A stretch of DNA of 64,000 nt, from positions 124,001 to 188,000 of the forward strand of contig CAJBEZ010000071.1 of the NCBI GenBank assembly GCA_903952205.1. Reading direction: 5' to 3'. Below are positions 1 to 64,000 of the stretch, piece by piece. The DNA is from an uncultured Desulfomonile sp. (lineage in GTDB: Bacteria; Desulfobacterota; Desulfomonilia; Desulfomonilales; Desulfomonilaceae). Below the pieces are notes generated by a model. That model saw only the letters and a program-made list of their open reading frames with translations, was not told where the DNA came from and did no database searches. The first letter of the stretch is position 1. Each line of letters begins with the position of its first letter. The position numbers and the translations under genes were made by a program.

Positions 1-1
1 G

Positions 2-361
2 GATTCTGTGGCCAGCCTGGCGTCTACGGCCGGCAAAGAAACTCGTTCCGCTGCCCCACAAGGAGAGGATGCCCATCAATTCAAGAAAATGATTCTGACC
101 GCCATTCATGAGGTCGCATTCTATCCAAAAGGCGCATTGCATCGGAGAGAGTTTGGAGAAACCCTCGTGTCATTCACAATTCTCAGCGACGGCTCCATAG
201 AGAATCTATCAGTCGTAAGGAAATCAGGATCAGAATCTCTTGACAAAGCGGCGCTTCGGATCGTCGAAAAGGCGTCATCACACTTTCCTCCAATTCCAGA
301 AACTCTGGGACACAATAAACTCAACTACGTGATCCCGATCACATTCAGGAGAAAATCATAG
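2..361 (+). CDS. tonB: TonB-family protein, C-terminal part (cut by window edge)
   Basis: The reading frame is open from the left edge, so only about the last 119 residues are seen. They form a TonB C-terminal domain: an amphipathic helix with a YPKGALHRREFGET segment, then the strand pattern FTILSDGSIENLSVVRKSG and a terminal YVIPITFRRKS. This periplasmic domain passes proton-motive energy from ExbB/ExbD to TonB-dependent outer-membrane receptors by pairing with their TonB box. The stop codon lies one base before the ATG of the next gene, a corrinoid/iron-type binding protein, so the two are probably co-transcribed. A partner receptor is encoded at 4994-7453. The N-terminal anchor and proline-rich spacer lie outside the window. 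The family call is firm; the link to corrinoid uptake is inferred from neighbours. Confidence 0.82.
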   Translation, partial: DSVASLASTAGKETRSAAPQGEDAHQFKKMILTAIHEVAFYPKGALHRREFGETLVSFTILSDGSIENLSVVRKSGSESLDKAALRIVEKASSHFPPIPETLGHNKLNYVIPITFRRKS

Positions 362-362
362 A

Positions 363-1265
363 ATGGCTCTACGAGGATTTGTTTTGGGTCTGTTAATGCT
401 CTCCATGTATCCAGGCATGAGTGTGGAAAAGGTTTGGGGCCAATCAGCGAATCGCCTGTGCGTAAAAGACTCCATGGAGGCGCAGGTCTGCGTAAACGAT
501 ACTCCGAAAAGAATAGTTTCTTTAGCTCCAAGTCTCACGGAATTGGCATTTGAACTTGGGGCGGGTTCGAGTCTCGTTGGGCGCACCACCAGATGCAATT
601 TTCCGGAAGAGGCCAAAAAAGTTCCGGACATGGGCGCTTACATGAAGCCGGATTTTGAAAAACTTGTAGCGGCCAGGCCGGATCTGGTCCTAGCGCCTAA
701 GACTGGTATAAGACCTGAATTGATCGATCGTCTCAGGAATTTAAAAATACCGGTGTATGTTGATGACAGTTTAAATATTGAAGATATACGAAATGTTATC
801 ATCAATATTGCCAAGCTGTTGGGGAAAGAAAACCAGGCGACGCAGATTGTGGATGATATGCAATCCCGTCGGGATCGAATTAACGAAATGGTCAAAGGAG
901 AAAAAAAAGCAACAGCGCTTTTTGTCGTTGGAATTAGACCCCTGGTTGTGGCCGGTTCGAAATCCTTTCTTGGCTCACTCATACGAGAGGCCGGTGGCGT
1001 AAATATAGCTGAGAGCGTAGATGTTGAATACCCCAAGTTCAGTATTGAGGAAGTCATCAGGGCCAATCCTGATGTAATACTGATATTGGACAAGGAATGC
1101 CATGGTGAAGACTGTCTCAATCAATGGAAGAATCACATTCACTTAAAAGCTGTTCAAAAAAATAGAATTCACGAACTGGACGCTGACCTAATGAGCCGGC
1201 CAGGTGTCAGGACAATAGAAGGACTGGAGAAGTTGTCGAACCTGTTACACCCGGCTGTTTTGTGA
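363..1265 (+). CDS. btuF: BtuF-type periplasmic corrinoid (or iron-chelate) binding protein
   Basis: A 300-residue exported binding protein of the BtuF/FecB helical-backbone class. Residues 1-28 look like a signal peptide. The fold signature begins at about residue 50 (RIVSLAPSLTELAFELG), followed by VGRTTRC and LVAARPDLVLAPKTG. A later KFSIEEVIRANPDVILIL segment marks the second lobe. It delivers substrate to the BtuCD-type membrane transporter encoded immediately downstream. The ATG starts one base after the tonB stop. An extra Cys-containing segment (RLCVKDSMEAQVCV) precedes the first lobe. Family membership alone does not separate vitamin B12 from ferric siderophore substrates; a CbiZ gene and a cobalamin-riboswitch operon next door favour corrinoids. 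Confidence 0.85.
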   Translation: MALRGFVLGLLMLSMYPGMSVEKVWGQSANRLCVKDSMEAQVCVNDTPKRIVSLAPSLTELAFELGAGSSLVGRTTRCNFPEEAKKVPDMGAYMKPDFEKLVAARPDLVLAPKTGIRPELIDRLRNLKIPVYVDDSLNIEDIRNVIINIAKLLGKENQATQIVDDMQSRRDRINEMVKGEKKATALFVVGIRPLVVAGSKSFLGSLIREAGGVNIAESVDVEYPKFSIEEVIRANPDVILILDKECHGEDCLNQWKNHIHLKAVQKNRIHELDADLMSRPGVRTIEGLEKLSNLLHPAVL

Positions 1266-1308
1266 CGCCTCAAATCTTCAAAGAAAGCCGGAACAGCGCC
1301 AGGAAACA

Positions 1309-2337
1309 GTGACAGAGCGTTCATCACAAACAATGCGACCTAACATTCTGAGAAAAACCCTTGTTATAAACTCTCTCCTGTTTTTTGCCCTGTTGATTTC
1401 TATCCTTTTTTCATTATTGGAGGGAACAACCAGTGTGGGGTTTTGGGACCTGCTGAATTCCACCCTTTATGAAACCAGTTCAACAGGAGTTTCCACAATT
1501 GTCTTTTCTTACCGTTTGCCCAGAATTTTACTTGCATGTATTGCGGGAGCCGGGCTGGCCTGTTCCGGAGTGGTTTTTCAGGGAGTTTTGAGAAACCCGC
1601 TTGCCGACCCCTATATTATAGGAATAGCGGCAGGTGGGGCCTTGGGCGCGGTGACTTCAATAAGCCTGCTTAAATCAAACGGGTTGTTCATGACATCCAT
1701 TTCCTCTTTTGTGGGAAGTTTGGTTGCCGTCGCTCTCGTCTATGGTCTGACTTTATTGCGAAAGAATTCAACATACATAAATACCGTGATTCTGGCCGGC
1801 ATAATTGTAGGATCCCTTATGAACGCGACTATGCTCCTGATAATGTCGGTCAGCGGTTCTCATGAATTACAACGGGTCCTGTTCTGGTTAATGGGTGATT
1901 TTAGCCTTGCGGACTATGAACAGATAATGTTCTCAGGGCCGATAGTCATAGCGGGTTTTCTGCTAATTTACCTGAACGCCAACAGGCTGAATGTCTTGGC
2001 TCTGGGAGATGAATTCGCCTCAACTCTCGGTGTTGATGTTACAAAGCGCCGGCTTTTGCTCATGACCATAGCCTCATTAATCACAGGCTCCGTTGTCAGC
2101 GTATCTGGAACGATCGGCTTTGTCGGCCTGGTCGCTCCCCATTCCATGAGACTATTGTTTGGACCGGACCATAGGATATTGCTGCCGACGGCGTTCCTCG
2201 GCGGCGCCATATTCCTGGTCATCTCGGACACCGTGGCCAGGCTTGTGGCCTACCCTGTTGAACTTCCTGTCGGGGTAGTTACGGCGCTTAGTGGGGGGCC
2301 ATTTTTCCTTTACCTCTTGCTGAGGAATCAAAACTGA
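1309..2337 (+). CDS. btuC: BtuC/FecCD-type ABC transporter permease
   Basis: A 342-residue, strongly hydrophobic FecCD-family permease with about nine or ten membrane segments. Family hallmarks are YRLPRILLACIAGAGLACSG, VVFQGVLRNPLADPYIIGI and GFVGLVAPHSMRLLFGPDHR, the last near the cytoplasmic coupling loop. Two copies form the channel that takes substrate from the upstream binding protein and is powered by the downstream ATPase. The start is a GTG with AGGAAAC just upstream; an ATG 24 bases later is the alternative. The end of the protein (LPVGVVTALSGGPFFLYLL) is typical and complete. Confidence 0.88.
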   Translation: MTERSSQTMRPNILRKTLVINSLLFFALLISILFSLLEGTTSVGFWDLLNSTLYETSSTGVSTIVFSYRLPRILLACIAGAGLACSGVVFQGVLRNPLADPYIIGIAAGGALGAVTSISLLKSNGLFMTSISSFVGSLVAVALVYGLTLLRKNSTYINTVILAGIIVGSLMNATMLLIMSVSGSHELQRVLFWLMGDFSLADYEQIMFSGPIVIAGFLLIYLNANRLNVLALGDEFASTLGVDVTKRRLLLMTIASLITGSVVSVSGTIGFVGLVAPHSMRLLFGPDHRILLPTAFLGGAIFLVISDTVARLVAYPVELPVGVVTALSGGPFFLYLLLRNQN

Positions 2338-2418
2338 GAGTCCCCAGCCGGTTGTAAACATTAGACTCTGATGATCTCGGCATGCCCGTATTAAATGTTT
2401 GACCATGAGACCACTTCA

Positions 2419-3204
2419 ATGAAGGCCAACGTCCTAGAATGCAAATCTGTGAGCGTGATTTACAATGAACTGGTCGCTCTGGATAAAGTGAGCCTGTCCA
2501 TCAAAGCAGGAGATTTCCTGGGCATTGTAGGGCCTAACGGAGCCGGCAAGTCTACATTGATCAAAGTTATGAGCGGGTTACTGGAACCTGATACAGGAAA
2601 TGTAAATCTGAGCGATATCAACCTTAGATCTTTGTCAAGACAGGTCATAGCCAGAGAACTGGCTGTAGTTGTTCAGGAAGAAAACTCGGAATTCGGATTC
2701 AATGTTGAGCAGTACGTTGCGCTGGGTCGCTCGCCTCATCATGGTGGCCTGTACTTTGAGGGTTCACGTGACAGAGAAATAGTTCTCAACGCCCTGAGGA
2801 GAACTCATACGGAGCGACTGGCGTCACGTGATGTAAATTCTCTTTCAGGGGGAGAAAGACAGCATGTCAGAATTGCGCGGGCCCTGGCTCAGGAACCAAA
2901 TATCCTGATTCTTGATGAGCCTACAAACCATCTCGATATATTCTCCCAGATGAATCTGGGAGAATTGCTGAGGAATATCAACATGGAGGGCATAGCCATA
3001 GTAATGGTATCTCATGACATCAACTTCATGTGTCAGGCGTGTAATCAACTAAAACTGATGAGTGAAGGCAAAATCATCGCTGAGGGGATTCCAGGCGAAG
3101 TCATTACAGAAAACTCTCTGGCCGAAGCGTTCAAGGTGAAAGCATTGGTGGATATAAATCCTGTGACCAAGGCCACGAGAATCACTCCCTATGCAAAGAT
3201 CTAG
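2419..3204 (+). CDS. btuD: BtuD/FecE-type ABC transporter ATPase
   Basis: A cytoplasmic nucleotide-binding subunit of about 261 residues. It carries Walker A (GPNGAGKST), Q-loop region (VVVQEENSEFG), ABC signature (LSGGERQ), Walker B with D-loop (ILILDEPTNHLD) and the switch histidine (VMVSHD). The ATG at 2419 (MKANVLECK) is preferred over one 24 bases upstream because family members begin close to this point. It closes the tonB-btuF-btuC-btuD gene set. Its stop lies 15 bases from the stop of the convergent cbiZ gene, leaving no room for a separate terminator. Substrate is inferred from context. Confidence 0.87.
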   Translation: MKANVLECKSVSVIYNELVALDKVSLSIKAGDFLGIVGPNGAGKSTLIKVMSGLLEPDTGNVNLSDINLRSLSRQVIARELAVVVQEENSEFGFNVEQYVALGRSPHHGGLYFEGSRDREIVLNALRRTHTERLASRDVNSLSGGERQHVRIARALAQEPNILILDEPTNHLDIFSQMNLGELLRNINMEGIAIVMVSHDINFMCQACNQLKLMSEGKIIAEGIPGEVITENSLAEAFKVKALVDINPVTKATRITPYAKI

Positions 3205-3219
3205 AATCCGTTTTGAAGA

Positions 3220-4368
3220 CTACTTTCGCCATTTTGCATCGAAACCCAAAGCGAAGGACCTGTATACAAAGGATGCAAATTCTTGAGCGTCGATGGAGAC
3301 ATATTCGACCGATAATTCTTGGATAAAGGCCGGCGTCTCACAGAATTTGCCAGACACCGCAGCCGCAACCATAGCCCCCTGGGCGACAAGCATTTCCTTC
3401 ACGCAACCTGTCGGCAACACACCCCACATGCATTTTTCCCTGACATGAATCAGTGCGGCCAAGGCTGCGACCGTCGGAGGGTCCAAGTCTATGCTCGACA
3501 AATTTTTCGTGAACAATGCCGCCTGTTCAGACGTAAGAAACCGCCCTACCCCTTCACAAAAAACTTCTGCGTCCGCACACAGGGGACCAAGATGAGTCAT
3601 GCAGGAACACTGAACATTTGGAGACAGTGAATTTTGCCAGATCAACGTCTCCCTCAAGGCCTTAAGAGAAACTAGCCCTACCAATTCCCCCAACTTCGTG
3701 TGTTTGCCGGCGGAACTGAGCATGAGCCCCGATCCCCCTCGGGAGGCTACCAGGATTTGATCAGTGCCCGTCCCTGTGGCCATCGAATCAGAATAACGGG
3801 AGTAGATTCCCAACTCCCTCAATACGGCCGCTTTCGCTTCGGTCGCAGTCATGACACAATCCAGCAGAGCGACTGCGGAGACTCTGTGATTTATGAACAG
3901 CATCAGATTGATGGTTCCGGCATGGGGGACATCGTTGCCGTCGATGATCTCGAAACGGTCGTCCGTTTCATAAACCGCCGCAGGATCACCAGCAGCCATG
4001 GAATTGCACTCCACACCACCAGTGCAGACGGCGGTAACCTCAACATCTCGAAATTGCATGGTTTCAATGGAGGCGTTGTTCATGTTGGCGGCTGTTTCCA
4101 GAATGGCCGTTCTGTCCGAAGGAAGGTTGTAATAATCGCATATTGACTTGTGATAGCTTTCCGGGTCATCGATAATCTTGGAGTCCACAAAATCCAGATG
4201 GTCACGAGGCTCGCAGCACTGGTGATTGCATACAAAGCTTAAGTCGTCCCTGTAACCGCCCCCAACCCGGCACGTTGAAATGGATGCGCACAGTTCGAGC
4301 ATCTTGACAATAATTATTTTCTCCTCGCGATGAATCTCGATCCAATCCTGAAATTTCTTCAAAAGCAT
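3220..4368 (-). CDS. cbiZ: CbiZ-type adenosylcobinamide amidohydrolase with C-terminal extension
   Basis: Residues about 90-230 carry the CbiZ signature: TAVCTGGVECNSMAAGDP, an AGTINLMLFINHRVS segment, the TATEAKAAVL motif and the ATGTGTDQILVAS motif. CbiZ removes the lower part of the nucleotide loop of pseudo-corrinoids, yielding adenosylcobyric acid that the cell can rebuild into its own cobamide. The usual CbiZ is roughly 220-250 residues; this one is 382 with about 140 extra C-terminal residues (Cys-containing, no family recognised). The ATG at 4368 has GGAG six bases upstream, so it is preferred over the GTG at 4380. It is the last gene of the riboswitch-headed minus-strand operon, directly opposite btuFCD. 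This pairs uptake with corrinoid remodelling. Confidence 0.86.
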   Translation of the reverse strand: MLLKKFQDWIEIHREEKIIIVKMLELCASISTCRVGGGYRDDLSFVCNHQCCEPRDHLDFVDSKIIDDPESYHKSICDYYNLPSDRTAILETAANMNNASIETMQFRDVEVTAVCTGGVECNSMAAGDPAAVYETDDRFEIIDGNDVPHAGTINLMLFINHRVSAVALLDCVMTATEAKAAVLRELGIYSRYSDSMATGTGTDQILVASRGGSGLMLSSAGKHTKLGELVGLVSLKALRETLIWQNSLSPNVQCSCMTHLGPLCADAEVFCEGVGRFLTSEQAALFTKNLSSIDLDPPTVAALAALIHVREKCMWGVLPTGCVKEMLVAQGAMVAAAVSGKFCETPAFIQELSVEYVSIDAQEFASFVYRSFALGFDAKWRK

Positions 4369-4466
4369 AGAATTCTCCACATGGTGACGCTCGGATTACC
4401 GGCGACGCATAAATTGACGAGACGCATGTCCAGCTATATATTCCTGGATGATCTTGATGGAGGTCG

Positions 4467-4976
4467 TTATCGAACCGGTCGGTTTCCTCCTATATTTGGG
4501 AAATCGACTCTTTCCATGTAGGAGTTATAAGCCAGCCACTCCTGTAACTCACATACGGAGCCTTTCTTGACATACCCGATGTTCTTTACGTCAATCCGGG
4601 TAAAACAATCAGGTTCCAGCAGCTTGAATTCAATCAGATCTTCAGGCAAGACCATGAAAAGCTCCCTGCTCGGAATATGAACCGATTCAATCATTCCCTG
4701 GTCCTTGACTTGCCAATAGCCCTTGAACGAATAATGCCTGTAGGAAAAGAACCTTCGCCTAAAAGAGGATTCGTCGATTCTCTGGTGAGTTATGGCCCAG
4801 ATACCAGGACAGGTGGCCCTGAAGATAACCCCACCGGAGAAACCCAGTTGCACTGGTTTATCAGTACAGGTTATCTCAATTGAATTTTCGAGAGGGAAAA
4901 GCTGTCCGGCATTAGCTCCAGTAGGCGCTAAAGTCAAGACTATCAAGGATGCTATCACAGCTATATTTTTGATCAT
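4467..4976 (-). CDS. Small exported protein of the corrinoid operon, function unknown
   Basis: A 169-residue protein with a clear signal peptide (MIKNIAVIASLIVLTLAPTGANA). Four cysteines remain in the mature part (EITCTDKP, RATCPG, EPDCFTR, GSVCELQ), enough for two disulfides. The body looks like a small beta-rich domain. I recognise no family. The ATG has GGGAG upstream. It lies 17 bases after the TonB-dependent receptor and about 100 bases before cbiZ on the same strand, so it is probably co-transcribed under the cobalamin riboswitch. A periplasmic role with the receptor or its ligand is inference only. Confidence 0.7.
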   Translation of the reverse strand: MIKNIAVIASLIVLTLAPTGANAGQLFPLENSIEITCTDKPVQLGFSGGVIFRATCPGIWAITHQRIDESSFRRRFFSYRHYSFKGYWQVKDQGMIESVHIPSRELFMVLPEDLIEFKLLEPDCFTRIDVKNIGYVKKGSVCELQEWLAYNSYMERVDFPNIGGNRPVR

Positions 4977-4993
4977 AATCGGACTCCCGCTTT

Positions 4994-7453
4994 TTAGAAT
5001 GTTGTCAGGCCACGCATCCAGGTAGCCGCTCCCAGGGTTGATGGAAATCCATCGGAGACTGAACCGTAAAGCCTCTGACTCATTCTTGTGAGATCGGAAA
5101 CAGTGGGCATTCTCATTTTTTCGAAATCCAGCTTGGCTTTTAGACCAAAAAAGTATGTCCTTCCTGGGGCCGAAAAATACAGGATATCAAATGGGGGAGG
5201 AACCCAATTATCTGGTGGTAAATATGTGCCCTGCGGCGAATATTGACGGTCGCTAAAGTTCCTTACACCAAAATACAGTTCCGCCAGATCACCCCAGAAT
5301 TTCTGTGAAAAACTTATGTCGCCCCACTTGCATGCCTCAAGATCAGGCTGCTCATTGAAGATATCATTCAACAGGAAACGGCTTCCTACATAATGATACG
5401 CTATCATGCCGGAGAATCCCCATTCCCTGTTGTTGTAAATCAACTCGAGGTTGGCCATGTCGCTCGGGTTTAGAGTCAGCCATTTATCCAGAGTCGTTCG
5501 GCTCAAAGCGTCAGTGGTTTGCCAGTTGGACCCAAAGTATACTTTCTGTCTCGTGTAGTTGGATTTAACTGTCCAACGGGGCGTTATCCTGATCAACGAT
5601 TCAATCTCAACCCCTGCGTGTGATACATTCGGAACATTCACGTTCCTGCTGAGTCCGCCCTTTGCTGGATTCGGGTCAGGCCCCCAGAAGATTTCATTGT
5701 TCATGTCCAGCTCATAATATGTAGCGCCAACAAAGATGTTCCGTGTGAACCAGTGTCTGATTCCTACTTCTTCCAGAGTACCGTCTTCCGGCTGCAAAAG
5801 CCATATAGGGTCAGGGTGAACTTGAAAACCGCCATACCTAAGATTGATCATGTCATCGAAATTTGGAAATCGATATGGCGTGGAATGTTTGAAGTATATG
5901 TCAGAACCTAATTCACGATCATATACAAAACCTAGACCATACTGGGCAGCGCTCTTGTTGGGGTTGACTCGCCCTCTTACCGTATTGCCTGGACTCAAAG
6001 TTGTCTCTGAATACAGATCTTTGAGATCATAGTCTTCTGTCCGGTATCCAAGAGTGAGAATAAGCCGGTCGCAGAATCGTGTCTGGTTCATCATCCAATA
6101 CCCCACTGAGTCTCGATCACCTCTCGTGGATCCAGAATGGGCAAGACCTATTCGATTTGCTTTGATTGCACGTGTTTCCCTTACAAATCGGCCGCTTGAA
6201 TAGTCTAATCCCAGGGTTAGATCGTTGCGGAGAAATGAGTATTGGTCGGTGCGGGTGTATTTGAAGTACAGGCTTGAGTCCGTCCACCGCTGGTCGGAAC
6301 CCACCGTATCCGTGAAATAGAATGGAATACTCCTATCGTATGTCCGCCCTGCCCATGTGATCTCAAGGTTTCCAAGATTCTCCCCGGTGTAAATGAGTTT
6401 GACCATGGAGAAGTTGTCTCCACGATGCTCAGGGGGATCGTCAAATGGTGGTTGTCCCCAATAACCAGGCCTTATGTCCCTGATGTCTCTCCGTTGCCAT
6501 CTCGGCTGGTCTATTGCGTTGTAATTCGGAACTCGCTGGTCCGAAATCAAATGGCTTATGTCGAGCGTCAAATTTGGCGAGATCTTCCAGTTCAGGCTCC
6601 CATAAACGTTCACTAGTGACCATGGACCGGGTCGCGAGATTGGTTCTTCATTGCCGTTATCGCCATAGTAGGTTCTCCAACCTTGCTCATTATACCTGCC
6701 CATGAATATGCCTAGCGCCAGAGAGTCCTTAATGATGTTTGTGGCGGCCCATTCCCTGTCCAGGCCCCAGGAACCACCTTCAGCGCCAAAATACGTTCCT
6801 GGATTTAACCGGGGTTTCTTAAGGATGACATTTATAGACCCCCCGATGGCCTTATCTCCAAACGGGATAGTCCCGTCGCTTCTCAACACTTCAACCCGCT
6901 CAATGAGTTCCGGAAATATGAAATTGGTGTTGCTTTCGTTCCTGGGCATGTTGAGATTGGCTCCGTCCCACAAAATCGAAGTCCTGTTCGTCGTCTCATT
7001 GCTAAAACCCCTAATTGCAATGGGAGCTTCAAAGGCGTTTCCGGCAAATCCACCCATTGAATTCACACCCGCTTGCCCCTGAACCACGTCTGAAAGGCCG
7101 GTCCTGCCTAAAGCGGTCACCCCTCTATTTTCAATGACACTTATCGCAGCCGGGACTGCGGCAATGTTCTGCGGTTGACCAGTTGCGGAAACGACCTCCG
7201 ACCTGGTAGGCGCAAAATCTGAAAATGGTTGCCCTGAAGGTATCGGATCTCCGTATCCGAATCCTTCCTCTGACCTTGCTCCTCGGGATGCGCCACCTGC
7301 CGCAGGCGCCTGCACCTGCACACTCGGCAATTGCTCGGATGGAACCGGGGCCGCATCCTGAGCTACAACCCTGTCAATTGTTAATAGGCTCAGGAATAAG
7401 ACCATAGCCATTCTGATTAAAGTTCCAACGCTATATTTGTATTTAATCCTCAT
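4994..7453 (-). CDS. TonB-dependent outer-membrane receptor, probably for corrinoids
   Basis: An 819-residue TonB-dependent receptor. It has a signal peptide (residues 1-31), a possible TonB box (LPSVQVQAP near 43), a plug domain with IRGFSNETTNRTSILWDGA and IERVEVLRSDGTIPFGDKAIGG, then a long 22-strand-type barrel rich in aromatic turns. A final strand-like YFFGLKAKLDF lies at about residue 777, but a further 42 residues follow and end again in Phe, which is unusual. Such receptors import scarce large ligands using TonB energy. The cobalamin riboswitch upstream and cbiZ downstream point to a BtuB-like role, although the sequence alone would equally fit a siderophore receptor. Confidence 0.88.
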   Translation of the reverse strand: MRIKYKYSVGTLIRMAMVLFLSLLTIDRVVAQDAAPVPSEQLPSVQVQAPAAGGASRGARSEEGFGYGDPIPSGQPFSDFAPTRSEVVSATGQPQNIAAVPAAISVIENRGVTALGRTGLSDVVQGQAGVNSMGGFAGNAFEAPIAIRGFSNETTNRTSILWDGANLNMPRNESNTNFIFPELIERVEVLRSDGTIPFGDKAIGGSINVILKKPRLNPGTYFGAEGGSWGLDREWAATNIIKDSLALGIFMGRYNEQGWRTYYGDNGNEEPISRPGPWSLVNVYGSLNWKISPNLTLDISHLISDQRVPNYNAIDQPRWQRRDIRDIRPGYWGQPPFDDPPEHRGDNFSMVKLIYTGENLGNLEITWAGRTYDRSIPFYFTDTVGSDQRWTDSSLYFKYTRTDQYSFLRNDLTLGLDYSSGRFVRETRAIKANRIGLAHSGSTRGDRDSVGYWMMNQTRFCDRLILTLGYRTEDYDLKDLYSETTLSPGNTVRGRVNPNKSAAQYGLGFVYDRELGSDIYFKHSTPYRFPNFDDMINLRYGGFQVHPDPIWLLQPEDGTLEEVGIRHWFTRNIFVGATYYELDMNNEIFWGPDPNPAKGGLSRNVNVPNVSHAGVEIESLIRITPRWTVKSNYTRQKVYFGSNWQTTDALSRTTLDKWLTLNPSDMANLELIYNNREWGFSGMIAYHYVGSRFLLNDIFNEQPDLEACKWGDISFSQKFWGDLAELYFGVRNFSDRQYSPQGTYLPPDNWVPPPFDILYFSAPGRTYFFGLKAKLDFEKMRMPTVSDLTRMSQRLYGSVSDGFPSTLGAATWMRGLTTF

Positions 7454-7491
7454 GAGACTGTTTCTCCATTACGTAGAGACTGACGGCAAAA

Positions 7492-8214
7492 CTAAGGCCT
7501 GACGGGTCGACCGCGTAAGTCGGGGCCGTTGGGGCTTTCCCGGAAGAGGTCCCCAAACCAACGATCATCCCGAACGATGGCCCCCGGAATGTTAACAATC
7601 CCCTGCAGAAGATTATTGGGCTCTACCGGAGGCAATCTGTGCTCCTGAACTAATTGAGGCGGCAGTTGAGGTCCTCCGCATCCGATATTCGCGTCCTGAC
7701 GAGGCAGTAGCCCCACGACAGGACCCTGCGGAGCGCAGGCGACCGGGCCAACACCACACGCCGGGATCGGAGGAGATGGACAAAACTTTGGCGGCATGGG
7801 ATTCCCGCAACGAGGGGGTTGCGGCCTGCCGCATACCGAACCGCATGGCATTGAGCGATTGACAGGCAAAACCGCCTCAATCGCCCTGAACGGTAACTGA
7901 ATTGTAGCCTTCAGCAGCCCTACCGCATTGATCACAATTCTTCTGACGGGACCTTCTTCCCTGTAAGTTAAGGGGACTAGCCTCGGTTGACATGACGTAA
8001 CTTTAACAGGAGGGGGTGCTAGCCGATATTGCGATGGAACATTTTGACAGGCCCCAGATTGATCCGGGCCGCACGGCGCAGGTACAGGGTAGGAACATGA
8101 AGGCCCCGTAGGTTGGCAGACCTGAGGAATACCGACCCCGTGTGATTCCGTGAAGCATCCGATCACCATTAGCAACAACAAACTCATTATTAAGCTTTGG
8201 TGTGTCTGAGCCAT
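7492..8214 (-). CDS. Cys/Pro-rich predicted lipoprotein, first gene after the cobalamin riboswitch
   Basis: A 240-residue protein starting at an ATG with a strong AGGAGG. The N-terminus is a lipoprotein signal (SLLLLMVIGC, Cys20 as likely lipidation site). The mature part is rich in Pro and Gly and has about twelve further Cys, often as Pro-Cys or Gly-Cys (PSCSYPVPAPCG, MPCGSVCGRPQPPRCG). Only a short central stretch (IVINAVGLLKATIQLPFRAI) looks ordinarily folded. I recognise no family. It is the first gene of the riboswitch operon and ends 38 bases before the receptor start. By analogy with surface B12 lipoproteins of Bacteroidetes it might help the receptor bind ligand, but there is no sequence evidence for homology. 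Confidence 0.68.
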   Translation of the reverse strand: MAQTHQSLIMSLLLLMVIGCFTESHGVGIPQVCQPTGPSCSYPVPAPCGPDQSGACQNVPSQYRLAPPPVKVTSCQPRLVPLTYREEGPVRRIVINAVGLLKATIQLPFRAIEAVLPVNRSMPCGSVCGRPQPPRCGNPMPPKFCPSPPIPACGVGPVACAPQGPVVGLLPRQDANIGCGGPQLPPQLVQEHRLPPVEPNNLLQGIVNIPGAIVRDDRWFGDLFRESPNGPDLRGRPVRP

Positions 8215-8437
8215 TTAGACCTCCTATATCCGATAAAATGTGATTAATTCCAAAGTAACTTACTGATATAATGTGATATTTAGTTTTTCACAAAAGAACA
8301 CATCTCAAGTGGTCGGAATTAGCGATAGGTCCACAGACCAGACACTAAATCCGACTGACACTATTGAACCTGACTTGACGTGGTTGAATGTAGATGGGAA
8401 AATATTGGTAACGGGAACCGCCTGTTATTTCCCACCG

Positions 8438-8469
8438 GTCTTGAGTTCCGTTGCAGCGGAACTCAAGAC
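8438..8469 (-). other. 13-bp perfect stem-loop in the corrinoid operon leader
   Basis: The arms GTCTTGAGTTCCG and CGGAACTCAAGAC pair perfectly around a 6-base loop. It lies between the riboswitch terminator and the first gene, about 220 bases upstream of the ATG. There is no T-run on either side, so it is not a normal intrinsic terminator. It may stabilise or process the leader, or bind a protein as inverted-repeat DNA. Confidence 0.6.
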
Positions 8470-8497
8470 TAACGAACCCTTATGTCATGTCAAAATC

Positions 8498-8531
8498 AAA
8501 AAACCCTCTTACCTGAACGGTAAAAGGGTTT
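8498..8531 (-). terminator. Intrinsic terminator of the cobalamin riboswitch (expression platform)
   Basis: Read on the minus strand, the arms AACCCTTTTACC and GGTAAGAGGGTT (one mismatch) enclose a short GTTCA loop and run into TTTTTTG. It sits about 45 bases downstream of the riboswitch core and upstream of the lipoprotein gene. It is therefore the likely OFF-state terminator that closes the operon when corrinoid is bound. Confidence 0.8.
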
Positions 8532-8574
8532 GAGAACGAATTCCTGATCCCTTGTCTGCCCGCGCAGGTTTTTT

Positions 8575-8745
8575 AGGGTTAGGAATATACCCGGGTATTC
8601 TGGCTTCCGTTTCGCCCTACTCTCCGCTCCTTCCCAGAACGTATTCCAGTGGATTAAACGCGGATTTCGTCTACGGTCACAGCTGCGGGGCAGCGACGGT
8701 CTTTCACCGTCTTCCCCAAAGTATTTCCTTTTATGTTTATTTGTA
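8575..8745 (-). promoter_or_regulatory. Cobalamin riboswitch
   Basis: The minus strand shows the cobalamin aptamer in order: GGGGAAGACGGTGAAAG near 8720-8701, the highly conserved GCTGCCCCGCAGCTGT core near 8694-8679, a GGGAAGGAGCGGAGAG arm near 8635-8620, and the B12 box GGAAGCCAGAATACC near 8608-8594. These are the hallmark segments of the family that shuts off B12 transport and synthesis genes when adenosylcobalamin or a relative is bound. The outer P1 ends are estimates. An intrinsic terminator follows at 8498-8531, so control is probably transcriptional. The controlled genes run leftward from 8214 to 3220. Confidence 0.93.
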
Positions 8746-8881
8746 CAATATCCGAAAGTAGCCTAGATTATGCTTCCAAAATCTGTCAAGTCTTTTTTTC
8801 TCAATGATGCAGGGAAACGATTGCCGATCATCTGTTCGTCGTGTCCCACGCAACAGACCGGGGTGAGCCCATTTAAAAACG

Positions 8882-10360
8882 TCATGGGCAACTCGCCGCT
8901 CCAGTGGCCTGCGGAAAAATGGAGGTTTGATCTGTTTCCAACGCTGGTATTGGTAGAGACAGATTTAATATCTCGGCAATCTTCTTAGCTATATCCGTAT
9001 TGTCATAACTTCCTGAAAACAGCTTTTCTCCGGGGCCAACCGCTTTAGTCATAACAGGCTGTTCCGTATGGCCGAATGAAGTCCAATCCACTTTCGCCCG
9101 CTGACTTGTTATCATGCTCAGCGCCTCCAGGGTCGCAGACTTGGCAAACTTGCGTTTGGCCTTGTCTCCATTTCCAGAAGGTTTTTCCTCAACTACTTTC
9201 GTTTGATTGTTTTTTAACAGTTCAGCTTCTTCTTCCGTCAAGTTCAACCCTGCGGATTTCAATATCGCTTCTTGTTGGTCGGGAGCCGTTTTAATCTTGT
9301 CTTCAAGGTAAGTCAGGCTCCGTTTGATTGGTTCCAGAGGGAGAGGATCAATAGTGAAGTCATCTCCATCCGGCAGATGTATGAGCCCTCCAGTTTCGTG
9401 GTCCGCCGTGACTATTACCAGCACATCAGGGTGAGTCTTTTGATAACTCAAAGCCAATCCTACCGCAGCGTCAAAATCCAGCGTTTCAGTTATCATGGTC
9501 TTGATGTCTTGATTGTGGCAGGCATGATCAATACGCCCACCTTCTATCATGACGAAAAAGCCCTTCGAATTTCTCCCTACTATGGAAAGAACTATTTTTG
9601 TCATTTCCGCCAGGTTGGGCTGATTGGACAATACCTTATGGCCTTCACGATCAATTACGTAGGCCATGTTCGACAGGGAGAACAATCCAAAGAGTTTGTC
9701 GACGGTTTCCGGATTCACTGCTTTCAGGTCTGAGTTGTTTTCTACAAATCCGTAACCCCTACCCTTCATTAGTTCAATGATATCTTTCTGATCAGTCCTT
9801 TTGCTACCCTGTTGACTTGATGGGACAAAATACGCCCCCCCTCCGCCCAAGATCACATCAGGCGAAAACTCCGGCAATTGTCCCGCAATGTAGGCTTCGC
9901 AGTCGCGACGGGCAGAACTGCTGTATATTGCTGCAGGCGTTGCGTCAGTCAAACGGGTCGTGCTCACAACACCCACCGACAAACCAGCTTTCTTTGCGGC
10001 AAAGGCAACGTTAAAAACTTTTCTTCCATCAGGTAGAATGCTCAATTGACCGGTGTTAGTCTTGTGACCTGAATAAAGGGCCGTCGCTGCGGCGGCTGAG
10101 TCAGTGACCTTTGAATTGGCCGCGTGCGTTGTGGTAAGCCCCGATGTTTGGATAGTATTGATTGCGAGGTCCTTGCCCAATATACGCTGAGCGTAAATTC
10201 CGGCCGATTTAACCTGATTGATTCCCATACCGTCTCCTATAAGAAGGATGACGCCTTTGGCCCTCTCAAGGTTGTTGGATTCGGCGAACGCGAGAAAATT
10301 GATCGTAAATACAAGAACAACCGCTATTGTCGTGACAAAGTATTTTCTCAATGAACTCAT
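8882..10360 (-). CDS. Exported alkaline phosphatase (PhoA superfamily)
   Basis: A 492-residue periplasmic phosphomonoesterase. After a signal peptide (to about FAFAES, residue 28) come the metal-binding LIGDGMG, the nucleophile region TDSAAAATALYSGHKTNTG (Ser attacked during catalysis), DHACHNQD, the zinc-binding TADHETGG and the last zinc histidine in SFGHTEQPV. All three metal sites appear intact. A helical Lys/Glu-rich insertion (about residues 340-425) lies between TADHETGG and the final motif, longer than in compact homologs. The start ATG has CAGGAAAC upstream. It releases phosphate from organic esters; no Pho box was identified. It is separated from the riboswitch by about 135 bases and is not part of that operon. 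Confidence 0.92.
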   Translation of the reverse strand: MSSLRKYFVTTIAVVLVFTINFLAFAESNNLERAKGVILLIGDGMGINQVKSAGIYAQRILGKDLAINTIQTSGLTTTHAANSKVTDSAAAATALYSGHKTNTGQLSILPDGRKVFNVAFAAKKAGLSVGVVSTTRLTDATPAAIYSSSARRDCEAYIAGQLPEFSPDVILGGGGAYFVPSSQQGSKRTDQKDIIELMKGRGYGFVENNSDLKAVNPETVDKLFGLFSLSNMAYVIDREGHKVLSNQPNLAEMTKIVLSIVGRNSKGFFVMIEGGRIDHACHNQDIKTMITETLDFDAAVGLALSYQKTHPDVLVIVTADHETGGLIHLPDGDDFTIDPLPLEPIKRSLTYLEDKIKTAPDQQEAILKSAGLNLTEEEAELLKNNQTKVVEEKPSGNGDKAKRKFAKSATLEALSMITSQRAKVDWTSFGHTEQPVMTKAVGPGEKLFSGSYDNTDIAKKIAEILNLSLPIPALETDQTSIFPQATGAASCP

Positions 10361-10492
10361 CTTGTTTCCTGCTGCGTCTTGAACCTCGCAGTTGAATGTT
10401 CATCAATTTCTAGAAAGTTTTGGAATGCGCTCGAAATATTTCCTGAGGAAAACACATTCGCTCCGTCTTCTTGACGCTATGGGTCGAAAACC

Positions 10493-11188
10493 TCATGCGC
10501 TCGATTTGCCCCACACCCAGAGCTTTCCTATAACAATGACGCCGATTGCCGCTACACCCTCTACCAGGAAAATAAATAACTCACCTTGAGGCATGAACGG
10601 CGCCATCACTGAATCGGTAACAATCATCTCAGCTCCGACTTTTCCCAGAAGAGCTGCCCCAATAGTGATAATTATCGGGTACTTGTCCATAAGCATGGAA
10701 AGAAGGTTACTGGTGAAGATCATTATTGGAATGCTTGTAGTCAACCCAAAAATCAACAGAAGCAAATTGCCTTTTGAAGCTGCCCCCACGCCTAACATAT
10801 TATCCAAAGACATCGTAACATCCGCAACAACTATTATCTTCAACGCCTGCCAAATCGTGCTCGCTTCTCGACCCGCCTCATTTTCAGGGTTCACGTCAAC
10901 GAAAAGTTTCACTGCAAGCCAAAGGATGAGCAGTCCCCCTATAATCTTAAGGTAGGGGGTTTCGAGAAACCGGGCAACGAAAAAAGTCATGATGATCCGT
11001 AATAATACCGCTCCGGCGGCCCCGATCAGAATCCCTTTTTGTCGTTGAACTCTAGGCAGGGAGCGCACAGCCATTGCAATGACAACAGCGTTGTCCCCAG
11101 ATAGCACCACATTGATCATGATAATGCTAAAAAGACTTGTCAAGAATTCCCAGTTGAAGTTTATCGTGCCTAGTATTCCAAGATCCAT
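10493..11188 (-). CDS. TerC/YjbE-family integral membrane protein
   Basis: A 231-residue inner-membrane protein with about seven hydrophobic segments. The TerC-family acidic motifs are present: NVVLSGDNAVVIAMA in the first third and VVADVTMSLDNMLGVGAA in the middle, each with membrane-embedded Asp/Asn. Members of this family export or handle metal ions, mainly manganese, or act in tellurite resistance and envelope protein metalation. The closest type here is YjbE/YkoY-like. A yybP-ykoY manganese riboswitch, which often precedes such genes, was looked for upstream and not recognised. Minus strand, single gene, GAGAGG upstream of the ATG. Confidence 0.85.
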   Translation of the reverse strand: MDLGILGTINFNWEFLTSLFSIIMINVVLSGDNAVVIAMAVRSLPRVQRQKGILIGAAGAVLLRIIMTFFVARFLETPYLKIIGGLLILWLAVKLFVDVNPENEAGREASTIWQALKIIVVADVTMSLDNMLGVGAASKGNLLLLIFGLTTSIPIMIFTSNLLSMLMDKYPIIITIGAALLGKVGAEMIVTDSVMAPFMPQGELFIFLVEGVAAIGVIVIGKLWVWGKSSA

Positions 11189-11993
11189 TACCGGAATGCC
11201 TCTCTTTCAGTAAGACGCTATATCTGACTACGGTTTCAACCTTGGGTACCGGAACCGGATTACATATTTCAAAACTCGTTGTGATCCAGGGGAGTCATCA
11301 CTAACTTGGCTGACGTCTCGAATGCGTTCAAGACGAAACCTGTCCCGACCAAAAGTTCATCACGGTGAAAAAACCAAATTGAGCTTCTTCCCCGAACATT
11401 TCAAAAATCCATAGACTGGAACAACGATCACAATCCATAGCGCTTCGTGTTTAAATTTATACCATGTAACGAATACATCAAGTTTTTTTGGAGTCACTTA
11501 TCCCAAATCTTGAATTAGATTTTCGCCGGCGCCTGCACACTGTTATCAGTGGAACTCAAATGCAACAAGCACTATCGTGTTCATCAGGATGAACCGAGCG
11601 CTCAAGAGAAAAAACACGAGCGCCAAATTTATTTCAATTGGGTCTTGATGGCGCGAGGAAAAGTCTACAATTAACGCGCTCCGTATTTATTCCATTTTGC
11701 CTTAGGATAACTTATATAGGGGCATTACAATACGCCCGCATAAAACGGGGACAGCCCGTAACAACGAATCGGAGACAATGGCACGACAACACCTCCAACG
11801 TTAATGAAAACCATACTGACAAAAAATGTTGTAAGGATTGGAAATCGGAATTACAATGATCAAAATTCAATGTTTAGTGGATCTTACGACACATGGGCAA
11901 AGGCGCCCCATATTTGTGGATCGAGCGTCCCCCCGAAGTCGGGTTACGTTATTAGCGCCTCGATGAATCAACAACCAAGAACATGAGGTACCA
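11189..11993. other. Gene-free interval of about 800 bases
   Basis: Between the divergent terC-like gene and the cytidylate-kinase-like gene no coding region, RNA gene or repeat was recognised. Short open frames (for example 11638-11859) have neither a ribosome-binding site nor recognisable sequence. It probably holds the promoters of both flanking genes. Confidence 0.6.
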
Positions 11994-12797
11994 GTGGCAA
12001 TCTTAACTATTTCCAGACAGTTCGGAAGCGGAATAAGAGAGATACGCCTCGAAATAGCCCTAGAATTGAATTACAAGTATGTCGATAAGAAATGTATCCT
12101 CAGCGATATAGCGGCGAAAGGGGGAAAATGGGAGCAATGGGCCACAGAATTCGACCAAAGTTCTCCAAGTACATGGGAAAGGCTGGATTGGTCGTTCAAA
12201 GGATTCGGGGCGCTTCTTCAAAGCGTGATGCTAAGTTATACCATCGATGACAACGTAATACTGGCGGGGAGAGGGTCAAACTTTCTCCTTGAAGGTGTCG
12301 CACACGCTTACAAAGTCCGTTTTGTGGCTCCTATGGAGCAAAGAATCGAACGAATCTCAGTATGGGAGTCAGTCGATCGTCAGACCGCACTGAGTATTGC
12401 GAAAAAGACTGATCGTGAAAGAGCGGGATTTGTACACGCTCTCTACGGCAAGGACATAAAAGATCCTCATTACTACGACGATGTTTTTGACACTGGAGTT
12501 ATCTCCGCGGAAAAGATCGTCACTATTATAAGAGAGAATTTGTTGGCGCGAGACAGTTTGAAAACCCAGGAGGCCCAACATCTCCTCCGAATGAGAGCCG
12601 CTGCGGCCAAAGTCAGAGCAGGACTCATCATAGACACTCGTCTCTACGTTCCTACCCTGGAAGTGCATTGCACCAACACGGAACTCGCTCTTCGAGGTAT
12701 TGTTCACAATTCCGATGAGTACGCTCGAATCGAGTCCGCGGCCCGTGAGTTGGCCGGAGATGTTCCTTTGAAGATCGAGCTTAAATTTCGATCGTGA
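11994..12797 (+). CDS. Cytidylate-kinase-like family protein
   Basis: A 267-residue soluble protein. The N-terminus AILTISRQFGSGIREIRLEIALEL matches the start of the cytidylate kinase-like family, where a P-loop variant binds nucleotide, but the usual second Gly/Lys pattern is changed to GSGIREIR. A central NVILAGRGSNFLL and a basic VRFVAPMEQRIERI segment follow the family layout. The C-terminal 70 residues (LIIDTRLYVPTLEVHCTN onward) look like a separate small alpha/beta domain. The GTG start has GAGG five bases upstream. Function in this family is largely unknown; a nucleotide kinase activity should not be assumed given the altered P-loop. Confidence 0.75.
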   Translation: MAILTISRQFGSGIREIRLEIALELNYKYVDKKCILSDIAAKGGKWEQWATEFDQSSPSTWERLDWSFKGFGALLQSVMLSYTIDDNVILAGRGSNFLLEGVAHAYKVRFVAPMEQRIERISVWESVDRQTALSIAKKTDRERAGFVHALYGKDIKDPHYYDDVFDTGVISAEKIVTIIRENLLARDSLKTQEAQHLLRMRAAAAKVRAGLIIDTRLYVPTLEVHCTNTELALRGIVHNSDEYARIESAARELAGDVPLKIELKFRS

Positions 12798-13802
12798 TGG
12801 AACCTCACGTAGTCGCCATCAGCCTTAATTGTGGAGCATGTTTTGAAGAAACTAAGCTGAATTCCTCGTCGTCTCTTCCAGAAGGGATGCCGCTACCGAC
12901 GGACGAGTCTATAACACCATGTCAGATCAATTCACCGCAGTCTTTAGCATAGGCGAATAACACCAGGTTATGACTGTCCTGGTATCGACGACTATTTCTC
13001 TCCGGCTTGAGGAGTCATTCTTGGTCAATTTAGGAATTGTCTACATTAGTATATGCAGATTATACCAACAGAAAAAAGTTATTGCGCTGACAATAAATGC
13101 ATGCCAGAAAAATGTTGTGTTTTGATGTCGGTCGTCAATAGTGGACACCAATTGTTTAAGTTGCCTTTTGTTGTTCGTAATATCGACTCGTAAAGGCCAC
13201 GGGAGAGAGATAGCCAAGTTTTTTCTGTTTTCTCTGACGATTATGAAAAACCTCGATGTATTCCGTGATGTCTTTACTGGCCTCCTGCGGGGTTCTGTAG
13301 TGACGATGAAAAACCAGTTCACTCTTAATATCCCCCAGAAGCTTTCAATCGGAGCATTATCGTAACAGTTCCCCTGTTCAGAAGATTCAACCGCTTTCAG
13401 GTAAATCCTGTGGCTTTGATAAGCGTCCTGACATCTTTCGCTTAGGATTGGGTTTCACTGCGCAGCGCTATATAGGAAATCCTCGAAAATTTGACCAGAG
13501 CCGCGTTTTCCGACATTAAACTCTACGACGTATATGACGTTTACCGAGTCGCAGTAGCGAAACGACCTAAAAATACTTAGTGACCGTCAGGAAATAACTG
13601 CATCACTTGAAAGAGTTCGCGACCCGAATACTATGCAATCCATTCTATGGTTATGATCATCATTCGAAGTGCGAGTGAGCCGGTTTTATATTTTCAATCC
13701 GTAAATTTACGATTTTGGGATTCTGCAATGAAAGGGTTTGAATCATCTACATATTCCAGATTGTTGATTCACCACCCGAGGTAATTGTAAATCTACCATA
13801 GT
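12798..13802. other. Gene-poor kilobase with an IS relic
   Basis: Apart from the decayed IS3-type transposase end at 13156-13445, no gene is supported here. The left (12798-13155) and right (13446-13802) flanks contain stops in all frames and no terminal inverted repeats I could pair. It looks like a former insertion site undergoing erosion. Confidence 0.6.
13156..13445 (-). pseudogene. IS3-family transposase (OrfB) C-terminal relic, frameshifted
   Basis: On the minus strand the sequence reads QGNCYDNAPIESFWG, the diagnostic catalytic-region signature of IS3-type integrases (the terminal E of the DDE triad is in PIESFW). It then continues in another frame as SELVFHRHYRTPQEA, KDITEYIEVFHNRQR and LGYLSPVAF, ending in a normal stop at 13156. 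The frame changes at about 13324-13334, near a run of five Cs on the plus strand. Upstream of QGNC the sequence is strongly degraded and the N-terminal two thirds is missing. It encodes no working transposase. Confidence 0.88.
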
Positions 13803-14507
13803 TCATAGTGAATCCGGTAACTTACTCTGGACCTCTTTGATTTTAATTTCAACATCAGGGGTCCCTGATTCAATAATCAGCAGCGTCTGGCCAGCCGGTT
13901 CATAGTTCTGGGCATTGGCCTTCTTGAGCCATTCAATGCCCTTTACGAGGTCTTTTTCAACGCCCTCTCCCAAACTATACATTGCGCCGAGCGCATACTG
14001 AGCCGCCGCAAGGCCGGAATTCGAAGCTGCGCTATACCACCTGACTGCCTCATCAAGATCTTTCGCCACATATTTGCCAAATTGACTCATCACCCCTAAT
14101 GCAAACTGGGCGTCGGCGTAGCCCTTTTCCGCAGCCTTACGAAACCACACCATCGCTTGATCGCCGCTTTTCTGTACTCCCTGGCCGTAATAGTACATCC
14201 TGCCAAGGGCATACTGGGCTGCGCTGTATCCCTGTTCAGCCGCTTTGTTGAACCAAGCGAAGGCATTAGCCTGATTCTGTGGAACGCCTTTGCCATAAAA
14301 ATAAATTACTCCTATGTTGTACTGCGCTTCCGGATCCCCTTTTTCAGCTATTTCCAGCAAAACATCGACAGGTTTTCCGTCATTAGAAGCCCAAACAGGA
14401 GGGCAAACGAATAGAATACCGACGATATAAGTGGCTATAAGCACCCCCCTGACAAATCCAGGGGACGGTATCCGGGACAATGGCGAGGTCTCACAAATGT
14501 TATGCAA
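13803..14507 (-). CDS. Exported Sel1-repeat protein
   Basis: Four consecutive Sel1-like repeats of about 36 residues follow an N-terminal membrane/signal segment (GVLIATYIVGILFVCPPVWA). Each has the AQYNIGVIYFYGKGV / AFAWFNKAAEQGY pattern. Such alpha/alpha solenoids act as protein-binding scaffolds, here probably in the periplasm. I prefer a TTG start at 14507 because AGGAAAGGAG lies six bases upstream. The frame remains open further upstream but would overlap the neighbouring gene. A degenerate third repeat (MSQFGKYVAKDLDE) is still recognisable. The partner is unknown. It follows the YcgQ-like gene on the same strand and may share its transcript. Confidence 0.83.
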   Translation of the reverse strand: MHNICETSPLSRIPSPGFVRGVLIATYIVGILFVCPPVWASNDGKPVDVLLEIAEKGDPEAQYNIGVIYFYGKGVPQNQANAFAWFNKAAEQGYSAAQYALGRMYYYGQGVQKSGDQAMVWFRKAAEKGYADAQFALGVMSQFGKYVAKDLDEAVRWYSAASNSGLAAAQYALGAMYSLGEGVEKDLVKGIEWLKKANAQNYEPAGQTLLIIESGTPDVEIKIKEVQSKLPDSL

Positions 14508-14568
14508 ATTTGTCTCCTTTCCTGGAATCCCACCAAAAAAATCTTTCCAGCATACGGATGTTGCTTTT

Positions 14569-15003
14569 TCATCCGATTGGGCTTCTATTTGTAAACTCAA
14601 CTTTCGAAGTTTGCAACAAGCTAAACACAGCCGGTTGCTCCAGCCTGAAGTTCTGTTGCGCCAGAGATAAACGTTTGTTTAACGCGTCTGGACTTAGCCG
14701 TGATGTGACAGCCGTTGGAACGTACAGAAGAGGCAATATCATTATTCCCACCTGTAGCGTTAATCTGATTCCGTGTGGCCCGGCGCAATGGGGATCAGGG
14801 TAGACCAATGACAGCAAGAATAACAGAAGGATTCCTGTCCCAACATCTACCAACCACCAATATTCCTGGCGTAGTAATCTGGAAATAAGAGGTGTTCCCT
14901 CAATTCGCTGTATAATTATCCAGAAAGCTGCTATCCCCGCTATCAAAACGATCAAGAGCATGAATCGGCTCATTGAAGACGAGTTGAGATTACCATCCAC
15001 CAA
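14569..15003 (-). CDS. YcgQ-like (TIGR03943-type) small membrane protein, short form
   Basis: A 144-residue protein with three hydrophobic segments (about residues 13-32, 48-67 and 83-102). The pattern RLLRQEYWWLVDVGTGILLL, then ILPLLYVPTAVTSRLSPDAL, resembles the N-terminal membrane domain of the YcgQ/TIGR03943 family, which is usually encoded next to an ArsP/YraQ-type permease, as here. Family members are normally about twice as long; the soluble C-terminal half is absent. A TTG start at 15003 with GGAGG five bases upstream fits translational coupling to the permease, whose stop overlaps it. Given the damaged permease, the shortness may be decay. Family call moderate. Confidence 0.6.
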   Translation of the reverse strand: MVDGNLNSSSMSRFMLLIVLIAGIAAFWIIIQRIEGTPLISRLLRQEYWWLVDVGTGILLLFLLSLVYPDPHCAGPHGIRLTLQVGIMILPLLYVPTAVTSRLSPDALNKRLSLAQQNFRLEQPAVFSLLQTSKVEFTNRSPIG

Positions 15004-16206
15004 TTAATCCTCCCAATCCATATTCCAGAAAAATCATGCTCGTGAGGACCGTAAGAAAAGTTAATGTGACCAGAGCAACAATCACGCGCTTCCGAAACAT
15101 GGTCGGATACAGTAACAACAACTTTATGTCCAGCATGGGGCCAAAAATCATGAAGGCCATTTGAGCGGTATCAGGCAATATTCCCCGAAAACCCGCCGCC
15201 ACAAAAACGTCCGTTTGACTGCAAAGATTCAGAACCATAGCCAAAAGCATCATCAGGATAATCGCCGCTACAGGCGATGAAGGACAACCCCTGCAGCACG
15301 TTAACGCCGATGACCGTTCTGGCCAACGCGGCGATAAACGCCCCCATGACAAGAAATTTGCCAATGTTGAAAAAGTCGTTGCACGAGTGTTGGAGCGCAA
15401 GAAAAAACGCTCTTCGATCTTTCCCTTCTTTTCAGCCCCATGGCCACACCCACAGCAATCACATGGAGGATAGGAATTCAAAGGAGTTCCAGTTAAGGGC
15501 GTTTCACCTCCCCTAAAAAGGAATTTCATTAAGCAAGCAACCATGATAGCGACCAAATAACCAAAAAGCATGAGCGTAAACAAATAGCTCCAATCATTTT
15601 TATAGGCCAACCACGTGGAAGCGGCTACAATTGGGTTCACTATAGGGCCTGCCAGAACGAGCGCTATGGCCACTGACAGAGGAACCCCCTTGTTTATGAG
15701 TCTTCTGATCAATGGCGCTATAGCGCAATCACACAACGGAACTATCAACCCTAACCCGGCGCTTAAGAATATCGCGAACCGTTGTCGCCCACTCAAGAGA
15801 CGGCCCAATATTTCTTTTGAGACAAACTTTTCTATAATCCCCCTACGAGCGATCCAATCAGCAGGAATGGCATGGCCTCGACCATTATTGCCACAAAGCT
15901 TATGGATAGGTTGCCTACAACCGCCTGCAAACCAAACAAATCGCCCATCAAGAGCAACCCTACAGACAGCAACAGGAAGGCCGCCTCAATTATCAAAGGG
16001 ATTACAGAGGGCCTTGTGTGGTGCGCAAAGATCTCTGACTCGCAGGTCTGACCGTTCTTACCGCCTGGGCCGGGTTCACACGATCCGCAATCACACGAAT
16101 GATCACCGCCGGGGGTGCGACTATGGAAACAATCAACCTTTTCAGACAAAACGCTTCCTAATGGCGGTTTAGCAACGTATCGACGAGGAAAGTCATTAAG
16201 ACTCAC
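14990..16206 (-). pseudogene. ArsP/YraQ-type (DUF318) permease with three frameshifts
   Basis: The parts together spell a permease of this family, but in shifted frames. The first 124 codons (GTG at 16206) end after MPFLLIGSLVGGL. One missing base in the G-run near 15830 separates them from IIEKFVSKEILGRLLSG and the typical PLCDCAIAPLIRRL motif. Near 15410 the frame shifts again, so that FFLALQHSCNDFFNIGKFLV lies in another frame, and it returns near 15285 before LMMLLAMVLNLCSQTDVFVA. A His/Cys-rich loop (DHSCDCGSC) near the N-terminus and PPCDCCGCGHG mid-protein suggest metal handling. Either a true decaying gene or a base-calling problem; homopolymers at two sites leave both open. Confidence 0.8.
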
Positions 16207-16279
16207 AATCAGGTCAGAGCCACCTATTGATAAAGAATCTAAGATGTTACAAATTCACCCACCAAACCTTCGGCATGAA

Positions 16280-17206
16280 TCAATTCGACTGACTTTTGAG
16301 GGCTGACCCAACACTCGTGGCGATCCCCCTCAAGTTGTTGAGGTAGTCGGGCGAAAGATCATCAATTAAGACTACCACTCCGCCAATTGATTCAGACAGA
16401 GTTCTTGCGGCTTTCTGGGGAAACTGGGGCTCAGCGAATATGACCTTTACCCCCTGGGCTTTCGCATCTTCTATCAATCGGGTGAGCTGCCTCGCCGTGG
16501 GTTCTTTCCCTTCCACTTCCACTGCGACCTGTTTTATACCGTACGCATCTGCGAAATAGCCGAACGCCGGGTGAAACACAAAGAAACTCTTGCCTCTGAT
16601 TGGCGCTAAAGAATTTATGAGTTCAGCGTTGATGTTGTCTAAATCAACTTCAAATTTTTTCAGATTATCTTCGTAAATCGCCCTGCGAGCCGGATCTATT
16701 TGAATCAGAGCAGTTGCTATAGTCCCAGCCTGGATCTTTGCCAGCAACGGGTTGAGCCACGTGTGTGGGTCAAGACCGTCCGCTTCGTGGGAATGTCCGT
16801 GGCCGCCGCTCGCTCCGTGGTGACCATCTTCCTTCTCCTCTGAGATCGCCCGCAATTTTATTCCCTGCTGAAGATCAACGACCTTCAAATCTTTGAAAGT
16901 GGATCCGGCCTTTTTGATGAGCGCCTCCTCGAAGGGAAACCCTATCTTAAAAAGTACCTGAGCGTCCGCCAACTTGGCAACGAGTTTAGGTGTGGGCTCG
17001 AATGTGTGCGGATCCTGACCGGATCCAATAAGCACATTTACATCAGCGAGAGGACCGGCGACGCGCTTAACAAAATACGCGACTGGATCAATACTCACGA
17101 ACACTTTGATTTTTTCTGCAAGCTTACCTTCCGCCGCGCAAGCCACACTATACGACATGGCGAGCATGACAGCCAAAACTAGCCTTATCAGGCATTTACA
17201 AGTCAT
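16280..17206 (-). CDS. znuA: ZnuA-like zinc ABC transporter substrate-binding protein
   Basis: A 308-residue exported cluster A-I metal-binding protein. After the signal peptide come VFVSIDPVAYFVKRVAG and IGSGQDPHTFEPTP (first zinc histidine). A His-rich mobile loop (HHGASGGHGHSHEADG, about residues 129-144) is followed by DPHTWLNPLLA, FFVFHPAFGYFADAYG and VIFAEPQFPQKAARTL. The His loop is characteristic of zinc-specific members. It captures Zn(II) in the periplasm for a ZnuBC transporter, but no znuB or znuC is in the window. A perfect palindrome lies 40 bases upstream of its GGAGG-preceded ATG, suggesting metal-responsive repression. The frameshifted permease gene follows 73 bases downstream. 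Confidence 0.9.
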   Translation of the reverse strand: MTCKCLIRLVLAVMLAMSYSVACAAEGKLAEKIKVFVSIDPVAYFVKRVAGPLADVNVLIGSGQDPHTFEPTPKLVAKLADAQVLFKIGFPFEEALIKKAGSTFKDLKVVDLQQGIKLRAISEEKEDGHHGASGGHGHSHEADGLDPHTWLNPLLAKIQAGTIATALIQIDPARRAIYEDNLKKFEVDLDNINAELINSLAPIRGKSFFVFHPAFGYFADAYGIKQVAVEVEGKEPTARQLTRLIEDAKAQGVKVIFAEPQFPQKAARTLSESIGGVVVLIDDLSPDYLNNLRGIATSVGSALKSQSN

Positions 17207-17541
17207 AAAAAACCTCCACTTTTGTGTTTGACTATCGAACAGGGCGTATAGTATTACTAAGTAATACTATACCTGTCAATACAGGGCAATTGAGTCTTCT
17301 CCACGCTAGTTACAAACCGGGTAATCTAATAAGATGAAATCAAGTTAACCTCTTTTGTAATTTTCAAATCGAGCAAATTTATGGTTAAAACTAATAACAA
17401 GTTTCGAAACTTGGTTTCCTCAACAGCGGCGATTTTAATTCCGGTTTTATTTGAAAAAAGCCAGCGTGGCCATTTTTGTATGTTGCGTGTTACTTGTTCT
17501 CTTGGATTTTGTTTTGTCATATTTAGGATTCGGAGGATGAA
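17207..17541. other. Divergent promoter region between znuA and the porin gene
   Basis: About 335 bases without a coding region. It contains the 27-bp palindrome close to znuA. On the other side a good GGAGG precedes the porin ATG. No other structure was recognised. Confidence 0.65.
17246..17272. promoter_or_regulatory. 27-bp perfect palindrome, probable metalloregulator operator
   Basis: Half-site GTATAGTATTACT mirrors exactly around one central base. It lies 40 bases upstream of the znuA ATG. Length and AT-rich core fit a dimeric repressor site of the Fur/Zur or ArsR/SmtB kind. Zur control is inferred only from znuA; no regulator gene is in the window. Confidence 0.75.
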
Positions 17542-19332
17542 ATGCCTAGAAAGTGGGGATTTACCTACGTAGGCCTGATGGCTATTTTGTTGGTCGCTCT
17601 ATCGGGCCCCGCTCTCGCATGGGAGTTTCAACTCAAAGGCGCTTTCGCGTGGTCGTATGAATGGTATAACCAGCAGGGGACAAAAGGCTTCTTTGGCAAC
17701 TACAACGTTGATAACGCTAATCAGGGTACCGCAAATTTGAACTTCTGGAACGGCGGTCAGTTCGACACAAACTTTGTTTCAGGGGCGAACGCCGCATGGT
17801 CTTATTTTATGGTTGATTTTGACACGACCATAAAGATCAATTCCGCCTTGAGACTTTACGGCCATTATCGCCTGGGAAATTGGGGTGATCCAGCATCGTC
17901 GTGGTACGTTACTGAAGACGCTCCGGGTGTTAGGAACTCTTTCAGCGAAGGCCAGTGGACCCAGTTTTGGGTTGCAGCGAACTTGCCATGGGGAGTATTC
18001 GCTATTGGTAAAAGGCCCTGGAAATTCGGTACCGGTCTTCAATACGACGGGTCAGATTCGTCGACAACTGAGTCCATGGCGTTAACCGTCCCATACGGCC
18101 CTTTCGACATCGGTATAGCCTACTATCCCTTCAGGTACGCCGGCACTTCGCGCATATGGGTGATAAGCGGAAATAACCGCAACGTGCATGCATTTGCTGA
18201 TCCGTATGACCTTCCCTTTTATAATGATACCGGCAGCACGATTCCCGTCGCTGGAGAATATTATAGTCACGCTGACAGGAGTGGATCTTTTTCTAACGAC
18301 TTTCTAGCCTACGTCACTTATTCTAATGGCCCTATCTCTGCAGGAATCCTTGGTGTTTATGGAAGCTATCATATTGGACCAGAGGCGCTCCTTCAGACCA
18401 AAACATCTACAACACGTCTAGTCGTTCCGTTGGATTCAGATTTATTCCACGGCACACTATACGAAAAATACAACAATGGAAGATTCTTCCTTAATTCAGA
18501 ATTGGCATGGCTTTACTGGACAGATCGCTTTGGATCAGACCCGGCCACCAACCAACCATTGACTTGGGTAATTCCAAATGGCCCGCCCACTACATTGGCG
18601 GCGCCTCAAACCCGATACATAGCCCAGTTGAAGGCAGCCATAGAAACCGGAATCCTGGCAGGACCAGCCAAGATCAGTTTCCTCAGCCTCTGGTCTCCGG
18701 GACCGGACAGACGCAACGGGATGTATATTGACAACCAGCCCGCAGCGTTTGTCAGGCATCCGACTTATGACACCCGTCTGGGAAATTACAGCCTCATCGT
18801 ACCCTACAGTTTTATCTTCGCCTACAATTATGGTTCTGGCGTTCACGCATACAACCTTAGCGGCGATGGTTACATTTTGGACGCGTTTGTTCTTGCGGGC
18901 AGGCTGGACTATGCGGTTGCGGCGAACCTGAACCTGTTCGGCAGCTTTTTCTGGGCGCAAAGGAATTCGGACGGATATGAATGGGGTTGCTTGAAACCCA
19001 CCCCAGCCACCGCGACCGAGCCTTCCGACGGTAACGTTGATTTCAGTCGTGTTTCGACTGGCCCATATATGAGTCAAAACAATAACACCCCAAACATTAC
19101 TGATAGGGCCCTGGGCTACGAGATTGGTTTGGGATTTAACTGGAAACTTCTTGAAGGCTGGACTTGCGGGATAAACGTGAATTACTGGGTTCCGGGCAAA
19201 TGGTTCAGCTACGCGTGCATTGACAGATCGGCGGTCAACTGGGATCAAAACAATTTGCCTAATGGCGGGACGCACGATCGTTCAATAGATCCGGTAATCG
19301 GCGGCATGTACAACCTAACGGCTGAGTTCTAG
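17542..19332 (+). CDS. Large outer-membrane beta-barrel (porin-like) protein
   Basis: A 596-residue exported protein. The signal peptide ends at LSGPALA (about residue 28), followed by WEFQLKGAFAWSYEW. The rest is made of alternating amphipathic strands rich in Trp, Tyr and Gly, and the chain ends in Phe (GGMYNLTAEF), as expected for barrels inserted by the BAM machinery. Typical segments are WGVFAIGKRPWKFGTGLQ and LGYEIGLGFNWKLLEG. I do not recognise a named porin family; related large barrels are frequent in sulfate-reducing and syntrophic Desulfobacterota. The start ATG follows CGGAGG. It stands alone with the acidic protein behind it. Cargo is unknown; proximity to znuA does not prove metal transport. 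Confidence 0.8.
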   Translation: MPRKWGFTYVGLMAILLVALSGPALAWEFQLKGAFAWSYEWYNQQGTKGFFGNYNVDNANQGTANLNFWNGGQFDTNFVSGANAAWSYFMVDFDTTIKINSALRLYGHYRLGNWGDPASSWYVTEDAPGVRNSFSEGQWTQFWVAANLPWGVFAIGKRPWKFGTGLQYDGSDSSTTESMALTVPYGPFDIGIAYYPFRYAGTSRIWVISGNNRNVHAFADPYDLPFYNDTGSTIPVAGEYYSHADRSGSFSNDFLAYVTYSNGPISAGILGVYGSYHIGPEALLQTKTSTTRLVVPLDSDLFHGTLYEKYNNGRFFLNSELAWLYWTDRFGSDPATNQPLTWVIPNGPPTTLAAPQTRYIAQLKAAIETGILAGPAKISFLSLWSPGPDRRNGMYIDNQPAAFVRHPTYDTRLGNYSLIVPYSFIFAYNYGSGVHAYNLSGDGYILDAFVLAGRLDYAVAANLNLFGSFFWAQRNSDGYEWGCLKPTPATATEPSDGNVDFSRVSTGPYMSQNNNTPNITDRALGYEIGLGFNWKLLEGWTCGINVNYWVPGKWFSYACIDRSAVNWDQNNLPNGGTHDRSIDPVIGGMYNLTAEF

Positions 19333-19384
19333 CTTTGTTGTTTCATGACGTTTGCTCATTTATGGAGGGAGGAGGGTTTCCCAA

Positions 19385-19702
19385 ATGAGAACATATTCGC
19401 CGGTTATGTGGCTACTGGCTGTCATCTCGGCGATGGTCATATTCCAAATCGGAACACTGAGCGCTGACGCTTCGAGCGCAACGATTAGTTCAGAATCCTA
19501 CCAAATCCGCACATCAACTATGGGTGACCAAGGCCTAATGCTCCCCATGTACACCCGCTTCGCCAGGGACGCAGTTGACGCCAAAAACGCTGATGAGGAC
19601 AAAGATGGTGGGGACGGCGAAGAAGAGAAGGAAGATGAGGACAAGAAAGACGACGAAGGTGGTGGATTTGATCGTCTTTGGGATGTAGTGACTAATGGAT
19701 AG
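19385..19702 (+). CDS. Small acidic exported protein, unknown function
   Basis: A 105-residue protein. The ATG at 19385 is preferred to the one at 19352 because a GGAGGGAGGAGGG run lies just upstream. An N-terminal hydrophobic segment ending ALSADA-like (WLLAVISAMVIFQIGTLSADA) acts as a signal or anchor. The mature part ends in a low-complexity Asp/Glu/Lys/Gly stretch (DEDKDGGDGEEEKEDEDKKD), followed by FDRLWDVV. Such acidic tails can bind divalent cations or mediate contacts, but no family was recognised. It lies 52 bases after the porin-like gene and ahead of a terminator, so the two are probably co-transcribed. Confidence 0.68.
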   Translation: MRTYSPVMWLLAVISAMVIFQIGTLSADASSATISSESYQIRTSTMGDQGLMLPMYTRFARDAVDAKNADEDKDGGDGEEEKEDEDKKDDEGGGFDRLWDVVTNG

Positions 19703-19783
19703 GTTAGCCAGGCCTATAAATTTGTATGCAGAATGTGTTGGCCTCAATTGTTAAACTCCCCGTTAAGTTGATATGTAAGTTGA

Positions 19784-19807
19784 AGGAGGCGTAAGCCTCC
19801 TTTTTTT
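19784..19807 (+). terminator. Intrinsic terminator after the porin/acidic-protein pair
   Basis: The arms AGGAGGC and GCCTCCT enclose GTAA and are followed by seven T. It ends the plus-strand unit and lies at the stop codon of the convergent NikL-like gene. Confidence 0.88.
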
Positions 19808-20186
19808 ACTTGAAGCTGGATGGGATTTCAGCGGCCTTGACCACGTATTCGGACTTGTGACCATCGCCTGTCGCGATCACCACTTTCAGATCGCCCTTTA
19901 TGGGTTTTAGATCAGCAAGGCTTATCTTGCAGACACCTGTAGTATCGGTCTGACCTTGAGCCACTTTGGCGCCGGATTGGTCCAAAACCTTCACAGGTGA
20001 ATTCTGGGCCTTAACATTACCGGGGAAATATCCCTCCACCATTAGAGAGTCCTTTTCAACTACGGCGAAAACGTTGATTTTGTGAGCCTGGCATTCACCC
20101 GCCCCGATTGTCAATATTACAGCCGGAATCGACAATAAAAGGCAAAAGACAACCACCATCTTAAGATTTCTTGTTATGCGGTTCAT
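19806..20186 (-). CDS. NikL-like exported accessory protein (carboxypeptidase-regulatory-like fold)
   Basis: A 126-residue exported protein. The signal peptide precedes the mature start HKINVFAVVEKDSLMVEGYF. A short beta-sandwich with GQTDTTGVCKISL and VVIATGDGHKSEYVV follows. The mature N-terminal His and the GHKSEY motif match accessory proteins (NikL or CbiL type) of nickel/cobalt uptake systems, in which an N-terminal histidine helps bind the metal. The ATG has GGGAGG upstream. It lies downstream of the DUF4198 gene on the same strand, which is the usual NikK-NikL pairing. No ECF permease is adjacent. Nickel versus cobalt is not decided by sequence. Confidence 0.7.
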   Translation of the reverse strand: MNRITRNLKMVVVFCLLLSIPAVILTIGAGECQAHKINVFAVVEKDSLMVEGYFPGNVKAQNSPVKVLDQSGAKVAQGQTDTTGVCKISLADLKPIKGDLKVVIATGDGHKSEYVVKAAEIPSSFK

Positions 20187-20331
20187 TGAAAACCTCCCTG
20201 TGTAACTATAAATGAGATCAAACTAGCTCGCGTGGCAAAACGCCGGCTGATCTGCAATAAGTTGTAACCCATCCAATTGAAGCGATTTAAGCTTCGGGAT
20301 AGTTCAGGCGTCGCCTTGCGGACGAACACGA

Positions 20332-21108
20332 TTATTCCATGGGGTAGGCGCGTACCCACATGACTGCCCCAAGCTCCACTTTTCTGTCCTTACCTTCAAA
20401 TTTTATAGGCTTGTCGGTTTCCATGATTGCGGAGAAGCCCCACCATCCGGCCTTGGGCATTACAAATGAGAAATAGCCATTCTCATTCGTTTTTACCACT
20501 TGGGTTACATGGGAATCCGTTGGAGCTTTGGTTTTTCCCTTTCCCCAGAATTCGATTTCAACATCGCAATCAGTAACGGGTTTGCCGTCTTTCTGAACCT
20601 GGCCGGTGAAGACATTTCCAGCATACAGGCTGTATGGGCGGGTTAAAGGTACTATCTCACATGGCAATCCCGCCTCCTTCGCGATAGGCTTGTCCCCTCC
20701 TTCTTCAGCCCCAAGGCCGTCCACTATGACCTTTGTAATATGCTGTATGAACTTGTTTTCAGCAGGCTCCCAATAAGGCTTTGGCACAAGAAAAAATGAG
20801 TAATCAGCCGGTCTGGTAATCTTGAACGAGGTTTCCCATGTAGACTTTCCGTCAACTTTCTTTTCCTTGAGCGTGTCAAGCAAATTGATTACCTTATCAC
20901 CCTGAACGACACCGAATTTCTCGGGTTTGTCCATCTGCATCTGGGGCCCGCCCTCAAATGGGTGAGTGAACTGTATTAGTAGTCCTATTTCTTTTTTGTC
21001 TTCTTTCCCAACCACATCATTGGATGGTATTACCATGGCAAAGTGCGCTGATGACACTGCGACCATGGCGAATAGGAGCAATAATGCCGCAAAAGCTGAT
21101 CGTTTCAT
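20332..21108 (-). CDS. DUF4198 (NikK-like) exported metal-binding protein
   Basis: A 258-residue exported protein. After a signal peptide the mature chain begins at or near HFAMVIPSND, where the His next to the cleavage site is the proposed metal ligand of NikK-type DUF4198 proteins. IQFTHPFEGGPQM, FLVPKPYWEPAENKFIQH and a C-terminal sandwich (VKTNENGYFSFVMPKAGWWG) follow family order. Such proteins bind or relay nickel or cobalt in the periplasm. The ATG is preceded by AAGGAG. It pairs with the NikL-like gene about 145 bases downstream and is divergent from a FecCD-type transporter, which could be the import route, though that is inference. Confidence 0.75.
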   Translation of the reverse strand: MKRSAFAALLLLFAMVAVSSAHFAMVIPSNDVVGKEDKKEIGLLIQFTHPFEGGPQMQMDKPEKFGVVQGDKVINLLDTLKEKKVDGKSTWETSFKITRPADYSFFLVPKPYWEPAENKFIQHITKVIVDGLGAEEGGDKPIAKEAGLPCEIVPLTRPYSLYAGNVFTGQVQKDGKPVTDCDVEIEFWGKGKTKAPTDSHVTQVVKTNENGYFSFVMPKAGWWGFSAIMETDKPIKFEGKDRKVELGAVMWVRAYPME

Positions 21109-21566
21109 GATGGGCGACTCCTTAATAATTAAAATTCAGACGCGAGACACCTAATAGCATCTTAATTACATTCATGCCACCTGTCAACGCTCGGCTTTTG
21201 GAAACGCATTCAGAAACAACTACACTCTATTTTATTCGACGAAAAACTACACTTACATTTAGGTAATGCCAAAAAACCACTTGGATGCGGCTCGACGTGT
21301 GAGCATCTTGCTACACTACGGCCTTGACGTAACACATGTTGAGTGTTATGTTTTATGGGCGTGTATTACTAGAGCTTTGTCCGCAATTTTTTGCCAGTTT
21401 GACAGATTTTACTCAAAGTAGGCGATTTCTTGATACTTAAGCCTTTTTCGAGACAAGGCGCATTGCCGCTTCCAGTGACCTTATATGCACACCATAAGCA
21501 AGGACGGAGTCCGAATGTCGTCAACTATGCCCCGACAGCGCTTTGCTCACGGACGCGGCTGATTAA
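21109..21566. other. Divergent regulatory interval of about 460 bases
   Basis: This region separates the NikK-like gene from the second ABC transporter. No coding frame or riboswitch is seen. It contains the imperfect inverted repeat at 21329-21349 and an isolated GTGTATTAC at 21361, the only notable structures. Confidence 0.55.
21329..21349. promoter_or_regulatory. Inverted repeat, possible metalloregulator site
   Basis: GTAACAC and GTGTTAT flank seven bases (six of seven positions pair). The half-sites resemble the GTGTTAC-type halves described for NikR in Deltaproteobacteria, but their order and spacing differ from that consensus. Placement between NikK-like and ABC transporter genes makes nickel or cobalt control plausible, not shown. 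Confidence 0.4.
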
Positions 21567-22670
21567 GTGACTTCCGGTAAACCAACCGCAATCGTTTCCC
21601 AGTACAAAGCTTACGTGAGGCGTAAATCGCTTCTGTTTGGGATATTGTCTATGTCTCTGGTTGCTCTGGCCATGTACTCCTTGACAGCGGGCGTGTACAA
21701 ATTGTCGGTATATAAGGTTGTCTCGGCCTTGATCGGCTATGATGAGCCTCAGGCGGCGATTGTAATATGGAACATAAGGTTCCCCAGGATAGTGTCGGCC
21801 GTGGTCGCGGGCTGGGCCCTCGGGCTTTCCGGCCTAGTCATACAATGTTTACTCAGGAACCCTCTCGGTTCACCGTTCACCCTTGGAATCAGCCAGGGAG
21901 CGGCGTTCGGAGCGGCGTTTGCTATAGTTGCGCTGGGCGCCGGCGGCGCCGCCGGCAGTTCAGCGCAGACGAGCATCGTTCAGACTGTAAGTTCTTCAGG
22001 GCCGATGACTATAAGGAATTTGTACTCTGTGACATTTTGCGCCTTTATGGGGGGGTTGCTCGCGACCGGGACAATTTTGGCGCTGGCGAGATTGAAGAAG
22101 ATGGCGCCTGAAGCCATCATTTTGGCGGGCGTGGCCCTGTCTTCGCTGTTTGTGTCAGGGACCATACTGGTTCAGTACTTTGCGACAGAAGTTGAAATTG
22201 CTTCTGTAGTCTTCTGGACCTTTGGAGATGTGGGTCGTTCGAACTGGACTGAGATTTTCTGGATGACTTCATCAACAATTGTCGCCACTTTATACTTTAC
22301 GTTGAAGCGCTGGGACTTGAACGCTCTTTCAGCCGGAGAGGATTCCGCTCTGGCCTTGGGGATAGAAGTAGAAAAGATCAGATTGGTGGGGATGTTCATC
22401 ACGGCCCTCGTGGCCTCGCTCGTGACTGCATTCCTCGGGGTAATAGCCTTCCTGGGCCTGCTAGCCCCTCACATCGGAAGGCGTCTCGTCGGGGCGGACC
22501 ACAGATTCCTCATTCCGGTGTCCTGTCTGATTGGATCTCTACTTCTCCTGCTGTCGGACACTATCGGCAGAACCATTGTAGGTTCCGGCACCCTGCCCGT
22601 GGGCGTTCTTACGTCCTTCATGGGCGCTCCATTGTTTCTTTATCTGCTTATTAAGGGGTATGACAGGTGA
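21567..22670 (+). CDS. FecCD-type ABC transporter permease (second system)
   Basis: A 367-residue polytopic permease with the FecCD landmarks IRFPRIVSAVVAGWALGLSG, QCLLRNPLGSPFTLGISQGA, VIAFLGLLAPHIGRRLVG and LPVGVLTSFMGAPLFLYLL. A Gly/Ala-rich insert (LGAGGAAGSSAQTSIVQ) between the second and third segments makes it slightly longer than the first copy at 1309. A GTG start lacks a clear ribosome site. Its stop overlaps the GTG of the ATPase (GTGA), showing translational coupling. It imports a metal chelate, corrinoid or metal ion; the neighbouring NikK/NikL-like genes suggest nickel or cobalt chemistry, but siderophore uptake remains possible. Confidence 0.88.
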   Translation: MTSGKPTAIVSQYKAYVRRKSLLFGILSMSLVALAMYSLTAGVYKLSVYKVVSALIGYDEPQAAIVIWNIRFPRIVSAVVAGWALGLSGLVIQCLLRNPLGSPFTLGISQGAAFGAAFAIVALGAGGAAGSSAQTSIVQTVSSSGPMTIRNLYSVTFCAFMGGLLATGTILALARLKKMAPEAIILAGVALSSLFVSGTILVQYFATEVEIASVVFWTFGDVGRSNWTEIFWMTSSTIVATLYFTLKRWDLNALSAGEDSALALGIEVEKIRLVGMFITALVASLVTAFLGVIAFLGLLAPHIGRRLVGADHRFLIPVSCLIGSLLLLLSDTIGRTIVGSGTLPVGVLTSFMGAPLFLYLLIKGYDR

Positions 22671-23455
22671 TTTTATCAGTCAACGGGATTCATTTCAGTT
22701 ACAACAGCGCAAGTATCTTGAGGGATGTGTCATTCCAGATGAATCCCGGACAGATTCTGGGGGTCCTGGGTGTTAATGGAGCGGGCAAGTCAACCCTTTT
22801 GAAATGCCTCAACAGGATATTACGACCGCAGATGGGAACGGTTCTATTGAGCGAAACGGAAATCCTGAGCCTGAAACGCAATGAAATCGCCAAAAGGATT
22901 GGCTACGTTCCCCAGCGTTACGACCAGGAAAGCCTTACGATATTTGACGCGGTTCTCCTCGGGCGCAAACCACACATGAAATGGGGACCGACGAGTCATG
23001 ACATCTCCGTTGTCGAAAACGTGCTCCAGGTGATGGGATTGGCTGAGCATTCCCTTCGACCGGTTAAAACGCTGAGCGGGGGTCAGGCTCAAAAAGTTGT
23101 CATTGCACGGGCGCTTGCTCAGGAACCGGATGTGCTTTTGCTCGATGAACCGACCAGCAACCTTGATGTCAGAAATCAACTGGAAGTTATGGGTCTTGTT
23201 ACGGACGCGGTGAAACATCGAGGGGTATGCGCCATGATTGCCATTCATGATCTGAACCTCGCTCTCCGTTTTGCGGATACGGTTCTTTTCCTTAAAAAGG
23301 GACAGGTTTACGCAATTGAAAACAGGGAATCGATTACACCTGAGGTAATTCAGGAGGTATACGGTGTGACGGCGTTGATTAAAGAGGTGGCCGGTCATTC
23401 TGTCGTGGTTCCGTTACACTGCTGCACACATCATGAAATGGAAGGGGTCGCTTAA
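22667..23455 (+). CDS. FecE-type ABC transporter ATPase (second system)
   Basis: A 262-residue ATPase: Walker A GVNGAGKST, Q-loop IGYVPQRYDQ, signature LSGGQAQK, Walker B LLLDEPTSNLD and switch IAIHD. The C-terminus has a His/Cys cluster (VVVPLHCCTHHEMEG) that is uncommon in this family and may touch metal. It overlaps the permease by four bases at its start and the binding-protein gene by one base at its end, so all three proteins are coupled. It powers the 21567 permease. Confidence 0.88.
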   Translation: MILSVNGIHFSYNSASILRDVSFQMNPGQILGVLGVNGAGKSTLLKCLNRILRPQMGTVLLSETEILSLKRNEIAKRIGYVPQRYDQESLTIFDAVLLGRKPHMKWGPTSHDISVVENVLQVMGLAEHSLRPVKTLSGGQAQKVVIARALAQEPDVLLLDEPTSNLDVRNQLEVMGLVTDAVKHRGVCAMIAIHDLNLALRFADTVLFLKKGQVYAIENRESITPEVIQEVYGVTALIKEVAGHSVVVPLHCCTHHEMEGVA

Positions 23456-24555
23456 TGAGAAAGATATTGGCGTTTTTCCTTGCAATAGCATGTGTGACCG
23501 GAATCATCGTCGGTAAGCTTGAGGCTTCTGAAAGCAAGACAGTCACGGTTACGGACATGGCCAAACGCACGGTTGTAGTGCCCTTTGATCCCCAGAGGAT
23601 CATTGCTCTGAGTTCCGGAACTCTTCGGCTGATTACATACCTTCAGGCCACTGATCGTTTAGTGGGGATCGAGGATTTCGAGAAAACGAGGTCTTTTGCT
23701 CGACCCTACATCATCGCCCATCAGGAACTTACAAAACTGCCGAAAATTGGGCCGGGTGGACCTGGAAGCATAAACAAGGAACCGGACATGGAAGCGGTGC
23801 TTCAGCTCAAACCGGATGTTATCTTCATATCGTACATGGAGTCCAGCAACGCCGACGCACTTCAAAAGAAGATCGGCATCCCGGTAGTAGTTCTTACTCA
23901 TGGACGCTTCGCATCGTTTGACGAACTTGTTTATGATTCGCTCAGAGTGGCAGGAAAAATCCTTAACAAAGAAAAAAGAGCCGACAAGGTCATCGCATTC
24001 ATCGAAAATTCCCGGAAAGACCTGGCGACCAGGACAACGGGCATTGACGATTCCACTAAACCCGAAGTCTACATTGGAGCCATAGGATACAAGGGTGTTC
24101 AGGGCATAGAGAGTACGGACCCTGGTTACACCCCTTTGGAGTGGATTGGGGCCAACAACATTGTGAAAAAGATCACTGATAAGAAGGAGCATCTTTTCGT
24201 TGACAAAGAACAACTTCTGACGCTGAATCCTTCAATAATCTTTGTTGACGGCGGGGGACTCAACCTTATCAAGCAGGATATTGCGAAAAAGCCTGAATAT
24301 TATAAGGGACTCAAGGCTTTTAATGACAAGAAGGTTTACGTGCTTTATCCTTTCAATTATTACGTCACAAATGTGGATACGGCCATAGCGGACGCCTATG
24401 CCGCGGGGAAGATCCTGTATCCTGAGAAATTCCAGGATGTGGATTTGCCTGAAAAAGCTGATGAAATCTACTCGTTTCTGGTAGGCAAGCCTGTATACGC
24501 AGAGATGACCCAAGATTTTGGCCCGTTAGGCGCTGTTGCGGACTTTGGACTATAA
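23455..24555 (+). CDS. FecB/BtuF-type substrate-binding protein (second system)
   Basis: A 366-residue exported binding protein, longer than typical BtuF. The signal peptide is followed by VTVTDMAKRTVVVPFDPQRI, the opening of iron-type binding proteins, then LVGIEDFEKT, AVLQLKPDVIFISYME and WIGANNIVKKI. The region GAIGYKGVQGIESTDPGYTP resembles the hinge segment of members linked to metal or metallophore uptake. The gene order permease-ATPase-binding protein differs from the first system. A strong terminator follows 33 bases later. The ligand cannot be assigned from sequence. Confidence 0.83.
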   Translation: MRKILAFFLAIACVTGIIVGKLEASESKTVTVTDMAKRTVVVPFDPQRIIALSSGTLRLITYLQATDRLVGIEDFEKTRSFARPYIIAHQELTKLPKIGPGGPGSINKEPDMEAVLQLKPDVIFISYMESSNADALQKKIGIPVVVLTHGRFASFDELVYDSLRVAGKILNKEKRADKVIAFIENSRKDLATRTTGIDDSTKPEVYIGAIGYKGVQGIESTDPGYTPLEWIGANNIVKKITDKKEHLFVDKEQLLTLNPSIIFVDGGGLNLIKQDIAKKPEYYKGLKAFNDKKVYVLYPFNYYVTNVDTAIADAYAAGKILYPEKFQDVDLPEKADEIYSFLVGKPVYAEMTQDFGPLGAVADFGL

Positions 24556-24588
24556 CCGTTTAATATATTGATCCTGGAAAACGCTGAA

Positions 24589-24619
24589 GGCGGCCAGAGA
24601 TGTCTCTGGCCGCCTTTTT
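24589..24619 (+). terminator. Strong intrinsic terminator after the second ABC operon
   Basis: A perfect 12-bp stem (GGCGGCCAGAGA with TCTCTGGCCGCC), a TG loop and five T immediately after. Confidence 0.93.
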
Positions 24620-24831
24620 CCATTTCGTCCGCGCCATTCAGTGACTATGGCCACAGGCTCAATTTTTGCATTTTTTCCCTTGGAGCTCCCCCACGACTTC
24701 AAAGACGCCGTTCAGACGGGCATTGCCGGTGAGTTGGGAGATTGTGTAAATCAGGAGACTTTGTAACAGGATCGTTTTTTGACTTTAGAATGTGTTTCAT
24801 GTAAAATAGGGTGTTCCGCTAGAAGTACGCT

Positions 24832-25254
24832 GTGAAGCTTTCTATGACTATACACAAATTGATTCTGGCAGGCGCCCTGCTATCTGTGCTCTTTATCGGG
24901 TGCAGCCCTCTAAATTACATGAAGGGCGGCATCTACAGGAATCTTAACGAAGACCTCACCATAGTAAGCCTCACTGAAAATCCTAGCAGGTTTCTAAATA
25001 AAGAATTCGTCTTTTCAGTCCGATTTTACAAAAAAAGTGATCTCCCCTCTCCACTGGGAGACGATTATGTGAACTTTATCATCGCAGACAGAGTTAGCTA
25101 CATAACACTCAACAAAGTCTGGATAAAGAAGGAAAAAGCCACCGTCCTGGATTCGCTCAAGGAAATGGAAACAATAGTTATGAAGGCCAGGGTCTTTAAA
25201 GTTGATAAGGAAAAAGATCCTAACCTAGAAGCCCTCGAAATAGTTAAGGAATAG
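24832..25254 (+). CDS. Predicted lipoprotein, unknown function
   Basis: About 140 residues with a lipobox (SVLFIGC) near residue 24, followed by [11 protein letters not shown]. The body alternates charged and beta-type segments ([36 protein letters not shown]) resembling a small OB-like or beta-barrel fold that I cannot name. A GTG at 24832 and an ATG twelve bases later are both possible starts. It precedes metG by about 85 bases on the same strand and has no other obvious partner. Confidence 0.68.
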
Positions 25255-25340
25255 TCGCAGAATTTACGCAGCGCTTCGCAATTCATGCCAGCCGGTGGGT
25301 GGCGCTGGAATCTGATTGGATTGAAGGTCAGGAGATCATT

Positions 25341-27350
25341 TTGAGCAAATTGATTGTCACGAGCGCCCTACCCTACGCCAACGGGGACATCCATATTGGG
25401 CACCTGGTTGAATATATACAGACGGACATCTTTGTGAGGTTCCAAAGACTTATAGGTAATAACGTCCTTTATGTTTGCGCCTCGGACGCTCATGGAACTC
25501 CGATTGAAATAAACGCCGCCAAGAAAGGCATGACTCCGAAAGAACTTGTGGGGGAATTCCACGACAGGCATCAGGCTGACTTTAGCCGATTTGAGGTCAG
25601 CTTCGACGAATTCTACACCACCGATTCGCCTGAAAATCAGAAACATTGCGAAATTATCTACCTCAGAGCCAAGGAAAAGGGGCACATTGATTCTCGGGAT
25701 ATCGAACAGTTCTATTGCGAAAGATGCGGAAGATTCCTCCCTGACAGGTACATAAAAGGGACATGTCCCAAATGTTCAACTCTCGACCAGTACGGAGATG
25801 TTTGCGAGTCTTGCGGCGCAACTTACAGGCCTACGGAACTACAGGACGCCCATTGCGCGATTTGCGGCGCAAAACCTGAGATGAGGTCTTCTCTGCACCT
25901 GTTTTTCAAGTTGATTGATTTCAACGATTTTCTTCGTGAATGGACATCTGAACGTGGCCATTTACAGGATGAAGTGAAGGGATTTGTTCACACATGGATC
26001 GACCAGGGATTGAGAGACTGGGACATATCACGTGATGGACCGTACTTTGGCTTCAGGATTCCAGGGGAAGACAACAAATTCTTTTACGTTTGGCTGGACG
26101 CGCCTATCGGCTACATCGGGGCGACTGAGCACTACTGCGCAGGCAAAGACGATGTATCTGTCGAGGAATACTGGATAGACCATGCGTCCAAAACAGAAAT
26201 ACACCATTTCATAGGCAAGGATATAGCCTACTTTCATACTCTGTTCTGGCCGGCTATGCTAAAAGCCGCTGATTATAGAATCCCCACCGCAGTCCATGTT
26301 CACGGGTTCCTGACCGTCGACTCGCGTAAAATGTCGAAAAGCCGTGGCACATTCATAACGGCGAGACAATTCGCCGACCAGATCAATCCCTCGTTCTTGA
26401 GGTATTTCTACGCTGCTAAACTTGGATCTACGATTGACGACATAGACCTGAACCTTGAAGAGTTTGTCAACAGGACAAATGCGGAACTTGTTAACAATAT
26501 CACCAATCTCATCAGCAGATCTGTGAGTTTCCTCAACAAGAGGCTTGATTCGAGACTTGGGATAGTCCCGCAAGGCTGCGAAGGACTTGTCAAGGATGTT
26601 CTGGCTCACGCCGACCAGTGTTTAGATGATTACAACGCTCTTAAATACTCCAACGTGGTAAGGAATATTCTTGCAATATCCGACATAGCCAACAATTATG
26701 TCCAGCAGAATGAACCGTGGGCCACGATTAAATCTGATCCCGAAAAGGCCCGCAACGACCTGACTTTTGCAATAAATTGCTCTAAGATATTGGCAATATT
26801 GCTCAAACCCATCGTGCCGTCCTACAGTGTCAAAGTCGAGCAAATATTAGGCTTGGATGACCTTAGATGGGAAGATATAAAGTTTGATCTGGAGCAGAGG
26901 TCGGTAAATGTCTTTGAGAAACTTGCAGAAAGGCTTGAACCAGGTGCCATGACCAGGCTCATTGAGGCTTCGAAGGACGATCTCGCGGTAAAAGAGCTAA
27001 AAACTGATACTCCAGATTTTAAGGAAGAAATTGCCTTCGATGATTTTGAAAAAATAGACCTCAGGGTAGGCAAGATTCTCTCCGCTTCTGAAGTTGAGGG
27101 ATCCGACAAACTCCTAAAGCTTAGGGTCGATGTCGGTCGGGAAATTCGAACAGTGTTCGCGGGCATAAAGTCATCGTACTCACCTCAAGATCTTGTCGGC
27201 AGAAAGGCGGCGGTAGTATGCAACCTCGCTCCTCGTAAAATGAGGTTTGGAACCAGTGAAGCCATGGTCCTTGCTGCAAGTTCCCCTGAAGGAAAAATCG
27301 TACTCTGTGATTTCGGAGAGGAAATATCCCCCGGTTCAACTATAAAGTAG
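25341..27350 (+). CDS. metG: Methionyl-tRNA synthetase with C-terminal tRNA-binding domain
   Basis: Charges tRNA-Met with methionine for initiation and elongation. [15 protein letters not shown] holds the HIGH motif near residue 20. A knuckle with repeated CxxC pairs ([26 protein letters not shown]) binds zinc. The KMSKS loop appears as SRKMSKSRG near residue 330. From about residue 560 a fused EMAPII/Trbp111-like domain ([20 protein letters not shown]) adds tRNA affinity and dimerisation. The start is taken as TTG 25341 because CAGGAG lies seven bases upstream; an in-frame GTG at 25299 would add 14 residues unlike the family. Complete. Confidence 0.96.
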
Positions 27351-27474
27351 AAAAAAGTGGACGGACATTTTCCGGGCTCGAATAAAATAGCAAATGGTTC
27401 ATTCTGAAAATAAGATGTTTGCCTGTAAGGCCCATCAGGGTTTGATTGATTCACAATTTGAAAGGGAGAATCAA

Positions 27475-28854
27475 ATGCCGGTTAAAGTTTTTTTGCGAGA
27501 AGACGAGATCCCACGGGAGTGGTACAACATAGCAGCGGATATGCCCACTCCCCTGCAGCCTCCACTTCATCCTGGCACTCATCAACCTATAGGCCCCGAA
27601 GACCTGGCGCCTGTTTTCCCAATGAACCTCATCGAGCAAGAGGTGAGTGTTGAACGATGGATAAAAATCCCAGATCCGGTTTTGGAAAAGCTTCTCATAT
27701 GGCGCCCTACTCCTCTGTATCGGGCAGTCCATCTTGAGAAATTTCTTAACTGCCCTGTAAAGATCTATTACAAGAATGAAGGTGTTAGCCCTGCCGGCAG
27801 CCACAAGCCAAATACGGCAATTCCTCAAGCCTATTATAATAAGGTTTTCGGAGTAAAGCGGATATCGACTGAAACCGGCGCAGGTCAGTGGGGCAGCGCC
27901 CTGAGCTTCGCATGTTCACAATTCGGACTAGAGGCTAAGGTCTATATGGTCAAGATCAGTTATGAGCAGAAACCTTATCGCCGCCTCATGATGAACACGT
28001 GGGGGGCTACGTGTGTGCCTAGCCCCAGTACAGAGACCGAAGCGGGCAAGAAAATTCTGGCCATGGATCCGAATTCGCCCGGAAGCCTGGGTATAGCGAT
28101 CAGTGAAGCCGTGGAAGACGCTGTGACGAGCGAAGCCCACGGGCGTCCGTTGACTCGCTATGCGCTTGGGAGTGTCCTTAATCACGTTCTTCTGCATCAG
28201 ACCATTATCGGCCTAGAAGCTCAGAAACAGATGGCCATAATGGGAGATTATCCCGACATCGTAATAGGATGCGCGGGTGGCGGAAGCAACTTTGCAGGGA
28301 TATCATTCCCGTTTATTCGAGATAAAATCGCCGGCAAGCAGATTCAGATTATCGCCGTAGAGCCGACTTCATGCCCAACGATGACAAAAGGACCATTCGC
28401 ATACGACTTCGGTGATACGGTTCAAATGACTCCTCTTTTACCAATGCATACTCTTGGACATATGTTTGTTCCCGCGCCCGTCCATGCCGGTGGACTTCGA
28501 TATCATGGAATGGCGCCTCTCGTAAGCCAATTGATACTTGACGGTCTTGTAGAACCACGTGCGGTTTATCAGTTGGAAACCTTCCACGCAGGGGTCACAT
28601 GGGCCCGAACTGAAGGTTTTATAAGCGCTCCGGAAACTAATCACGCCCTGGCCGCTGTCATTCAGGAAGCAAAGAAGGCTAAAGAAGAAGGCAAAGAGAA
28701 GGTGATTCTCGTAAATTGGAGTGGCCACGGACTGGTTGATTTAGCCGCCTATGACGCCTTTTTCCAGGGCAAGCTATGTGATTATGAAATGCCTATGGAA
28801 GAAATTGAGTGTGCGCTTCGGGCTCTCGACGGCTTTCCCAAGCCAAAACTTTGA
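27475..28854 (+). CDS. trpB: TrpB2-type tryptophan synthase beta chain
   Basis: A PLP enzyme of about 459 residues that joins indole and serine to tryptophan. The PLP lysine sits in [11 protein letters not shown] near residue 110, the phosphate-binding glycine loop is [11 protein letters not shown], and RPTPLYRA and [11 protein letters not shown] are conserved. The long N-terminus ([19 protein letters not shown]) and extra segments identify the TrpB2 branch, which often works without TrpA and may salvage free indole. The ATG at 27475 has AAGGGAGA upstream; an upstream ATG at 27394 is not supported. No other trp genes are adjacent. Confidence 0.94.
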
Positions 28855-28868
28855 TCTTGTTTTATAGA

Positions 28869-28896
28869 GAGACGCCGCTGGAAAATTCGGCGTCTC
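28869..28896 (+). other. Stem-loop after trpB2, no T-tract
   Basis: Perfect arms GAGACGCCG and CGGCGTCTC with a 10-base loop, 15 bases after the stop codon. The following CCATCATC lacks the T-run of a canonical terminator. It may still end or protect the transcript. Confidence 0.6.
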
Positions 28897-28935
28897 CCAT
28901 CATCTGTAAAACAAATTCTATGAAAGCCTCCTGAA

Positions 28936-29217
28936 ATGGACGATACGGATAATTGTTTTGATGACCTTGAGATCAGGTGCCCCAGGTTGGGTGGCCCCGT
29001 AACTTTTGCCTACTGTCTCGTGGAAGCGGTAAGTCTTCCATGCTCTAGGGCCCTTATGTGCTGGAGTCATCGTTTCGACGCAATTTCTCTCTTTCAGCGT
29101 AGGCTCGGACCGGAAAAGTTTCGTCTTGCTTTTCAAACCCCTCCTAAATCGCGAATGGATAGCATTCTTGAATTGATAGAGCGAGCAAAGAAAACAAACT
29201 CAGAGGCGTCTGAGTAG
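28936..29217 (+). CDS. Small cysteine-containing protein, unknown function
   Basis: A 93-residue protein with the ordered motif CPRLGGPVTFAYC then LPCSRALMCW, four cysteines spaced as in small metal- or Fe-S-binding domains. FDAISLFQRRLGPEKFR follows. A similar Cys pattern occurs in short unnamed proteins of sulfate reducers, as far as I recall; no function is known to me. No strong ribosome site precedes the ATG, but codon choice looks coding. It is a single gene between trpB2 and the mannose genes. Confidence 0.6.
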   Translation: MDDTDNCFDDLEIRCPRLGGPVTFAYCLVEAVSLPCSRALMCWSHRFDAISLFQRRLGPEKFRLAFQTPPKSRMDSILELIERAKKTNSEASE

Positions 29218-29469
29218 GCGCCTTGAAGCCAAAGAATTCTTTCTTTCACGGAAGTCAAGAATCTTTTAGTTTTGCAGTATGACTTACGCGTGCTAGATTC
29301 ATGGATCAAGAAGCGCAGAAATTTATTTCAGTGTCTTCCAAGAACATTACAAAATACAAATGGGCCTGAATAAGTAGGAACGGGTTTTGGAAACCCTCTT
29401 ATCAGTTTTCCTGACCAACGGAAGAAGGACTTGGGATTTCATTCAGGAATTGAGTTTGGAGGAACGCAA

Positions 29470-30546
29470 ATGGATGTACATACGGTGATCATGGCCGGGG
29501 GCAGCGGAGTTCGTTTCTGGCCGCAAAGTCGTAGACACAGACCTAAACAGCTCTTGAATATCGTGGGTGAAAAAACAATGATTCGAGCAACTGTGGATAG
29601 GGTGATTCCTTTGACGCCTATCGACAAAATCATGATAGTCACTGGTGTTCATCATAGCGAGAAAATCCACAAACAAATACCTGAGATGCCTGAAAACTCC
29701 ATTGTGGCGGAACCTGTGGGGAGAAATACAGCCCCGTGTGTGGCGCTTGCAGCTTACAAGCTGGCAAAAAGGGACCCGGAAGCTGTAATGGTGGTATTGC
29801 CCGCTGATCATTTGATTACGAAAGAAGAAGAATTTCGTTCCGTCCTAAGAGATGCGGCGAAATTGGCAGCCGACACTGGGGACCTTATAACCTTTGGAAT
29901 TATTCCCGACAGGCCGGAAACCGGTTATGGATATATTCAGTTAGGGCCTATGATTGCCGAATTCGGTGGACTTAAAGCTCACCGGGTTGAAAGATTTGTA
30001 GAGAAACCCGACCTGATAACCGCTCAATCTTATCTTCAACATGGAGACTATCTTTGGAACAGCGGCATGTTCATTTGGAAAGTTTCCAGCATAGTAAACG
30101 CACTCCAAAGGTACCTGCCTGTGGTGAGCAAGGCCATGGAATCGTTGACTCCTTTTCTTGACACCCCCGATGAGCCCAAGGCCATCGCCGAGGTTTACGA
30201 ATCTCTCCCGGACATTTCCATAGATTATGGAGTAATGGAACGGGCTGACAATGTGCTGGTCGTTCCTGTCGATGTAGGCTGGAACGATGTAGGTAGCTGG
30301 ACATCGCTTCAGGACGTTTGGAACACAGACGAAGAAGGCAACGCCATCAAGGGGAAATTTCTCAGTCTCAACGCAAAGGGATGCGTCGTTTCTTCGCCAC
30401 AGAAACTGACAGCCCTGGTGGGGGTCGAGGACCTAATAGTGGTAGACACCCCGGACGCGATACTTGTCTGCAGAAAGGACAAGGCGCAAGACATAAAGCA
30501 ACTTCAGCAATTGTTGGTGAAACATGGTTACCAGGGATTGCTTTAG
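29470..30546 (+). CDS. manC: Mannose-1-phosphate guanylyltransferase
   Basis: Makes GDP-mannose from GTP and mannose-1-phosphate for surface polysaccharides. It has the nucleotidyltransferase signature VIMAGGSGVRFWPQSR, the PKQLL lysine motif, VLPADHLI, GYGYIQLG, FVEKPD and LWNSGMFIWK. The chain is 358 residues and lacks the C-terminal isomerase domain of the bifunctional AlgA/ManC forms. The ATG at 29470 follows GGAGGAACGCAA; an upstream ATG at 29431 is weaker. The phosphomannomutase gene follows, giving consecutive pathway steps. Confidence 0.93.
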   Translation: MDVHTVIMAGGSGVRFWPQSRRHRPKQLLNIVGEKTMIRATVDRVIPLTPIDKIMIVTGVHHSEKIHKQIPEMPENSIVAEPVGRNTAPCVALAAYKLAKRDPEAVMVVLPADHLITKEEEFRSVLRDAAKLAADTGDLITFGIIPDRPETGYGYIQLGPMIAEFGGLKAHRVERFVEKPDLITAQSYLQHGDYLWNSGMFIWKVSSIVNALQRYLPVVSKAMESLTPFLDTPDEPKAIAEVYESLPDISIDYGVMERADNVLVVPVDVGWNDVGSWTSLQDVWNTDEEGNAIKGKFLSLNAKGCVVSSPQKLTALVGVEDLIVVDTPDAILVCRKDKAQDIKQLQQLLVKHGYQGLL

Positions 30547-30680
30547 AAGCGCAACCGCTGTTAACCTGTCAACCAAGCGGAATATTTGCGCCGGCGCTCA
30601 TGCGGTGCGCTGAGCGTATGAACCGTTGATGTTTTAGACCCCAATTATTATTTCATCACAACCCGCTTAAAGGAGGGGCC

Positions 30681-32054
30681 ATGAGTCAATCAACATCAGG
30701 AGTAAGAAACAGCTTCAAGGCTTATGATATCAGGGGAAGAATCCCGGACGAAATTAACGAAGAAATAGCCTTCAAGATAGGTCGCGCATACGCAACCCTG
30801 CTGAAACCCAAAAAGGTTTGTATAGGAAGAGATGTTCGCCTTTCAAGTGAGGCGCTTTCCTCTGCGATAGCCAGAGGCGTCAATGCTCAAGGTTGCGACG
30901 TAGTCGACATAGGCCTTTGTCCGACGGAGATGGTCTATTTCGCCACTTCCCACCTGGACCTTGATGGCGGAATAATGGTTACGGCAAGCCACAATCCGAT
31001 GGACTACAACGGTATGAAGCTGGTCAGGGAAAAGTCCAAACCTATAAGTGGCGATTCCGGAATCAAGGATATCGCAAACATGGTGGTCAACGACGAGTTT
31101 GATAGCGAGAGTGACCACAGGGGCCAGATTAGCCAAGTTGACTTGATGAACGAGTATGTGGACCACCTATTGACCTACGTGGATGTGTCAAGGATGGCTT
31201 CGCTGAAGGTAGTGGCCAATTGTGGAAACGGTTGCGCAGGCCCTGTCCTGAAGAAAATCGAATCCAGATTGCCGCTAAGGTTCGTGAACGTCTTCCCGGA
31301 ACCGGATGGTCGTTTCCCGAACGGTATCCCTAATCCTCTCCTGCCCGAGAATCGCCAGGGCACTGTTGACGCTGTTTTGAAACATAATGCTGACTTCGGT
31401 ATCGCGTGGGATGGTGACGCTGACCGGTGCTTCTTTTTCGATGAAACCGGCGAATTTCTTGAGGGATATTATCTTGTGGGCTTTCTGGCTCAGGAATTCC
31501 TCAAGACTAATCCCGGGTCCAGAATTGTCCATGATCCAAGACTTATCTGGAACACAGTCGAGATAATTGAACAAAACGGTGGAACAGCGGTGATGAGCAA
31601 AGCAGGACATGCTTTCATAAAAGAACGGATGCGGGTTGAAGATGCAGTCTACGGTGGGGAAATGTCCGCTCATCATTATTTCCGTGACTTCGCCTACTGT
31701 GATAGCGGAATGATTCCGTGGCTGGTACTTGCACAGGCCGTAAGCGCAGCAGGTAAACCCCTTTCCGAACTCGTCAGATCGAGGATGGAGAAGTATCCGG
31801 TGAGCGGGGAAATCAACAGGACCGTGTCTGACCCACATAGTGTAATTTCTAGGATAGAGTCACATTACAAGGGCTCAGAAATTGGCACAGACCACATTGA
31901 TGGCCTTAGCATGGAATTCTCCAACTGGAGGTTCAATTTGAGACCTTCCAACACAGAGCCGGTGATAAGACTAAATTTAGAAACAAGAAACGACAAGGCG
32001 TTATTGGAACAGAAGACACTCGAACTGCTGTCGCTCATAGAAAGTTTTCAATAG
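30681..32054 (+). CDS. manB: Phosphomannomutase/phosphoglucomutase
   Basis: A 457-residue alpha-D-phosphohexomutase that interconverts mannose-6-P and mannose-1-P (or the glucose pair), supplying the preceding enzyme. The active-site phosphoserine lies in TASHNPMDYNG near residue 103, the metal-binding loop is WDGDADRC near 243, the sugar loop GGEMSAHHYF near 327 and the phosphate-binding RPSNTEPVIRL near 430. An AAAGGAGG precedes the ATG. About 135 bases separate it from manC. Confidence 0.94.
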   Translation: MSQSTSGVRNSFKAYDIRGRIPDEINEEIAFKIGRAYATLLKPKKVCIGRDVRLSSEALSSAIARGVNAQGCDVVDIGLCPTEMVYFATSHLDLDGGIMVTASHNPMDYNGMKLVREKSKPISGDSGIKDIANMVVNDEFDSESDHRGQISQVDLMNEYVDHLLTYVDVSRMASLKVVANCGNGCAGPVLKKIESRLPLRFVNVFPEPDGRFPNGIPNPLLPENRQGTVDAVLKHNADFGIAWDGDADRCFFFDETGEFLEGYYLVGFLAQEFLKTNPGSRIVHDPRLIWNTVEIIEQNGGTAVMSKAGHAFIKERMRVEDAVYGGEMSAHHYFRDFAYCDSGMIPWLVLAQAVSAAGKPLSELVRSRMEKYPVSGEINRTVSDPHSVISRIESHYKGSEIGTDHIDGLSMEFSNWRFNLRPSNTEPVIRLNLETRNDKALLEQKTLELLSLIESFQ

Positions 32055-32062
32055 CATTTTAA

Positions 32063-32104
32063 AGACATGTCCTCTGATACAAAACATCTGTTGAGGACAT
32101 GTCT
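32063..32104 (+). other. Stem-loop after manB, no T-tract
   Basis: Perfect 12-bp arms AGACATGTCCTC and GAGGACATGTCT around an 18-base loop, starting 8 bases after the stop. No T-run follows. A candidate 3' end structure. Confidence 0.6.
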
Positions 32105-32237
32105 CGGAAAAATTAAGGAAATTTGGAGAATTCCGCGGTTTTTTAACAACAAAACGATGTAAGGATCGGGAGTCCTCCTTGCAATCGGCGTAGCCTCAGA
32201 ATATTCCTACAAAACTTTTCAGTTGGCCGGTTGGCGA

Positions 32238-32648
32238 TCAAGCGGCTGTCAACTCGTAACTAACGCGGCCCTCTTCAAGGTTTACAACCTTCAGTTTTAT
32301 CTTCATCCCTGGGGTTATGCCATCTTCCAACATTGACTTGTCCAGCCTGCCGAACACCTTCCCATCTTTAAACTCCGCTACACCCAGGAGGTAGGGAACA
32401 TCCTTTTCAAAGCCGGCGGGGGCGTACATCGCTTCGGTATAGGTCAACAAGTTACCATCACCCAGGATTTCAAACCATTCCATGTCATCACTTAAACAAA
32501 CGTTGCAGTCACTTCGAGGTGGAAAGAATTTCGCGCCACAGGCCTTGCAGATTGTGCCGCATACTTTTCCCTCCCTGAGAAAATCCACGAACTTTTCAGC
32601 CTTGGTTGTAGCAGTGAAGCTCACAACGCCAAATTGTTCAAAGCCCAT
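32238..32648 (-). CDS. DUF35-type Zn-ribbon/OB-fold protein, thiolase partner
   Basis: A 136-residue protein: a zinc ribbon (Cys34, Cys37, Cys48, Cys51 in CKACGAKFFPPRSDCNVC), then an OB-fold (EILGDGNLLTYTEAMYAPAG, FGRLDKSMLEDG). DUF35 proteins form complexes with SCP2-type thiolases and acyl-CoA enzymes, presenting substrates or bridging active sites. The matching thiolase lies just upstream on the same strand. The start at 32648 has GGAGG five bases upstream, preferred to the ATG 21 bases earlier. A short possible ORF intervenes at 32729-32920. Confidence 0.88.
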   Translation of the reverse strand: MGFEQFGVVSFTATTKAEKFVDFLREGKVCGTICKACGAKFFPPRSDCNVCLSDDMEWFEILGDGNLLTYTEAMYAPAGFEKDVPYLLGVAEFKDGKVFGRLDKSMLEDGITPGMKIKLKVVNLEEGRVSYELTAA

Positions 32649-32728
32649 CTGTTCCTCCGATATTTGCAATGCGGTAAGTTAAAAACATTTATCATGAACG
32701 GGACACATCCAGCGTCACCGGTTCACTT

Positions 32729-32920
32729 TCAACCCGGACCGAATCTTTTGGCAAATTCGACTGACCAACTTGAACGACACAATTGTTTGAGGCCGAAGAA
32801 AACCTTCTGACAGTTTGGATCAGGCTCAGCTTCAATCTCTGTCGTTCCGGCTTTTTTCTCAGCGCCGGGTTTTGGGGTGTCTTTTGTTTCCAACGCAGAA
32901 TTTTCCACGAGATCGATCAT
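32729..32920 (-). CDS. Possible short protein between thiolase and DUF35 genes
   Basis: A 63-codon frame on the operon strand, beginning 21 bases after the thiolase stop. The first half is Lys/Glu/Pro-rich (TKDTPKPGAEKKAGTTEIEA), the second more ordinary (QKVFFGLKQLCRSSW). There is no clear ribosome site and no recognised family. It is listed because position and codon use are compatible with a gene. Confidence 0.3.
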   Translation of the reverse strand: MIDLVENSALETKDTPKPGAEKKAGTTEIEAEPDPNCQKVFFGLKQLCRSSWSVEFAKRFGPG

Positions 32921-32941
32921 TGATTCATCACAACTCAGATG

Positions 32942-34096
32942 TCAATCGACGCCAAAGATGGTGACGTTACCATAGATTCCAACTCCACCTATGTTGTGAA
33001 CAAGCCCTGTTTTGGCGTTGGGCACCTGAATTTCTCCTGCCTCGCCTCTGAGTTGAAGCACTATTGTTCTGATTTGGGACCCACCAGTGGCCCCGATTGG
33101 ATGCCCCTTTGAAAGCAGCCCACCATCTACATTGACAGGTATTCGTCCCTCTTTGTAAGTTTCCTTGTTTCTGATCAATTCTTTGCCCTGACCTGGTTCA
33201 GCGAACCCAAGATCTTCGTAAGCCATCATCTCCGCAATTGTGAAACAATCGTGAACTTCGGCCACGTCGATATCCTTCGGCCCGACTCCCGCCATGTCGT
33301 AAGCTCTTTTGGCCGCTAAATTAGCGCACTTAAGACCGCTGAAAGTATCTCGCCCAGCCATATTAATCGGAGCTGTAGCCATACCTACGCCCTTAACCCA
33401 GACAGGCTTTTCACATAAATCCTTAGCCCTGTCTTCAGATGCTAGTATAATGCATGATGAACCATCCGCATTTGCGCAACAATCCATCATTTTAAGAGGT
33501 GTCGCAATATACTTAGGTTCCATGATCTTGTCCAATGTCAGTGATTTCCTGAAAACGGCCTTCTCGTTGATCACTCCGTAAGTAGATGACTTTAGCCTTA
33601 TCAAGGCCAGGTCCTCTTCAGTTGTTCCATATTTTGTAAAATGTCCCCTTGCATGCATGGCGTAGTAAGCCGGCATCATGGTTCCAAATGGCGCTTCCCA
33701 TTGAATGTCCGCTCCTCTGCCCATTCGTTCCTGGGACTCAGCGGATGATATTTCAGACATTTTCTGAAAACCCAGCACCATCACTACGTCGTGAAGCCCT
33801 GACGCTATTAGCGCATAGGCTGTTCTCAAACCGCTTGAACTCGATGAACATACACTTTCCACGTAAAAAGTTGGTTGAGGGTTCAGGCCCAGATATTCAG
33901 CTATCAAACCAGCAGGCGTCCTTTGTTTGTCATACTCCGGCGCTGAGCAAATTAAAGAAGCCTCAATTTTGTTCGCGTTAATTCCCGATCCACTGAGCGC
34001 GTCTCTGAACGCCTCAAAAGCGAGTTCACGAATCGATCCAGGATATGAACGGACAAATGCGCTTTGTCCTACGGCTACAACCCCTACCTTTGGCAT
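32942..34096 (-). CDS. Thiolase (SCP2/acetyl-CoA acetyltransferase type)
   Basis: A 384-residue thiolase-fold enzyme. The nucleophilic Cys83 is in ESVCSSSSSGLRTA, the second active-site region is VAEVHDCFTIAEMMAYED and the C-terminal glycine-rich loop is GGLLSKGHPIGATGGSQ with the conserved GHP. This is the archaeal/SCP-x branch whose members work with a DUF35 protein, encoded downstream here. It may cleave or condense acyl-CoAs; divergent genes for 3-hydroxyacyl-CoA and acyl-CoA dehydrogenases suggest beta-oxidation. The ATG follows GAGGAGGATTGG. Confidence 0.9.
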   Translation of the reverse strand: MPKVGVVAVGQSAFVRSYPGSIRELAFEAFRDALSGSGINANKIEASLICSAPEYDKQRTPAGLIAEYLGLNPQPTFYVESVCSSSSSGLRTAYALIASGLHDVVMVLGFQKMSEISSAESQERMGRGADIQWEAPFGTMMPAYYAMHARGHFTKYGTTEEDLALIRLKSSTYGVINEKAVFRKSLTLDKIMEPKYIATPLKMMDCCANADGSSCIILASEDRAKDLCEKPVWVKGVGMATAPINMAGRDTFSGLKCANLAAKRAYDMAGVGPKDIDVAEVHDCFTIAEMMAYEDLGFAEPGQGKELIRNKETYKEGRIPVNVDGGLLSKGHPIGATGGSQIRTIVLQLRGEAGEIQVPNAKTGLVHNIGGVGIYGNVTIFGVD

Positions 34097-34193
34097 CCAA
34101 TCCTCCTCGTCCAGGAATTTTTACTCACTTATGAAGTTTTAGAATGTTAACACACAGGCTGCGGTCGAGCAATCCAAGTGTATAGAACAAGGA

Positions 34194-34210
34194 TTCCAAC
34201 TTTGTTGGAA
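34194..34210. promoter_or_regulatory. Inverted repeat in the divergent acyl-CoA gene promoter region
   Basis: TTCCAAC and GTTGGAA separated by TTT, midway between the thiolase and 3-hydroxyacyl-CoA dehydrogenase starts. It is a candidate operator for a repressor of both divergent units. The short arms make this tentative. Confidence 0.4.
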
Positions 34211-34326
34211 ACGCTTGAACAAACCTTTCCTCTCTGCTAAATCTTTAACATCAAGTTAAACATTTATCTTTTAAAATTTCTAGATCTTCTCGTCTTATAA
34301 TTCCCATTGGGAAGGGAGAATTGTGA

Positions 34327-35181
34327 ATGACAATCAAGCGAATCGGCGTAATAGGCGCAGGGTTGATGGGTTCCGGCATAGCGCAGGTGGCTTCTCAAAG
34401 CGGTTTTGAAGTCCATCTCATGGATGTTGAGGAAAGATTCATTCAAAAAGGCATTGCCACAATCGAAAAAAATCTTAAACGAATGGTCGACAAAAGTGTC
34501 ATCACCAGCGCTGACGCCCAAGACATTCGTGGTCGCATCACAACGTGTCTGACTTTGGCGGATTTGGTAAAAGACGCGGACATGACCATTGAAGCTGTGA
34601 TCGAGAATCTGGATCTCAAAAAGAGAGTGTACAGCGAACTGGATTCCTTGGCCGCCCCGGAAGTTATTTTTGCATCCAACACATCAGCGTTGAGCATAAC
34701 AGAGATGGCCGGCGCAACAAACCGGCAGGACAAGTTCATTGGCATGCACTTCTTTAATCCGGTTCCTGTGATGAAACTGGTGGAAGTTATAAGAGGTTAC
34801 GGGACATCGGATGAAACCGTTGCAATCACTAAGGAAGTCGCAAACAAGATGAACAAAACAGCCATAGAGGTGCTGGAAGCTCCCGGGTTTGTAGTTAACA
34901 GAATACTCGTTCCGATGATCACTGAAGCTATTTTTGTCCTTCAGGAGGGTTTAGCGACCGCCGCGGAGATTGATGAAGGAATGAAACTCGGGGCCAACCA
35001 TCCTATGGGTCCACTTGCTTTGGCCGATCTGGTAGGGCTGGACACTATGCTGCATGTCCAACAACATCTTTATGAAGAATTTGGAGATCCAAAGTACAGG
35101 CCACCTGGACTACTCAAGAAAATGGTTCGAGCAGGCCGGCTTGGCAGAAAAAGTGGAAAAGGCTTTTACGATTACACATAA
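34327..35181 (+). CDS. hbd: 3-hydroxyacyl-CoA (3-hydroxybutyryl-CoA) dehydrogenase
   Basis: A 284-residue NAD-dependent enzyme oxidising 3-hydroxyacyl-CoA to 3-ketoacyl-CoA. The Rossmann glycine motif [13 protein letters not shown] is at residues 9-21. [13 protein letters not shown] and the catalytic histidine in [17 protein letters not shown] follow, then [11 protein letters not shown] and the C-terminal [12 protein letters not shown]. The length fits the short bacterial Hbd/PaaH type. AAGGGAG precedes the ATG. It is followed by the acyl-CoA dehydrogenase with a 28-base gap and faces the thiolase gene. Confidence 0.93.
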
Positions 35182-35209
35182 TTGATCAAAGTCACTAGTG
35201 GAGGAAAAC

Positions 35210-36379
35210 ATGGAAGAAGTAGAAAGGTTTGGACTTACTGAAGAAGAGCAAATGCTTCAGGATATGGTTAGGCGTCTGGCGAAAGAAAAGGTCGCTCCTG
35301 CCGCTGAAGAAAGAGATAAAAAGGGTGAGTACCCTTACGACATGCTCGAACTCATGAAAGAAAACGGATTAATGGGAGTAGATTTTCCGGAGGCCTACGG
35401 TGGAATGGAAGCAGGCATGTTGGCTCATTGCATCGTTGTAGAGGAACTGGCTAAAGCAGACGCTTCGGTAGCCCTGATACCCTCGGTCCAGGAACTTGGA
35501 ACTCTCCCGATTATTCTTGCGGGAAATCACGAGCAAAAGGAAAAATATCTCACTCCCCTATCCAGCGGTGAAAAAACGGCGGCGTTTGGACTGACCGAGT
35601 CTAAGGGAGGCTCCGATGTAGCGGCGCTAAAGACGCGTGCCGTAAAAAAAGGAGATAAATACATCCTGAACGGCTCCAAAATGTGGATTACGAATGGTGG
35701 CATCGCAGACACATTCAGCATTTACGCTATAACAAACCCCGATGTACCACCTTACAAGGGGGCGAGTGTCTTCATAGTTGAAAAAGATTGGGCCGGTTTT
35801 TCGATAGGAAAAAAAGAAAGCAAGCTAGGTATTCGATCCTCAGACACCAGGGAATTGGTCTTTGAAGACGTAGAAGTTCCCGCTGCAAACATCCTCGGAG
35901 AAGAAGGCATGGGTTTTCATATCATGATGAAAACACTTGATTTTAGTCGTCCATCCGTGGCGGCGCAAGCATTGGGTATCGCTGCCGGAGCCTTCGAATA
36001 CGCCACTCAATACGCAAAAGAAAGGATCGCTTTTGGAAAGCCTATTATCAAGCATCAGGCCATTGCGTTCAAACTTGCCGACATGGCCATGAAGACAACC
36101 GCAGCGCGTGCGCTCCTGTGGAAAACATGTTCTCTATTGGACAAGGTATCCAAGGATATGTCCAAGATCCCACCTGAAACAATAAGGCATTCCTCTATGT
36201 CTAAGGCTTTCTGTTCTGATGTCGCCATGTGGACTACAGTAGAGGCTGTTCAGGTCTTGGGTGGTTTTGGATACAGCACTGAATATCCTGTTGAGCGCAT
36301 GATGCGTGACGCCAAGATCACACAGATTTACGAAGGAACCAACGAAATCCAGCGTCTTGTGATTGCCGGCACTCTATAG
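35210..36379 (+). CDS. Acyl-CoA dehydrogenase
   Basis: A 389-residue flavoprotein that introduces the alpha-beta double bond into acyl-CoA, passing electrons to ETF. Signatures are FGLTESKGGSDVAALKTRA, MWITNGGIADTF and FLAVIN-contact IKHQAIAFKLADMAM; the C-terminal IYEGTNEIQR carries the position of the catalytic Glu in short-chain enzymes. The ATG at 35210 is chosen because GGAGG lies 7 bases upstream; a GTG twelve bases earlier is less likely. Acyl chain specificity is not deducible. It works with the preceding hbd and the opposite thiolase. Confidence 0.93.
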   Translation: MEEVERFGLTEEEQMLQDMVRRLAKEKVAPAAEERDKKGEYPYDMLELMKENGLMGVDFPEAYGGMEAGMLAHCIVVEELAKADASVALIPSVQELGTLPIILAGNHEQKEKYLTPLSSGEKTAAFGLTESKGGSDVAALKTRAVKKGDKYILNGSKMWITNGGIADTFSIYAITNPDVPPYKGASVFIVEKDWAGFSIGKKESKLGIRSSDTRELVFEDVEVPAANILGEEGMGFHIMMKTLDFSRPSVAAQALGIAAGAFEYATQYAKERIAFGKPIIKHQAIAFKLADMAMKTTAARALLWKTCSLLDKVSKDMSKIPPETIRHSSMSKAFCSDVAMWTTVEAVQVLGGFGYSTEYPVERMMRDAKITQIYEGTNEIQRLVIAGTL

Positions 36380-36467
36380 CTGTTCTCCCGTTCGAAGAAC
36401 GTGGACAGCGATACACCACCGGACTCACTTTGAAGGTTTTTGATTTGTTACAATTATAAACTTAGGC

Positions 36468-36498
36468 GCCAGGAGGCGTCAAATAGACGTCTCTTGGC
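36468..36498 (+). other. 13-bp stem-loop after the acyl-CoA dehydrogenase gene
   Basis: Arms GCCAGGAGGCGTC and GACGTCTCTTGGC (two G-T pairs) enclose AAATA. It sits between the acyl-CoA dehydrogenase stop and trmO, with no T-run after it. Confidence 0.6.
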
Positions 36499-36526
36499 TT
36501 AGGTCACCAGCACTTTGACGGAGAAA

Positions 36527-37012
36527 ATGGTAACAGAAATAAAATATTGTCCCATAGGCATTATACACTCACCCTTCAAAGACATTGAAGGAATGCCCAT
36601 ACAGTCTGCGGCCGCAGCGGGAATCCGGGGTTCAGTGGAGTTGTTCACCGAATATGAGCAAGGACTGCAGGACATTGATGGTTACTCACATATCATCTTG
36701 ATTTATCATTTCCACCTCTCAAAAAACTGCGATCTCCTCGTTAAGCCTTTTCTGGACGATAAGCTAAGAGGTGTCTTCGCCACCAGGGCCCCTAAGCGCC
36801 CTAATCCAATTGGTTTTTCAATAGTGAAACTGGTCAGTGTGGATGGCAATAGGCTGGAAATAGAGGATGTCGATATTATTGATCAAACGCCGCTTCTGGA
36901 CATCAAACCCTATGTTTCGAGTTTTGATAACCGATATGAAACCAAAGATGGCTGGCTGACAGAAAGGCAACTTGAGGCAAGAACCAGGATCTCGGATGAT
37001 AGATTTGGTTGA
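36527..37012 (+). CDS. trmO: TrmO/TsaA-type tRNA (t6A37) N6-methyltransferase
   Basis: A 161-residue beta-barrel methyltransferase. It adds a methyl group to N6-threonylcarbamoyl-adenosine 37 of tRNA-Thr using SAM. Typical segments are IGIIHSPFKDIEGMPIQ, DIDGYSHIILIYHFH, GVFATRAPKRPNPIGFSIVKL and DQTPLLDIKPYVSSFD. It lacks the C-terminal domain of the E. coli protein, as many bacterial members do. The ATG at 36527 is preferred over an upstream TTG. It converges on the 37-41 kb operon. Confidence 0.92.
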   Translation: MVTEIKYCPIGIIHSPFKDIEGMPIQSAAAAGIRGSVELFTEYEQGLQDIDGYSHIILIYHFHLSKNCDLLVKPFLDDKLRGVFATRAPKRPNPIGFSIVKLVSVDGNRLEIEDVDIIDQTPLLDIKPYVSSFDNRYETKDGWLTERQLEARTRISDDRFG

Positions 37013-37057
37013 TAAATGTAGCTTAACCCTTAATAATACTGGTTATTCCAGTTTTAG

Positions 37058-37984
37058 TTATTTCCTGCACAGGATATCAATCTGATGCGCCATGAAAACC
37101 AACTCCCGCTGTTCGACCTGAGAGTGTCTGTTCTCAATCCAATCTTTAAATCTTTTCTGGTCTATTTCCGGTCTGTTCTTTAGAGCGAGATACATGGTGT
37201 GAATTAAAAAATGAAGGAAATAGGCTTCATCCTCACGGTATCCGTCTTTCCCCGCAAATACTGTCCAATCTGAAGACCCAGCCTCAAGAATCTCCAGACC
37301 GTTATTCCTGGCGTGTTCAAAAAGATGTCTGCCGGTCTTGCTGTCCCCTGAAACATCACCGTCTATAATACGCTCATCCATGGTCTGATGATATAAGCGT
37401 TCTATAAGACCATCAAGAACACGGTCTATCCCCGGTTCAAATATGGTGACTCCATCAAAGTTAATTGTCAAAAACAACAATCCTTGTGGTTTCAATAGAT
37501 TCAGCATAATTGGCAGGGTCTTTCCAACATCAACCAAGTCCATGAAAGCGTTGGCCATTATCACGTCCCACTTTTCATCAGGCCTGCATTGTTCAGCGAA
37601 CTCGAAAAAATCACCGGTCCGCAGATCTAGTATCATGTCTATTCCCAAACCATGAAATCTGAACTTGTTTTCAGAAATATCATCAAAATAATGCCCAATC
37701 TTTTGGGCCCACAAAGGAAGCCTCAACCTTGCTTCGAGAACATTTTCCCGCATAGAGTCCAACGCTGTGTATTGAGCGGCGTCGCAAAGCCCCCACTGGA
37801 TTGAGCGCTCAAACATAGTCCCAATCCCAGAACCGATTTCCAGTATGTTAAGGGGCCTCGATCTGTCGAAGGTTGCAAGAGTTTCCCGGAATTTATCCCA
37901 TACACACCTGTTTAGAGCCCGATCATCAACACTTTTTTTGGCGGAAAGATATCGTGCAAAAGAGTAATCTAATTCATTAAACAT
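37058..37984 (-). CDS. Class I SAM-dependent methyltransferase of the PTPS/RibD-C operon
   Basis: A 308-residue methyltransferase. The SAM-binding loop is NILEIGSGIGTMFER near residue 46, the acidic end of strand two is QYTALDSMRENV, and WDVIMANAFMDLVD marks motif IV. The C-terminal half (residues 160-308) is longer than in minimal enzymes, with ERLYHQTMDERIIDGDVSG and a DWIENRHSQVEQREL tail. It is the last gene of the five-gene operon; its start overlaps the end of the glycosyltransferase gene by 8 bases. The acceptor is unknown, presumably the pathway product. Confidence 0.85.
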   Translation of the reverse strand: MFNELDYSFARYLSAKKSVDDRALNRCVWDKFRETLATFDRSRPLNILEIGSGIGTMFERSIQWGLCDAAQYTALDSMRENVLEARLRLPLWAQKIGHYFDDISENKFRFHGLGIDMILDLRTGDFFEFAEQCRPDEKWDVIMANAFMDLVDVGKTLPIMLNLLKPQGLLFLTINFDGVTIFEPGIDRVLDGLIERLYHQTMDERIIDGDVSGDSKTGRHLFEHARNNGLEILEAGSSDWTVFAGKDGYREDEAYFLHFLIHTMYLALKNRPEIDQKRFKDWIENRHSQVEQRELVFMAHQIDILCRK

Positions 37985-39068
37985 GATTAGTGTGGACCAT
38001 TTCCTTCATGAAATCGCAAATCTTTTCACAACTCTGGCGCCATGTCGGGTGAGCCATAAAACGATCCAGAGCTGCAATCCCCATCTGGGAAAGGATTTTC
38101 CTATCAGTGGCGAGAAGAAGTATTTTCTTGGCAATAGCGTCTACATCCCCAGGTGAAACAAGAAAACCATCCACTCCGTCTGTTATTACTTCGTGGGCGG
38201 CTCCGGCGGTAGTTGCCAAAGATGGACAGCCAAATCCCATGGATTCGAGATAGACAATGCCAAAACCTTCGTACGAAGAGGGAACCGCAAGAACGTGACT
38301 GGCCATATATTCCAGCTCAAGATCTTTGCTGGCCATGGGGCCCAACAGTTTTACATTGTCCTTTAAGTCTAGGCGTTTAATACTGGCTAAAACTGAATCG
38401 GCGTATACCCTATCCGTTTCAAGATTGCCCACGACCTTTAGCGTCCATTCGTTTCTTGGAATATGCGAAAGGGCCTCCAGAAGAGTGTGCAATTCCTTTC
38501 TTGGAATCAGGCTTCCAACGAACAGTAATCTTATGGGGCCGCTTCGTTCCGCCCTTTCACGAATAAACCTCTGTCCAACATCGGGATTTTGGAGGTTTCT
38601 TCCGGGGTGAGCAACGACAAACGGTTTGGTTCTTATTCCCAGATTGCGCACAGTTTTTCGAGTCGTTTGGCTATTGAAAATAAACCCGTCATTAGAGGTG
38701 AGGTATTGTTTCTCTACGGTCTGATATAGACGATTGGCCATATTGGATCGTAATTCACTGCATCTAAGATGATGAACGATAGACACTATGGGGTATTCCC
38801 TGGAGCGAAACAAAAAAGAGTTTGCCGCTATCAGGGATGGATGGTTCAGTTCATCCTGCAAAAGTATGTCAACCCTGGAATCTCTTAATCGTTTTATGAA
38901 CTTAAACGAAAAGTTGTCTGTAAGGTGAGACGCATAATTACGCCAGGGAAGTGGATATACTTCCACTGATATTCCGTCACCCCTTAAATAATCGACCAAT
39001 TTTCGATCATAAATGAAGCCGCCGGTGAGAATGTCCAGGCTTCCGTAGATTACAATACCAACTCTCAA
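37977..39068 (-). CDS. GT4-family glycosyltransferase of the PTPS/RibD-C operon
   Basis: A 363-residue GT-B enzyme of glycosyltransferase family 4. The N-terminal acceptor domain begins MRVGIVIYGSLDILTGGFIY, and a hinge VVAHPGRN follows. The nucleotide-sugar domain shows LLFVGSLIPRKELHTLLEAL and the retaining-type signature VPSSYEGFGIVYLESMGFG, whose Glu contacts the donor sugar. A TTG start overlaps the upstream stop by four bases. The YDRKLVDYLRG segment with a TGG before it recalls the operon homologs in Actinobacteria. The donor and acceptor are unknown; the operon suggests a pterin- or pyrimidine-like aglycone. Confidence 0.87.
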   Translation of the reverse strand: MRVGIVIYGSLDILTGGFIYDRKLVDYLRGDGISVEVYPLPWRNYASHLTDNFSFKFIKRLRDSRVDILLQDELNHPSLIAANSFLFRSREYPIVSIVHHLRCSELRSNMANRLYQTVEKQYLTSNDGFIFNSQTTRKTVRNLGIRTKPFVVAHPGRNLQNPDVGQRFIRERAERSGPIRLLFVGSLIPRKELHTLLEALSHIPRNEWTLKVVGNLETDRVYADSVLASIKRLDLKDNVKLLGPMASKDLELEYMASHVLAVPSSYEGFGIVYLESMGFGCPSLATTAGAAHEVITDGVDGFLVSPGDVDAIAKKILLLATDRKILSQMGIAALDRFMAHPTWRQSCEKICDFMKEMVHTNHV

Positions 39069-39469
39069 GAACGCTCTCTTCTGAATGAAGCCCAGGCAAT
39101 TTCATTTTCCCAGATTATTGAAGTCACCGCTAAAATGTTAGGGGCCTTCAAACTATCGCAGAATTCTTCACAAAAAATACGGGAGAAATGCTCTATACTG
39201 GGATTCAATCCCATAAATTCCGGGAGTTCGTTTAGCGACCGGTCACGAAACTTACCCACAAGGCTATCAAGTAATTCTTCTATTTCTACGATGTCGACCA
39301 GATAACCGTGCTGGTCCAGTTCCCTACCTTCCAGTCTAACTTCCACGCGATATTGATGAGAGTGAATCTCGTTCTCCGAGCCCCAATCACCTCCAAACAG
39401 AAAATGATGGGCGACAAAATTTCGTTGAACAGCTACCGTATAAATTGAGTCTCCGGCATGATGGCTCAT
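39065..39469 (-). CDS. 6-pyruvoyl-tetrahydropterin synthase-like protein lacking the catalytic Cys
   Basis: A 134-residue T-fold protein. Zinc histidines are seen in NFVAHHFL and IHSHQYRVEV, and LVDIVEIEELLDSLV plus NPSIEHFSRIF follow PTPS/QueD order. The catalytic cysteine that precedes the HxH pair in QueD and PTPS is absent: the segment reads GGDWGSENEIHSHQY. The reaction is therefore unlikely to be canonical 6-carboxytetrahydropterin synthesis. The C-terminus (IIWENEIAWASFRRE) resembles, from memory, members encoded in a similar actinobacterial operon. TAATG links it to the preceding gene. Confidence 0.82.
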   Translation of the reverse strand: MSHHAGDSIYTVAVQRNFVAHHFLFGGDWGSENEIHSHQYRVEVRLEGRELDQHGYLVDIVEIEELLDSLVGKFRDRSLNELPEFMGLNPSIEHFSRIFCEEFCDSLKAPNILAVTSIIWENEIAWASFRRERS

Positions 39470-40527
39470 TAGGATTCCTCGTAATTGAAAATTACTTGAA
39501 GGACATCTTCGGGTTTCTCATCAATAAGCCTGTAAGCTTTATCGGCATCACAAAAATTAATTCTGTGCGTAATTAGATTCTCAGGTACGATCTCTTCTAT
39601 CATTTTGAGAGCTAATCCCAATCGTCTAGATTTATTCCAGCGTCCGCTCCAGTGAGGGGCTATTGAACTCACCTGACTGCTTATAAGCTTTATTCTGCTC
39701 CTGTGAAACCAACTCCCAAGTTGAATATCAGCCTTTTTGGAACCATAAAAAGACCCTAGGACGATCCTACCGTTAAATCCTGTTATCAAGACCGCCTGAT
39801 TCAAGACTTCCGGACAACCGGAAAGTTCGTATGTCAAATCAGTTCTGTGATCATTACTCAATGAATTCTTGAAAAAGCCCTCGAAGCGGTCGACTCCGAA
39901 ATCGGTTGTCGAGTCGATAGACAAATCCGCTCCTAAGCCTAAGGAAGCTTTTCTTCGAAGAGTATATTTATCAAAAGTCACTATCTTTGCAAGATTCATT
40001 CTTGACAAAATAGCGGATGTCAACAACCCCACAACCCCCTGCCCAAAGATGGCTACCACCTCTCCTATTATAGGCTCACCATCCATAACAAGGCTGACAG
40101 CCGTTTCCATGGTTGGTAGGAAAACGGCGGCTTCAGGAGACAGGATCTCGGGAATTAAGACTAAATCGTCAGTCCTCGAAAGGAAAACTGTTTCATGCGG
40201 ATTAAACGAGAATACGTTTTTCCCCAGATATTCTGGAGATACATTTTCTCCAATCTGGATTATTCGACCAACCGCCGCATAACCGTATTTTAGAGGATAT
40301 GAGAAGCCCATCCGCAGACTTGAAATGCTTTCGTCCACCGTCAAATCCTGGGGCCATTCCCCTCTATAAACCAATGATTCGGTTCCGGCGCTTATGGCTG
40401 AAAACAGCGTCTTTACGGCTACCTCACCTGAGTTGGGACCTGGAATGGAGCTTTCCCTTATCTTCACGCGCCCCGGTCCCTCAAAAAATAGTGATTTAAC
40501 AGGAATTTTTGAAGTTGAATGACTCAA
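39469..40527 (-). CDS. Zinc-less MDR dehydrogenase of the PTPS/RibD-C operon
   Basis: A 352-residue medium-chain dehydrogenase/reductase. The usual zinc-binding Cys region is replaced by LFSAISAGTESLVYRGEWP, so the catalytic zinc site is incomplete. The NAD(P)-binding Rossmann part shows VAIFGQGVVGLLTSAIL and VTFDKYTLRRKASLGLGAD. GRIVLGSFYGSKKADIQLG and the SRIKLISSQVSSI segment are typical of this subgroup (also BchC-like proteins). It starts with TTG, no strong ribosome site. It follows the RibD-C gene by 40 bases and overlaps the next gene by one. It probably performs a reduction or oxidation on the pathway intermediate. Confidence 0.82.
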   Translation of the reverse strand: MSHSTSKIPVKSLFFEGPGRVKIRESSIPGPNSGEVAVKTLFSAISAGTESLVYRGEWPQDLTVDESISSLRMGFSYPLKYGYAAVGRIIQIGENVSPEYLGKNVFSFNPHETVFLSRTDDLVLIPEILSPEAAVFLPTMETAVSLVMDGEPIIGEVVAIFGQGVVGLLTSAILSRMNLAKIVTFDKYTLRRKASLGLGADLSIDSTTDFGVDRFEGFFKNSLSNDHRTDLTYELSGCPEVLNQAVLITGFNGRIVLGSFYGSKKADIQLGSWFHRSRIKLISSQVSSIAPHWSGRWNKSRRLGLALKMIEEIVPENLITHRINFCDADKAYRLIDEKPEDVLQVIFNYEES

Positions 40528-40567
40528 TTTATTTCAGCGGCTTTCTATAAAGGTTTTCAATAGCTTA

Positions 40568-41323
40568 CTAAAAGCGGTTCGCTCCCACCGCTGTGGGAAG
40601 TTCGGAACTAGCTTCGAAATCACACATGAGATTTCCCCAAAGAATCAAATCTTTTCCCAGCCAACGGTGCCCAGGATTTCTCAGCCTTAAGAAATGACGG
40701 GGATCGGATTCGCCTAAATCGCTAACAGCTCTCAGTCCACCAACTAAGATTGGGGCAAGCGTCAACACAATAAAATCCGGTAATTTATCTCTGAGAAAAC
40801 TTGTGATAATGCGGGCGCCTCCTTCAACCATAAGACTGTTTATAGAAAGATCGCCCAGAATGGCCAACATCTCGCCAAGGTTCAGTAATCCGTCTTTGCT
40901 GGAAGAAACCTTGAAGATTGAGACCCCCATCCGCTTCAACACTGCCAGTTTGTCTTCATCAGCCCGGTCGCTAGTGATAATAATCGGTTCACGCGACATT
41001 TCAGTCAGAACATTGCAGTCCAAGGGGATCCTTAAGAAGCTGTCGACAACTACCGGTCGCGGATTGGATCCATTGACCAAACGAACTGTAAGTCGAGGGT
41101 TGTCTGAGAAAACGGTTCCAATCCCTACCAGGATTGCGTCGTGAGAGGCTCTGAGCTGGTGCGTCAACCTTAGCGACCGTTGTCCACTTAAGGCTAGAGG
41201 TTCCCCCGGACGCGCCGAGATGCAGCCGTCTAGGCTCTGAGCGTAGCTAAGAGTAACAAATGGTCTCTTGTTGCGTTTCCTGTAATCTGGAGCAAGTGCT
41301 AGCAAAGGCCTTATAAAATCCAT
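40568..41323 (-). CDS. RibD C-terminal-type reductase, first gene of the operon
   Basis: A 251-residue stand-alone reductase related to the RibD C-terminal domain and dihydrofolate reductase. The pattern RPFVTLSYAQSLDGCISAR, ASHDAILVGIGTVFSDNPRL, SLMVEGGARIITSFL and LTLAPILVGG is diagnostic. In riboflavin synthesis such enzymes reduce the ribosyl of a diaminopyrimidine phosphate with NADPH. A full-length ribD exists at 55624, so this copy likely serves the special operon. It heads the unit RibD-C, MDR, PTPS-like, GT4, methyltransferase. Confidence 0.87.
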   Translation of the reverse strand: MDFIRPLLALAPDYRKRNKRPFVTLSYAQSLDGCISARPGEPLALSGQRSLRLTHQLRASHDAILVGIGTVFSDNPRLTVRLVNGSNPRPVVVDSFLRIPLDCNVLTEMSREPIIITSDRADEDKLAVLKRMGVSIFKVSSSKDGLLNLGEMLAILGDLSINSLMVEGGARIITSFLRDKLPDFIVLTLAPILVGGLRAVSDLGESDPRHFLRLRNPGHRWLGKDLILWGNLMCDFEASSELPTAVGANRF

Positions 41324-41791
41324 AGTTGAGTAATTAAGGCGTCACGCCTTCCTCTCTTGTCTAAACGAAGAATTAGTCTGGTCTTTCAACTCTTTTTTAA
41401 GACCATAGTATTTTCATAAAAGTTTCTTAAACTTTTGATCAGCGCAATAATCATCCCATAGCTCTTACGAAAAGGGTTGGGGACACAACGGTTCAAATCT
41501 TTGGCGACAAATAAAAATCATTTTTCGTATGATCATAATAACCGCATATTTGTCAACATAATGTCACATCCCATGTTCTCCGAGGTGTGCTTGTAACATG
41601 AAGATAATTGTAACTCAATATAATATCAAAGATTGACCTTTGGTATCAACACAATTGAGTCTCACCATCAACTAAATGGGCGCTACATGAAAAATATTGT
41701 TCTTGATGAGACGCCAAGCCTCTTGTATAATTTAAGATTATGCTTTGGATCGTCTTTTAATTCAAAGTCCAGTTTATTTGCGCGTAAAAAA
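41324..41791. other. Divergent promoter region of the five-gene operon and tsaE
   Basis: About 470 bases without a supported gene. A short stem (AAGGCG-TCA-CGCCTT, 41337-41351) lies just upstream of the RibD-C gene, and a good sigma-70 promoter for tsaE lies at 41703-41731. The remainder is AT-rich and unassigned. Confidence 0.6.
41703..41731 (+). promoter_or_regulatory. Sigma-70 promoter for tsaE-lysC-cimA
   Basis: TTGATG and TATAAT separated by 17 bases. Transcription would begin near 41738, which excludes the longer upstream start of the tsaE frame and supports the ATG at 41792. Confidence 0.75.
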
Positions 41792-42295
41792 ATGCAGAAC
41801 ACAGTAAATATCAAAACTCTCTCCGAACAGGACACCATTGACGCCGGCAGGGCGATTGGCAAGGTGTTGAGACCAGGGGACATGATTACTCTTCTGGGTG
41901 ATCTCGGATGCGGAAAAACCCGACTCGCAAAAGGCATCATTTCGGAAGCCCTGGGAATCAAGGTTGATGAAGTGATCAGTCCAAGCTTTACCCTTGTGAA
42001 CCGATATGAGGGTTCGCTGACAATTGATCACGCAGATCTTTACAGAGTGGGAAGGGATGCCTTAGAAGAGCTTGGATTGATGGAGGTCCTCGAGTTGCAA
42101 GGAGTTTTGCTCATAGAATGGGCTTCTGATGAGGAGCCTGTATCTGAATCTGAACTGCGGGTGTTCTTTTTCAGTGACGAAAATGACAATTACAGACTTC
42201 TCGAATTGAATTACTTGGTTTCAGGGGCTTGGGATGAAAGATTCCCGGATTCTTTAAAGAACAGATCAATCAAATGTCAGACACAGGAACGCTAA
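41792..42295 (+). CDS. tsaE: TsaE, tRNA t6A-modification ATPase
   Basis: About 167 residues. TsaE is the small ATPase that cycles the TsaB-TsaD complex during threonylcarbamoylation of A37 in ANN-reading tRNAs. The Walker A region is LLGDLGCGKTRLAKGI; SPSFTLVNRYEG, IDHADLYRVG and LIEWASDE are family motifs. A longer frame opens at 41633, but the promoter above lies inside it, so the shorter start is used. The gene leads an apparent unit with lysC and cimA. trmO at 36527 methylates the same nucleotide. Confidence 0.93.
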   Translation: MQNTVNIKTLSEQDTIDAGRAIGKVLRPGDMITLLGDLGCGKTRLAKGIISEALGIKVDEVISPSFTLVNRYEGSLTIDHADLYRVGRDALEELGLMEVLELQGVLLIEWASDEEPVSESELRVFFFSDENDNYRLLELNYLVSGAWDERFPDSLKNRSIKCQTQER

Positions 42296-42354
42296 CAAGA
42301 CTCTCTCTTGTTGAAGATTCCTGAAGTATCTTTGAATTTGCTTGGAGAGAAAAT

Positions 42355-43575
42355 ATGGCGGTAATCGTTCAAAAGTACGGGGGAACATCCGTGGGGTCTT
42401 TGGATAGAATTGCTAATGTGGCTCGCAGGGTGGCGGCTCGTAAAGATCAGGGAAACGATATTGTAGTCGTGGTTTCCGCCATGGCCGGAGAAACCGATCG
42501 ACTCATTGCTTTAGCAAAGGAGATCTTTCCAATTCCCAACGATCGGGAATTGGACGTCCTTATTTCAACGGGGGAACAAGTTTCCATAGCCCTCTTAGCC
42601 ATGACCCTCGAAAGAATAGGGCTCAAGGCCAAATCATATTGTGGATGGCAGTTGCCCATCACCACTGACAGTGCGTTCGGAGCGGCTCGAGTCACAAACA
42701 TAAACACAAACAGGATCAGTGAAGACCTTGGAAATGGCTACATAGTTATAATAGCCGGATTTCAAGGCGTAAACGACCATGGCGAAATAACCACCTTGGG
42801 TCGTGGAGGGTCCGACACATCGGCAGTTGCAGTCGCAGCAGGCCTAAAGGCGGACGTGTGTGAGATTTTTACAGACGTAGACGGTGTTTATACAACAGAT
42901 CCAAATATCGTCCCAGAAGCCAGAAAAATTAAAACCATAGCTTACGAAGAAATGCTGGAAATGGCTTCGTTGGGCGCCAAGGTCCTGTATATCCGAGCAG
43001 TTGAATTTGCAATGAGACATAAAGTCCCATTGATTGTGAGATCAAGTTTTAATGACAACGAGGGGACCCTAGTCACAGAGGAGAGTTCAGATATGGAAAA
43101 AGAATCGGTCAGAGCGGTAACATGCAGCACGAAGGAAGCCAAGATAACCTTCATGGGGATCCCGGATGTTCCAGGGACCGCTTCACAGCTTTTCATGGCG
43201 CTGGCTGAGTCAAGTGTGGTTGTGGACACGATAATTCAGAATTCCAGTGAGGAAGGAAAAACTGACATTTCATTCACCCTTCCGCAGTCAGACCTGGAAA
43301 AAGGACTGGAAATATGCCGGGGAGTGAGAGAAATCTTGGGAGCTGATAGATTATCGGGGTCCAAAGACATGGCCAAAGTCTCCATCATAGGGCTTGGGAT
43401 GAGATCTCACACGGGTGTCGCGTCGACAATGTTTGCTGCTCTGGCTCGGGAAGGCATCAACATTGAGATGATATCAACTTCGGAAATCAAAATCTCGTGT
43501 GTAATAAAACGGAAATATGCAGAGTTGGCCGTGCGCGTCCTCCACGATGTTTTCGAACTCGAAAAGCCCCTTTAA
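42355..43575 (+). CDS. lysC: Aspartate kinase
   Basis: A 406-residue enzyme phosphorylating aspartate, the first step to lysine, threonine and methionine. The N-terminal kinase domain has VQKYGGTSVGSLDRI, TLGRGGSDTSAVAVA and FTDVDGVYTTDPNIV. Two ACT domains (from about residue 265 and 345) bind effector amino acids, so feedback inhibition by lysine and/or threonine is likely. GGAGAGAAAAT precedes the ATG. cimA follows after 18 bases. Complete. Confidence 0.96.
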   Translation: MAVIVQKYGGTSVGSLDRIANVARRVAARKDQGNDIVVVVSAMAGETDRLIALAKEIFPIPNDRELDVLISTGEQVSIALLAMTLERIGLKAKSYCGWQLPITTDSAFGAARVTNINTNRISEDLGNGYIVIIAGFQGVNDHGEITTLGRGGSDTSAVAVAAGLKADVCEIFTDVDGVYTTDPNIVPEARKIKTIAYEEMLEMASLGAKVLYIRAVEFAMRHKVPLIVRSSFNDNEGTLVTEESSDMEKESVRAVTCSTKEAKITFMGIPDVPGTASQLFMALAESSVVVDTIIQNSSEEGKTDISFTLPQSDLEKGLEICRGVREILGADRLSGSKDMAKVSIIGLGMRSHTGVASTMFAALAREGINIEMISTSEIKISCVIKRKYAELAVRVLHDVFELEKPL

Positions 43576-43593
43576 TGCAATCATGTCTGGAGG

Positions 43594-45171
43594 ATGAATT
43601 TGGTCTCAATAGAACTTTACGACACTACCTTGCGGGACGGCGCCCAAACTTGGGGTATTACCTTCTCGCTTGATGACAAAGTCAGAATCGCTCAGAAACT
43701 GGATGATGTTGGAATAGACTACATCGAGGGAGGTTACCCTGGTTCCAACCCAAAAGATCGACGATTTTTTGAAGAGGCTAAAAGACTTAACCTCAAACAT
43801 TCCATAATCACGGCTTTTGGAAGTACCTGTAGGGCCGATCTTGCCCCAGATAAAGACCCTCAGATTCAAAGTCTTTTGGATACAAAAACATCCTCTGTTA
43901 CAATAGTTGGAAAGAGCTGGGACCTTCATGTCAATGGAATCCTCGCTGTTCCCCTGGAACGCAATCTCCAGATGATACGGGACACTATAGAATTCTTGAG
44001 ATCACGTTTCGATCGTGTGGTGTTTGACGCTGAGCACTTTTTCGATGGATTCAAACGAAATCGTGAATATGCCATCAGCACTCTTCACGCGGCTTCTTCG
44101 GCTGATCTGCTTTGTCTCTGTGATACAAACGGCGGCACACTACCATCGGAAACCGCCGAAATCATCAAAGTCGTTCAGGAACAAACGCTGAAGCCTCTAG
44201 GAATTCACAATCATAATGATTCTGATACCGCTGTGGCCTGTTCTCTCGCTGCAGTAGAAATGGGAGTTATGCAGATTCAGGGGACTATCAATGGAATTGG
44301 AGAACGGTGTGGAAATGCGAACCTAATTTCCATAATTCCAGCGCTTAGTCTCAAGATGAAATTGCTGGAGTACGAACCAGCCAAGCTCAAGTTACTAAAA
44401 CACCTATCAGAATTTGTTGATGAGATGGCCAATCGAACTCCTAACAAGGCTCAACCCTATGTAGGGACAGCGGCGTTCGCTCACAAAGGCGGATTGCATT
44501 CGAGCGCCGTCATCAAAATGCCTTCAGCTTATGAACACATAGACCCTCATCTAGTCGGGGCTGTCAGACATATGCCGATCTCCGAACAGGCGGGTCGCGC
44601 TGCGCTGGCTCTAAAGGCCGCCGGATTCGGGATAGACTTGACACCGGATGATCCACGGCTGGGAGAAGTGCTAAAGATAGTCAAGGACCTTGAAGCGCAA
44701 GGAGCAAGATATGACATTGCAGACGGCTCTTTCGAGTTGTTGCTCAAAAGAATGCTAGGGCTCCACAGGAAGTTCTTTACGTTGCATGGATTCAGCGTTA
44801 CCAGTTCCAAGAGAAAAGGTGACACAAAAACCTATTCAGACGCAGTTATTAGAATCGTTGTGAGAGACAAGATGGAGTTTTCGGCCGCGGAAGGAAATGG
44901 GCCGGTTAACGCATTAGACAATGCGCTCAGGCAAGCTCTCACCAATTTTTATCCAAATGTTGGAGAGGTACGTCTTACCGACTTCAAAGTCCGAGTCCTT
45001 GAGGGTACCTCGGGGACCGGAGCCGTTGTGAGTGTGCTCATTGAATCCACGGATGGAGAAGATGTTTGGTGGACGGTAGGTTTTAACGAAAATGTCATAC
45101 AAGCTTCGTGGAACGCTCTGGTAGATAGCATTGATTACAAGCTTCAGAAAGATCTTGCCAAGACCAATTGA
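43594..45171 (+). CDS. cimA: (R)-citramalate synthase
   Basis: A 525-residue member of the isopropylmalate-synthase family. It condenses pyruvate and acetyl-CoA to citramalate, giving 2-oxobutyrate for isoleucine without threonine deaminase. The TIM barrel carries LYDTTLRDGAQTWGITFSL (metal-binding Asp), YIEGGYPGSNPKD, DAEHFFDGFK and HNHNDSDTAVACSL. The C-terminal LeuA-type regulatory domain spans about residues 390-520. The long length and GGYPGSNPKD identify the CimA/AksA-like branch rather than LeuA. GGAGG directly abuts the ATG, so the TTG two codons later (43600) may be the true start. Confidence 0.93.
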   Translation: MNLVSIELYDTTLRDGAQTWGITFSLDDKVRIAQKLDDVGIDYIEGGYPGSNPKDRRFFEEAKRLNLKHSIITAFGSTCRADLAPDKDPQIQSLLDTKTSSVTIVGKSWDLHVNGILAVPLERNLQMIRDTIEFLRSRFDRVVFDAEHFFDGFKRNREYAISTLHAASSADLLCLCDTNGGTLPSETAEIIKVVQEQTLKPLGIHNHNDSDTAVACSLAAVEMGVMQIQGTINGIGERCGNANLISIIPALSLKMKLLEYEPAKLKLLKHLSEFVDEMANRTPNKAQPYVGTAAFAHKGGLHSSAVIKMPSAYEHIDPHLVGAVRHMPISEQAGRAALALKAAGFGIDLTPDDPRLGEVLKIVKDLEAQGARYDIADGSFELLLKRMLGLHRKFFTLHGFSVTSSKRKGDTKTYSDAVIRIVVRDKMEFSAAEGNGPVNALDNALRQALTNFYPNVGEVRLTDFKVRVLEGTSGTGAVVSVLIESTDGEDVWWTVGFNENVIQASWNALVDSIDYKLQKDLAKTN

Positions 45172-45730
45172 GAAAAATGTCTCGATTCACACTTCTCGGA
45201 AAAAGTCCACAAGAGGACTGGCCCTTATAGCTGTCGTGTTTACGTTTGCGATTTTCCCCGGCCTTCAGAGTTTCAACAACGTCGGCGACCATCACCAGGA
45301 GACCGCTTCAATTAATTCAGGCGATTGCGGATATCGTCTCATCAAAAACACGAAAATAGTGGGAACCATGTTCCTTGCTGAGCCAGCCACAATTGATGAA
45401 ATATTACTTCAAGCTGGAGAGAAAAACCGTTATCACTTGGAATTGACCAAAGTTTTTCCTTGCGGATCTGTAATTGACCTCACCGATGGTCAGATTTCTC
45501 TTGTGGGGAGGCTTTCCTGCGCTCAAATTCTAGCATGCGGAAAAAGAATTGATCTCAACGAGGCAGGTGAAACTGACTTAGCAAATGTTCCCGGTATTGG
45601 AGAGACCTTGGCGAGAAAAATTGTCGAGTACAGAAACTCTGTTGGTGGGTTCTCATCCCCTTCGGAAATTTCCAGAGTCAAAGGGATAGGTCCTCGAAAA
45701 GCGCAGAATTTTCTCCGTTATTTCAAGTAG
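45131..45730 (+). CDS. ComEA-like helix-hairpin-helix protein
   Basis: About 199 residues with an N-terminal membrane segment (LALIAVVFTFAIFPGL), an unassigned middle domain and a C-terminal double helix-hairpin-helix. The last is seen as IDLNEAGETDLANVPGIGETLA and FSSPSEISRVKGIGPRKAQ. This module binds DNA in ComEA competence proteins. The TTG start overlaps the end of cimA by about 40 bases; a second TTG nine codons later is also possible. The 3' end overlaps the convergent larB by 8 bases. No other competence genes lie nearby. Confidence 0.8.
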   Translation: MITSFRKILPRPIEKNVSIHTSRKKSTRGLALIAVVFTFAIFPGLQSFNNVGDHHQETASINSGDCGYRLIKNTKIVGTMFLAEPATIDEILLQAGEKNRYHLELTKVFPCGSVIDLTDGQISLVGRLSCAQILACGKRIDLNEAGETDLANVPGIGETLARKIVEYRNSVGGFSSPSEISRVKGIGPRKAQNFLRYFK

Positions 45731-46538
45731 TTTGTTCGAATGACGACTGGACTATCGGTGCCTTGGAAACATCGTAATTGCCTTTTGGAGCCAGATTTAT
45801 GACGCTTGCCGCATAGGCTGCCCCAAATCCGTTGTCTATGTTGACAACGACTACACCAGGCGCACAAGAATTGAGCATGCCCAAAAGAGCGGCTATGCCT
45901 CCAAAAGACGCTCCATACCCAACTGAAGTGGGGACTGCTATCACGGGACGATCGGTCAGACCTCCTACAACACTAGGAAGAGCTCCTTCCATCCCTGCAA
46001 CTACAATTATAACAGATGAAGAATTGATAAGGTCGATGTGCGCAAGAACTCTGTGAATCCCTGCAATACCCACATCATACAACGTCTTGACCTGATTACC
46101 TAAAGCTAGGGCAGTAACTCTAGCTTCTTCAGCTACCGGTAAATCTGAGGTTCCGGCCGCAACAATCAGCACCAGTCCCTGACCACAAACACCAATACCT
46201 TTGGGTGCGTAAAGAAGCGTGCGGCCAAGCGAATTGTATTCCATGCCGCATTGTACCCGTTCCATTACATAGGCGGCCTTTGCAGGATCGACTCTTGTCA
46301 TCAGCACTGTATTGTTACGATCTGACAGCTTCTGAAAAATTTCGAGAATCTGTTCAGGCGTCTTGCCTTCTCCAAAAATCACTTCAGGAAACCCCAGTCT
46401 GATGGCTCTGTGATGATCTATGCTTGCGAAACCGATGTCTTCTGTTTCAAGTTCCTGAAATAATACAGAGGCTTTATCAACTGACAACTCTTTGTTTCTT
46501 ACAAGTTCGAGGATGTTGGTAAGACGTTCTCTGTTCAA
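45723..46538 (-). CDS. larB: LarB, nickel-pincer cofactor biosynthesis (carboxylase/hydrolase)
   Basis: A 271-residue protein of the AIR-carboxylase-like LarB family. LarB carboxylates the pyridinium of nicotinic acid adenine dinucleotide and hydrolyses it, the first step to the nickel-pincer cofactor of lactate racemase. Motifs are FPEVIFGEGKTPEQI, VAAGTSDLPVAEEA, VVAGMEGALPSVVGGL and VPTSVGYGASFGG, distinct from PurE by the longer N-terminal region. LarC and LarE are not in the window. A nickel theme recurs with NikK/NikL-like genes at 19.8-21.1 kb, but no direct link is shown. Confidence 0.92.
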   Translation of the reverse strand: MNRERLTNILELVRNKELSVDKASVLFQELETEDIGFASIDHHRAIRLGFPEVIFGEGKTPEQILEIFQKLSDRNNTVLMTRVDPAKAAYVMERVQCGMEYNSLGRTLLYAPKGIGVCGQGLVLIVAAGTSDLPVAEEARVTALALGNQVKTLYDVGIAGIHRVLAHIDLINSSSVIIVVAGMEGALPSVVGGLTDRPVIAVPTSVGYGASFGGIAALLGMLNSCAPGVVVVNIDNGFGAAYAASVINLAPKGNYDVSKAPIVQSSFEQTT

Positions 46539-46753
46539 TTTTGTTCGCCTGAGACTAACAATTAAAGCCCCTAAGAAAGATGATCAAAAGCGGGACTTCG
46601 TCATAAAAGCCTGGTGTTGATAGGCATGAGCGACCACGGAATAATCTATATTCATAATTTACAGTGTCATCAAAGTGGCGTATCCGTATATTAAGATGGA
46701 TAGTTCCATAGCTTGATTTGACCTCAAAAACAATTGCCGCGCTTCACAGTTCA

Positions 46754-47206
46754 TTACAAAAGGGTTAGCGATTTAACAACATCTACCTTCCCTATGACTC
46801 CAACAAGCATATCGTTTTGAACTACGGGAATAGTGTAATATTTGTTATCGGACATTATTCTCGCTATTTCCGAGACATCTGTATCCGGATCTACAACCGT
46901 TGCAGGATGCGAATAAATATCCCCCACTTTTGTAGCAGATATCCTCTTGAAATCTTTATGCAACCGCCAAGGGTTTTCTATTGGAATAATGGAATCGAGG
47001 ATTACGAATACAGTGGGGATATGCAACGGTTTGTTAAATTCTACAAGATCAGATTCGCATACTACTCCGATCACCTTGTTCAGCTCATCAACCACTGGTG
47101 TCCCATTTATGTTTTTTTTAAGGAGAATTTCAGCCAAATCTCTGATGGAGATATCCCTAGTGACTGTGATAACTTCCTTAGTCATTATGTCCGAAGCTTT
47201 TGGCAT
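46754..47206 (-). CDS. Tandem CBS-domain protein
   Basis: About 150 residues made of two CBS motifs: ASDIMTKEVITVTRDISIRD with GTPVVDELNKVIGVVCESDL, and VGDIYSHPATVVDPDTD with YTIPVVQNDMLVGVIGKVDV. Paired CBS domains bind adenosine nucleotides and usually sense energy status or regulate a partner. The ATG at 47206 has GGAG six bases upstream, preferred over the ATG at 47218. It is a single gene with no clear partner, divergent from yjbQ. Confidence 0.88.
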   Translation of the reverse strand: MPKASDIMTKEVITVTRDISIRDLAEILLKKNINGTPVVDELNKVIGVVCESDLVEFNKPLHIPTVFVILDSIIPIENPWRLHKDFKRISATKVGDIYSHPATVVDPDTDVSEIARIMSDNKYYTIPVVQNDMLVGVIGKVDVVKSLTLL

Positions 47207-47330
47207 ATACAACTCCATTTTAGTTATCTACCAACTTTTCATTTTCTAAGCCCTGATGTCACTGAACCTGGTCAAACATGATATGCTTTGACCTCACCAA
47301 AAATGAAAACAATTATTGCTGGAGGCTTTC

Positions 47331-47750
47331 GTGAAAAGTTATAGAAAAGAATTGTGGTTCAATATAAACAAGAGGCGACAGTTCGTCAACATAACCAAAG
47401 AAATCGAAAAAGCCCTTTTAGAATCGGGTGTTAGGGAGGGGCTGATTTTAGTCAACGCCATGCACATTACGGCCTCTGTTTTTATAAATGACGATGAGTC
47501 AGGATTACACGGCGATTACGAGGAGTGGCTAGAAAAGCTCGCTCCGCACGAGCCTATAAACCGTTATCTTCATAATCGAACGGGAGAAGACAATGCGGAC
47601 GCCCACCTCAAGAGGCAAATTATGGGTAGAGAAGTAGTCGTGGCAATCACTGAAGGCAAAATGGATCTTGGACCGTGGGAGCAAATTTTTTATGGGGAAT
47701 TCGATGGTGGTAGGCGAAAAAGAGCCTTGATCAAAATTATAGGATCTTAA
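47331..47750 (+). CDS. YjbQ/UPF0047 family protein
   Basis: A 139-residue protein of the UPF0047 family, with [57 protein letters not shown] and [16 protein letters not shown]. The conserved His, Asp and Glu suggest a metal-binding active site. Members complement thiamin phosphate synthase weakly, but their biological reaction is not established. A GTG at 47331 with GGAGG five bases upstream is a better start than the TTG at 47316. Confidence 0.9.
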
Positions 47751-47773
47751 GTGGGCTTGCTAACCGCCAAGAC

Positions 47774-47823
47774 CGATCAACCCGCAAGCAATATATTTTG
47801 CCGGCATGTTTACGGGTTGATCG
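47774..47823. other. 11-bp stem-loop between yjbQ and clpB
   Basis: Perfect arms CGATCAACCCG and CGGGTTGATCG with a 28-base loop, lying between two convergent genes. No T-run follows on either strand. It might serve both transcripts as a 3' structure. Confidence 0.5.
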
Positions 47824-47838
47824 CTATTCATAGCGGAT

Positions 47839-50427
47839 CTAGCTTAATTTGACAAACTGGAATTTATCTCCAGCGGATACCACCTTTATATTGTCGTCAG
47901 GACTAAATTTACCACTCAATATCTCAGACGCCAGTGGGTTCTCAATCAGTCGCTGAATAGCTCTCTTCAAAGGCCTAGCGCCGTATGAGGGGTCAAAACC
48001 GTCGGCTGCGAGCACTTCCCGTGCTTCAGGGCTTAGGTCAAGAGTCAGCTTGTTATCCGCCAGTCTCTTGTTTAGGCGTTTCATCTGAATGTCGACAATT
48101 TTCTTGATGTCTTCCCTGTTAAGAGGGTGAAAGATAATTATGTCATCAAGACGATTCAAGAACTCCGGTCTGAAGTGGAAACGAAGCGCGTCGAGGACGC
48201 GCTCTTTCATTGAATCTTCATCTTGCGCCGAATAGTCTTTTATTTCAGTTGATCCAATGTTGGAGGTCATGATTATGATGCAGTTTTTGAAGTCCACAGT
48301 ACGTCCTTTGCCGTCAGTGAGCCTGCCATCGTCCAGTATTTGGAGCATGGCGTTAAAGACTTCCGGGTGAGCCTTTTCGATTTCGTCAAAAAGAACTACT
48401 GAATAGGGACGACGTCTGACAGCCTCCGTTAGATATCCGCCTTCATCATACCCAACATATCCGGGAGGGGCTCCAATCAATCTTGCAACAGAATGTCTTT
48501 CCATATACTCGGACATGTCAACTCGTACCATCGCCTGTTCATCGTCAAATAAAAATTCAGCCAGCGCCCTTGCCAACTCAGTCTTTCCAACCCCTGTCGG
48601 ACCAAGGAATATGAAAGACCCAATAGGCCGGTTCGGGTCCTGCAGACCGGACCTAGCCCTCCTGACGGCATTTGAAACAGCTACAATGGCTTCCTTTTGT
48701 CCTACGACCCTTTGTCCTATTCTCTCCTCCATGTTTAGAAGCTTGCTGACTTCGCTCTCGAGCATGCGAGCCACCGGTATGCCAGTCCATTTCGCTACAA
48801 CTTCCGCCACATCCTCTGGCCCAACTTCTTCCTTTAGAAGTCCTCCATCCTTCTGGATTTCTTCAAGCTCGGCGTTTTTGTCCGCAACATCTTTTTCCAG
48901 TGAGATCAACATGCCGTACTTTAATTCGGCCGCCTTGGCAAGATTACCATCACGTTCAGCCTGAACTGCCTGAACTTTTGCATGTTCGTAGCGTTCTTTG
49001 AGTTGTCTGATTTGACTGATAACGTTTTTTTCCTGGCGCCATCTTTCCTTGAGCGCTTCCGTCTCTGCGGAAAGCCGCCCTATTTCTTCTTTTACTTTTT
49101 CCAGCCTATCTTTACTGGTTGGATCCAACTCTTTGTTAAGGGCCTGCTGCTCTATTTGTAGTTGAATAATTTTTCGATCTATTTCATCAATCTCCGTCGG
49201 CATCGAATCTATTTCGATCCTCAGACGTGATGACGCCTCATCAATCAAGTCTATAGCCTTGTCAGGCAGGAACCTGTCCGTAATATATCTATTCGATAAT
49301 GTTACCGCGGCTATGATAGCCCCGTCCTTAATGCGGACTCCATGATGCAGTTCATATCTCTCCTTCAAACCTCGGAGGATGGATATCGAATCCTCAACTG
49401 AAGGTTCAGCTACATAGACCGGCTGGAATCTACGCTCAAGAGCAGCGTCTTTCTCTATGTATTTTCTGTACTCATTAATTGTTGTTGCGCCGACTGCCCG
49501 AAGTTCTCCCCTTGCCAGAGCTGGTTTCAGCATGTTTGAAGCATCCATGGAACCTTCTGCCGCGCCTGCCCCTACGAGTGTATGCATTTCGTCTATAAAC
49601 AGGATTATCTCACCTGCTGCGTTGGTCACTTCTTTAAGGACCGCTTTTAGTCGGTCTTCAAATTCTCCTCGATACTTTGCCCCTGCCACAAGCTGACCGA
49701 CATCCAAAGACAAAACCCGCTTTCCCTTGAGTGTTTCAGGGATATCTCCAGAGACTATTCTTCCGGCCAACCCTTCCACGATAGCGGTCTTACCTACACC
49801 TGGATCTCCTATCAAGACCGGGTTGTTTTTTGTTCGTCTCGATAGCACCTGGATAATTCTTCGAATCTCGTCGTCTCTACCGATAACAGGGTCCAGTTTT
49901 CCCTTGCTGGCCAACTCTGTAAGATCCTTGGTAAATCTCTTCAGTGCCTGATATTTTTCCTCCGGAGCCTGATCGGTTACTCTCTGGGTTCCCCTGATAT
50001 CAGTTAGGACAGTATATATTTTATCTTTAGAAACCCCCTTAGAGTTCAGAATTTTGGCGGAGGTGGTTCCGGAGGCCTGAGACACAGCGATCAATAGATG
50101 TTCTACGGAAACATATTCGTCACGCAACTGTTCCATTTCTTTAAAGGCGCTCTCAAGGACGGCCCGCAAACTGTTGGAAAAATATCTATCGGCTACTGCG
50201 CCTGTTTGTTTCGGGAATCGCTCTATGGCTTCCAGTGTCTCGGTTCTTATCCGATCAAGGTCAGCCCCTAGTTTCTTGATTATTTCCATGCAAATGCCCT
50301 GATCGTCGGAAAGTAGCGCCAACAAAAGGTGTTCTGTGTCGACCTGGGGATTCCCCCTTTTAGAAGCGACATCCTGAGCCGACTCTAGGGCCTCTTGGGA
50401 TTTAAGTGTGAATTTATCCATTCGCAT
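47839..50427 (-). CDS. clpB: ClpB disaggregase
   Basis: An 862-residue AAA+ chaperone that rescues aggregated proteins with DnaK. The Clp N-terminal repeats span about 5-145. The first AAA module has [15 protein letters not shown] near residue 205, the coiled-coil M domain lies about 410-525 (rich in Glu, Lys and Arg), and the second module has [15 protein letters not shown] near 605 and [15 protein letters not shown]. The M domain distinguishes ClpB from ClpA/ClpC, and no ClpP-binding loop is apparent. No CIRCE element was found upstream; heat-shock control is therefore not visible. Minus strand, apparently a single gene. Confidence 0.96.
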
Positions 50428-50882
50428 GTTCTGTTCTCCTCGGACAGGATCTAGGTTCCAAAGGTTGTGTTTAAATGATTAAGCCCAAAATTAAGTGAGA
50501 ATTGTATGAATTGGTTAAATTGTTTTTTAAAGTCCGCCACGACAAAAAATTGAGTGAATCACAGTTAAGGCGCCGGAGGTAGTATGTCAATTGATCCGGG
50601 AACGGTTTTGTTGAGTTTCTGTTTGACTTAACCGTCCATGATGATTAGGATCGAAGATAATACTTGAGTTAACAGTGTTCTTACCGTAGCGGCTTTCGGC
50701 TTATGACCTGAGGAAATAGGTTTTGGAACGAACATCTACAAACGTACTTTTTTGGGCAGGATCAGAGCTGTTGAAGCTCCTTTTGACAATTGATTAACGC
50801 ATTGCCTGGCGATGCGGATCAATTATGGTTGTTTTTGCCATTTACATTATTCGGTCTTTAGCAAATCTCGCAGAGGCGCCTA
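50428..50882. other. Divergent interval between clpB and the HD-GYP gene
   Basis: About 455 bases with no supported gene. It includes a 14-codon frame at 50583 behind a good GGAGG, too short to judge. No CIRCE or other named element was recognised. Confidence 0.55.
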
Positions 50883-52439
50883 GTGGTTTCCTTCTCCATG
50901 GATTCTCCTGTTTTGAAAGATGATGGAGCTACGACACCGGCTGTCCTGGTAGTCGACGATGATCCTATTTCTTTGGAAAACCTCTCAGAGTTGCTTTCCC
51001 TAAAAGGTTTTAAGGTCATCATGGCTCAATCTGGTGAGCAAGCCTGGAGTCTTTTCTCAGAAAAGGCTCCCAATCTTGTCATCACAGACATGTTGATGCC
51101 AGGTCTAGATGGAATAGGACTTCTCAAGTTGATCAGGGAGTCTGATGACATGATCCCTGTCGTCATAATAACTGGTTTTGGTGAAATGGAGAGCGCAATC
51201 AACGCACTCAGGCTCGGGGCCTTCGATTTTCTACTTAAGCCCATCAACACTGAAATACTAGTTTCTACTGTTCAGACGGGGCTTGAGCATTACAGGCTTA
51301 AACTCCTAGAAAGAGAATATACTCACCGCCTCGAAGTTCAGGTTGAAAAAAGGACCAAGGAGTTGGCCAAAGCGAATGAATTCTTGAGGGGCATACTGGA
51401 AAGTTCCAGAGGCGTTTCTATTGTGGTCACTGATCTCGCTAGAAAGGTAGTATTCTGGAATTCAGGCGCCCAAAACATATTTGGCTATGATGAAGATGAA
51501 ATGATTGGCCAGTCCATAGTCAGTCTTTATCCATCGTCAGCTAATGAAGATTCAATTCAAAATACCCTTCGAGAAGCTCTGGAAAGCAAATTGGGAAGCG
51601 CGCAGAAAATCATAAAGCAACTTTCCAAGGATAAGAAAGAAATTACTCTTTCTCTTGCCATTTCTCCTATGCTCGACAGAAAAGGTCGTATGCAGGGTGT
51701 GGTTGGGCTGGGACAAGATGTTACAGAACAATATCGGCTTCATCAGCAATTGCTCGAGTCCTATATCAGAATAAGGAAAATTCAGGGAGCTTCGATTTTT
51801 GCCCTAGCAAAACTGGCGGAAGCCCGTGATGGGGAAACAGGAGCTCATCTGGGACGAATAAGGGAATATTGCGAAGTTTTGTGTAGGAGTCTGAGCAAAA
51901 GGGCAACTTATGCGCCCTTGTTGACTGAAGAGTTTATAGAAGATCTGGTTCAATGCTCGGTCTTGCACGATATCGGAAAGATGGTGATATCAGACGAAAT
52001 ATTGTTTAAACCGGGTAAATATGGATTGGAAGAAATGGAAATCATGCGCCAGCATACGTTGCTTGGAGGCAAAGCTTTGTTTGAGGCGGCCAAGGAAACA
52101 GGGGAATCTCAAAGCTACTTAACTGTTGGAGCAGAGGTAGCCTACTATCACCATGAGCATTGGGATGGTTCCGGCTATCCGTTTGGGTTAAGCGCACTCG
52201 AGATTCCCCTCTCTGCAAGAATTGTCGCATTGTGTGATGTATATGACGCATTGAGGTCAAAAAGAAGATACAAGGAAGGTTTTTCCCATGAAGATTCTTT
52301 GCAACTTATAGTTCAAGATCGTGGAAAGCATTTCGATCCGGAAATTGTTGACGCCTTCCTGGTCTGCGAGGATGAGTTTCGACGCGTCCGAGACATAATG
52401 TCAAACAATGATGTAAGTCCACAATTTCAATCAACTTAA
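50883..52439 (+). CDS. Response regulator with PAS and HD-GYP domains
   Basis: A 518-residue signalling protein. The receiver domain (about 20-135) has VLVVDDDPIS and the phospho-acceptor Asp69 in LVITDMLMPG. A coiled linker and a PAS domain (about 165-285, FWNSGAQNIFGYDEDEMIGQ) follow. The HD-GYP domain (about 305-500) has LHDIGKMVISDEILFKPG, HHEHWDGSGYPFGL and ARIVALCDVYDALRS, intact for hydrolysis of cyclic di-GMP. The GTG start lies in a weak context; an ATG five codons later is possible. No sensor kinase gene is adjacent. Confidence 0.93.
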   Translation: MVSFSMDSPVLKDDGATTPAVLVVDDDPISLENLSELLSLKGFKVIMAQSGEQAWSLFSEKAPNLVITDMLMPGLDGIGLLKLIRESDDMIPVVIITGFGEMESAINALRLGAFDFLLKPINTEILVSTVQTGLEHYRLKLLEREYTHRLEVQVEKRTKELAKANEFLRGILESSRGVSIVVTDLARKVVFWNSGAQNIFGYDEDEMIGQSIVSLYPSSANEDSIQNTLREALESKLGSAQKIIKQLSKDKKEITLSLAISPMLDRKGRMQGVVGLGQDVTEQYRLHQQLLESYIRIRKIQGASIFALAKLAEARDGETGAHLGRIREYCEVLCRSLSKRATYAPLLTEEFIEDLVQCSVLHDIGKMVISDEILFKPGKYGLEEMEIMRQHTLLGGKALFEAAKETGESQSYLTVGAEVAYYHHEHWDGSGYPFGLSALEIPLSARIVALCDVYDALRSKRRYKEGFSHEDSLQLIVQDRGKHFDPEIVDAFLVCEDEFRRVRDIMSNNDVSPQFQST

Positions 52440-52444
52440 CCAAT

Positions 52445-52474
52445 GCCAATTTCATGAAGCTACAGGAAATTGGC
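52445..52474 (+). other. Stem-loop after the HD-GYP gene, no T-tract
   Basis: Perfect arms GCCAATTTC and GAAATTGGC with a 12-base loop, starting 5 bases after the stop. No T-run follows. It matches the pattern seen after other genes in this window. Confidence 0.55.
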
Positions 52475-52682
52475 GTCTATCGTTTGATCTGTCGAATCAC
52501 CCTTCAATTCCCTTCCTAGTCCATTCAGCGATCGATGGCCTGAAAGATCCCGCTCTGACAAGGGACTGAATTTTGAACATGTTTGTCGCTGGTTGCTTCA
52601 AGAAGTACGTATTACGGTCTTCCAACCCTCAAACAAATTGTGTAGACTATTTATATCTTTTTTTGGGAGAGAGTAATTTCGC

Positions 52683-53894
52683 ATGACTCAAAGTTGGGTA
52701 CCCATTTCAACCATAATAAAAACAGCCCCCAAGCTGCTGGAAATTCCAAAATACGCAAAGAATATAGCTATGATACAGGTGGATAAGTTCCTAAGAAACC
52801 TGTCATATAAGACGGACCAGGGTTCAGCGAACAAGATTAGGCAGTGCAGTATTCGGATTACAGATTATTGCAACCTTCGATGCCACACCTGTGGTCAGTG
52901 GGGGGACAGAGGATTTCTACGTTCATGTTCTTTGAAAGAATTAAAGGATCACGAGGTTTCGCCGGAAAGATACATTTATCTCTTACGGGACCTTGAGAAG
53001 CACGGACATACTCCCTCGGTTTATCTCTGGGGAGGCGAACCCATGCTTTATAAAGGTTCAGTTGAAATAATCGAAGAAGCGGCCCGGTTAGGAATGCCAC
53101 CAAGTATAGCTACAAATGGAACGGGTCTACATGAACACGCTGATCGTCTGGTAAGCGCTCCGATGTTCGTGGTGCAGATTTCGGTCGACGGTCCGGACGA
53201 GACCACCCATAACAAAAGTCGTCCGGGCGCTGCGCCCTCCGTAAACAATTTCAGGACCATCAACAAAGCCATCGATACATTGACACAAATGAGGAAAGAC
53301 AAGGGACAAAGGCTGCCACTCATAGCATCCCTCACCACCATCAATAATGTAAATTACAAGAGGCTGGTTGATATATATGAGGTTTTCAAGGATAGAGTCG
53401 ACGTTTGTGTGTTCTACCTTGCCTGGTGGATAGACGAAGAATCAGCCGAAAAGCACACCAGAGATTTCGAAGCAAGATTTGGATTCAAGCCTCAGAAGCA
53501 TTACGGCTGGATAGGGAACTGGAGACCACCTGATCTTCTGGCGCTGTCCGAACAGCTCAAACGATTGAACGAGAAGGCAAAGAATTTATCAGGCCCGGCA
53601 GTTATAATTATGCCTCCATTGGTTGAACCAGATGATTTGGAGTCCTATTACACTGATCACAGTCGCCGATTTGGTTTTGATAAATGTCTGTCGATCTTCA
53701 GCGCGGTAGAACTCAATTCCAATGGGGACATGTCTCCTTGCCGCGACTATCATGACTATGTCGTGGGAAATGTCAAAGAGCAAACAATAACCGAGTTATG
53801 GAATTCAGATAGATACCGGGAATTTCGAAAAAGCCTATCATCCCAAGGCTTGATGCCCGTTTGTTCCCGATGTTGCGGATTGATGGGCTACTAA
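52683..53894 (+). CDS. Radical SAM protein with SPASM-like C-terminus
   Basis: A 403-residue radical SAM enzyme. The [4Fe-4S] motif is YCNLRCHTCGQW (Cys at about 63, 67, 70), GGEPML is the SAM-binding motif, and SIATNGTG plus VQISVDGPDETTH follow the barrel. The C-terminal cysteines (MSPCRDYHD, LMPVCSRCCG) resemble a short SPASM or twitch extension that would bind an auxiliary cluster. A long N-terminal helix region precedes the barrel. No candidate peptide precursor was recognised nearby, so peptide modification is not supported. Neighbours give no further hint. Confidence 0.88.
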   Translation: MTQSWVPISTIIKTAPKLLEIPKYAKNIAMIQVDKFLRNLSYKTDQGSANKIRQCSIRITDYCNLRCHTCGQWGDRGFLRSCSLKELKDHEVSPERYIYLLRDLEKHGHTPSVYLWGGEPMLYKGSVEIIEEAARLGMPPSIATNGTGLHEHADRLVSAPMFVVQISVDGPDETTHNKSRPGAAPSVNNFRTINKAIDTLTQMRKDKGQRLPLIASLTTINNVNYKRLVDIYEVFKDRVDVCVFYLAWWIDEESAEKHTRDFEARFGFKPQKHYGWIGNWRPPDLLALSEQLKRLNEKAKNLSGPAVIIMPPLVEPDDLESYYTDHSRRFGFDKCLSIFSAVELNSNGDMSPCRDYHDYVVGNVKEQTITELWNSDRYREFRKSLSSQGLMPVCSRCCGLMGY

Positions 53895-53983
53895 TATTTA
53901 TTTAGGCATAACCCAATTCGTTGCTGATATTTGCTAATTACGATTGCAACAGAATGTTGAAAATTCTCAAAAAGGTGTTTAAC

Positions 53984-54499
53984 TCAAAATTTTGAAGATC
54001 GCATTCTAGTTATAAGGAATTTGGCCGCTATTCCATTGACAACACCTGCCCCTATCGCAGAGAGAATCATTACTGGGGCCAGTAGTAGAATACTATCATT
54101 CTTGACCAGCATAACATACGCCACCAAGAGTTGAGCCAAATTGTGAGTCACTGCGCCTATGACACTGACTCCTAGTTCGCTCAGGCGCTCGCCCGACAAC
54201 TGACGAGCGCATTCCATCGTCACAATCGAACTCAACCCACCTGCAGTGGCAAGTAAAAACCCCGGCGACCCAAACTGTCCAGAGATGAGCCCGCCAAGGA
54301 GAATTCTTCCAGCTGTAAGCAGAAACGCGTCTCTGAATCCAAAAACATACAGTGTCGCCAATCCAATTATGTTGGCAAATCCAAACCGAAACCAGCCTAC
54401 CGAAAATGGAATAAGGGCCTCCAAAGAATGAATGGCCGTTGCAAGCGCCAGTAGCAGACCTAACCGGGACAGTTTCCTGGTTCTCTCCGTCACGGTCAT
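53984..54499 (-). CDS. Gx-family (heptaprenyl diphosphate synthase component I-like) membrane protein
   Basis: A 171-residue polytopic protein with five or six hydrophobic segments. The GRILLGGLISGQFGSPGFLL motif and HNLAQLLVAYVML identify the Gx transporter family. It is typically encoded with a NusG-II-domain protein, as here, and often linked to flavin or quinone metabolism, but no transported substrate is established. Its ATG overlaps the upstream stop (ATGA). The name as a prenyl synthase component is misleading. Confidence 0.84.
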   Translation of the reverse strand: MTVTERTRKLSRLGLLLALATAIHSLEALIPFSVGWFRFGFANIIGLATLYVFGFRDAFLLTAGRILLGGLISGQFGSPGFLLATAGGLSSIVTMECARQLSGERLSELGVSVIGAVTHNLAQLLVAYVMLVKNDSILLLAPVMILSAIGAGVVNGIAAKFLITRMRSSKF

Positions 54500-54873
54500 C
54501 TGCTGATTGCATCCAGTTCTTTTGATTCGTTACCGCCTACGCGTACTATTATTTCATTGGGCACACATACAAGTGCGCTACCTGACGAACGCGACTCTCC
54601 CATGTTGACGCAATACTGGTTCGGACAAGGGGAACTTATTATAGCCACGCTACCTCGCTTTATCCTCACCTTTGCTTTCCCGAGTGGCCCATCTACTGTA
54701 ACAATCCGGTCCTGGTTCAAGGAATACCGCCCCACAAGTTTGTTCCTAGACTCGATGAGCACCGTGTTCCCACTTGATATGATTCTTTCGGGAAGAAGTA
54801 TCATCAGGACTATGGCTAAGAGTCCTAGCGATAAAATCAGCAGATAATCTCCTAGTTTAAAATATTTGAACAA
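54496..54873 (-). CDS. NusG domain II-containing membrane-anchored protein
   Basis: A 125-residue protein: one N-terminal transmembrane helix (YLLILSLGLLAIVLMILL), then an extracytoplasmic NusG-II-like beta domain. The motif SSPCPNQYCVNMGE and ALVCVPNEIIVRV carry the three conserved Cys of this group. It is translationally coupled to the Gx gene. The TTG start has CGGAAG just upstream. Partner of the Gx protein in a membrane complex of unknown function. Confidence 0.84.
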   Translation of the reverse strand: MFKYFKLGDYLLILSLGLLAIVLMILLPERIISSGNTVLIESRNKLVGRYSLNQDRIVTVDGPLGKAKVRIKRGSVAIISSPCPNQYCVNMGESRSSGSALVCVPNEIIVRVGGNESKELDAISR

Positions 54874-55133
54874 AGCAGGCTTCCGCTAATAATTTGACCA
54901 CACCAGAACCACTCTCTGCGATGCGTTAATTTATAGCGCCACCTATACCCAAATCCACAGGGCGCCAACAAATAATTTCCGGGTCTCACTTAACTGATAT
55001 TATTTTAAATATCCAATAGTAAAGTTTTCAAACTCAAACCATTAATTAATTTTAACTTGCACCATACTAAACTTCAATATAGATATTGTTAAATTGGGTT
55101 CTCGCGGCAATTTTGCTCTACAGGCGGCCTACA

Positions 55134-55655
55134 ATGAAATGTCCAGTATGCGGCGAAATCGAAGATAAAGTTATCGACTCCAGACTGGCGAAAGACAACA
55201 CTGCAATTCGAAGGAGACGACAGTGTCTGAATTGTATGAAAAGGTTCACCACTTACGAGCGAATTGAAGAAGTTGTGCCTTTTGTAATTAAAAAGGATGG
55301 ACGAAGAGAGGCGTTCGACAGACGTAAAATCATCGAAGGAATGCTTAGAGCTTGTGAAAAAAGACCCATAAGCGTTGAACAGATAGAAGCCGTAGCGGAC
55401 GGTATTGAACAAGATCTGATGGAAAGATCGGAAAAAGAAATTCATATTTCCTATATAGGGGAAAGGGTCATGGAAGCTCTGAAACAACTGGATGGAGTAG
55501 CTTATGTTAGGTTCGCCTCTGTATATAGATCCTTTAGGGACATAGAAGAATTTGTCAACGAGATAAAAGAACTATATGAACTCAAAGAATCAAAGGAACA
55601 GCAACCAGACCACGGACAACCTGATGAATCAGAATTACCGCAAGGTCTCTCATGA
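55134..55655 (+). CDS. nrdR: NrdR, ribonucleotide reductase repressor
   Basis: A 173-residue transcriptional repressor. A zinc ribbon with Cys3, Cys6, Cys31 and Cys34 ([13 protein letters not shown]) binds NrdR boxes, and the ATP-cone domain ([20 protein letters not shown]) senses ATP/dATP. It controls nrd genes in response to dNTP levels; none are in this window. The ATG at 55134 follows AGGCGG; an upstream ATG would add 16 residues unlike the family. A C-terminal tail is longer than usual. The ribD frame overlaps its end. Confidence 0.96.
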
Positions 55656-56781
55656 AGCCATAAAATTTATGTCTAGAGCCATCCGGATGGCCCAAAAGGG
55701 TTTGGGAAGAACGTCCCCCAATCCGATGGTTGGCGCAGTTGTGGTCAAAAATGGCAAGATTGTTGGAGAAGGTTTTCATCGCGCCTTGGGAGAGCCACAT
55801 GCCGAGGTTGACGCTATCCGTGCCGCAGGCGCTCAGACTGAAGGAGCGGAACTTTTCGTGACTTTGGAGCCATGCAATCACTATGGACGCACGCCGCCTT
55901 GTACTCAAGCCATCATGGCGGCAGGGATAAAAAAGGTGTATTATGGGATCGACGATCCCAATCCATCGGTAATTGGAGGTGGGGCGGAGTTTTTGCGCAA
56001 GGCGGGTGTAGAGGTAGTAGGACAAGTTTTGGAAAACAGATGCAGGGCCCTCAATGACATGTATCTTACAAACGTCACTTTCAAGAGACCGTTTGTTTAT
56101 TTGAAACTTGCTATGAGCCTCGATGGTAGGGTCGCGACTAGGACCGGGCATTCCCAGTGGATTACATCAGAACAATCAAGAATGCGAGTTCATCGTTTGA
56201 GGGACAGAGTGACCGCTGTCATGGTCGGAATAAAAACAGTGCTTGCCGACAACCCGTTCCTTACGACAAGATTGAATGGTCGTGAAGGCAGAGACCCAGT
56301 ACGTATAGTAGCGGATTCCAATTTAAGAACTCCTCTGGAGGCGAACATTTTCAACCAGATGTCTCCAGCCGGAGTAATAATAGCAACTCGCAGAAATCCG
56401 CCTTCAAGGCTCAGGGCCAGGCTCGAGAAAAAAGGGTGTAGAGTGATCGAAACAGCCAGCCTGGACAAAGTGGACCTCAAAGACCTACTCACGAACCTCT
56501 ATCAAATCGGAATTACCTCATTGTTGATTGAAGGCGGAGCAGGACTCGCTTGGGGCGCTTTAGAAGCCAGAATTGTTGATCGCTGCATGTTTTTTTACGC
56601 TCCAATCATCATCGGTGGAAAATCTGCTCCCAGTGGAGTCTCTGGGGCCGGTATAGATAGATTGGAACAGGCCCCTAGGTTGGTCGACATGCGATCATCC
56701 AGGATAGGGCCGGACATTCTTGTGGAAGGAAAAGTCGTTTATCCAGGCGACCAAGATGATACTACAAATAAATCCAGTTAA
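55624..56781 (+). CDS. ribD: RibD, bifunctional riboflavin deaminase/reductase
   Basis: About 385 residues carrying two steps of riboflavin synthesis. The deaminase domain has [11 protein letters not shown] and [13 protein letters not shown] (zinc ligands His, Cys, Cys). The reductase domain has [38 protein letters not shown] and [15 protein letters not shown]. The start is uncertain: ATG at 55624 overlaps nrdR by 32 bases, and ATG 55669 would remove the overlap. NrdR-ribD adjacency is common. The next riboflavin genes are not in the window. Confidence 0.94.
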
Positions 56782-57373
56782 TCCTCAATCCAGGCATATC
56801 TCCAAAGTGGTTGATATACTCAAACGAGACGGGGTAATAGCTTACCCGACTGACACTGTCTACGGTCTTGGTTGTGACATCGCAAGTAGGAAAGCCCTTG
56901 AGAGAGTCCGTAGAATAAAGAAGATGGACAACAAGAGGCATCTTTCTTTTGTTTTTTCCGACTTAAAAACAATCTCCCTTTATGCACAGGTAACTGACAA
57001 TGACTACAAGTTGCTACGAAGATATCTCCCTGGAGCATACACCTTTATCCTTAAGGCTACCCGGCTCGTTCCTCGAATTGTCCTGACAAAAAAACAGGAA
57101 GTCGGCATAAGGATTCCTGACAACCGAATCTGCCAGGCTCTGCTTGCCGAATTGGGAAATCCAATACTGAGTTCCTCAGTCAGATTGCCGGATGATCAGC
57201 TTTTGGATGACCCGAGAGAGATTGAGCGTATATACAGAGGTCAAATCGACTTGGTCATAGATGGCGGTGTTTTCTTTCCACAACCCTCAACTGTGATAAG
57301 CCTTCTTGATGGCCCTCCTATGGTAATTAGAGAAGGTAAAGGAGATGTCACGCCTTTCCTTCAGGACTTATAA
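56756..57373 (+). CDS. yciO: YciO-family YrdC-domain protein
   Basis: About 205 residues with a YrdC nucleotide-binding fold: VIAYPTDTVYGLGCDIAS, RRIKKMDNKRHLSFVFSDL, LPGAYTFILKAT and the PSTVISL segment. It is closer to YciO than to TsaC/Sua5, as seen from GAYTFILKAT, the TVISL end and the short length without a Sua5 domain. TsaC makes threonylcarbamoyl-AMP for t6A; YciO does this poorly, and its own role is unclear. It overlaps ribD by 26 bases. Its 3' end overlaps the convergent waaA by 26 bases. Confidence 0.88.
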   Translation: MILQINPVNPQSRHISKVVDILKRDGVIAYPTDTVYGLGCDIASRKALERVRRIKKMDNKRHLSFVFSDLKTISLYAQVTDNDYKLLRRYLPGAYTFILKATRLVPRIVLTKKQEVGIRIPDNRICQALLAELGNPILSSSVRLPDDQLLDDPREIERIYRGQIDLVIDGGVFFPQPSTVISLLDGPPMVIREGKGDVTPFLQDL

Positions 57374-58679
57374 TATTGAACAACATCCGTGCTACGGTCT
57401 TTGCGCTCCCGGAATGTCCGGCCAATTCTTCAAGTCCCAGTCTACCCATTGCCGCTGAATGTTTCATGTCATCCAAAGATTCAGCAACCAAATCGAATAG
57501 TTCTTCCCCATTTGATGTCTCAACGGCAGCTCCGACCTTTAACAGCAAATCACGAGCGTCACGGAAATCTTCCATTGACGGACCAAACAGCACTTTTTTC
57601 CCCCATGCGACCGGCTCCAATATGTTTTGTCCACCTTTAGGCACAAGTGACCCACCAACAAAAACAACCGAAGCCACAGAGTAGAATTTAAGTAGTTCGC
57701 CGGTGGTATCAAGAACAACAATGTTTTGTGACTGTCTTCGTTGACCGGAATCAAAGGAGCTTCTCATAAATGGCGTTTCAAGACCTCTTTCATTTATAGC
57801 CGACAATATTGACGAAATTGTCTCGGTATGCCGAGGGGCTATGATTAGAACCAGCTCCGGATAAATCTTTACAAGCCTCTGGAAACAATCGAGCACAATT
57901 TCATGCTCGCCAGGGTGAGTGCTTCCCGCTATCCAAACTTTATCGGTTTCTTTCAAGTTCAGAATGGATCGTGCTTGCTTTTCGACGTCTTTTGAAACAC
58001 TTCGAAGAGCGGCGTCAAATTTTGTATTTCCCACCACACTAATCCTGTTCGCCGGGGCCCCCATTCTACTTATACGATCTTTGTCAGTTTCAGAAGCCAT
58101 TAGAAACATGTCAATGAGCTCCAATATCTTGGCAACGAAAGGCTGTATCTTCATATATCTTGGAAATGAACGATCAGAGATTCTCCCATTGGCAAGAACT
58201 ATTTTGGAGCCTTTCTTTCTGAGGCTGTAAAGTAAATTGGGCCAGATTTCGGTTTCCATCAACACGAATAGGTCAGGTTTTATTCGATCGGTGACACGAT
58301 TCACAAATATTGGGAGATCGATTGGCATGAAGATAAAATAATCTATTCCAGTCATTATTGCTTGGGCGTTTTCCTGTCCTGTTTCTGTTCCGGTTGAAAC
58401 GATCATAGTACAATTTGGGGCAAGTTTTCTGAACTGGCGCGTCACCGGGGCTAGCGCTACCGTTTCCCCGACCGAGACCGCATGAAACCAGACAATAGGT
58501 TTCTGCATGGCAATTTTGGGGAAACCATCAGGCAATCGTCCCACTTTTCCACCCAGAGACTTGCGATATTTCCCCGAGAAAATGATTTTCGGTAAATAAT
58601 AACCGACTAGAATTGGAACTCCGAATGTATGAACGAAGAAGTTATAAATGATACGAACCATTTTGTGAGGTATCGCCAA
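57348..58679 (-). CDS. waaA: Kdo transferase (WaaA/KdtA)
   Basis: A 443-residue inner-membrane-associated GT-B glycosyltransferase that adds 3-deoxy-manno-octulosonate to lipid A precursor, proving a lipopolysaccharide-type outer membrane. An N-terminal hydrophobic anchor (IIYNFFVHTFGVPILVGYY) is followed by VWFHAVSVGETVALAPV with the catalytic Glu, ETEIWPNLLYSL, VWIAGSTHPGEHEIV and GGQNILEPVAWGKKVLFGPS. The TTG at 58679 overlaps the region just after the upstream stop; an ATG six codons later is possible. It is coupled to the LolA-like gene. Confidence 0.94.
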   Translation of the reverse strand: MAIPHKMVRIIYNFFVHTFGVPILVGYYLPKIIFSGKYRKSLGGKVGRLPDGFPKIAMQKPIVWFHAVSVGETVALAPVTRQFRKLAPNCTMIVSTGTETGQENAQAIMTGIDYFIFMPIDLPIFVNRVTDRIKPDLFVLMETEIWPNLLYSLRKKGSKIVLANGRISDRSFPRYMKIQPFVAKILELIDMFLMASETDKDRISRMGAPANRISVVGNTKFDAALRSVSKDVEKQARSILNLKETDKVWIAGSTHPGEHEIVLDCFQRLVKIYPELVLIIAPRHTETISSILSAINERGLETPFMRSSFDSGQRRQSQNIVVLDTTGELLKFYSVASVVFVGGSLVPKGGQNILEPVAWGKKVLFGPSMEDFRDARDLLLKVGAAVETSNGEELFDLVAESLDDMKHSAAMGRLGLEELAGHSGSAKTVARMLFNIISPEGKA

Positions 58680-58682
58680 ACA

Positions 58683-59462
58683 TTACCGGCAGGTCTCGGT
58701 TTTGACCGAAAAAGTAGTTTCTATTTGAAAATTCTTTTCTAAAAGGAAAGGATTTGGTTCAATTTTGGAAATCTTCGCAATGGTACGCCATCCTCCAACC
58801 GGAGAAGCAACTTCAAATCTGGCAGGCAGCCAACCGTTTTCACCCTGCTTGAAATCACCAAAATCAGCAGTGAGATCAATGTCTCCTCGATGATTAATTC
58901 TGACCAGTCGTACCAGATTAAGACTACGAGCATCAAGCGTAGCTCCCCAAACTCTTCCCTGAAAAGTCATCCGTATCACTACTTTCTCTTGATCTATTGA
59001 CAAAACTCTATCGAAACGGACGTCTCTCCACTGAAGCAAAACCATTGGGATAAGGCCTTCGATTTCCGCAACATCGGGAAATCTTCGGGCAAAACAATCT
59101 CTGTCTCCTTTGATTATCTTGCCTTCCTGAGGAACATAAAGTTCAAATGTAGTGGATTTCATCACAAGCTCGAAAAGTGTGGCGCCTCCAGAGCCCAATC
59201 CTTGAAACCGAAAATCACTTGGGCGCCTATATAGTAGAAACCCCCTTATCTCCTGACGTGATTTGTCGATTTCATTCATGGTTGTCACGTTCATCACAGC
59301 CTTAAACGCAGAGAGATTTTTTCCCCTGTCATAAAGCAACTTTGGAATTTCTTCCGGTTTGGCTGGGACTTCAGCTTGTGAAGATCCTATCGACACAAGA
59401 AAGACGACGAGAAATGATGAACAGGCCTTTCTAAGAACACACATAAGATTTGGGTTTGGCAT
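58683..59462 (-). CDS. Exported LolA/DUF4292-like lipid-binding-type protein
   Basis: A 259-residue exported protein. The signal peptide ends near SIGSSQA. The body has the LolA/LolB-like half-barrel pattern: LSAFKAVMNVTTMNEIDKSR, EIRGFLLYRRPSDFRFQ, LFELVMKSTTFELYVPQEGK and a later WGATLDARSLNLVRL. Such folds carry lipids or lipoproteins across the periplasm. There is no lipobox. It directly precedes waaA on the same strand (four bases between), suggesting an envelope role. Exact family uncertain. Confidence 0.7.
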   Translation of the reverse strand: MPNPNLMCVLRKACSSFLVVFLVSIGSSQAEVPAKPEEIPKLLYDRGKNLSAFKAVMNVTTMNEIDKSRQEIRGFLLYRRPSDFRFQGLGSGGATLFELVMKSTTFELYVPQEGKIIKGDRDCFARRFPDVAEIEGLIPMVLLQWRDVRFDRVLSIDQEKVVIRMTFQGRVWGATLDARSLNLVRLVRINHRGDIDLTADFGDFKQGENGWLPARFEVASPVGGWRTIAKISKIEPNPFLLEKNFQIETTFSVKTETCR

Positions 59463-59735
59463 GTCGAGGAATTCACCGCCTATTCGGCGCTATCTTTAGT
59501 CCGTGATCGATTCTCATAGCAGACTGGATCTTGCGATGCAACATCTGCGCAAATTAACATCAGCGAATAATAAAAAGCGAGGCTGCCCCTTGGGAGGTTT
59601 CGGCGGGGCTTTGCGCGGCTAATTCATGAATGGCGCTAAACAATTCAACATACAGAGCAAGAAAACCAGGGCTTTTCTGCGGTTTCCACAGCTAATCGCC
59701 ACACGGATATTCAGATGCCGGAGCAAAAATAACCA
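59463..59735. other. Interval downstream of khpB, possible weak terminator
   Basis: About 270 bases without a supported gene. On the minus strand GCCCC and GGGGC can pair around 15 bases and are followed by a TTTTTATT tract near 59570-59580; this may end the rpmH-to-khpB transcript. No RNA gene was recognised. An mnmE gene, often found here, is absent. Confidence 0.4.
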
Positions 59736-60545
59736 CTATCTCCGTCTTCTCTTATTCGGCATCGCTTTGCGAGGATAAACGATGATCCTGCGGAGCGGCC
59801 CTTCGCCGTAACTCTTGGTGTAAACCTCTTTGTCCTCAGAAAGGATCATATGAATGATCCGTCTTTCATTGGCGGGCATTGGATTTAGAGCAGCGGGCAT
59901 AAGGGATTTCTTAGCTTTCTGGCTCATTCTCAAGGCCATGTCGCGAAGAATTTCCTGTTTTCGTCTTCGATAGTCCTCTGTGTCAACGATTATCTCTGTC
60001 TTTTCTTCAAGAGGAGTTTCCCTATTTATAGACTTGTTGAGAATATATTGTAATGCATCCAGCGTTTGGCCCCGCTTGCCTATTAAGAGTCCGCTGCGAT
60101 CTCCGGTAATCTCAAGTTCTATAGAGCCATTCACCACGGAGACTTCTACAGCCGCCTCTACAGGAATTCTGCATAGTATTCCTTCAAGAAATTCTTTGGC
60201 CTGAGAAACAATTTCTGATTTGTCAATATTTTCTGACAGTGCGCCCTCTTGAGTTATTTTCCCATCTTCCAAACCTGATTTAGAAAAAGATTCAATCTCG
60301 GAGAACTCCTGGGGTTTTATGTTGGTGTAGCGAGAGTCTGGCCTTTCGACCTCTAAGACTTCTTTCAGGACATCACGTTTACGCACTCTGACTCTTGCGT
60401 TTCGATGCCCCACCAATCCAAGAAAACCCCGAGCGCTTTCTTCTAGTACCTCAACATCCAGAAGCGCCTCATCAACTTCCAGTTCTTCACAGGCTTTAGC
60501 AATTGCGTCTCTTACGGTTTTTCCAGTAAATTCCATATGACTCAT
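59736..60545 (-). CDS. khpB: KhpB/Jag RNA-binding protein
   Basis: A 269-residue RNA-binding protein. A Jag N-terminal domain (MEFTGKTVRDAIAKACEEL) is followed by a charged linker. A KH domain with RSGLLIGKRGQTLDALQYIL follows, and then an R3H domain (ANERRIIHMILSEDKEVYTKS), ending in a basic tail (KAMPNKRRRR). It forms the KhpA/KhpB RNA chaperone pair and is regularly encoded after yidC, as here (17 bases after its stop). Complete. Confidence 0.94.
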   Translation of the reverse strand: MSHMEFTGKTVRDAIAKACEELEVDEALLDVEVLEESARGFLGLVGHRNARVRVRKRDVLKEVLEVERPDSRYTNIKPQEFSEIESFSKSGLEDGKITQEGALSENIDKSEIVSQAKEFLEGILCRIPVEAAVEVSVVNGSIELEITGDRSGLLIGKRGQTLDALQYILNKSINRETPLEEKTEIIVDTEDYRRRKQEILRDMALRMSQKAKKSLMPAALNPMPANERRIIHMILSEDKEVYTKSYGEGPLRRIIVYPRKAMPNKRRRR

Positions 60546-60561
60546 CCCTAAATTCCTAACC

Positions 60562-62289
60562 TTAGCGGCTTAACCTGTTTGTGAGAAGTTGCTGGCCAAT
60601 GGACAGGACATTGCTGACAAGCCAGTACAGGACCAAGCCCGCAGGAAAGCTCAGAAACATGTAAGTGAATACTACCGGCATCAAAAGCATCATTTTCTTT
60701 TGCATCGGGTCCCCGGCCGAAGGAGTCATCCACTGCTGCAAAACCATTGTGCCTCCCATCAGTATGGGGGTCACATAATAGGGGTCCGGGGCTGACAGAT
60801 CCTGAATACAAAGATATATTGACGGAATGCACACGAATGGAGCGTGCCTCAGTTCAATTGCATAGGACAGAGCCTGATAAAGCGCTATAAACACCGGAAT
60901 TTGAAGAAACATTGGCCAACAACTGCCTAAGGGGTTAACTTTGTTGTCCCTGAACAATTCCATGGTAGCCTTGTTGAGCGCCGACTTGTCATCCTTAAAT
61001 TTCTCTTTGAGTTTTGCTATTTGAGGCTGAAGATCCTGCATCCTTTTCATTGACTTCATGCTCTTATGAGTCAACGGAATAAACAGGATTTTTATCAGCA
61101 AGGTCAGAATAATTATGTCAACACCGAAATTTCCTGTCCCGGGAATCTTTAGTCCCATAAACGAAAAACCCGAATTGATGAACCTCAGAAAATGCATGAG
61201 GTACACGGACATTATGTTGAGCACTTGGTAATTGCTAAAGACCAAGGCCCTCCCCAAATTTCCTCCGGCGGCATTGAGATCATCCGTTTGCCTCGGACCT
61301 AGATAAAGCCCTACTCGGGTTTCGGTGGATCTTCCTCCAACAGGTATTTCTATCGATCCATATCGGACAAGTATCTCTGCAATATCAATCTTGGAAGGTT
61401 TCAGCAATGTCACTTTTGCCGCTGGGCGCTGAGCAAAAATCAACGCCTTGAGGAAATAAGCCTCACCTAGTCCAGCCCACTCCACGACCCCAGAAAGTTC
61501 TTCATCGCCTTTAATGTCTCTGAAATAATAGTCCTTCAACACTCCGTCCAGCAATACTTCGACGCTGTTCCAACTAAATTGCTGAGAATCATCGTAAAAA
61601 CTCTTCCTCAGAGGAAAGGTTATCAGATAGTCCCTGGGGTGATTTGAAGAGTTCTCGAAAACATATGACAGGTCAACTCGGTATTTTTCAGCATGGAATG
61701 TAAACTTCTTTATTACTATCAATCCACTCTGGGAGACGCCTCTAAAAATTATCGTTTTCTGATCATCAGGCTTGCTCAGATTGATGACGGTATCCTTAGT
61801 TTCTAAAGAATACGCCAAATTGGCGTCCGAGAATACTTCATCTGAACCAGTCAACCTTATCGACGGAGCCGCAGTGTCCCCGCTTTCAGGGGAAACAAGA
61901 TTCACCAGCTCAGGTCCATTAATCGTTTTCGTAAAGTTTTTGAGCTTAAAAGAAACTATCTTTCCTCCGATATTAGTTACGATAGCTTCGTAAATCGGGC
62001 TTTCTATTTTAATTTTTGATTCTTCAATAGGTTCGGAGGTGGAAACGGATTTTCCATCCTTCGTCAATGTATTCCCTGTTGATATAATTTCAGATTCGCT
62101 CTTGGTGGTTTCTTTCGCAGTTTGGGCCCTTTCAACAGTATGAGGGACATCCTTTGTGGCTTTTTGAAGTTGCTCAGTTTTTGATGGCGCGTTGACTGGA
62201 GTAGGCGTAGTAAATGATTGAAAGAAATATTGAAAACCTACAATTATCAACACCGACAAAACGATGGCTAAAAGTAAATTTCGATCCAT
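60562..62289 (-). CDS. yidC: YidC membrane protein insertase
   Basis: A 575-residue inner-membrane insertase and chaperone. The N-terminal anchor (LLLAIVLSVLIIVGFQYFF), a Lys/Thr/Glu-rich linker, and a large periplasmic beta domain (about 85-350) typical of Gram-negative YidC are followed by the conserved five-helix core from about 365. That core includes FGVDIIILTLLIKILFIPLT with its basic residue, QIPVFIALYQAL and VFTYMFLSFPAGLVLYWLVS. It inserts membrane proteins with or without SecYEG. It lies in the standard rpmH-rnpA-yidD-yidC-khpB cluster. Confidence 0.96.
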   Translation of the reverse strand: MDRNLLLAIVLSVLIIVGFQYFFQSFTTPTPVNAPSKTEQLQKATKDVPHTVERAQTAKETTKSESEIISTGNTLTKDGKSVSTSEPIEESKIKIESPIYEAIVTNIGGKIVSFKLKNFTKTINGPELVNLVSPESGDTAAPSIRLTGSDEVFSDANLAYSLETKDTVINLSKPDDQKTIIFRGVSQSGLIVIKKFTFHAEKYRVDLSYVFENSSNHPRDYLITFPLRKSFYDDSQQFSWNSVEVLLDGVLKDYYFRDIKGDEELSGVVEWAGLGEAYFLKALIFAQRPAAKVTLLKPSKIDIAEILVRYGSIEIPVGGRSTETRVGLYLGPRQTDDLNAAGGNLGRALVFSNYQVLNIMSVYLMHFLRFINSGFSFMGLKIPGTGNFGVDIIILTLLIKILFIPLTHKSMKSMKRMQDLQPQIAKLKEKFKDDKSALNKATMELFRDNKVNPLGSCWPMFLQIPVFIALYQALSYAIELRHAPFVCIPSIYLCIQDLSAPDPYYVTPILMGGTMVLQQWMTPSAGDPMQKKMMLLMPVVFTYMFLSFPAGLVLYWLVSNVLSIGQQLLTNRLSR

Positions 62290-62350
62290 TATTGGATTTC
62301 CCGCCTTACATGGTCCATTGAGTAAGCATTTAACTCAATAATTTTAAAAG

Positions 62351-62563
62351 TTATGGTACCGGATCGTAGCCGGCCGGGCCAAACGGTCTGCAGCGTGACA
62401 AACGAAAAGCCGCAAGGTAGGCCCCTTTAAGCGCCCCATGCCTTAGCACCGCCTCTAATGCGTATTCAGAGCAAGAAGGAACGAAACGACAGGACGAAGG
62501 GAAAATTGGTGACAGGAATATCTGATAAGACCGTATTATTGCGATGATAATCTTACCGGCCAA
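62351..62563 (-). CDS. yidD: YidD, membrane protein insertion efficiency factor
   Basis: A 70-residue amphipathic protein of the YidD family, motif YQIFLSPIFPSSCRFVPSCS with paired Cys and ALEAVLRHGALKGAYLA. It aids YidC-dependent insertion by an unclear mechanism. A TTG start lies two bases after the rnpA stop, showing coupling. Normal family length. Confidence 0.93.
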   Translation of the reverse strand: MAGKIIIAIIRSYQIFLSPIFPSSCRFVPSCSEYALEAVLRHGALKGAYLAAFRLSRCRPFGPAGYDPVP

Positions 62564-62565
62564 AT

Positions 62566-62892
62566 TTAAAACCTTTGACCCAAAGCTCCATTGAGCTCTT
62601 CAAAGATGTCACAAGTCTTCAGGTCCGACGAGCCATTGGTGGCAATTATGACCACGTCAATGCCTGAAGGTAGCCTACATTTATTGTGTCTGAAATATTC
62701 CCTCAATCTTCTCTTCACCCGATTGCGAGCACAAGAGTTTCCGACCTTCTTGCTTACTGTGAGTCCCAGTCGCGTTGCGCCCAGCCCATTAAGACACCAC
62801 CGAACAACAAAATGAGGTGCCCTAAGCTTGCGCCCCTCCGCCATGACCTTTCGAAAATCTCCAGATCGGCGTATTCGGTCCGCTTTATGCAA
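62566..62892 (-). CDS. rnpA: Ribonuclease P protein component
   Basis: A 108-residue basic protein that assists RNase P RNA in trimming tRNA 5' leaders. The family start pattern HKADRIRRSGDFRKVMAEGRK is followed by RLGLTVSKKVGNSCARNRVK and RRLREYFRHN, the RNR helix. I place the start at the TTG of 62892, 16 bases after the rpmH stop. The frame is open further upstream to 62967, but that extension runs antiphase through rpmH and has no family counterpart. Confidence 0.93.
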   Translation of the reverse strand: MHKADRIRRSGDFRKVMAEGRKLRAPHFVVRWCLNGLGATRLGLTVSKKVGNSCARNRVKRRLREYFRHNKCRLPSGIDVVIIATNGSSDLKTCDIFEELNGALGQRF

Positions 62893-62908
62893 ATTCCGAC
62901 CGCTATTG

Positions 62909-63043
62909 TCAGACAGCAAGCCGCTTGCGGCCTTTGGCTCTTCTTCTTTGCAGGACAAGGCGTCCATTTTTGGTGCTCATGCGAACTCTAAAACCATGAG
63001 TTCTTTTTCGAGACAGATTGCTCGGTTGAAATGTCCGTTTCAC
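62909..63043 (-). CDS. rpmH: Ribosomal protein L34
   Basis: A 44-residue protein starting with [23 protein letters not shown], then [18 protein letters not shown] and KRLAV. This is a complete L34 sequence, a small basic protein of the 50S subunit. It was found by reading the strand upstream of rnpA, because it is short and uses GTG. AAGGTTGGTG upstream could act as a weak ribosome site. It is the first gene of the cluster, with a promoter about 40-70 bases upstream. Confidence 0.96.
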
Positions 63044-63083
63044 TGTTCAATCACCAACCTTAAGACTTATTTCTAAAAGAGTA

Positions 63084-63112
63084 ATTGAATCAGATGTGGA
63101 CAGCTAAGTCAA
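63084..63112 (-). promoter_or_regulatory. Probable sigma-70 promoter of the rpmH cluster
   Basis: On the minus strand TTGACT and TTCAAT are spaced by 17 bases, giving a start near 63077, about 35 bases ahead of the rpmH GTG. The -10 match is only moderate. Confidence 0.5.
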
Positions 63113-63316
63113 GCCCTGTTTTTTGTTCGCAAGTTTCCACAGGAATTCCAACAGAGAGATTTAGGAAACATGGCATATTGTAAAAAATTTCACCGTAATG
63201 TGAATGTGGTGTGAAAAAAATTCGCAAGCGATTGATCGCCTTTTTGTCATCTGTAAAATGTGTTGCCGCATAATCGACCAAGATTGTCCTGGAAAACCAT
63301 TACTTTGCACTCTGTC

Positions 63317-63343
63317 AAAAAAAAAGCCCTCAAAAGGGGCTTT
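63317..63343 (-). terminator. Orphan intrinsic terminator upstream of rpmH
   Basis: Minus-strand arms AAAGCCC and GGGCTTT enclose seven bases and run into nine T in total. No minus-strand gene lies immediately before it in the window, so it ends either a small RNA or an attenuated long rpmH leader. Confidence 0.75.
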
Positions 63344-63575
63344 AATAGGTATGGTTTGATTTCTTCTGTAGTCACTTTTTATTTGCAATACACATGCCAA
63401 ACTTACCAGACATTTACCCAACTCTATTTAGATATTTTTTATAATTTTATTTTGTAGAGTTTAAATCATAATATCAAGATGATAAATTAATTTAATAAAT
63501 TCCTTTATTGAATATTGTTGCATTTATCTATTTGTAATGATAATTCCGACAAATAATACACAAGAGGTGCTGCCC

Positions 63576-64000
63576 GTGACACTCCAGATCATATTCTCTA
63601 TTGTCCAAATCGCATCCCTAGCAGCCTTTCTTATACTCTGGCGGATGTGGATTCGAAAAAAACTGGCGTCATCCTTTCTCATTGAAGATGAAGACAGATT
63701 CCTCTTCCCGTTCCGTTATCTTTCATGGATCCTTGGTGGTGTAGTCCTGATCACCGGCCTGGCCCAGGCGCACTTTCTTTATGTATCCATCAATGATCAT
63801 AGAGAAACCGCCAAACTTAAAACCCTGTACACCAAGGTGGATGAACAGGGACGCAACATCGATGAAATGAAGAGAATTGTAGAAAAACTTGGTCGTGACG
63901 TAGAACTCAACTTCAAGGCGCTCAAGGTGTTTGGGAAAGACCAGTTCAACCAGATGAAATCCAACAAACTCACGAACGATCTTAGAATGCATCAGGGCGA
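63576..64000 (+). CDS. Membrane protein with coiled coil (cut by right edge)
   Basis: Open frame from a GTG (AGAGGTG eight bases upstream) running off the window; 141 residues seen. The first membrane segment is LQIIFSIVQIASLAAFLILW, the second YLSWILGGVVLITGLAQAHF. After them a heptad-like Leu/Ile/Val pattern (LKTLYTKVDEQGRN, MKRIVEKLGRDVELN) suggests a coiled coil. I recognise no family. Divergent from rpmH. Confidence 0.75.
   Translation, partial: MTLQIIFSIVQIASLAAFLILWRMWIRKKLASSFLIEDEDRFLFPFRYLSWILGGVVLITGLAQAHFLYVSINDHRETAKLKTLYTKVDEQGRNIDEMKRIVEKLGRDVELNFKALKVFGKDQFNQMKSNKLTNDLRMHQG

Follow-up and report, generated by a model that had tools for sequence, protein, structure and literature searches.

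A gene cluster at one end of the 64,000-nucleotide stretch of DNA analysed here (the window), which comes from an uncultured Desulfomonile, is probably a genuine, well-conserved and B12-responsive module for the acquisition and salvage of corrinoids. It combines two converging operons with cobalamin riboswitches, a TonB-dependent outer-membrane receptor (TBDT), a BtuFCD-type transporter and the remodelling enzyme CbiZ. Within it, a small exported protein, P2, appears as the partner that most likely binds the corrinoid or hands it over. The most interesting element of the locus is one overlooked by the first-pass annotation: a candidate antisense RNA, R1, located in the leader of the first gene, P1, and shared by most related receptor operons of the family.

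Organization of the Locus

The layout described in the first-pass annotation, in which a riboswitch and terminator are followed by P1, the TBDT, P2 and CbiZ and are faced by tonB and btuFCD, was borne out by the searches (Table 1). The plus-strand tonB-btuFCD operon converges on the minus-strand P1-TBDT-P2-cbiZ operon, and the ends of cbiZ and btuD lie 15 nt apart. The intergenic gaps within the latter operon are short, with 38 nt between P1 and the TBDT, 17 nt between the TBDT and P2, and 86 nt between P2 and cbiZ. The annotation went on to call the cluster a complete capture, import and remodelling module. Regulation, TonB-dependent uptake, BtuFCD and CbiZ do form a coherent set in a conserved order, but "complete" overstates the case, as the cluster yielded neither exbB nor exbD.

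Table 1. Features of the corrinoid locus, with positions in the window unless another contig is named
Feature	Position	Strand	Details
Cobalamin riboswitch aptamer (RF00174)	8573-8753	-	90.7 bits, full-length match 1-189
Riboswitch intrinsic terminator	8501-8531	-	13-bp stem and T run
Candidate antisense RNA gene R1	8369-8472	+	promoter and two hairpins in P1 leader
P1, exported Pro/Cys-rich protein, 240 aa, probable TBDT companion	7492-8214	-	signal peptide in sequence
TonB-dependent outer-membrane receptor (TBDT), 819 aa	4994-7453	-	Plug E 2.6e-16, barrel E 4.7e-20
P2, exported 169-aa protein with conserved core	4467-4976	-	ANA|G signal-peptidase-I-type end
CbiZ, predicted adenosylcobinamide amidohydrolase, 386 aa	3220-4380	-	PF01955 E 1.5e-51, residues 33-236
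BtuD-like ATPase	2395-3204	+	ABC_tran
BtuC-like permease	1309-2337	+	PF01032 E 1.7e-91
BtuF-like periplasmic binding protein	363-1265	+	PF01497 E 3.6e-37
TonB, C-terminal part	1-361	+	whole gene 391 aa, starting some 0.8 kb to the left of the window
Other R1 copies (among more)	G017:C451:9111; G016:C251:6872; G010:C1:837493, 5945380, 829490, 830358; G014:C7:4662

Two further observations concern the surroundings of the operon. The place upstream of the riboswitch is taken in the window by an alkaline phosphatase gene (8882-10360, minus strand), and in the same-genus locus L001 by cbiM/cbiQ/cbiO-type cobalt transporter genes (516-3075, plus strand), which immediately precede the riboswitch. A promoter-like TTGACG-17-TATATT element with a predicted hairpin occurs at 4414-4490 on the plus strand and is antisense to the P2-cbiZ junction.

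Conservation across the Family

The family sample comprised 18 genomes, with about half of the genomes being incomplete metagenome-assembled genomes (MAGs). The loci L001 and L002 come from MAGs of the same genus as the window, which correspond to G006 and G002, while G010, which carries cmu genes, is presumably Desulfomonile tiedjei DSM 6799. The gene order of the window recurs in related genomes: the succession of riboswitch, P1, TBDT and P2 persists through the family to TBDT identities as low as approximately 46-56%. No locus contradicts this order, because the contigs on which P2 is not seen (G005, G008, G014 and G015) break off within the TBDT or ahead of it. G010 has a second unit, with the order P1-TBDT-TBDT-P2, which adjoins cmuBCA-like genes and for which no riboswitch was detected (L033:925-5001, minus strand, and 8533-15279, plus strand).

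The family also contains nickel-type loci (L125-L129), in which R1, a P1-like protein and a TBDT follow one another. DUF4198-type proteins come next in L125, L127 and L129; L126 has none directly downstream of its TBDT, and L128 ends too early. The genes exbB-exbD-tonB are divergent in L125 and L128. The second TBDT of L125 (6916-9116, plus strand) has a frame break near 7160-7212 and is possibly a pseudogene, and the tree branch labelled L125b is an artefact of this break.

Cobalamin Riboswitches and Predicted B12 Control

The aptamer in the P1 leader scores 90.7 bits against an Rfam gathering cut-off of 31.5 (E 3.9e-21) and retains the conserved core. The terminator downstream of it provides an expression platform, and each of the ten loci compared has a hairpin with a T run after its riboswitch. 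A riboswitch lies upstream of P1 in every orthologous locus examined except L033 and L036. The leader upstream of the riboswitch-less P1 in L033 (8150-8400) differs, and its sole Rfam match is below threshold (RAGATH-31, 23.2 bits). A second cobalamin riboswitch precedes tonB-btuFCD, approximately 0.9-1.1 kb left of the window (G000:C71:122884-123071). Consequently, both converging operons are predicted to be B12-regulated, each having its own riboswitch. Two more are present in the genome, one before a second BtuC-type gene and the other before the gene for a cobalt chelatase of the CbiK type that probably carries a signal peptide.

In the proposed scheme, ample B12 would cause the riboswitch to favour the terminator and switch off P1-TBDT-P2-cbiZ, with high B12 terminating both operons. 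When corrinoid is scarce, transcription would read through the terminator, and the facing tonB-btuFCD operon would be de-repressed by its own riboswitch.

Receptor, Ligand and TonB System

The TBDT is the sole Plug-domain protein detected in this genome, which is 99.99% complete. It falls far below the cut-offs of the BtuB equivalog families, with 44.9 against 599.7 bits for TIGR01779 and 28.9 against 836 bits for PRK10641. Among proteins of solved structure, receptors for haem and for colicin I come nearest to it in sequence. Because by score it is not BtuB, its ligand has been assigned from context. Energised by TonB from the facing operon, the receptor would import corrinoids. The presence of a single TBDT together with a riboswitch-controlled tonB suggests that the TonB system here probably serves corrinoids alone.

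The receptor might instead import another tetrapyrrole or metal complex, such as a haem-like compound or cobalt, with the riboswitch reflecting no more than a shared need for cobalt or B12. The closest TBDT models, matched weakly, are indeed haem and haemoglobin receptors, and the cbiM/cbiQ cobalt transporter genes are next door in L001. However, the syntenic btuFCD and CbiZ act on corrinoids, and in L032 and L033 the receptor has corrinoid-specific neighbours, namely cmuA, BtuR and CbiZ. The presumed metal TBDTs of the family, moreover, form separate branches of the tree, in the company of DUF4198. A ligand other than a corrinoid is thus quite improbable.

P2, a Candidate Corrinoid-Handling Protein

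P2 is represented by seven copies in six genomes, which are 49-72% identical to the window's P2 over the alignment. The seven aligned sequences share 57 invariant positions, including two invariant cysteines, and most copies have an AxA-type signal peptidase I end. P2 looks soluble rather than lipidated. None of the seven matches a Pfam family at E <= 10, P2 has no PDB match by sequence, and across 395 phylum genomes every copy belongs to the family. Predicted structures of the two exported proteins, built on alignments of only 2-3 sequences, reached a pLDDT of approximately 37 and were unusable.

All seven copies are located directly downstream of TBDTs from one monophyletic corrinoid clade (support 1.000), with corrinoid genes nearby, so that a lack of such co-occurrence in other genomes, which the first-pass annotation had named as a ground for refutation, does not apply to P2. 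The neighbours are btuFCD and CbiZ in the window, L001, L002 and L035; btuD in L031; BtuR, CobN and a BtuF-CbiZ fusion in L032; and cmuBCA-like corrinoid methyltransferase genes in L033. Two cmu clusters of D. tiedjei have been described (PMC4197683). In the sister TBDT loci, DUF4198 occupies the slot of P2. Since P2 occurs only after corrinoid-clade TBDTs, it is a better candidate than P1 for a corrinoid-specific part. By position it would be a ligand-specific exported partner, dedicated to the corrinoid TBDT clade; we infer that it binds corrinoid, and it is a promising candidate as a novel protein of corrinoid handling. The annotation had regarded both envelope proteins as new corrinoid-uptake parts. 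This view gains support for P2 but fails for P1, whose homologues also precede nickel-type TBDTs.

P2 could also be an assembly, plug or signalling partner, with P1 and P2 aiding receptor folding or TonB coupling and neither of them touching the corrinoid. A dedicated partner of this kind would track one TBDT clade exactly, as P2 does; P1 accompanies TBDTs whatever the third gene, and sequence searches detect no corrinoid-binding fold in P2. Sister loci, in contrast, place in the same slot DUF4198, a family with one published nickel-binding member (PMC12537917), which fits a ligand-specific role. Such a purely structural or signalling function for P2 is consequently considered unlikely, and corrinoid binding or transfer is preferred.

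P1, a Probable General Receptor Companion

P1 carries one or two conserved amphipathic or hydrophobic segments. Its description as a lipoprotein in the first-pass annotation was rejected: the window's P1 has a lipobox-like VIGC, but such a motif (VIGC or IIGC) is confined to this copy and that of one same-genus genome, two sequences in all, and the other orthologues have signal-peptidase-I-type ends such as AQA|G. Ten P1 sequences gave no Pfam match at E <= 10, and P1 has neither a PDB match nor a relative outside the family among the 395 phylum genomes.

Homologues of P1 precede both corrinoid-type TBDTs and the nickel-type TBDTs associated with DUF4198, and P1 is for this reason better read as a general TBDT companion, which is its most likely role. 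A profile-profile comparison of corrinoid-type and nickel-type P1 gives 91% (E 1e-6). The nickel-type P1-like profile matches three corrinoid-type P1s (E 2e-26, 7e-15 and 4e-10, against a best E of 6.9 in 500 shuffles), and P1 as a corrinoid-specific protein was rejected on this ground. Compared directly with the P1 of the window, the same profile gives no match (E 270), and the reverse search with the P1 profile is weak (best E 0.07). The window's P1 is thus tied to the nickel-type proteins through its aligned orthologues and the profile-profile comparison rather than by a direct match. In the proposed mechanism, P1 would be an exported companion used by the family's TBDTs in general.

Predicted Inner-Membrane Transport and Corrinoid Remodelling

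The three-gene operon of PF01497, PF01032 and ABC_tran proteins has the BtuFCD architecture. The NCBIfam equivalog cut-offs were missed by BtuF (113 of 234 bits), BtuC (278.3 of 461) and BtuD (155.1 of 281), and the best NCBIfam matches, both below cut-off, are a corrinoid ABC ATPase for the BtuD-like protein and BtuC for the BtuC-like one. The transporter is still of the BtuFCD family type, with B12 specificity suggested by context, and would carry the corrinoid across the inner membrane.

The predicted adenosylcobinamide amidohydrolase CbiZ matches PF01955 with 175.6 bits against a gathering cut-off of 27, and its orthologues in L001 and L002 are 65-66% identical. It has no signal peptide and should therefore act in the cytosol, after import. 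There it would cut adenosylcobinamide-type corrinoids to adenosylcobyric acid, to which the cell's own lower ligand could then be added. CbiZ was not found in 12 of the 18 family genomes, including the P2-bearing G007, which indicates that the uptake part can do without remodelling.

In the genus of the window, CbiZ is a separate, cytosolic protein. In G010, it is instead fused behind a BtuF-type binding domain with a visible signal peptide (L097:1066-3126, minus strand), and similar sequences suggest the same for G014 (L095) and G017 (L098). Such a fusion would place CbiZ activity outside the cytosol, possibly in the periplasm. CobN-like proteins are encoded beside corrinoid TBDT loci in L032 (14023-17946, minus strand; 1307 aa, likely signal peptide) and L036 (3473-5989, minus strand). 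A link to organohalide respiration was rejected for this genome: PF13486 is absent from it, and the only match is in G010.

A Candidate Antisense RNA in the P1 Leader

A distance of 358 nt separates P1 from the end of the riboswitch match, and R1 is located in this interval on the opposite strand. Its sigma70-like promoter consists of a -35 element TTGACG (8375-8380), a 17-nt spacer and a -10 element GAAAAT (8398-8403), and the promoter is followed by a 5' hairpin and then a hairpin of 14-16 bp at 8438-8469. A descriptor of promoter plus hairpin gave a mean of 0.02 matches per 64 kb of shuffled sequence. No terminator was found downstream of R1. Its matches in Rfam (snR13, a viral microRNA and RAGATH-31) all fell below threshold and were implausible, so that assignment to a known family was rejected.

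A covariance model finds 16 copies in the family, seven of them outside the training set and all upstream of a P1-TBDT unit; no match was obtained outside the family among 395 phylum genomes under stricter filters. R1 precedes 15 of the 18 family P1-TBDT units, corrinoid-type and nickel-type alike, with a degenerate copy in G005 and no clear copy in G008 and G015. It is kept in L033 and L036, although no cobalamin riboswitch was detected directly upstream of P1 there. Both sides have changed in 13 of the 19 pairs, and covariation amounts to 46 cells against 13.6 in shuffles (none of 500 as high), a signal destroyed by sliding the pairing by one column. The 16-copy alignment was fitted to the model and leans towards structure; an unfitted alignment of nine sequences gives the same picture. 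Stem 2 shows little covariation and allows two alternative pairings of G and C runs.

The element may alternatively belong to the sense mRNA as one of its folded regions, or act as an operator in the DNA, rather than encode an antisense RNA: it sits in most long P1 leaders, and folding of the sense strand finds both stems too. On the other hand, across the 16 sequences the long stem 1 has G-U in 33 cells when read on the antisense strand but in only 3 when read on the sense strand, an asymmetry that points to transcription antisense to P1 and disfavours a sense-mRNA part. TTGAC, an exact 17-nt spacer and a -10 element (GATAAT, GAAAAT and similar) occur in antisense orientation in all nine loci first aligned. 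Folding is also better for the antisense strand, at -33.2 (covariation -3.1) against -28.9 (covariation -1.0). Consequently, a sense-strand or operator element is rather unlikely, and the antisense RNA is preferred.

As such, the short RNA would probably add a second, negative control; by analogy with known antisense RNAs, it may repress the TBDT operon. The R1 copies of L125 and L128 also point towards exbB-exbD-tonB, and in some loci R1 could be the leader of a divergent operon. The most far-reaching interpretation joins two proposals: that family-specific cis-antisense RNAs, transcribed from a conserved leader promoter, control TBDT expression with or without a detected cobalamin riboswitch, and that P2 represents a new class of exported corrinoid-binding proteins. 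Taken together, these can only be put forward tentatively, with somewhat less than even confidence.

Comparison with Known Systems

To our knowledge, enteric bacteria and Bacteroides are the only groups in which outer-membrane corrinoid uptake is well understood. P2, if the present reading is true, would extend this picture to an unrelated lineage, as a corrinoid-handling protein without a Pfam or PDB relative. That the only TBDT detected in the genome would serve corrinoids shows how much depends on vitamin B12. In Bacteroides, cobamide loci contain riboswitch-controlled TBDTs with extra exported proteins, of which BtuG2 and BtuH2 bind B12 directly (PMC6143338, PMC8941943, PMC10404256). The window resembles these BtuB/BtuG/BtuH loci in having a riboswitch-controlled TBDT locus with extra exported proteins. 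However, P1 and P2 match no Pfam family, including the BtuG, BtuH and DUF4465 types, and have no conserved lipobox; the host is a relative of sulfate reducers, and its TBDT lies outside the BtuB equivalog family.

As in operon-2 and operon-4 of Dehalobacter and the salvage operons of Dehalococcoides, cbiZ adjoins a BtuFCD-type transporter in the window. The Dehalobacter operon-2 proteins, including CbiZ, rise strongly under corrinoid starvation (PMC4285132). Unlike the operons of these organohalide respirers, the window adds the TBDT, P1 and P2, and its genome has no reductive dehalogenase match. The loci combining DUF4198 with TonB receptors offer another parallel. Nickel binding, with a Kd of 18 nM, has been shown for one DUF4198 member, and TonB-receptor neighbours have been described (PMC12537917). 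Both types of loci have a TBDT followed by an exported protein, and in this family a P1-like protein and R1 precede both, whereas the window has P2 in place of DUF4198 and corrinoid genes in place of metal genes.

For R1, the closest parallel is DonS. DonS and its relatives are cis-antisense RNAs of 78-128 nt, divergent to susC (TBDT-type) genes of Bacteroides, which they repress (PMC7366714). R1 is likewise a candidate for a short, structured RNA encoded divergently from a TBDT operon, the likeness noted here being one of position. It differs from DonS in that it is a predicted RNA, its host phylum is unrelated and it is combined with a B12 riboswitch. If R1 is indeed an antisense RNA, shared by corrinoid and nickel TBDT operons, the family would represent a second lineage, beside Bacteroides, in which TBDTs are under cis-antisense control.

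Follow-up and report, generated by a model that had tools for sequence, protein, structure and literature searches.

PTPS-fold proteins and RibD-type reductases have both been sorted by short diagnostic motifs or single residues. The motif CxxxxxHGH marks PTPS-II (PMC5041015), and the signature FGPAQ marks the PTPS-IV clade, for which a gene neighborhood with PF00925 and PF01872 has already been reported (PMC5445326). In RibD-type reductases, the residue at the K151 position selects between the deaminated and the undeaminated substrate; indeed, changing Thr35 of ScRIB7 to Lys switched its preference (PMC3631187). How does a five-gene operon from an uncultured Desulfomonile sp., which encodes members of both families, compare with these systems?

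The operon occupies positions 37058-41323 on the minus strand of the window, i.e., the whole stretch of 64,000 nucleotides that was analyzed. Five genes had been predicted at this place, and the coordinates were confirmed to the base. In order, they encode a stand-alone RibD_C-type reductase (40568..41323; 251 aa; no deaminase domain; PF01872, E 1.8e-44), a Zn-less, BchC-like MDR dehydrogenase (39469..40527; 352 aa), a PTPS-fold protein (39065..39469; 134 aa; PF01242, E 7.4e-24), a GT4 glycosyltransferase (37977..39068; 363 aa; PF00534/PF13439) and a SAM-dependent methyltransferase-like protein (37058..37984; 308 aa; glycine-rich LEIGSGIGTM). A gap of 40 bases separates the RibD_C and MDR genes; the subsequent pairs overlap by 1 base (MDR/PTPS), 4 bases (PTPS/GT4) and 8 bases (GT4/methyltransferase), all as originally described. 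Pfam matches also bore out the RibD-type, PTPS-fold and GT4 families, with the methyltransferase recognized by a weak PF13489 match only. The GT4 protein scored 116.5 bits against PF00534 (cut-off 26.4); its E-x7-E motif was found in 52 of 54 sequences, and the enzyme is predicted to add a sugar. Upstream lies a divergent, AT-rich intergenic region (41324..41632, minus strand) that is probably the promoter region of the operon. In promoter and terminator scans, promoter-like matches were in excess, but they fell mostly inside this AT-rich stretch and were uninformative. No Rfam riboswitch was found in 41324..41632.

We examined the spread of the gene set. The order RibD_C-MDR-PTPS-GT4-MT is kept in 39 of 59 relatives, the count being restricted to those whose locus was fully covered; because all five genes stay in order in these 39, chance grouping is excluded. 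A scattering of the genes, which would have refuted the original prediction, was thus emphatically not what the neighborhood search across phyla returned. We found the MDR-PTPS-GT4-MT block again in Chloroflexota, Binatota, Pseudomonadota, Actinomycetota and haloarchaea; in haloarchaea, alpha- and gammaproteobacteria and actinobacteria, it lacks GT4 in places. Many bacteria thus hold the five genes together in one order, and haloarchaea a four-gene core. Gene distances correlate (r 0.83-0.97), although these correlations also reflect shared descent. The Streptomyces set named in the original prediction, with RibA (GTP cyclohydrolase II) and a creatininase, was found as a real locus. Other genes that recur near the cluster in Caldilineaceae (fabF-like, ornithine carbamoyltransferase, carbamate kinase, molybdopterin oxidoreductase) seem to reflect no more than local synteny. 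The operon is a real conserved unit; it looks like an unassigned pathway and points to an undiscovered compound.

The reductase offers an indication of the intermediate. At the substrate-selecting position, the window's operon RibD_C has Ser, and Ser, Thr or Ala was present in 51 of 51 operon RibD_C proteins; Gln was found there in four alphaproteobacteria. The complete RibD encoded in the same window (55576-56781, plus strand) keeps Lys. The operon protein therefore has the hallmarks of a RIB7/ArfC-type enzyme (a stand-alone reductase whose K151 position holds a residue other than Lys) and lacks those of a bacterial riboflavin RibD, having no deaminase domain and Ser for Lys. Since Ser/Thr replaces the Lys of riboflavin RibD, the intermediate is predicted to be 2,5-diamino-6-ribitylamino-pyrimidinone 5'-phosphate; that is, the operon RibD_C would reduce undeaminated DAROPP to DARIPP.

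Enzymes that open GTP are frequent companions of the gene set. RibA lies inside the cluster in 43 of 55 Chloroflexota-group loci, and in the 50 RibA-bearing loci it is either fused to RibD_C (34) or adjoining (16). The Zn Cys motif of RibA is kept in all 50, as is the GCHII Tyr105 in all 46 that parse. In haloarchaeal loci L197, L198 and L200, ArfA, which is unrelated to RibA, abuts the MDR gene. RibA and RibD_C were not present in haloarchaeal loci L112-L114, an expected absence because archaea make DARIPP in any case. Together with the selecting residue of the reductase, such neighbors fix the start of the proposed pathway. The window's operon has no RibA, and its genome has one GCHII (RibBA-type, housekeeping).

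The MDR protein was recognized mainly by a full-length match to BchC TIGR01202 (E 4.5e-22; 78.6 bits, below the cut-off of 291), together with a weak PF00107 match. It had been predicted to lack the zinc cysteines, and it does: Ser46 and Tyr83 replace the Zn Cys and His and are invariant in 54 MDRs. The protein is thus neither a Zn-dependent MDR alcohol dehydrogenase, which has the catalytic Zn Cys and His, nor, by score, a BchC. Besides BchC, its relatives include polyol/ketose dehydrogenases, and the nearest ones of solved structure are polyol and sugar dehydrogenases. Its active-site residues are invariant in both of the clades into which the PTPS proteins fall.

Those clades differ in their metal ligands: one, including the window's protein, keeps the Zn site, whereas clade B has lost one Zn His yet is still in the cluster. 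Membership of the PF01242/COG0720 superfamily is clear (84.5 bits; cut-off 22.4), and the structure model matches PTPS/QueD chains. The window's protein keeps Zn ligands His22/36/38 and the pterin-anchor Glu121. As predicted, the catalytic Cys is gone, with Glu32 aligned in its place; Arg75-Asp76 likewise stands for the Asp-His dyad, so that none of the PTPS catalytic triad remains. This triad is lost among the operon PTPS proteins, in which Glu121 and Glu93 are invariant. The classical classes PTPS-I, II and III do not fit by motif. PTPS-I (QueD) was rejected, as CxxxHGH is disrupted by Glu32 for Cys and by HSH, and TIGR03367 gave 46 bits against a cut-off of 89; a separate QueD-like protein is encoded elsewhere in the genome. 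For PTPS-II, the corresponding GSENEIHSH has no Cys. For PTPS-III (ExxHGH), the conserved E32-N-x-x-H36 reads ExxxHSH, which is shifted by one residue and ends in HSH rather than HGH. FGPAQ, the mark of PTPS-IV, is present in clade-B members; the window's protein has WGSEN instead. It nevertheless shares the PTPS-IV neighborhood, with RibD_C in its operon and RibA in 50 relatives, albeit not in the window's operon.

We propose, with confidence slightly better than even, that the operon is the dedicated part of a pathway branching off riboflavin synthesis, whose end product would be a small pteridine-type molecule carrying a sugar and a methyl group. A GTP-opening enzyme would produce DAROPP (2,5-diamino-6-ribosylamino-pyrimidinone 5'-phosphate); the only candidate in the window's genome is the housekeeping GCHII, with fused or adjacent RibA probably serving in relatives and ArfA in haloarchaea. 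RibD_C, as its selecting residue predicts, would then reduce DAROPP without prior deamination to DARIPP, a 2-amino ribityl compound. The MDR may oxidize one of the secondary hydroxyls of the ribityl chain; oxidation at C2' would yield a ketose identical to the Amadori product of GTP cyclohydrolase I. The PTPS-fold protein, which retains the Glu that anchors a 2-amino-4-oxo ring but has lost the triad, could bind this product and assist closure to a 6-substituted 7,8-dihydropterin monophosphate. Finally, GT4 would glycosylate and the methyltransferase would methylate; these reaction classes are predicted, and their targets are putative. The gene set, its order and conservation, the residues and the folds were observed, whereas we infer the substrates of the MDR, PTPS, GT4 and methyltransferase proteins, as well as the biological role. 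The gene order also follows the proposed reaction order.

Several observations weigh against this proposal. In clade B, one Zn His is lost from proteins still in the cluster, and Zn catalysis therefore cannot be essential. MDRs that lack Zn often reduce C=C bonds. The absence of RibA from the window's operon and the weak methyltransferase match also count against it. Finally, FolE2 was found in 8 of 8 Desulfobacterota carriers tested; dihydroneopterin can thus already be made, and a second route to plain neopterin would be redundant. For the same reason, a route replacing folate pterin synthesis is not needed. FolE1 was not found in the carriers, nor in 6 of 7 non-carriers tested. Might the ribityl group instead be kept as a side chain, in an N-ribityl diaminopyrimidine or an 8-ribityl pterin, with the MDR acting elsewhere, e.g., on the transferred sugar? 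The breadth of the MDR subfamily, its solved polyol and sugar dehydrogenase relatives, and the lost Zn ligand of clade B, whose PTPS may only bind, all favor such a product. However, no lumazine-synthase-like partner was recognized among the recurrent neighbors, leaving no candidate builder of an 8-ribityl ring, and we regard this alternative as unlikely, if worth keeping in view. Coenzyme F420 or a related deazaflavin is a much less probable destination. Ribityl pyrimidines do feed F420, clade-B members carry FGPAQ, and unpublished work linking PTPS-IV to F420 is cited in PMC5041015, but F420 uses the deaminated 5-amino-6-ribitylaminouracil, whereas the predicted substrate choice of the operon reductase would leave the 2-amino group in place. 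Moreover, GT4 and methyltransferase reactions are not F420 steps, and no FO-synthase-type radical SAM gene was recognized among the recurrent neighbors. RibD_C and RibA are riboflavin families; still, that the operon is redundant for riboflavin synthesis, or that its genes came together by accident, is scarcely credible given the order conserved across phyla. Plain riboflavin synthesis was rejected on the Lys-to-Ser change and on the complete RibD in the window, the latter an argument of the original prediction as well.

A further possibility, compatible with the proposed pteridine branch and applying to a subset of lineages, is lipid anchoring: a CDP-alcohol phosphatidyltransferase would join the product to a phosphatidyl or archaetidyl group and LPG_synthase_TM would flip it, yielding a membrane redox carrier. 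Genes for such transferases are neighbors of the cluster in haloarchaea, Rhizobiaceae, Thiodictyon, Streptomyces and Microbacterium. The same holds for 15 of 55 Chloroflexota-group loci, where an LPG_synthase_TM gene almost always accompanies them. Cytochrome b561 neighbors, and DUF7475 in both archaea and Chloroflexota, point the same way. In a Chloroflexota survey, the transferase occurred in carriers only (2 of 201 genomes, one of the two being a chosen centre), but most surveyed carriers were without it. The family is likewise missing from the window's genome, two Desulfomonile MAGs and two other carriers. We thus rejected it as a core gene for the window's genome and regard it as an accessory module; GARxDxExD, considered as its diagnostic signature, proved variable on wider comparison. 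Lipid anchoring is accordingly a tentative and rather doubtful extension. The most inclusive version is more doubtful still: a pteridine cofactor common to several bacterial phyla and haloarchaea, made from GTP without GTP cyclohydrolase I, through ribityl reduction and re-oxidation. It would carry a sugar and a methyl group and, in many lineages, serve as a lipid-anchored redox carrier with cytochrome b561-like partners.

Literature searches, as the original prediction anticipated, found no published pathway assigning the whole gene set. Its pathway to a glycosylated, possibly methylated pterin- or pyrimidine-type molecule stood up insofar as the unit is conserved and distinct from riboflavin synthesis; its novelty must be qualified, as the PTPS-IV neighborhood had been noticed (PMC5445326). 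New here are the residue evidence for the intermediate, the RibA/ArfA association, the archaeal members, the accessory module of a CDP-alcohol phosphatidyltransferase and a flippase-like protein, and the division of the PTPS proteins into Zn-keeping and Zn-lacking clades. If true, the proposal would place a branch point at DARIPP, an intermediate of riboflavin synthesis, and add glycosylated pteridines common to bacteria and archaea as a new class; it would also explain SCO6650, a PTPS-like structure so far without an assigned function. The first committed step is directly testable by a published assay (DAROPP vs. AROPP reduction), and Streptomyces coelicolor, which presumably carries the set as SCO6650 and its neighbors, is a genetically tractable host.

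Each known system matches the operon in part. The operon RibD_C shares with archaeal and fungal RIB7/ArfC the stand-alone domain and a non-Lys selecting residue; in contrast to them, it occurs in bacteria with a complete RibD of their own, is embedded with PTPS, GT4 and methyltransferase genes, and scores under the TIGR01508 cut-off. The MDR resembles BchC (bacteriochlorophyllide dehydrogenase) over its full length, and BchC shares its GTE motif with Tyr replacing the Zn His, but the MDR falls far under the TIGR01202 cut-off and chlorophyll genes are absent nearby. The GTP cyclohydrolase I/FolE2 route to dihydroneopterin has the product class and ketose intermediate in common with our proposal, in which the Amadori rearrangement would give way to separate enzymes that open GTP, reduce and re-oxidize. 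In toxoflavin-type pathways, GCHII and a RibD-type reductase feed a specialized pathway with a methyltransferase, as here, but are not known to include a PTPS-fold/MDR/GT4 set. A further counterpart is SCO6650/PTPS-IV. Although the window's clade differs from it in keeping all three Zn His, the Glu at the Cys position and the lack of FGPAQ, SCO6650 (3d7j) is the best match to the model of the PTPS-fold protein (pLDDT 93.7; TM 0.86; 23% identity), and the two share the fold, the loss of the triad and the anchor Glu. Their neighbors are alike as well: MDR-PTPS-GT4-MT, joined on the PTPS-IV side by RibA.

The five genes occupy the minus strand exactly as originally predicted: a RibD_C reductase gene (40568-41323), an MDR gene (39469-40527), a PTPS-fold gene (39065-39469), a GT4 glycosyltransferase gene (37977-39068) and a methyltransferase gene (37058-37984), with a 40-base gap behind the first and then overlaps of 1, 4 and 8 bases. 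The proposed family assignments stood for the reductase (PF01872) and the PTPS-fold protein (PF01242), both well above cut-off, and for the GT4 protein, whose domains are clear; they were weaker for the methyltransferase (a weak family match) and for the MDR protein, whose best description comes from BchC (TIGR01202), matched over the full length yet below cut-off. As had also been claimed, a complete, bifunctional ribD lies apart from the operon in the same window (55576-56781, plus strand). The source genome (4.78 Mb) has one GTP cyclohydrolase II, in a 404-codon open frame outside the operon. Of the named relatives among the best 80 of 541, Desulfomonile MAGs come closest at this position (88% identity in PTPS). 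Genes of beta-oxidation type (thiolase-like, 3-hydroxyacyl-CoA dehydrogenase, acyl-CoA dehydrogenase; 32942-36379) end beside the operon; a similar fatty-acid gene set upstream of the cluster MDR in the haloarchaeal locus L197 may be a coincidence. A cobalamin riboswitch is found at 8573-8753 (minus strand; 90.7 bits, far above the gathering score).

Is this set kept together elsewhere? Scanning 84,980 species genomes turned up relatives of the PTPS-like protein at 541 sites, of which the best 80, by choice those nearest to the window, were examined. Gene order was counted in the 59 of these loci with enough flanking DNA on both sides. The order RibD_C-MDR-PTPS-GT4-methyltransferase, on one strand, was kept in 39 of the 59; five more lacked only a recognised methyltransferase, RibD_C was downstream instead in four, and in one the PTPS gene stood on its own. 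The hosts were Desulfobacterota, Chloroflexota (Caldilineae, Anaerolineae) and one member of the Binatota. When plasmids were searched with the MDR protein (tblastn), the MDR-PTPS-GT4-methyltransferase block also appeared in haloarchaea, in Pseudomonadota and in Actinomycetota (Rhizobium, Peteryoungia, Thiodictyon, Methylosinus, Streptomyces, Microbacterium), confirming that the set is held together across phyla. The block's PTPS gene is present but unannotated in Haloarcula marismortui, and GT4 is missing or placed apart in some plasmid loci. Compared pair by pair over 54 loci, the four core proteins show correlated distances (r = 0.83-0.97), to which shared descent contributes. Window-type PTPS was found in 8 of 148 genomes of the window's phylum (E < 1e-30) and in 16 of 201 sampled Chloroflexota genomes; because of this patchiness, we regard the cluster as an accessory trait, often moved or lost, yet maintained as a unit. 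It is a real, conserved, cross-domain biosynthetic cluster.

The 59-kb Microbacterium plasmid pSGAir0570_2 carries the whole set along with a CDP-alcohol phosphatidyltransferase, LPG_synthase_TM and RibD. It is typed as mobilizable (relaxase MOBC), the set lies near recombinase and Mu-type transposase genes, and the plasmid is a likely vehicle of cluster transfer.

The pathway's entry point, GTP opening and reduction to 2,5-diamino-6-ribitylamino-4(3H)-pyrimidinone 5'-phosphate (DARIPP), is well supported, being fixed by three independent observations. One is that a GTP cyclohydrolase II (RibA) accompanies the RibD_C gene in Chloroflexota and Binatota, fused to it in 34 of 50 RibA-bearing loci and adjacent in 16. 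The Zn Cys motif is present in cluster RibA, as is, in the 46 sequences that could be parsed, a Tyr taken as equivalent to E. coli Tyr105; no deaminase domain was recognised at these loci. Another is that ArfA (GTP cyclohydrolase IIa; NF002587 match above cut-off), unrelated to RibA, lies immediately upstream of, and overlaps, the cluster MDR in three haloarchaeal plasmid loci (L197, L198, L200). ArfA is normally a riboflavin/F420 enzyme. Neither RibA nor RibD_C was found in haloarchaeal loci L112-L114. Archaea reach the ribityl intermediate by reducing before deaminating (PMC3631187); haloarchaeal arfA/arfC are covered in PMC8305020.

The third observation concerns the reductase's specificity residue. 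A Lys in bacterial RibD (BsRibG Lys151) reportedly favours the deaminated substrate, AROPP; the same position is Thr in fungal RIB7 and Asn in archaea, and substrate preference switched in yeast RIB7 carrying T35K (PMC3631187). The window's complete RibD has Lys here. Ser, Thr or Ala occupies it in all 51 operon reductases that could be parsed; four alphaproteobacterial enzymes have Gln. Given the non-Lys residue and the RibA or ArfA neighbours, the operon RibD_C is predicted to produce DARIPP, which would retain the 2-amino group lost in the course of riboflavin synthesis.

The PTPS-like proteins fall into two clades. In the window clade (Desulfobacterota, Chloroflexota, Binatota and haloarchaea in the residue comparison), the Zn histidines H22, H36 and H38 are all retained, Glu32 stands at the catalytic Cys, and Arg-Asp mostly replaces the Asp-His dyad. 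Clade B (Pseudomonadota, Actinomycetota; signature FGPAQ) has Ala at one Zn His and at the Cys, a ligand loss that speaks against strict dependence of the reaction on Zn. All members of both clades have Glu93 and Glu121; the latter is the counterpart of the residue with which PTPS and QueD anchor a 2-amino-4-oxo ring. A predicted site that binds a guanine-like ring in its undeaminated form, and lacks the elimination chemistry of PTPS, would suit DARIPP or a pterin derived from it.

In the MDR protein, Ser46 and Tyr83 are invariant at the Zn-ligand positions. Neither clade departs from G48, T49, E50, H111, E141, D149, H275, Q285 or R302 in any member, so the active site predates their split. 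Its relatives are polyol or ketose dehydrogenases and BchC, which converts a hydroxyethyl group to a ketone; for this reason, we propose that MDR would oxidise a ribityl hydroxyl. At C2', this would give the same ketose that GTP cyclohydrolase I yields via Amadori rearrangement, and the ketose would close to a dihydropterin. Counting against this step, FolE2 was present in all eight carriers tested, so dihydroneopterin could be made otherwise; we hold the proposed step tentatively, as somewhat less likely than not. As GT4 (with E-x7-E) and the methyltransferase belong to the cluster, the product would be glycosylated and methylated.

A CDP-alcohol phosphatidyltransferase gene lies beside the cluster in nine of the diverse plasmid loci read and in 15 of 55 Chloroflexota-group loci, often with LPG_synthase_TM, a DUF7475 membrane protein (archaea, Chloroflexota) or cytochrome b561 (proteobacteria). 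A 201-genome Chloroflexota survey found the transferase in just two genomes; each is a carrier, and one was the chosen centre. The window's genome, both Desulfomonile MAGs and two other carriers tested all lack it, so it is an accessory module, ruled out as a core gene here; for some lineages it hints at a lipid anchor. The small DUF7475 protein is found near the cluster in haloarchaea (L112, 4500-4883; L113, 6651-7019) as well as in Chloroflexota, where matches are sub-cutoff (locus L055, 10552-10908). The cytochrome b561-family gene adjoins the cluster in three proteobacteria (L115, 10991-11530; L116, 12057-12584; L117, 11479-12036), and its product is a possible redox partner. In Haloarcula and Streptomyces, creatininase-family genes lie near the cluster. 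Their products match MftE best, though they stay under its cut-off; the one from Streptomyces also matches ArfB weakly, which makes a deformylase role a possibility at most.

Our literature search returned no paper assigning the whole gene set, with subscription papers on SCO6650 and COG0720 outside its reach. PF00925 and PF01872 have been noted as neighbours of the PTPS-IV cluster (FGPAQ) (PMC5445326), and a role for PTPS-IV in F420 synthesis has been mentioned on the strength of unpublished work, with PTPS-V listed as unclear (PMC5041015). Because all of the enzymes come from known families and part of the neighbourhood was previously noted, we count the cluster as a variant of pteridine/flavin-type biosynthesis rather than as categorically new. 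The window clade carries none of the PTPS-I, II, III or IV motifs. The AlphaFold2 model of its PTPS-like protein (pLDDT 93.7) best matches SCO6650 of Streptomyces coelicolor (3d7j; 1.8 A), followed by QueD and PTPS. SCO6650 reportedly has no zinc, no triad and no PTPS catalysis, with pterin-binding residues retained. The two proteins share a fold (model TM 0.86), but the window clade keeps the three Zn histidines and does not have FGPAQ.
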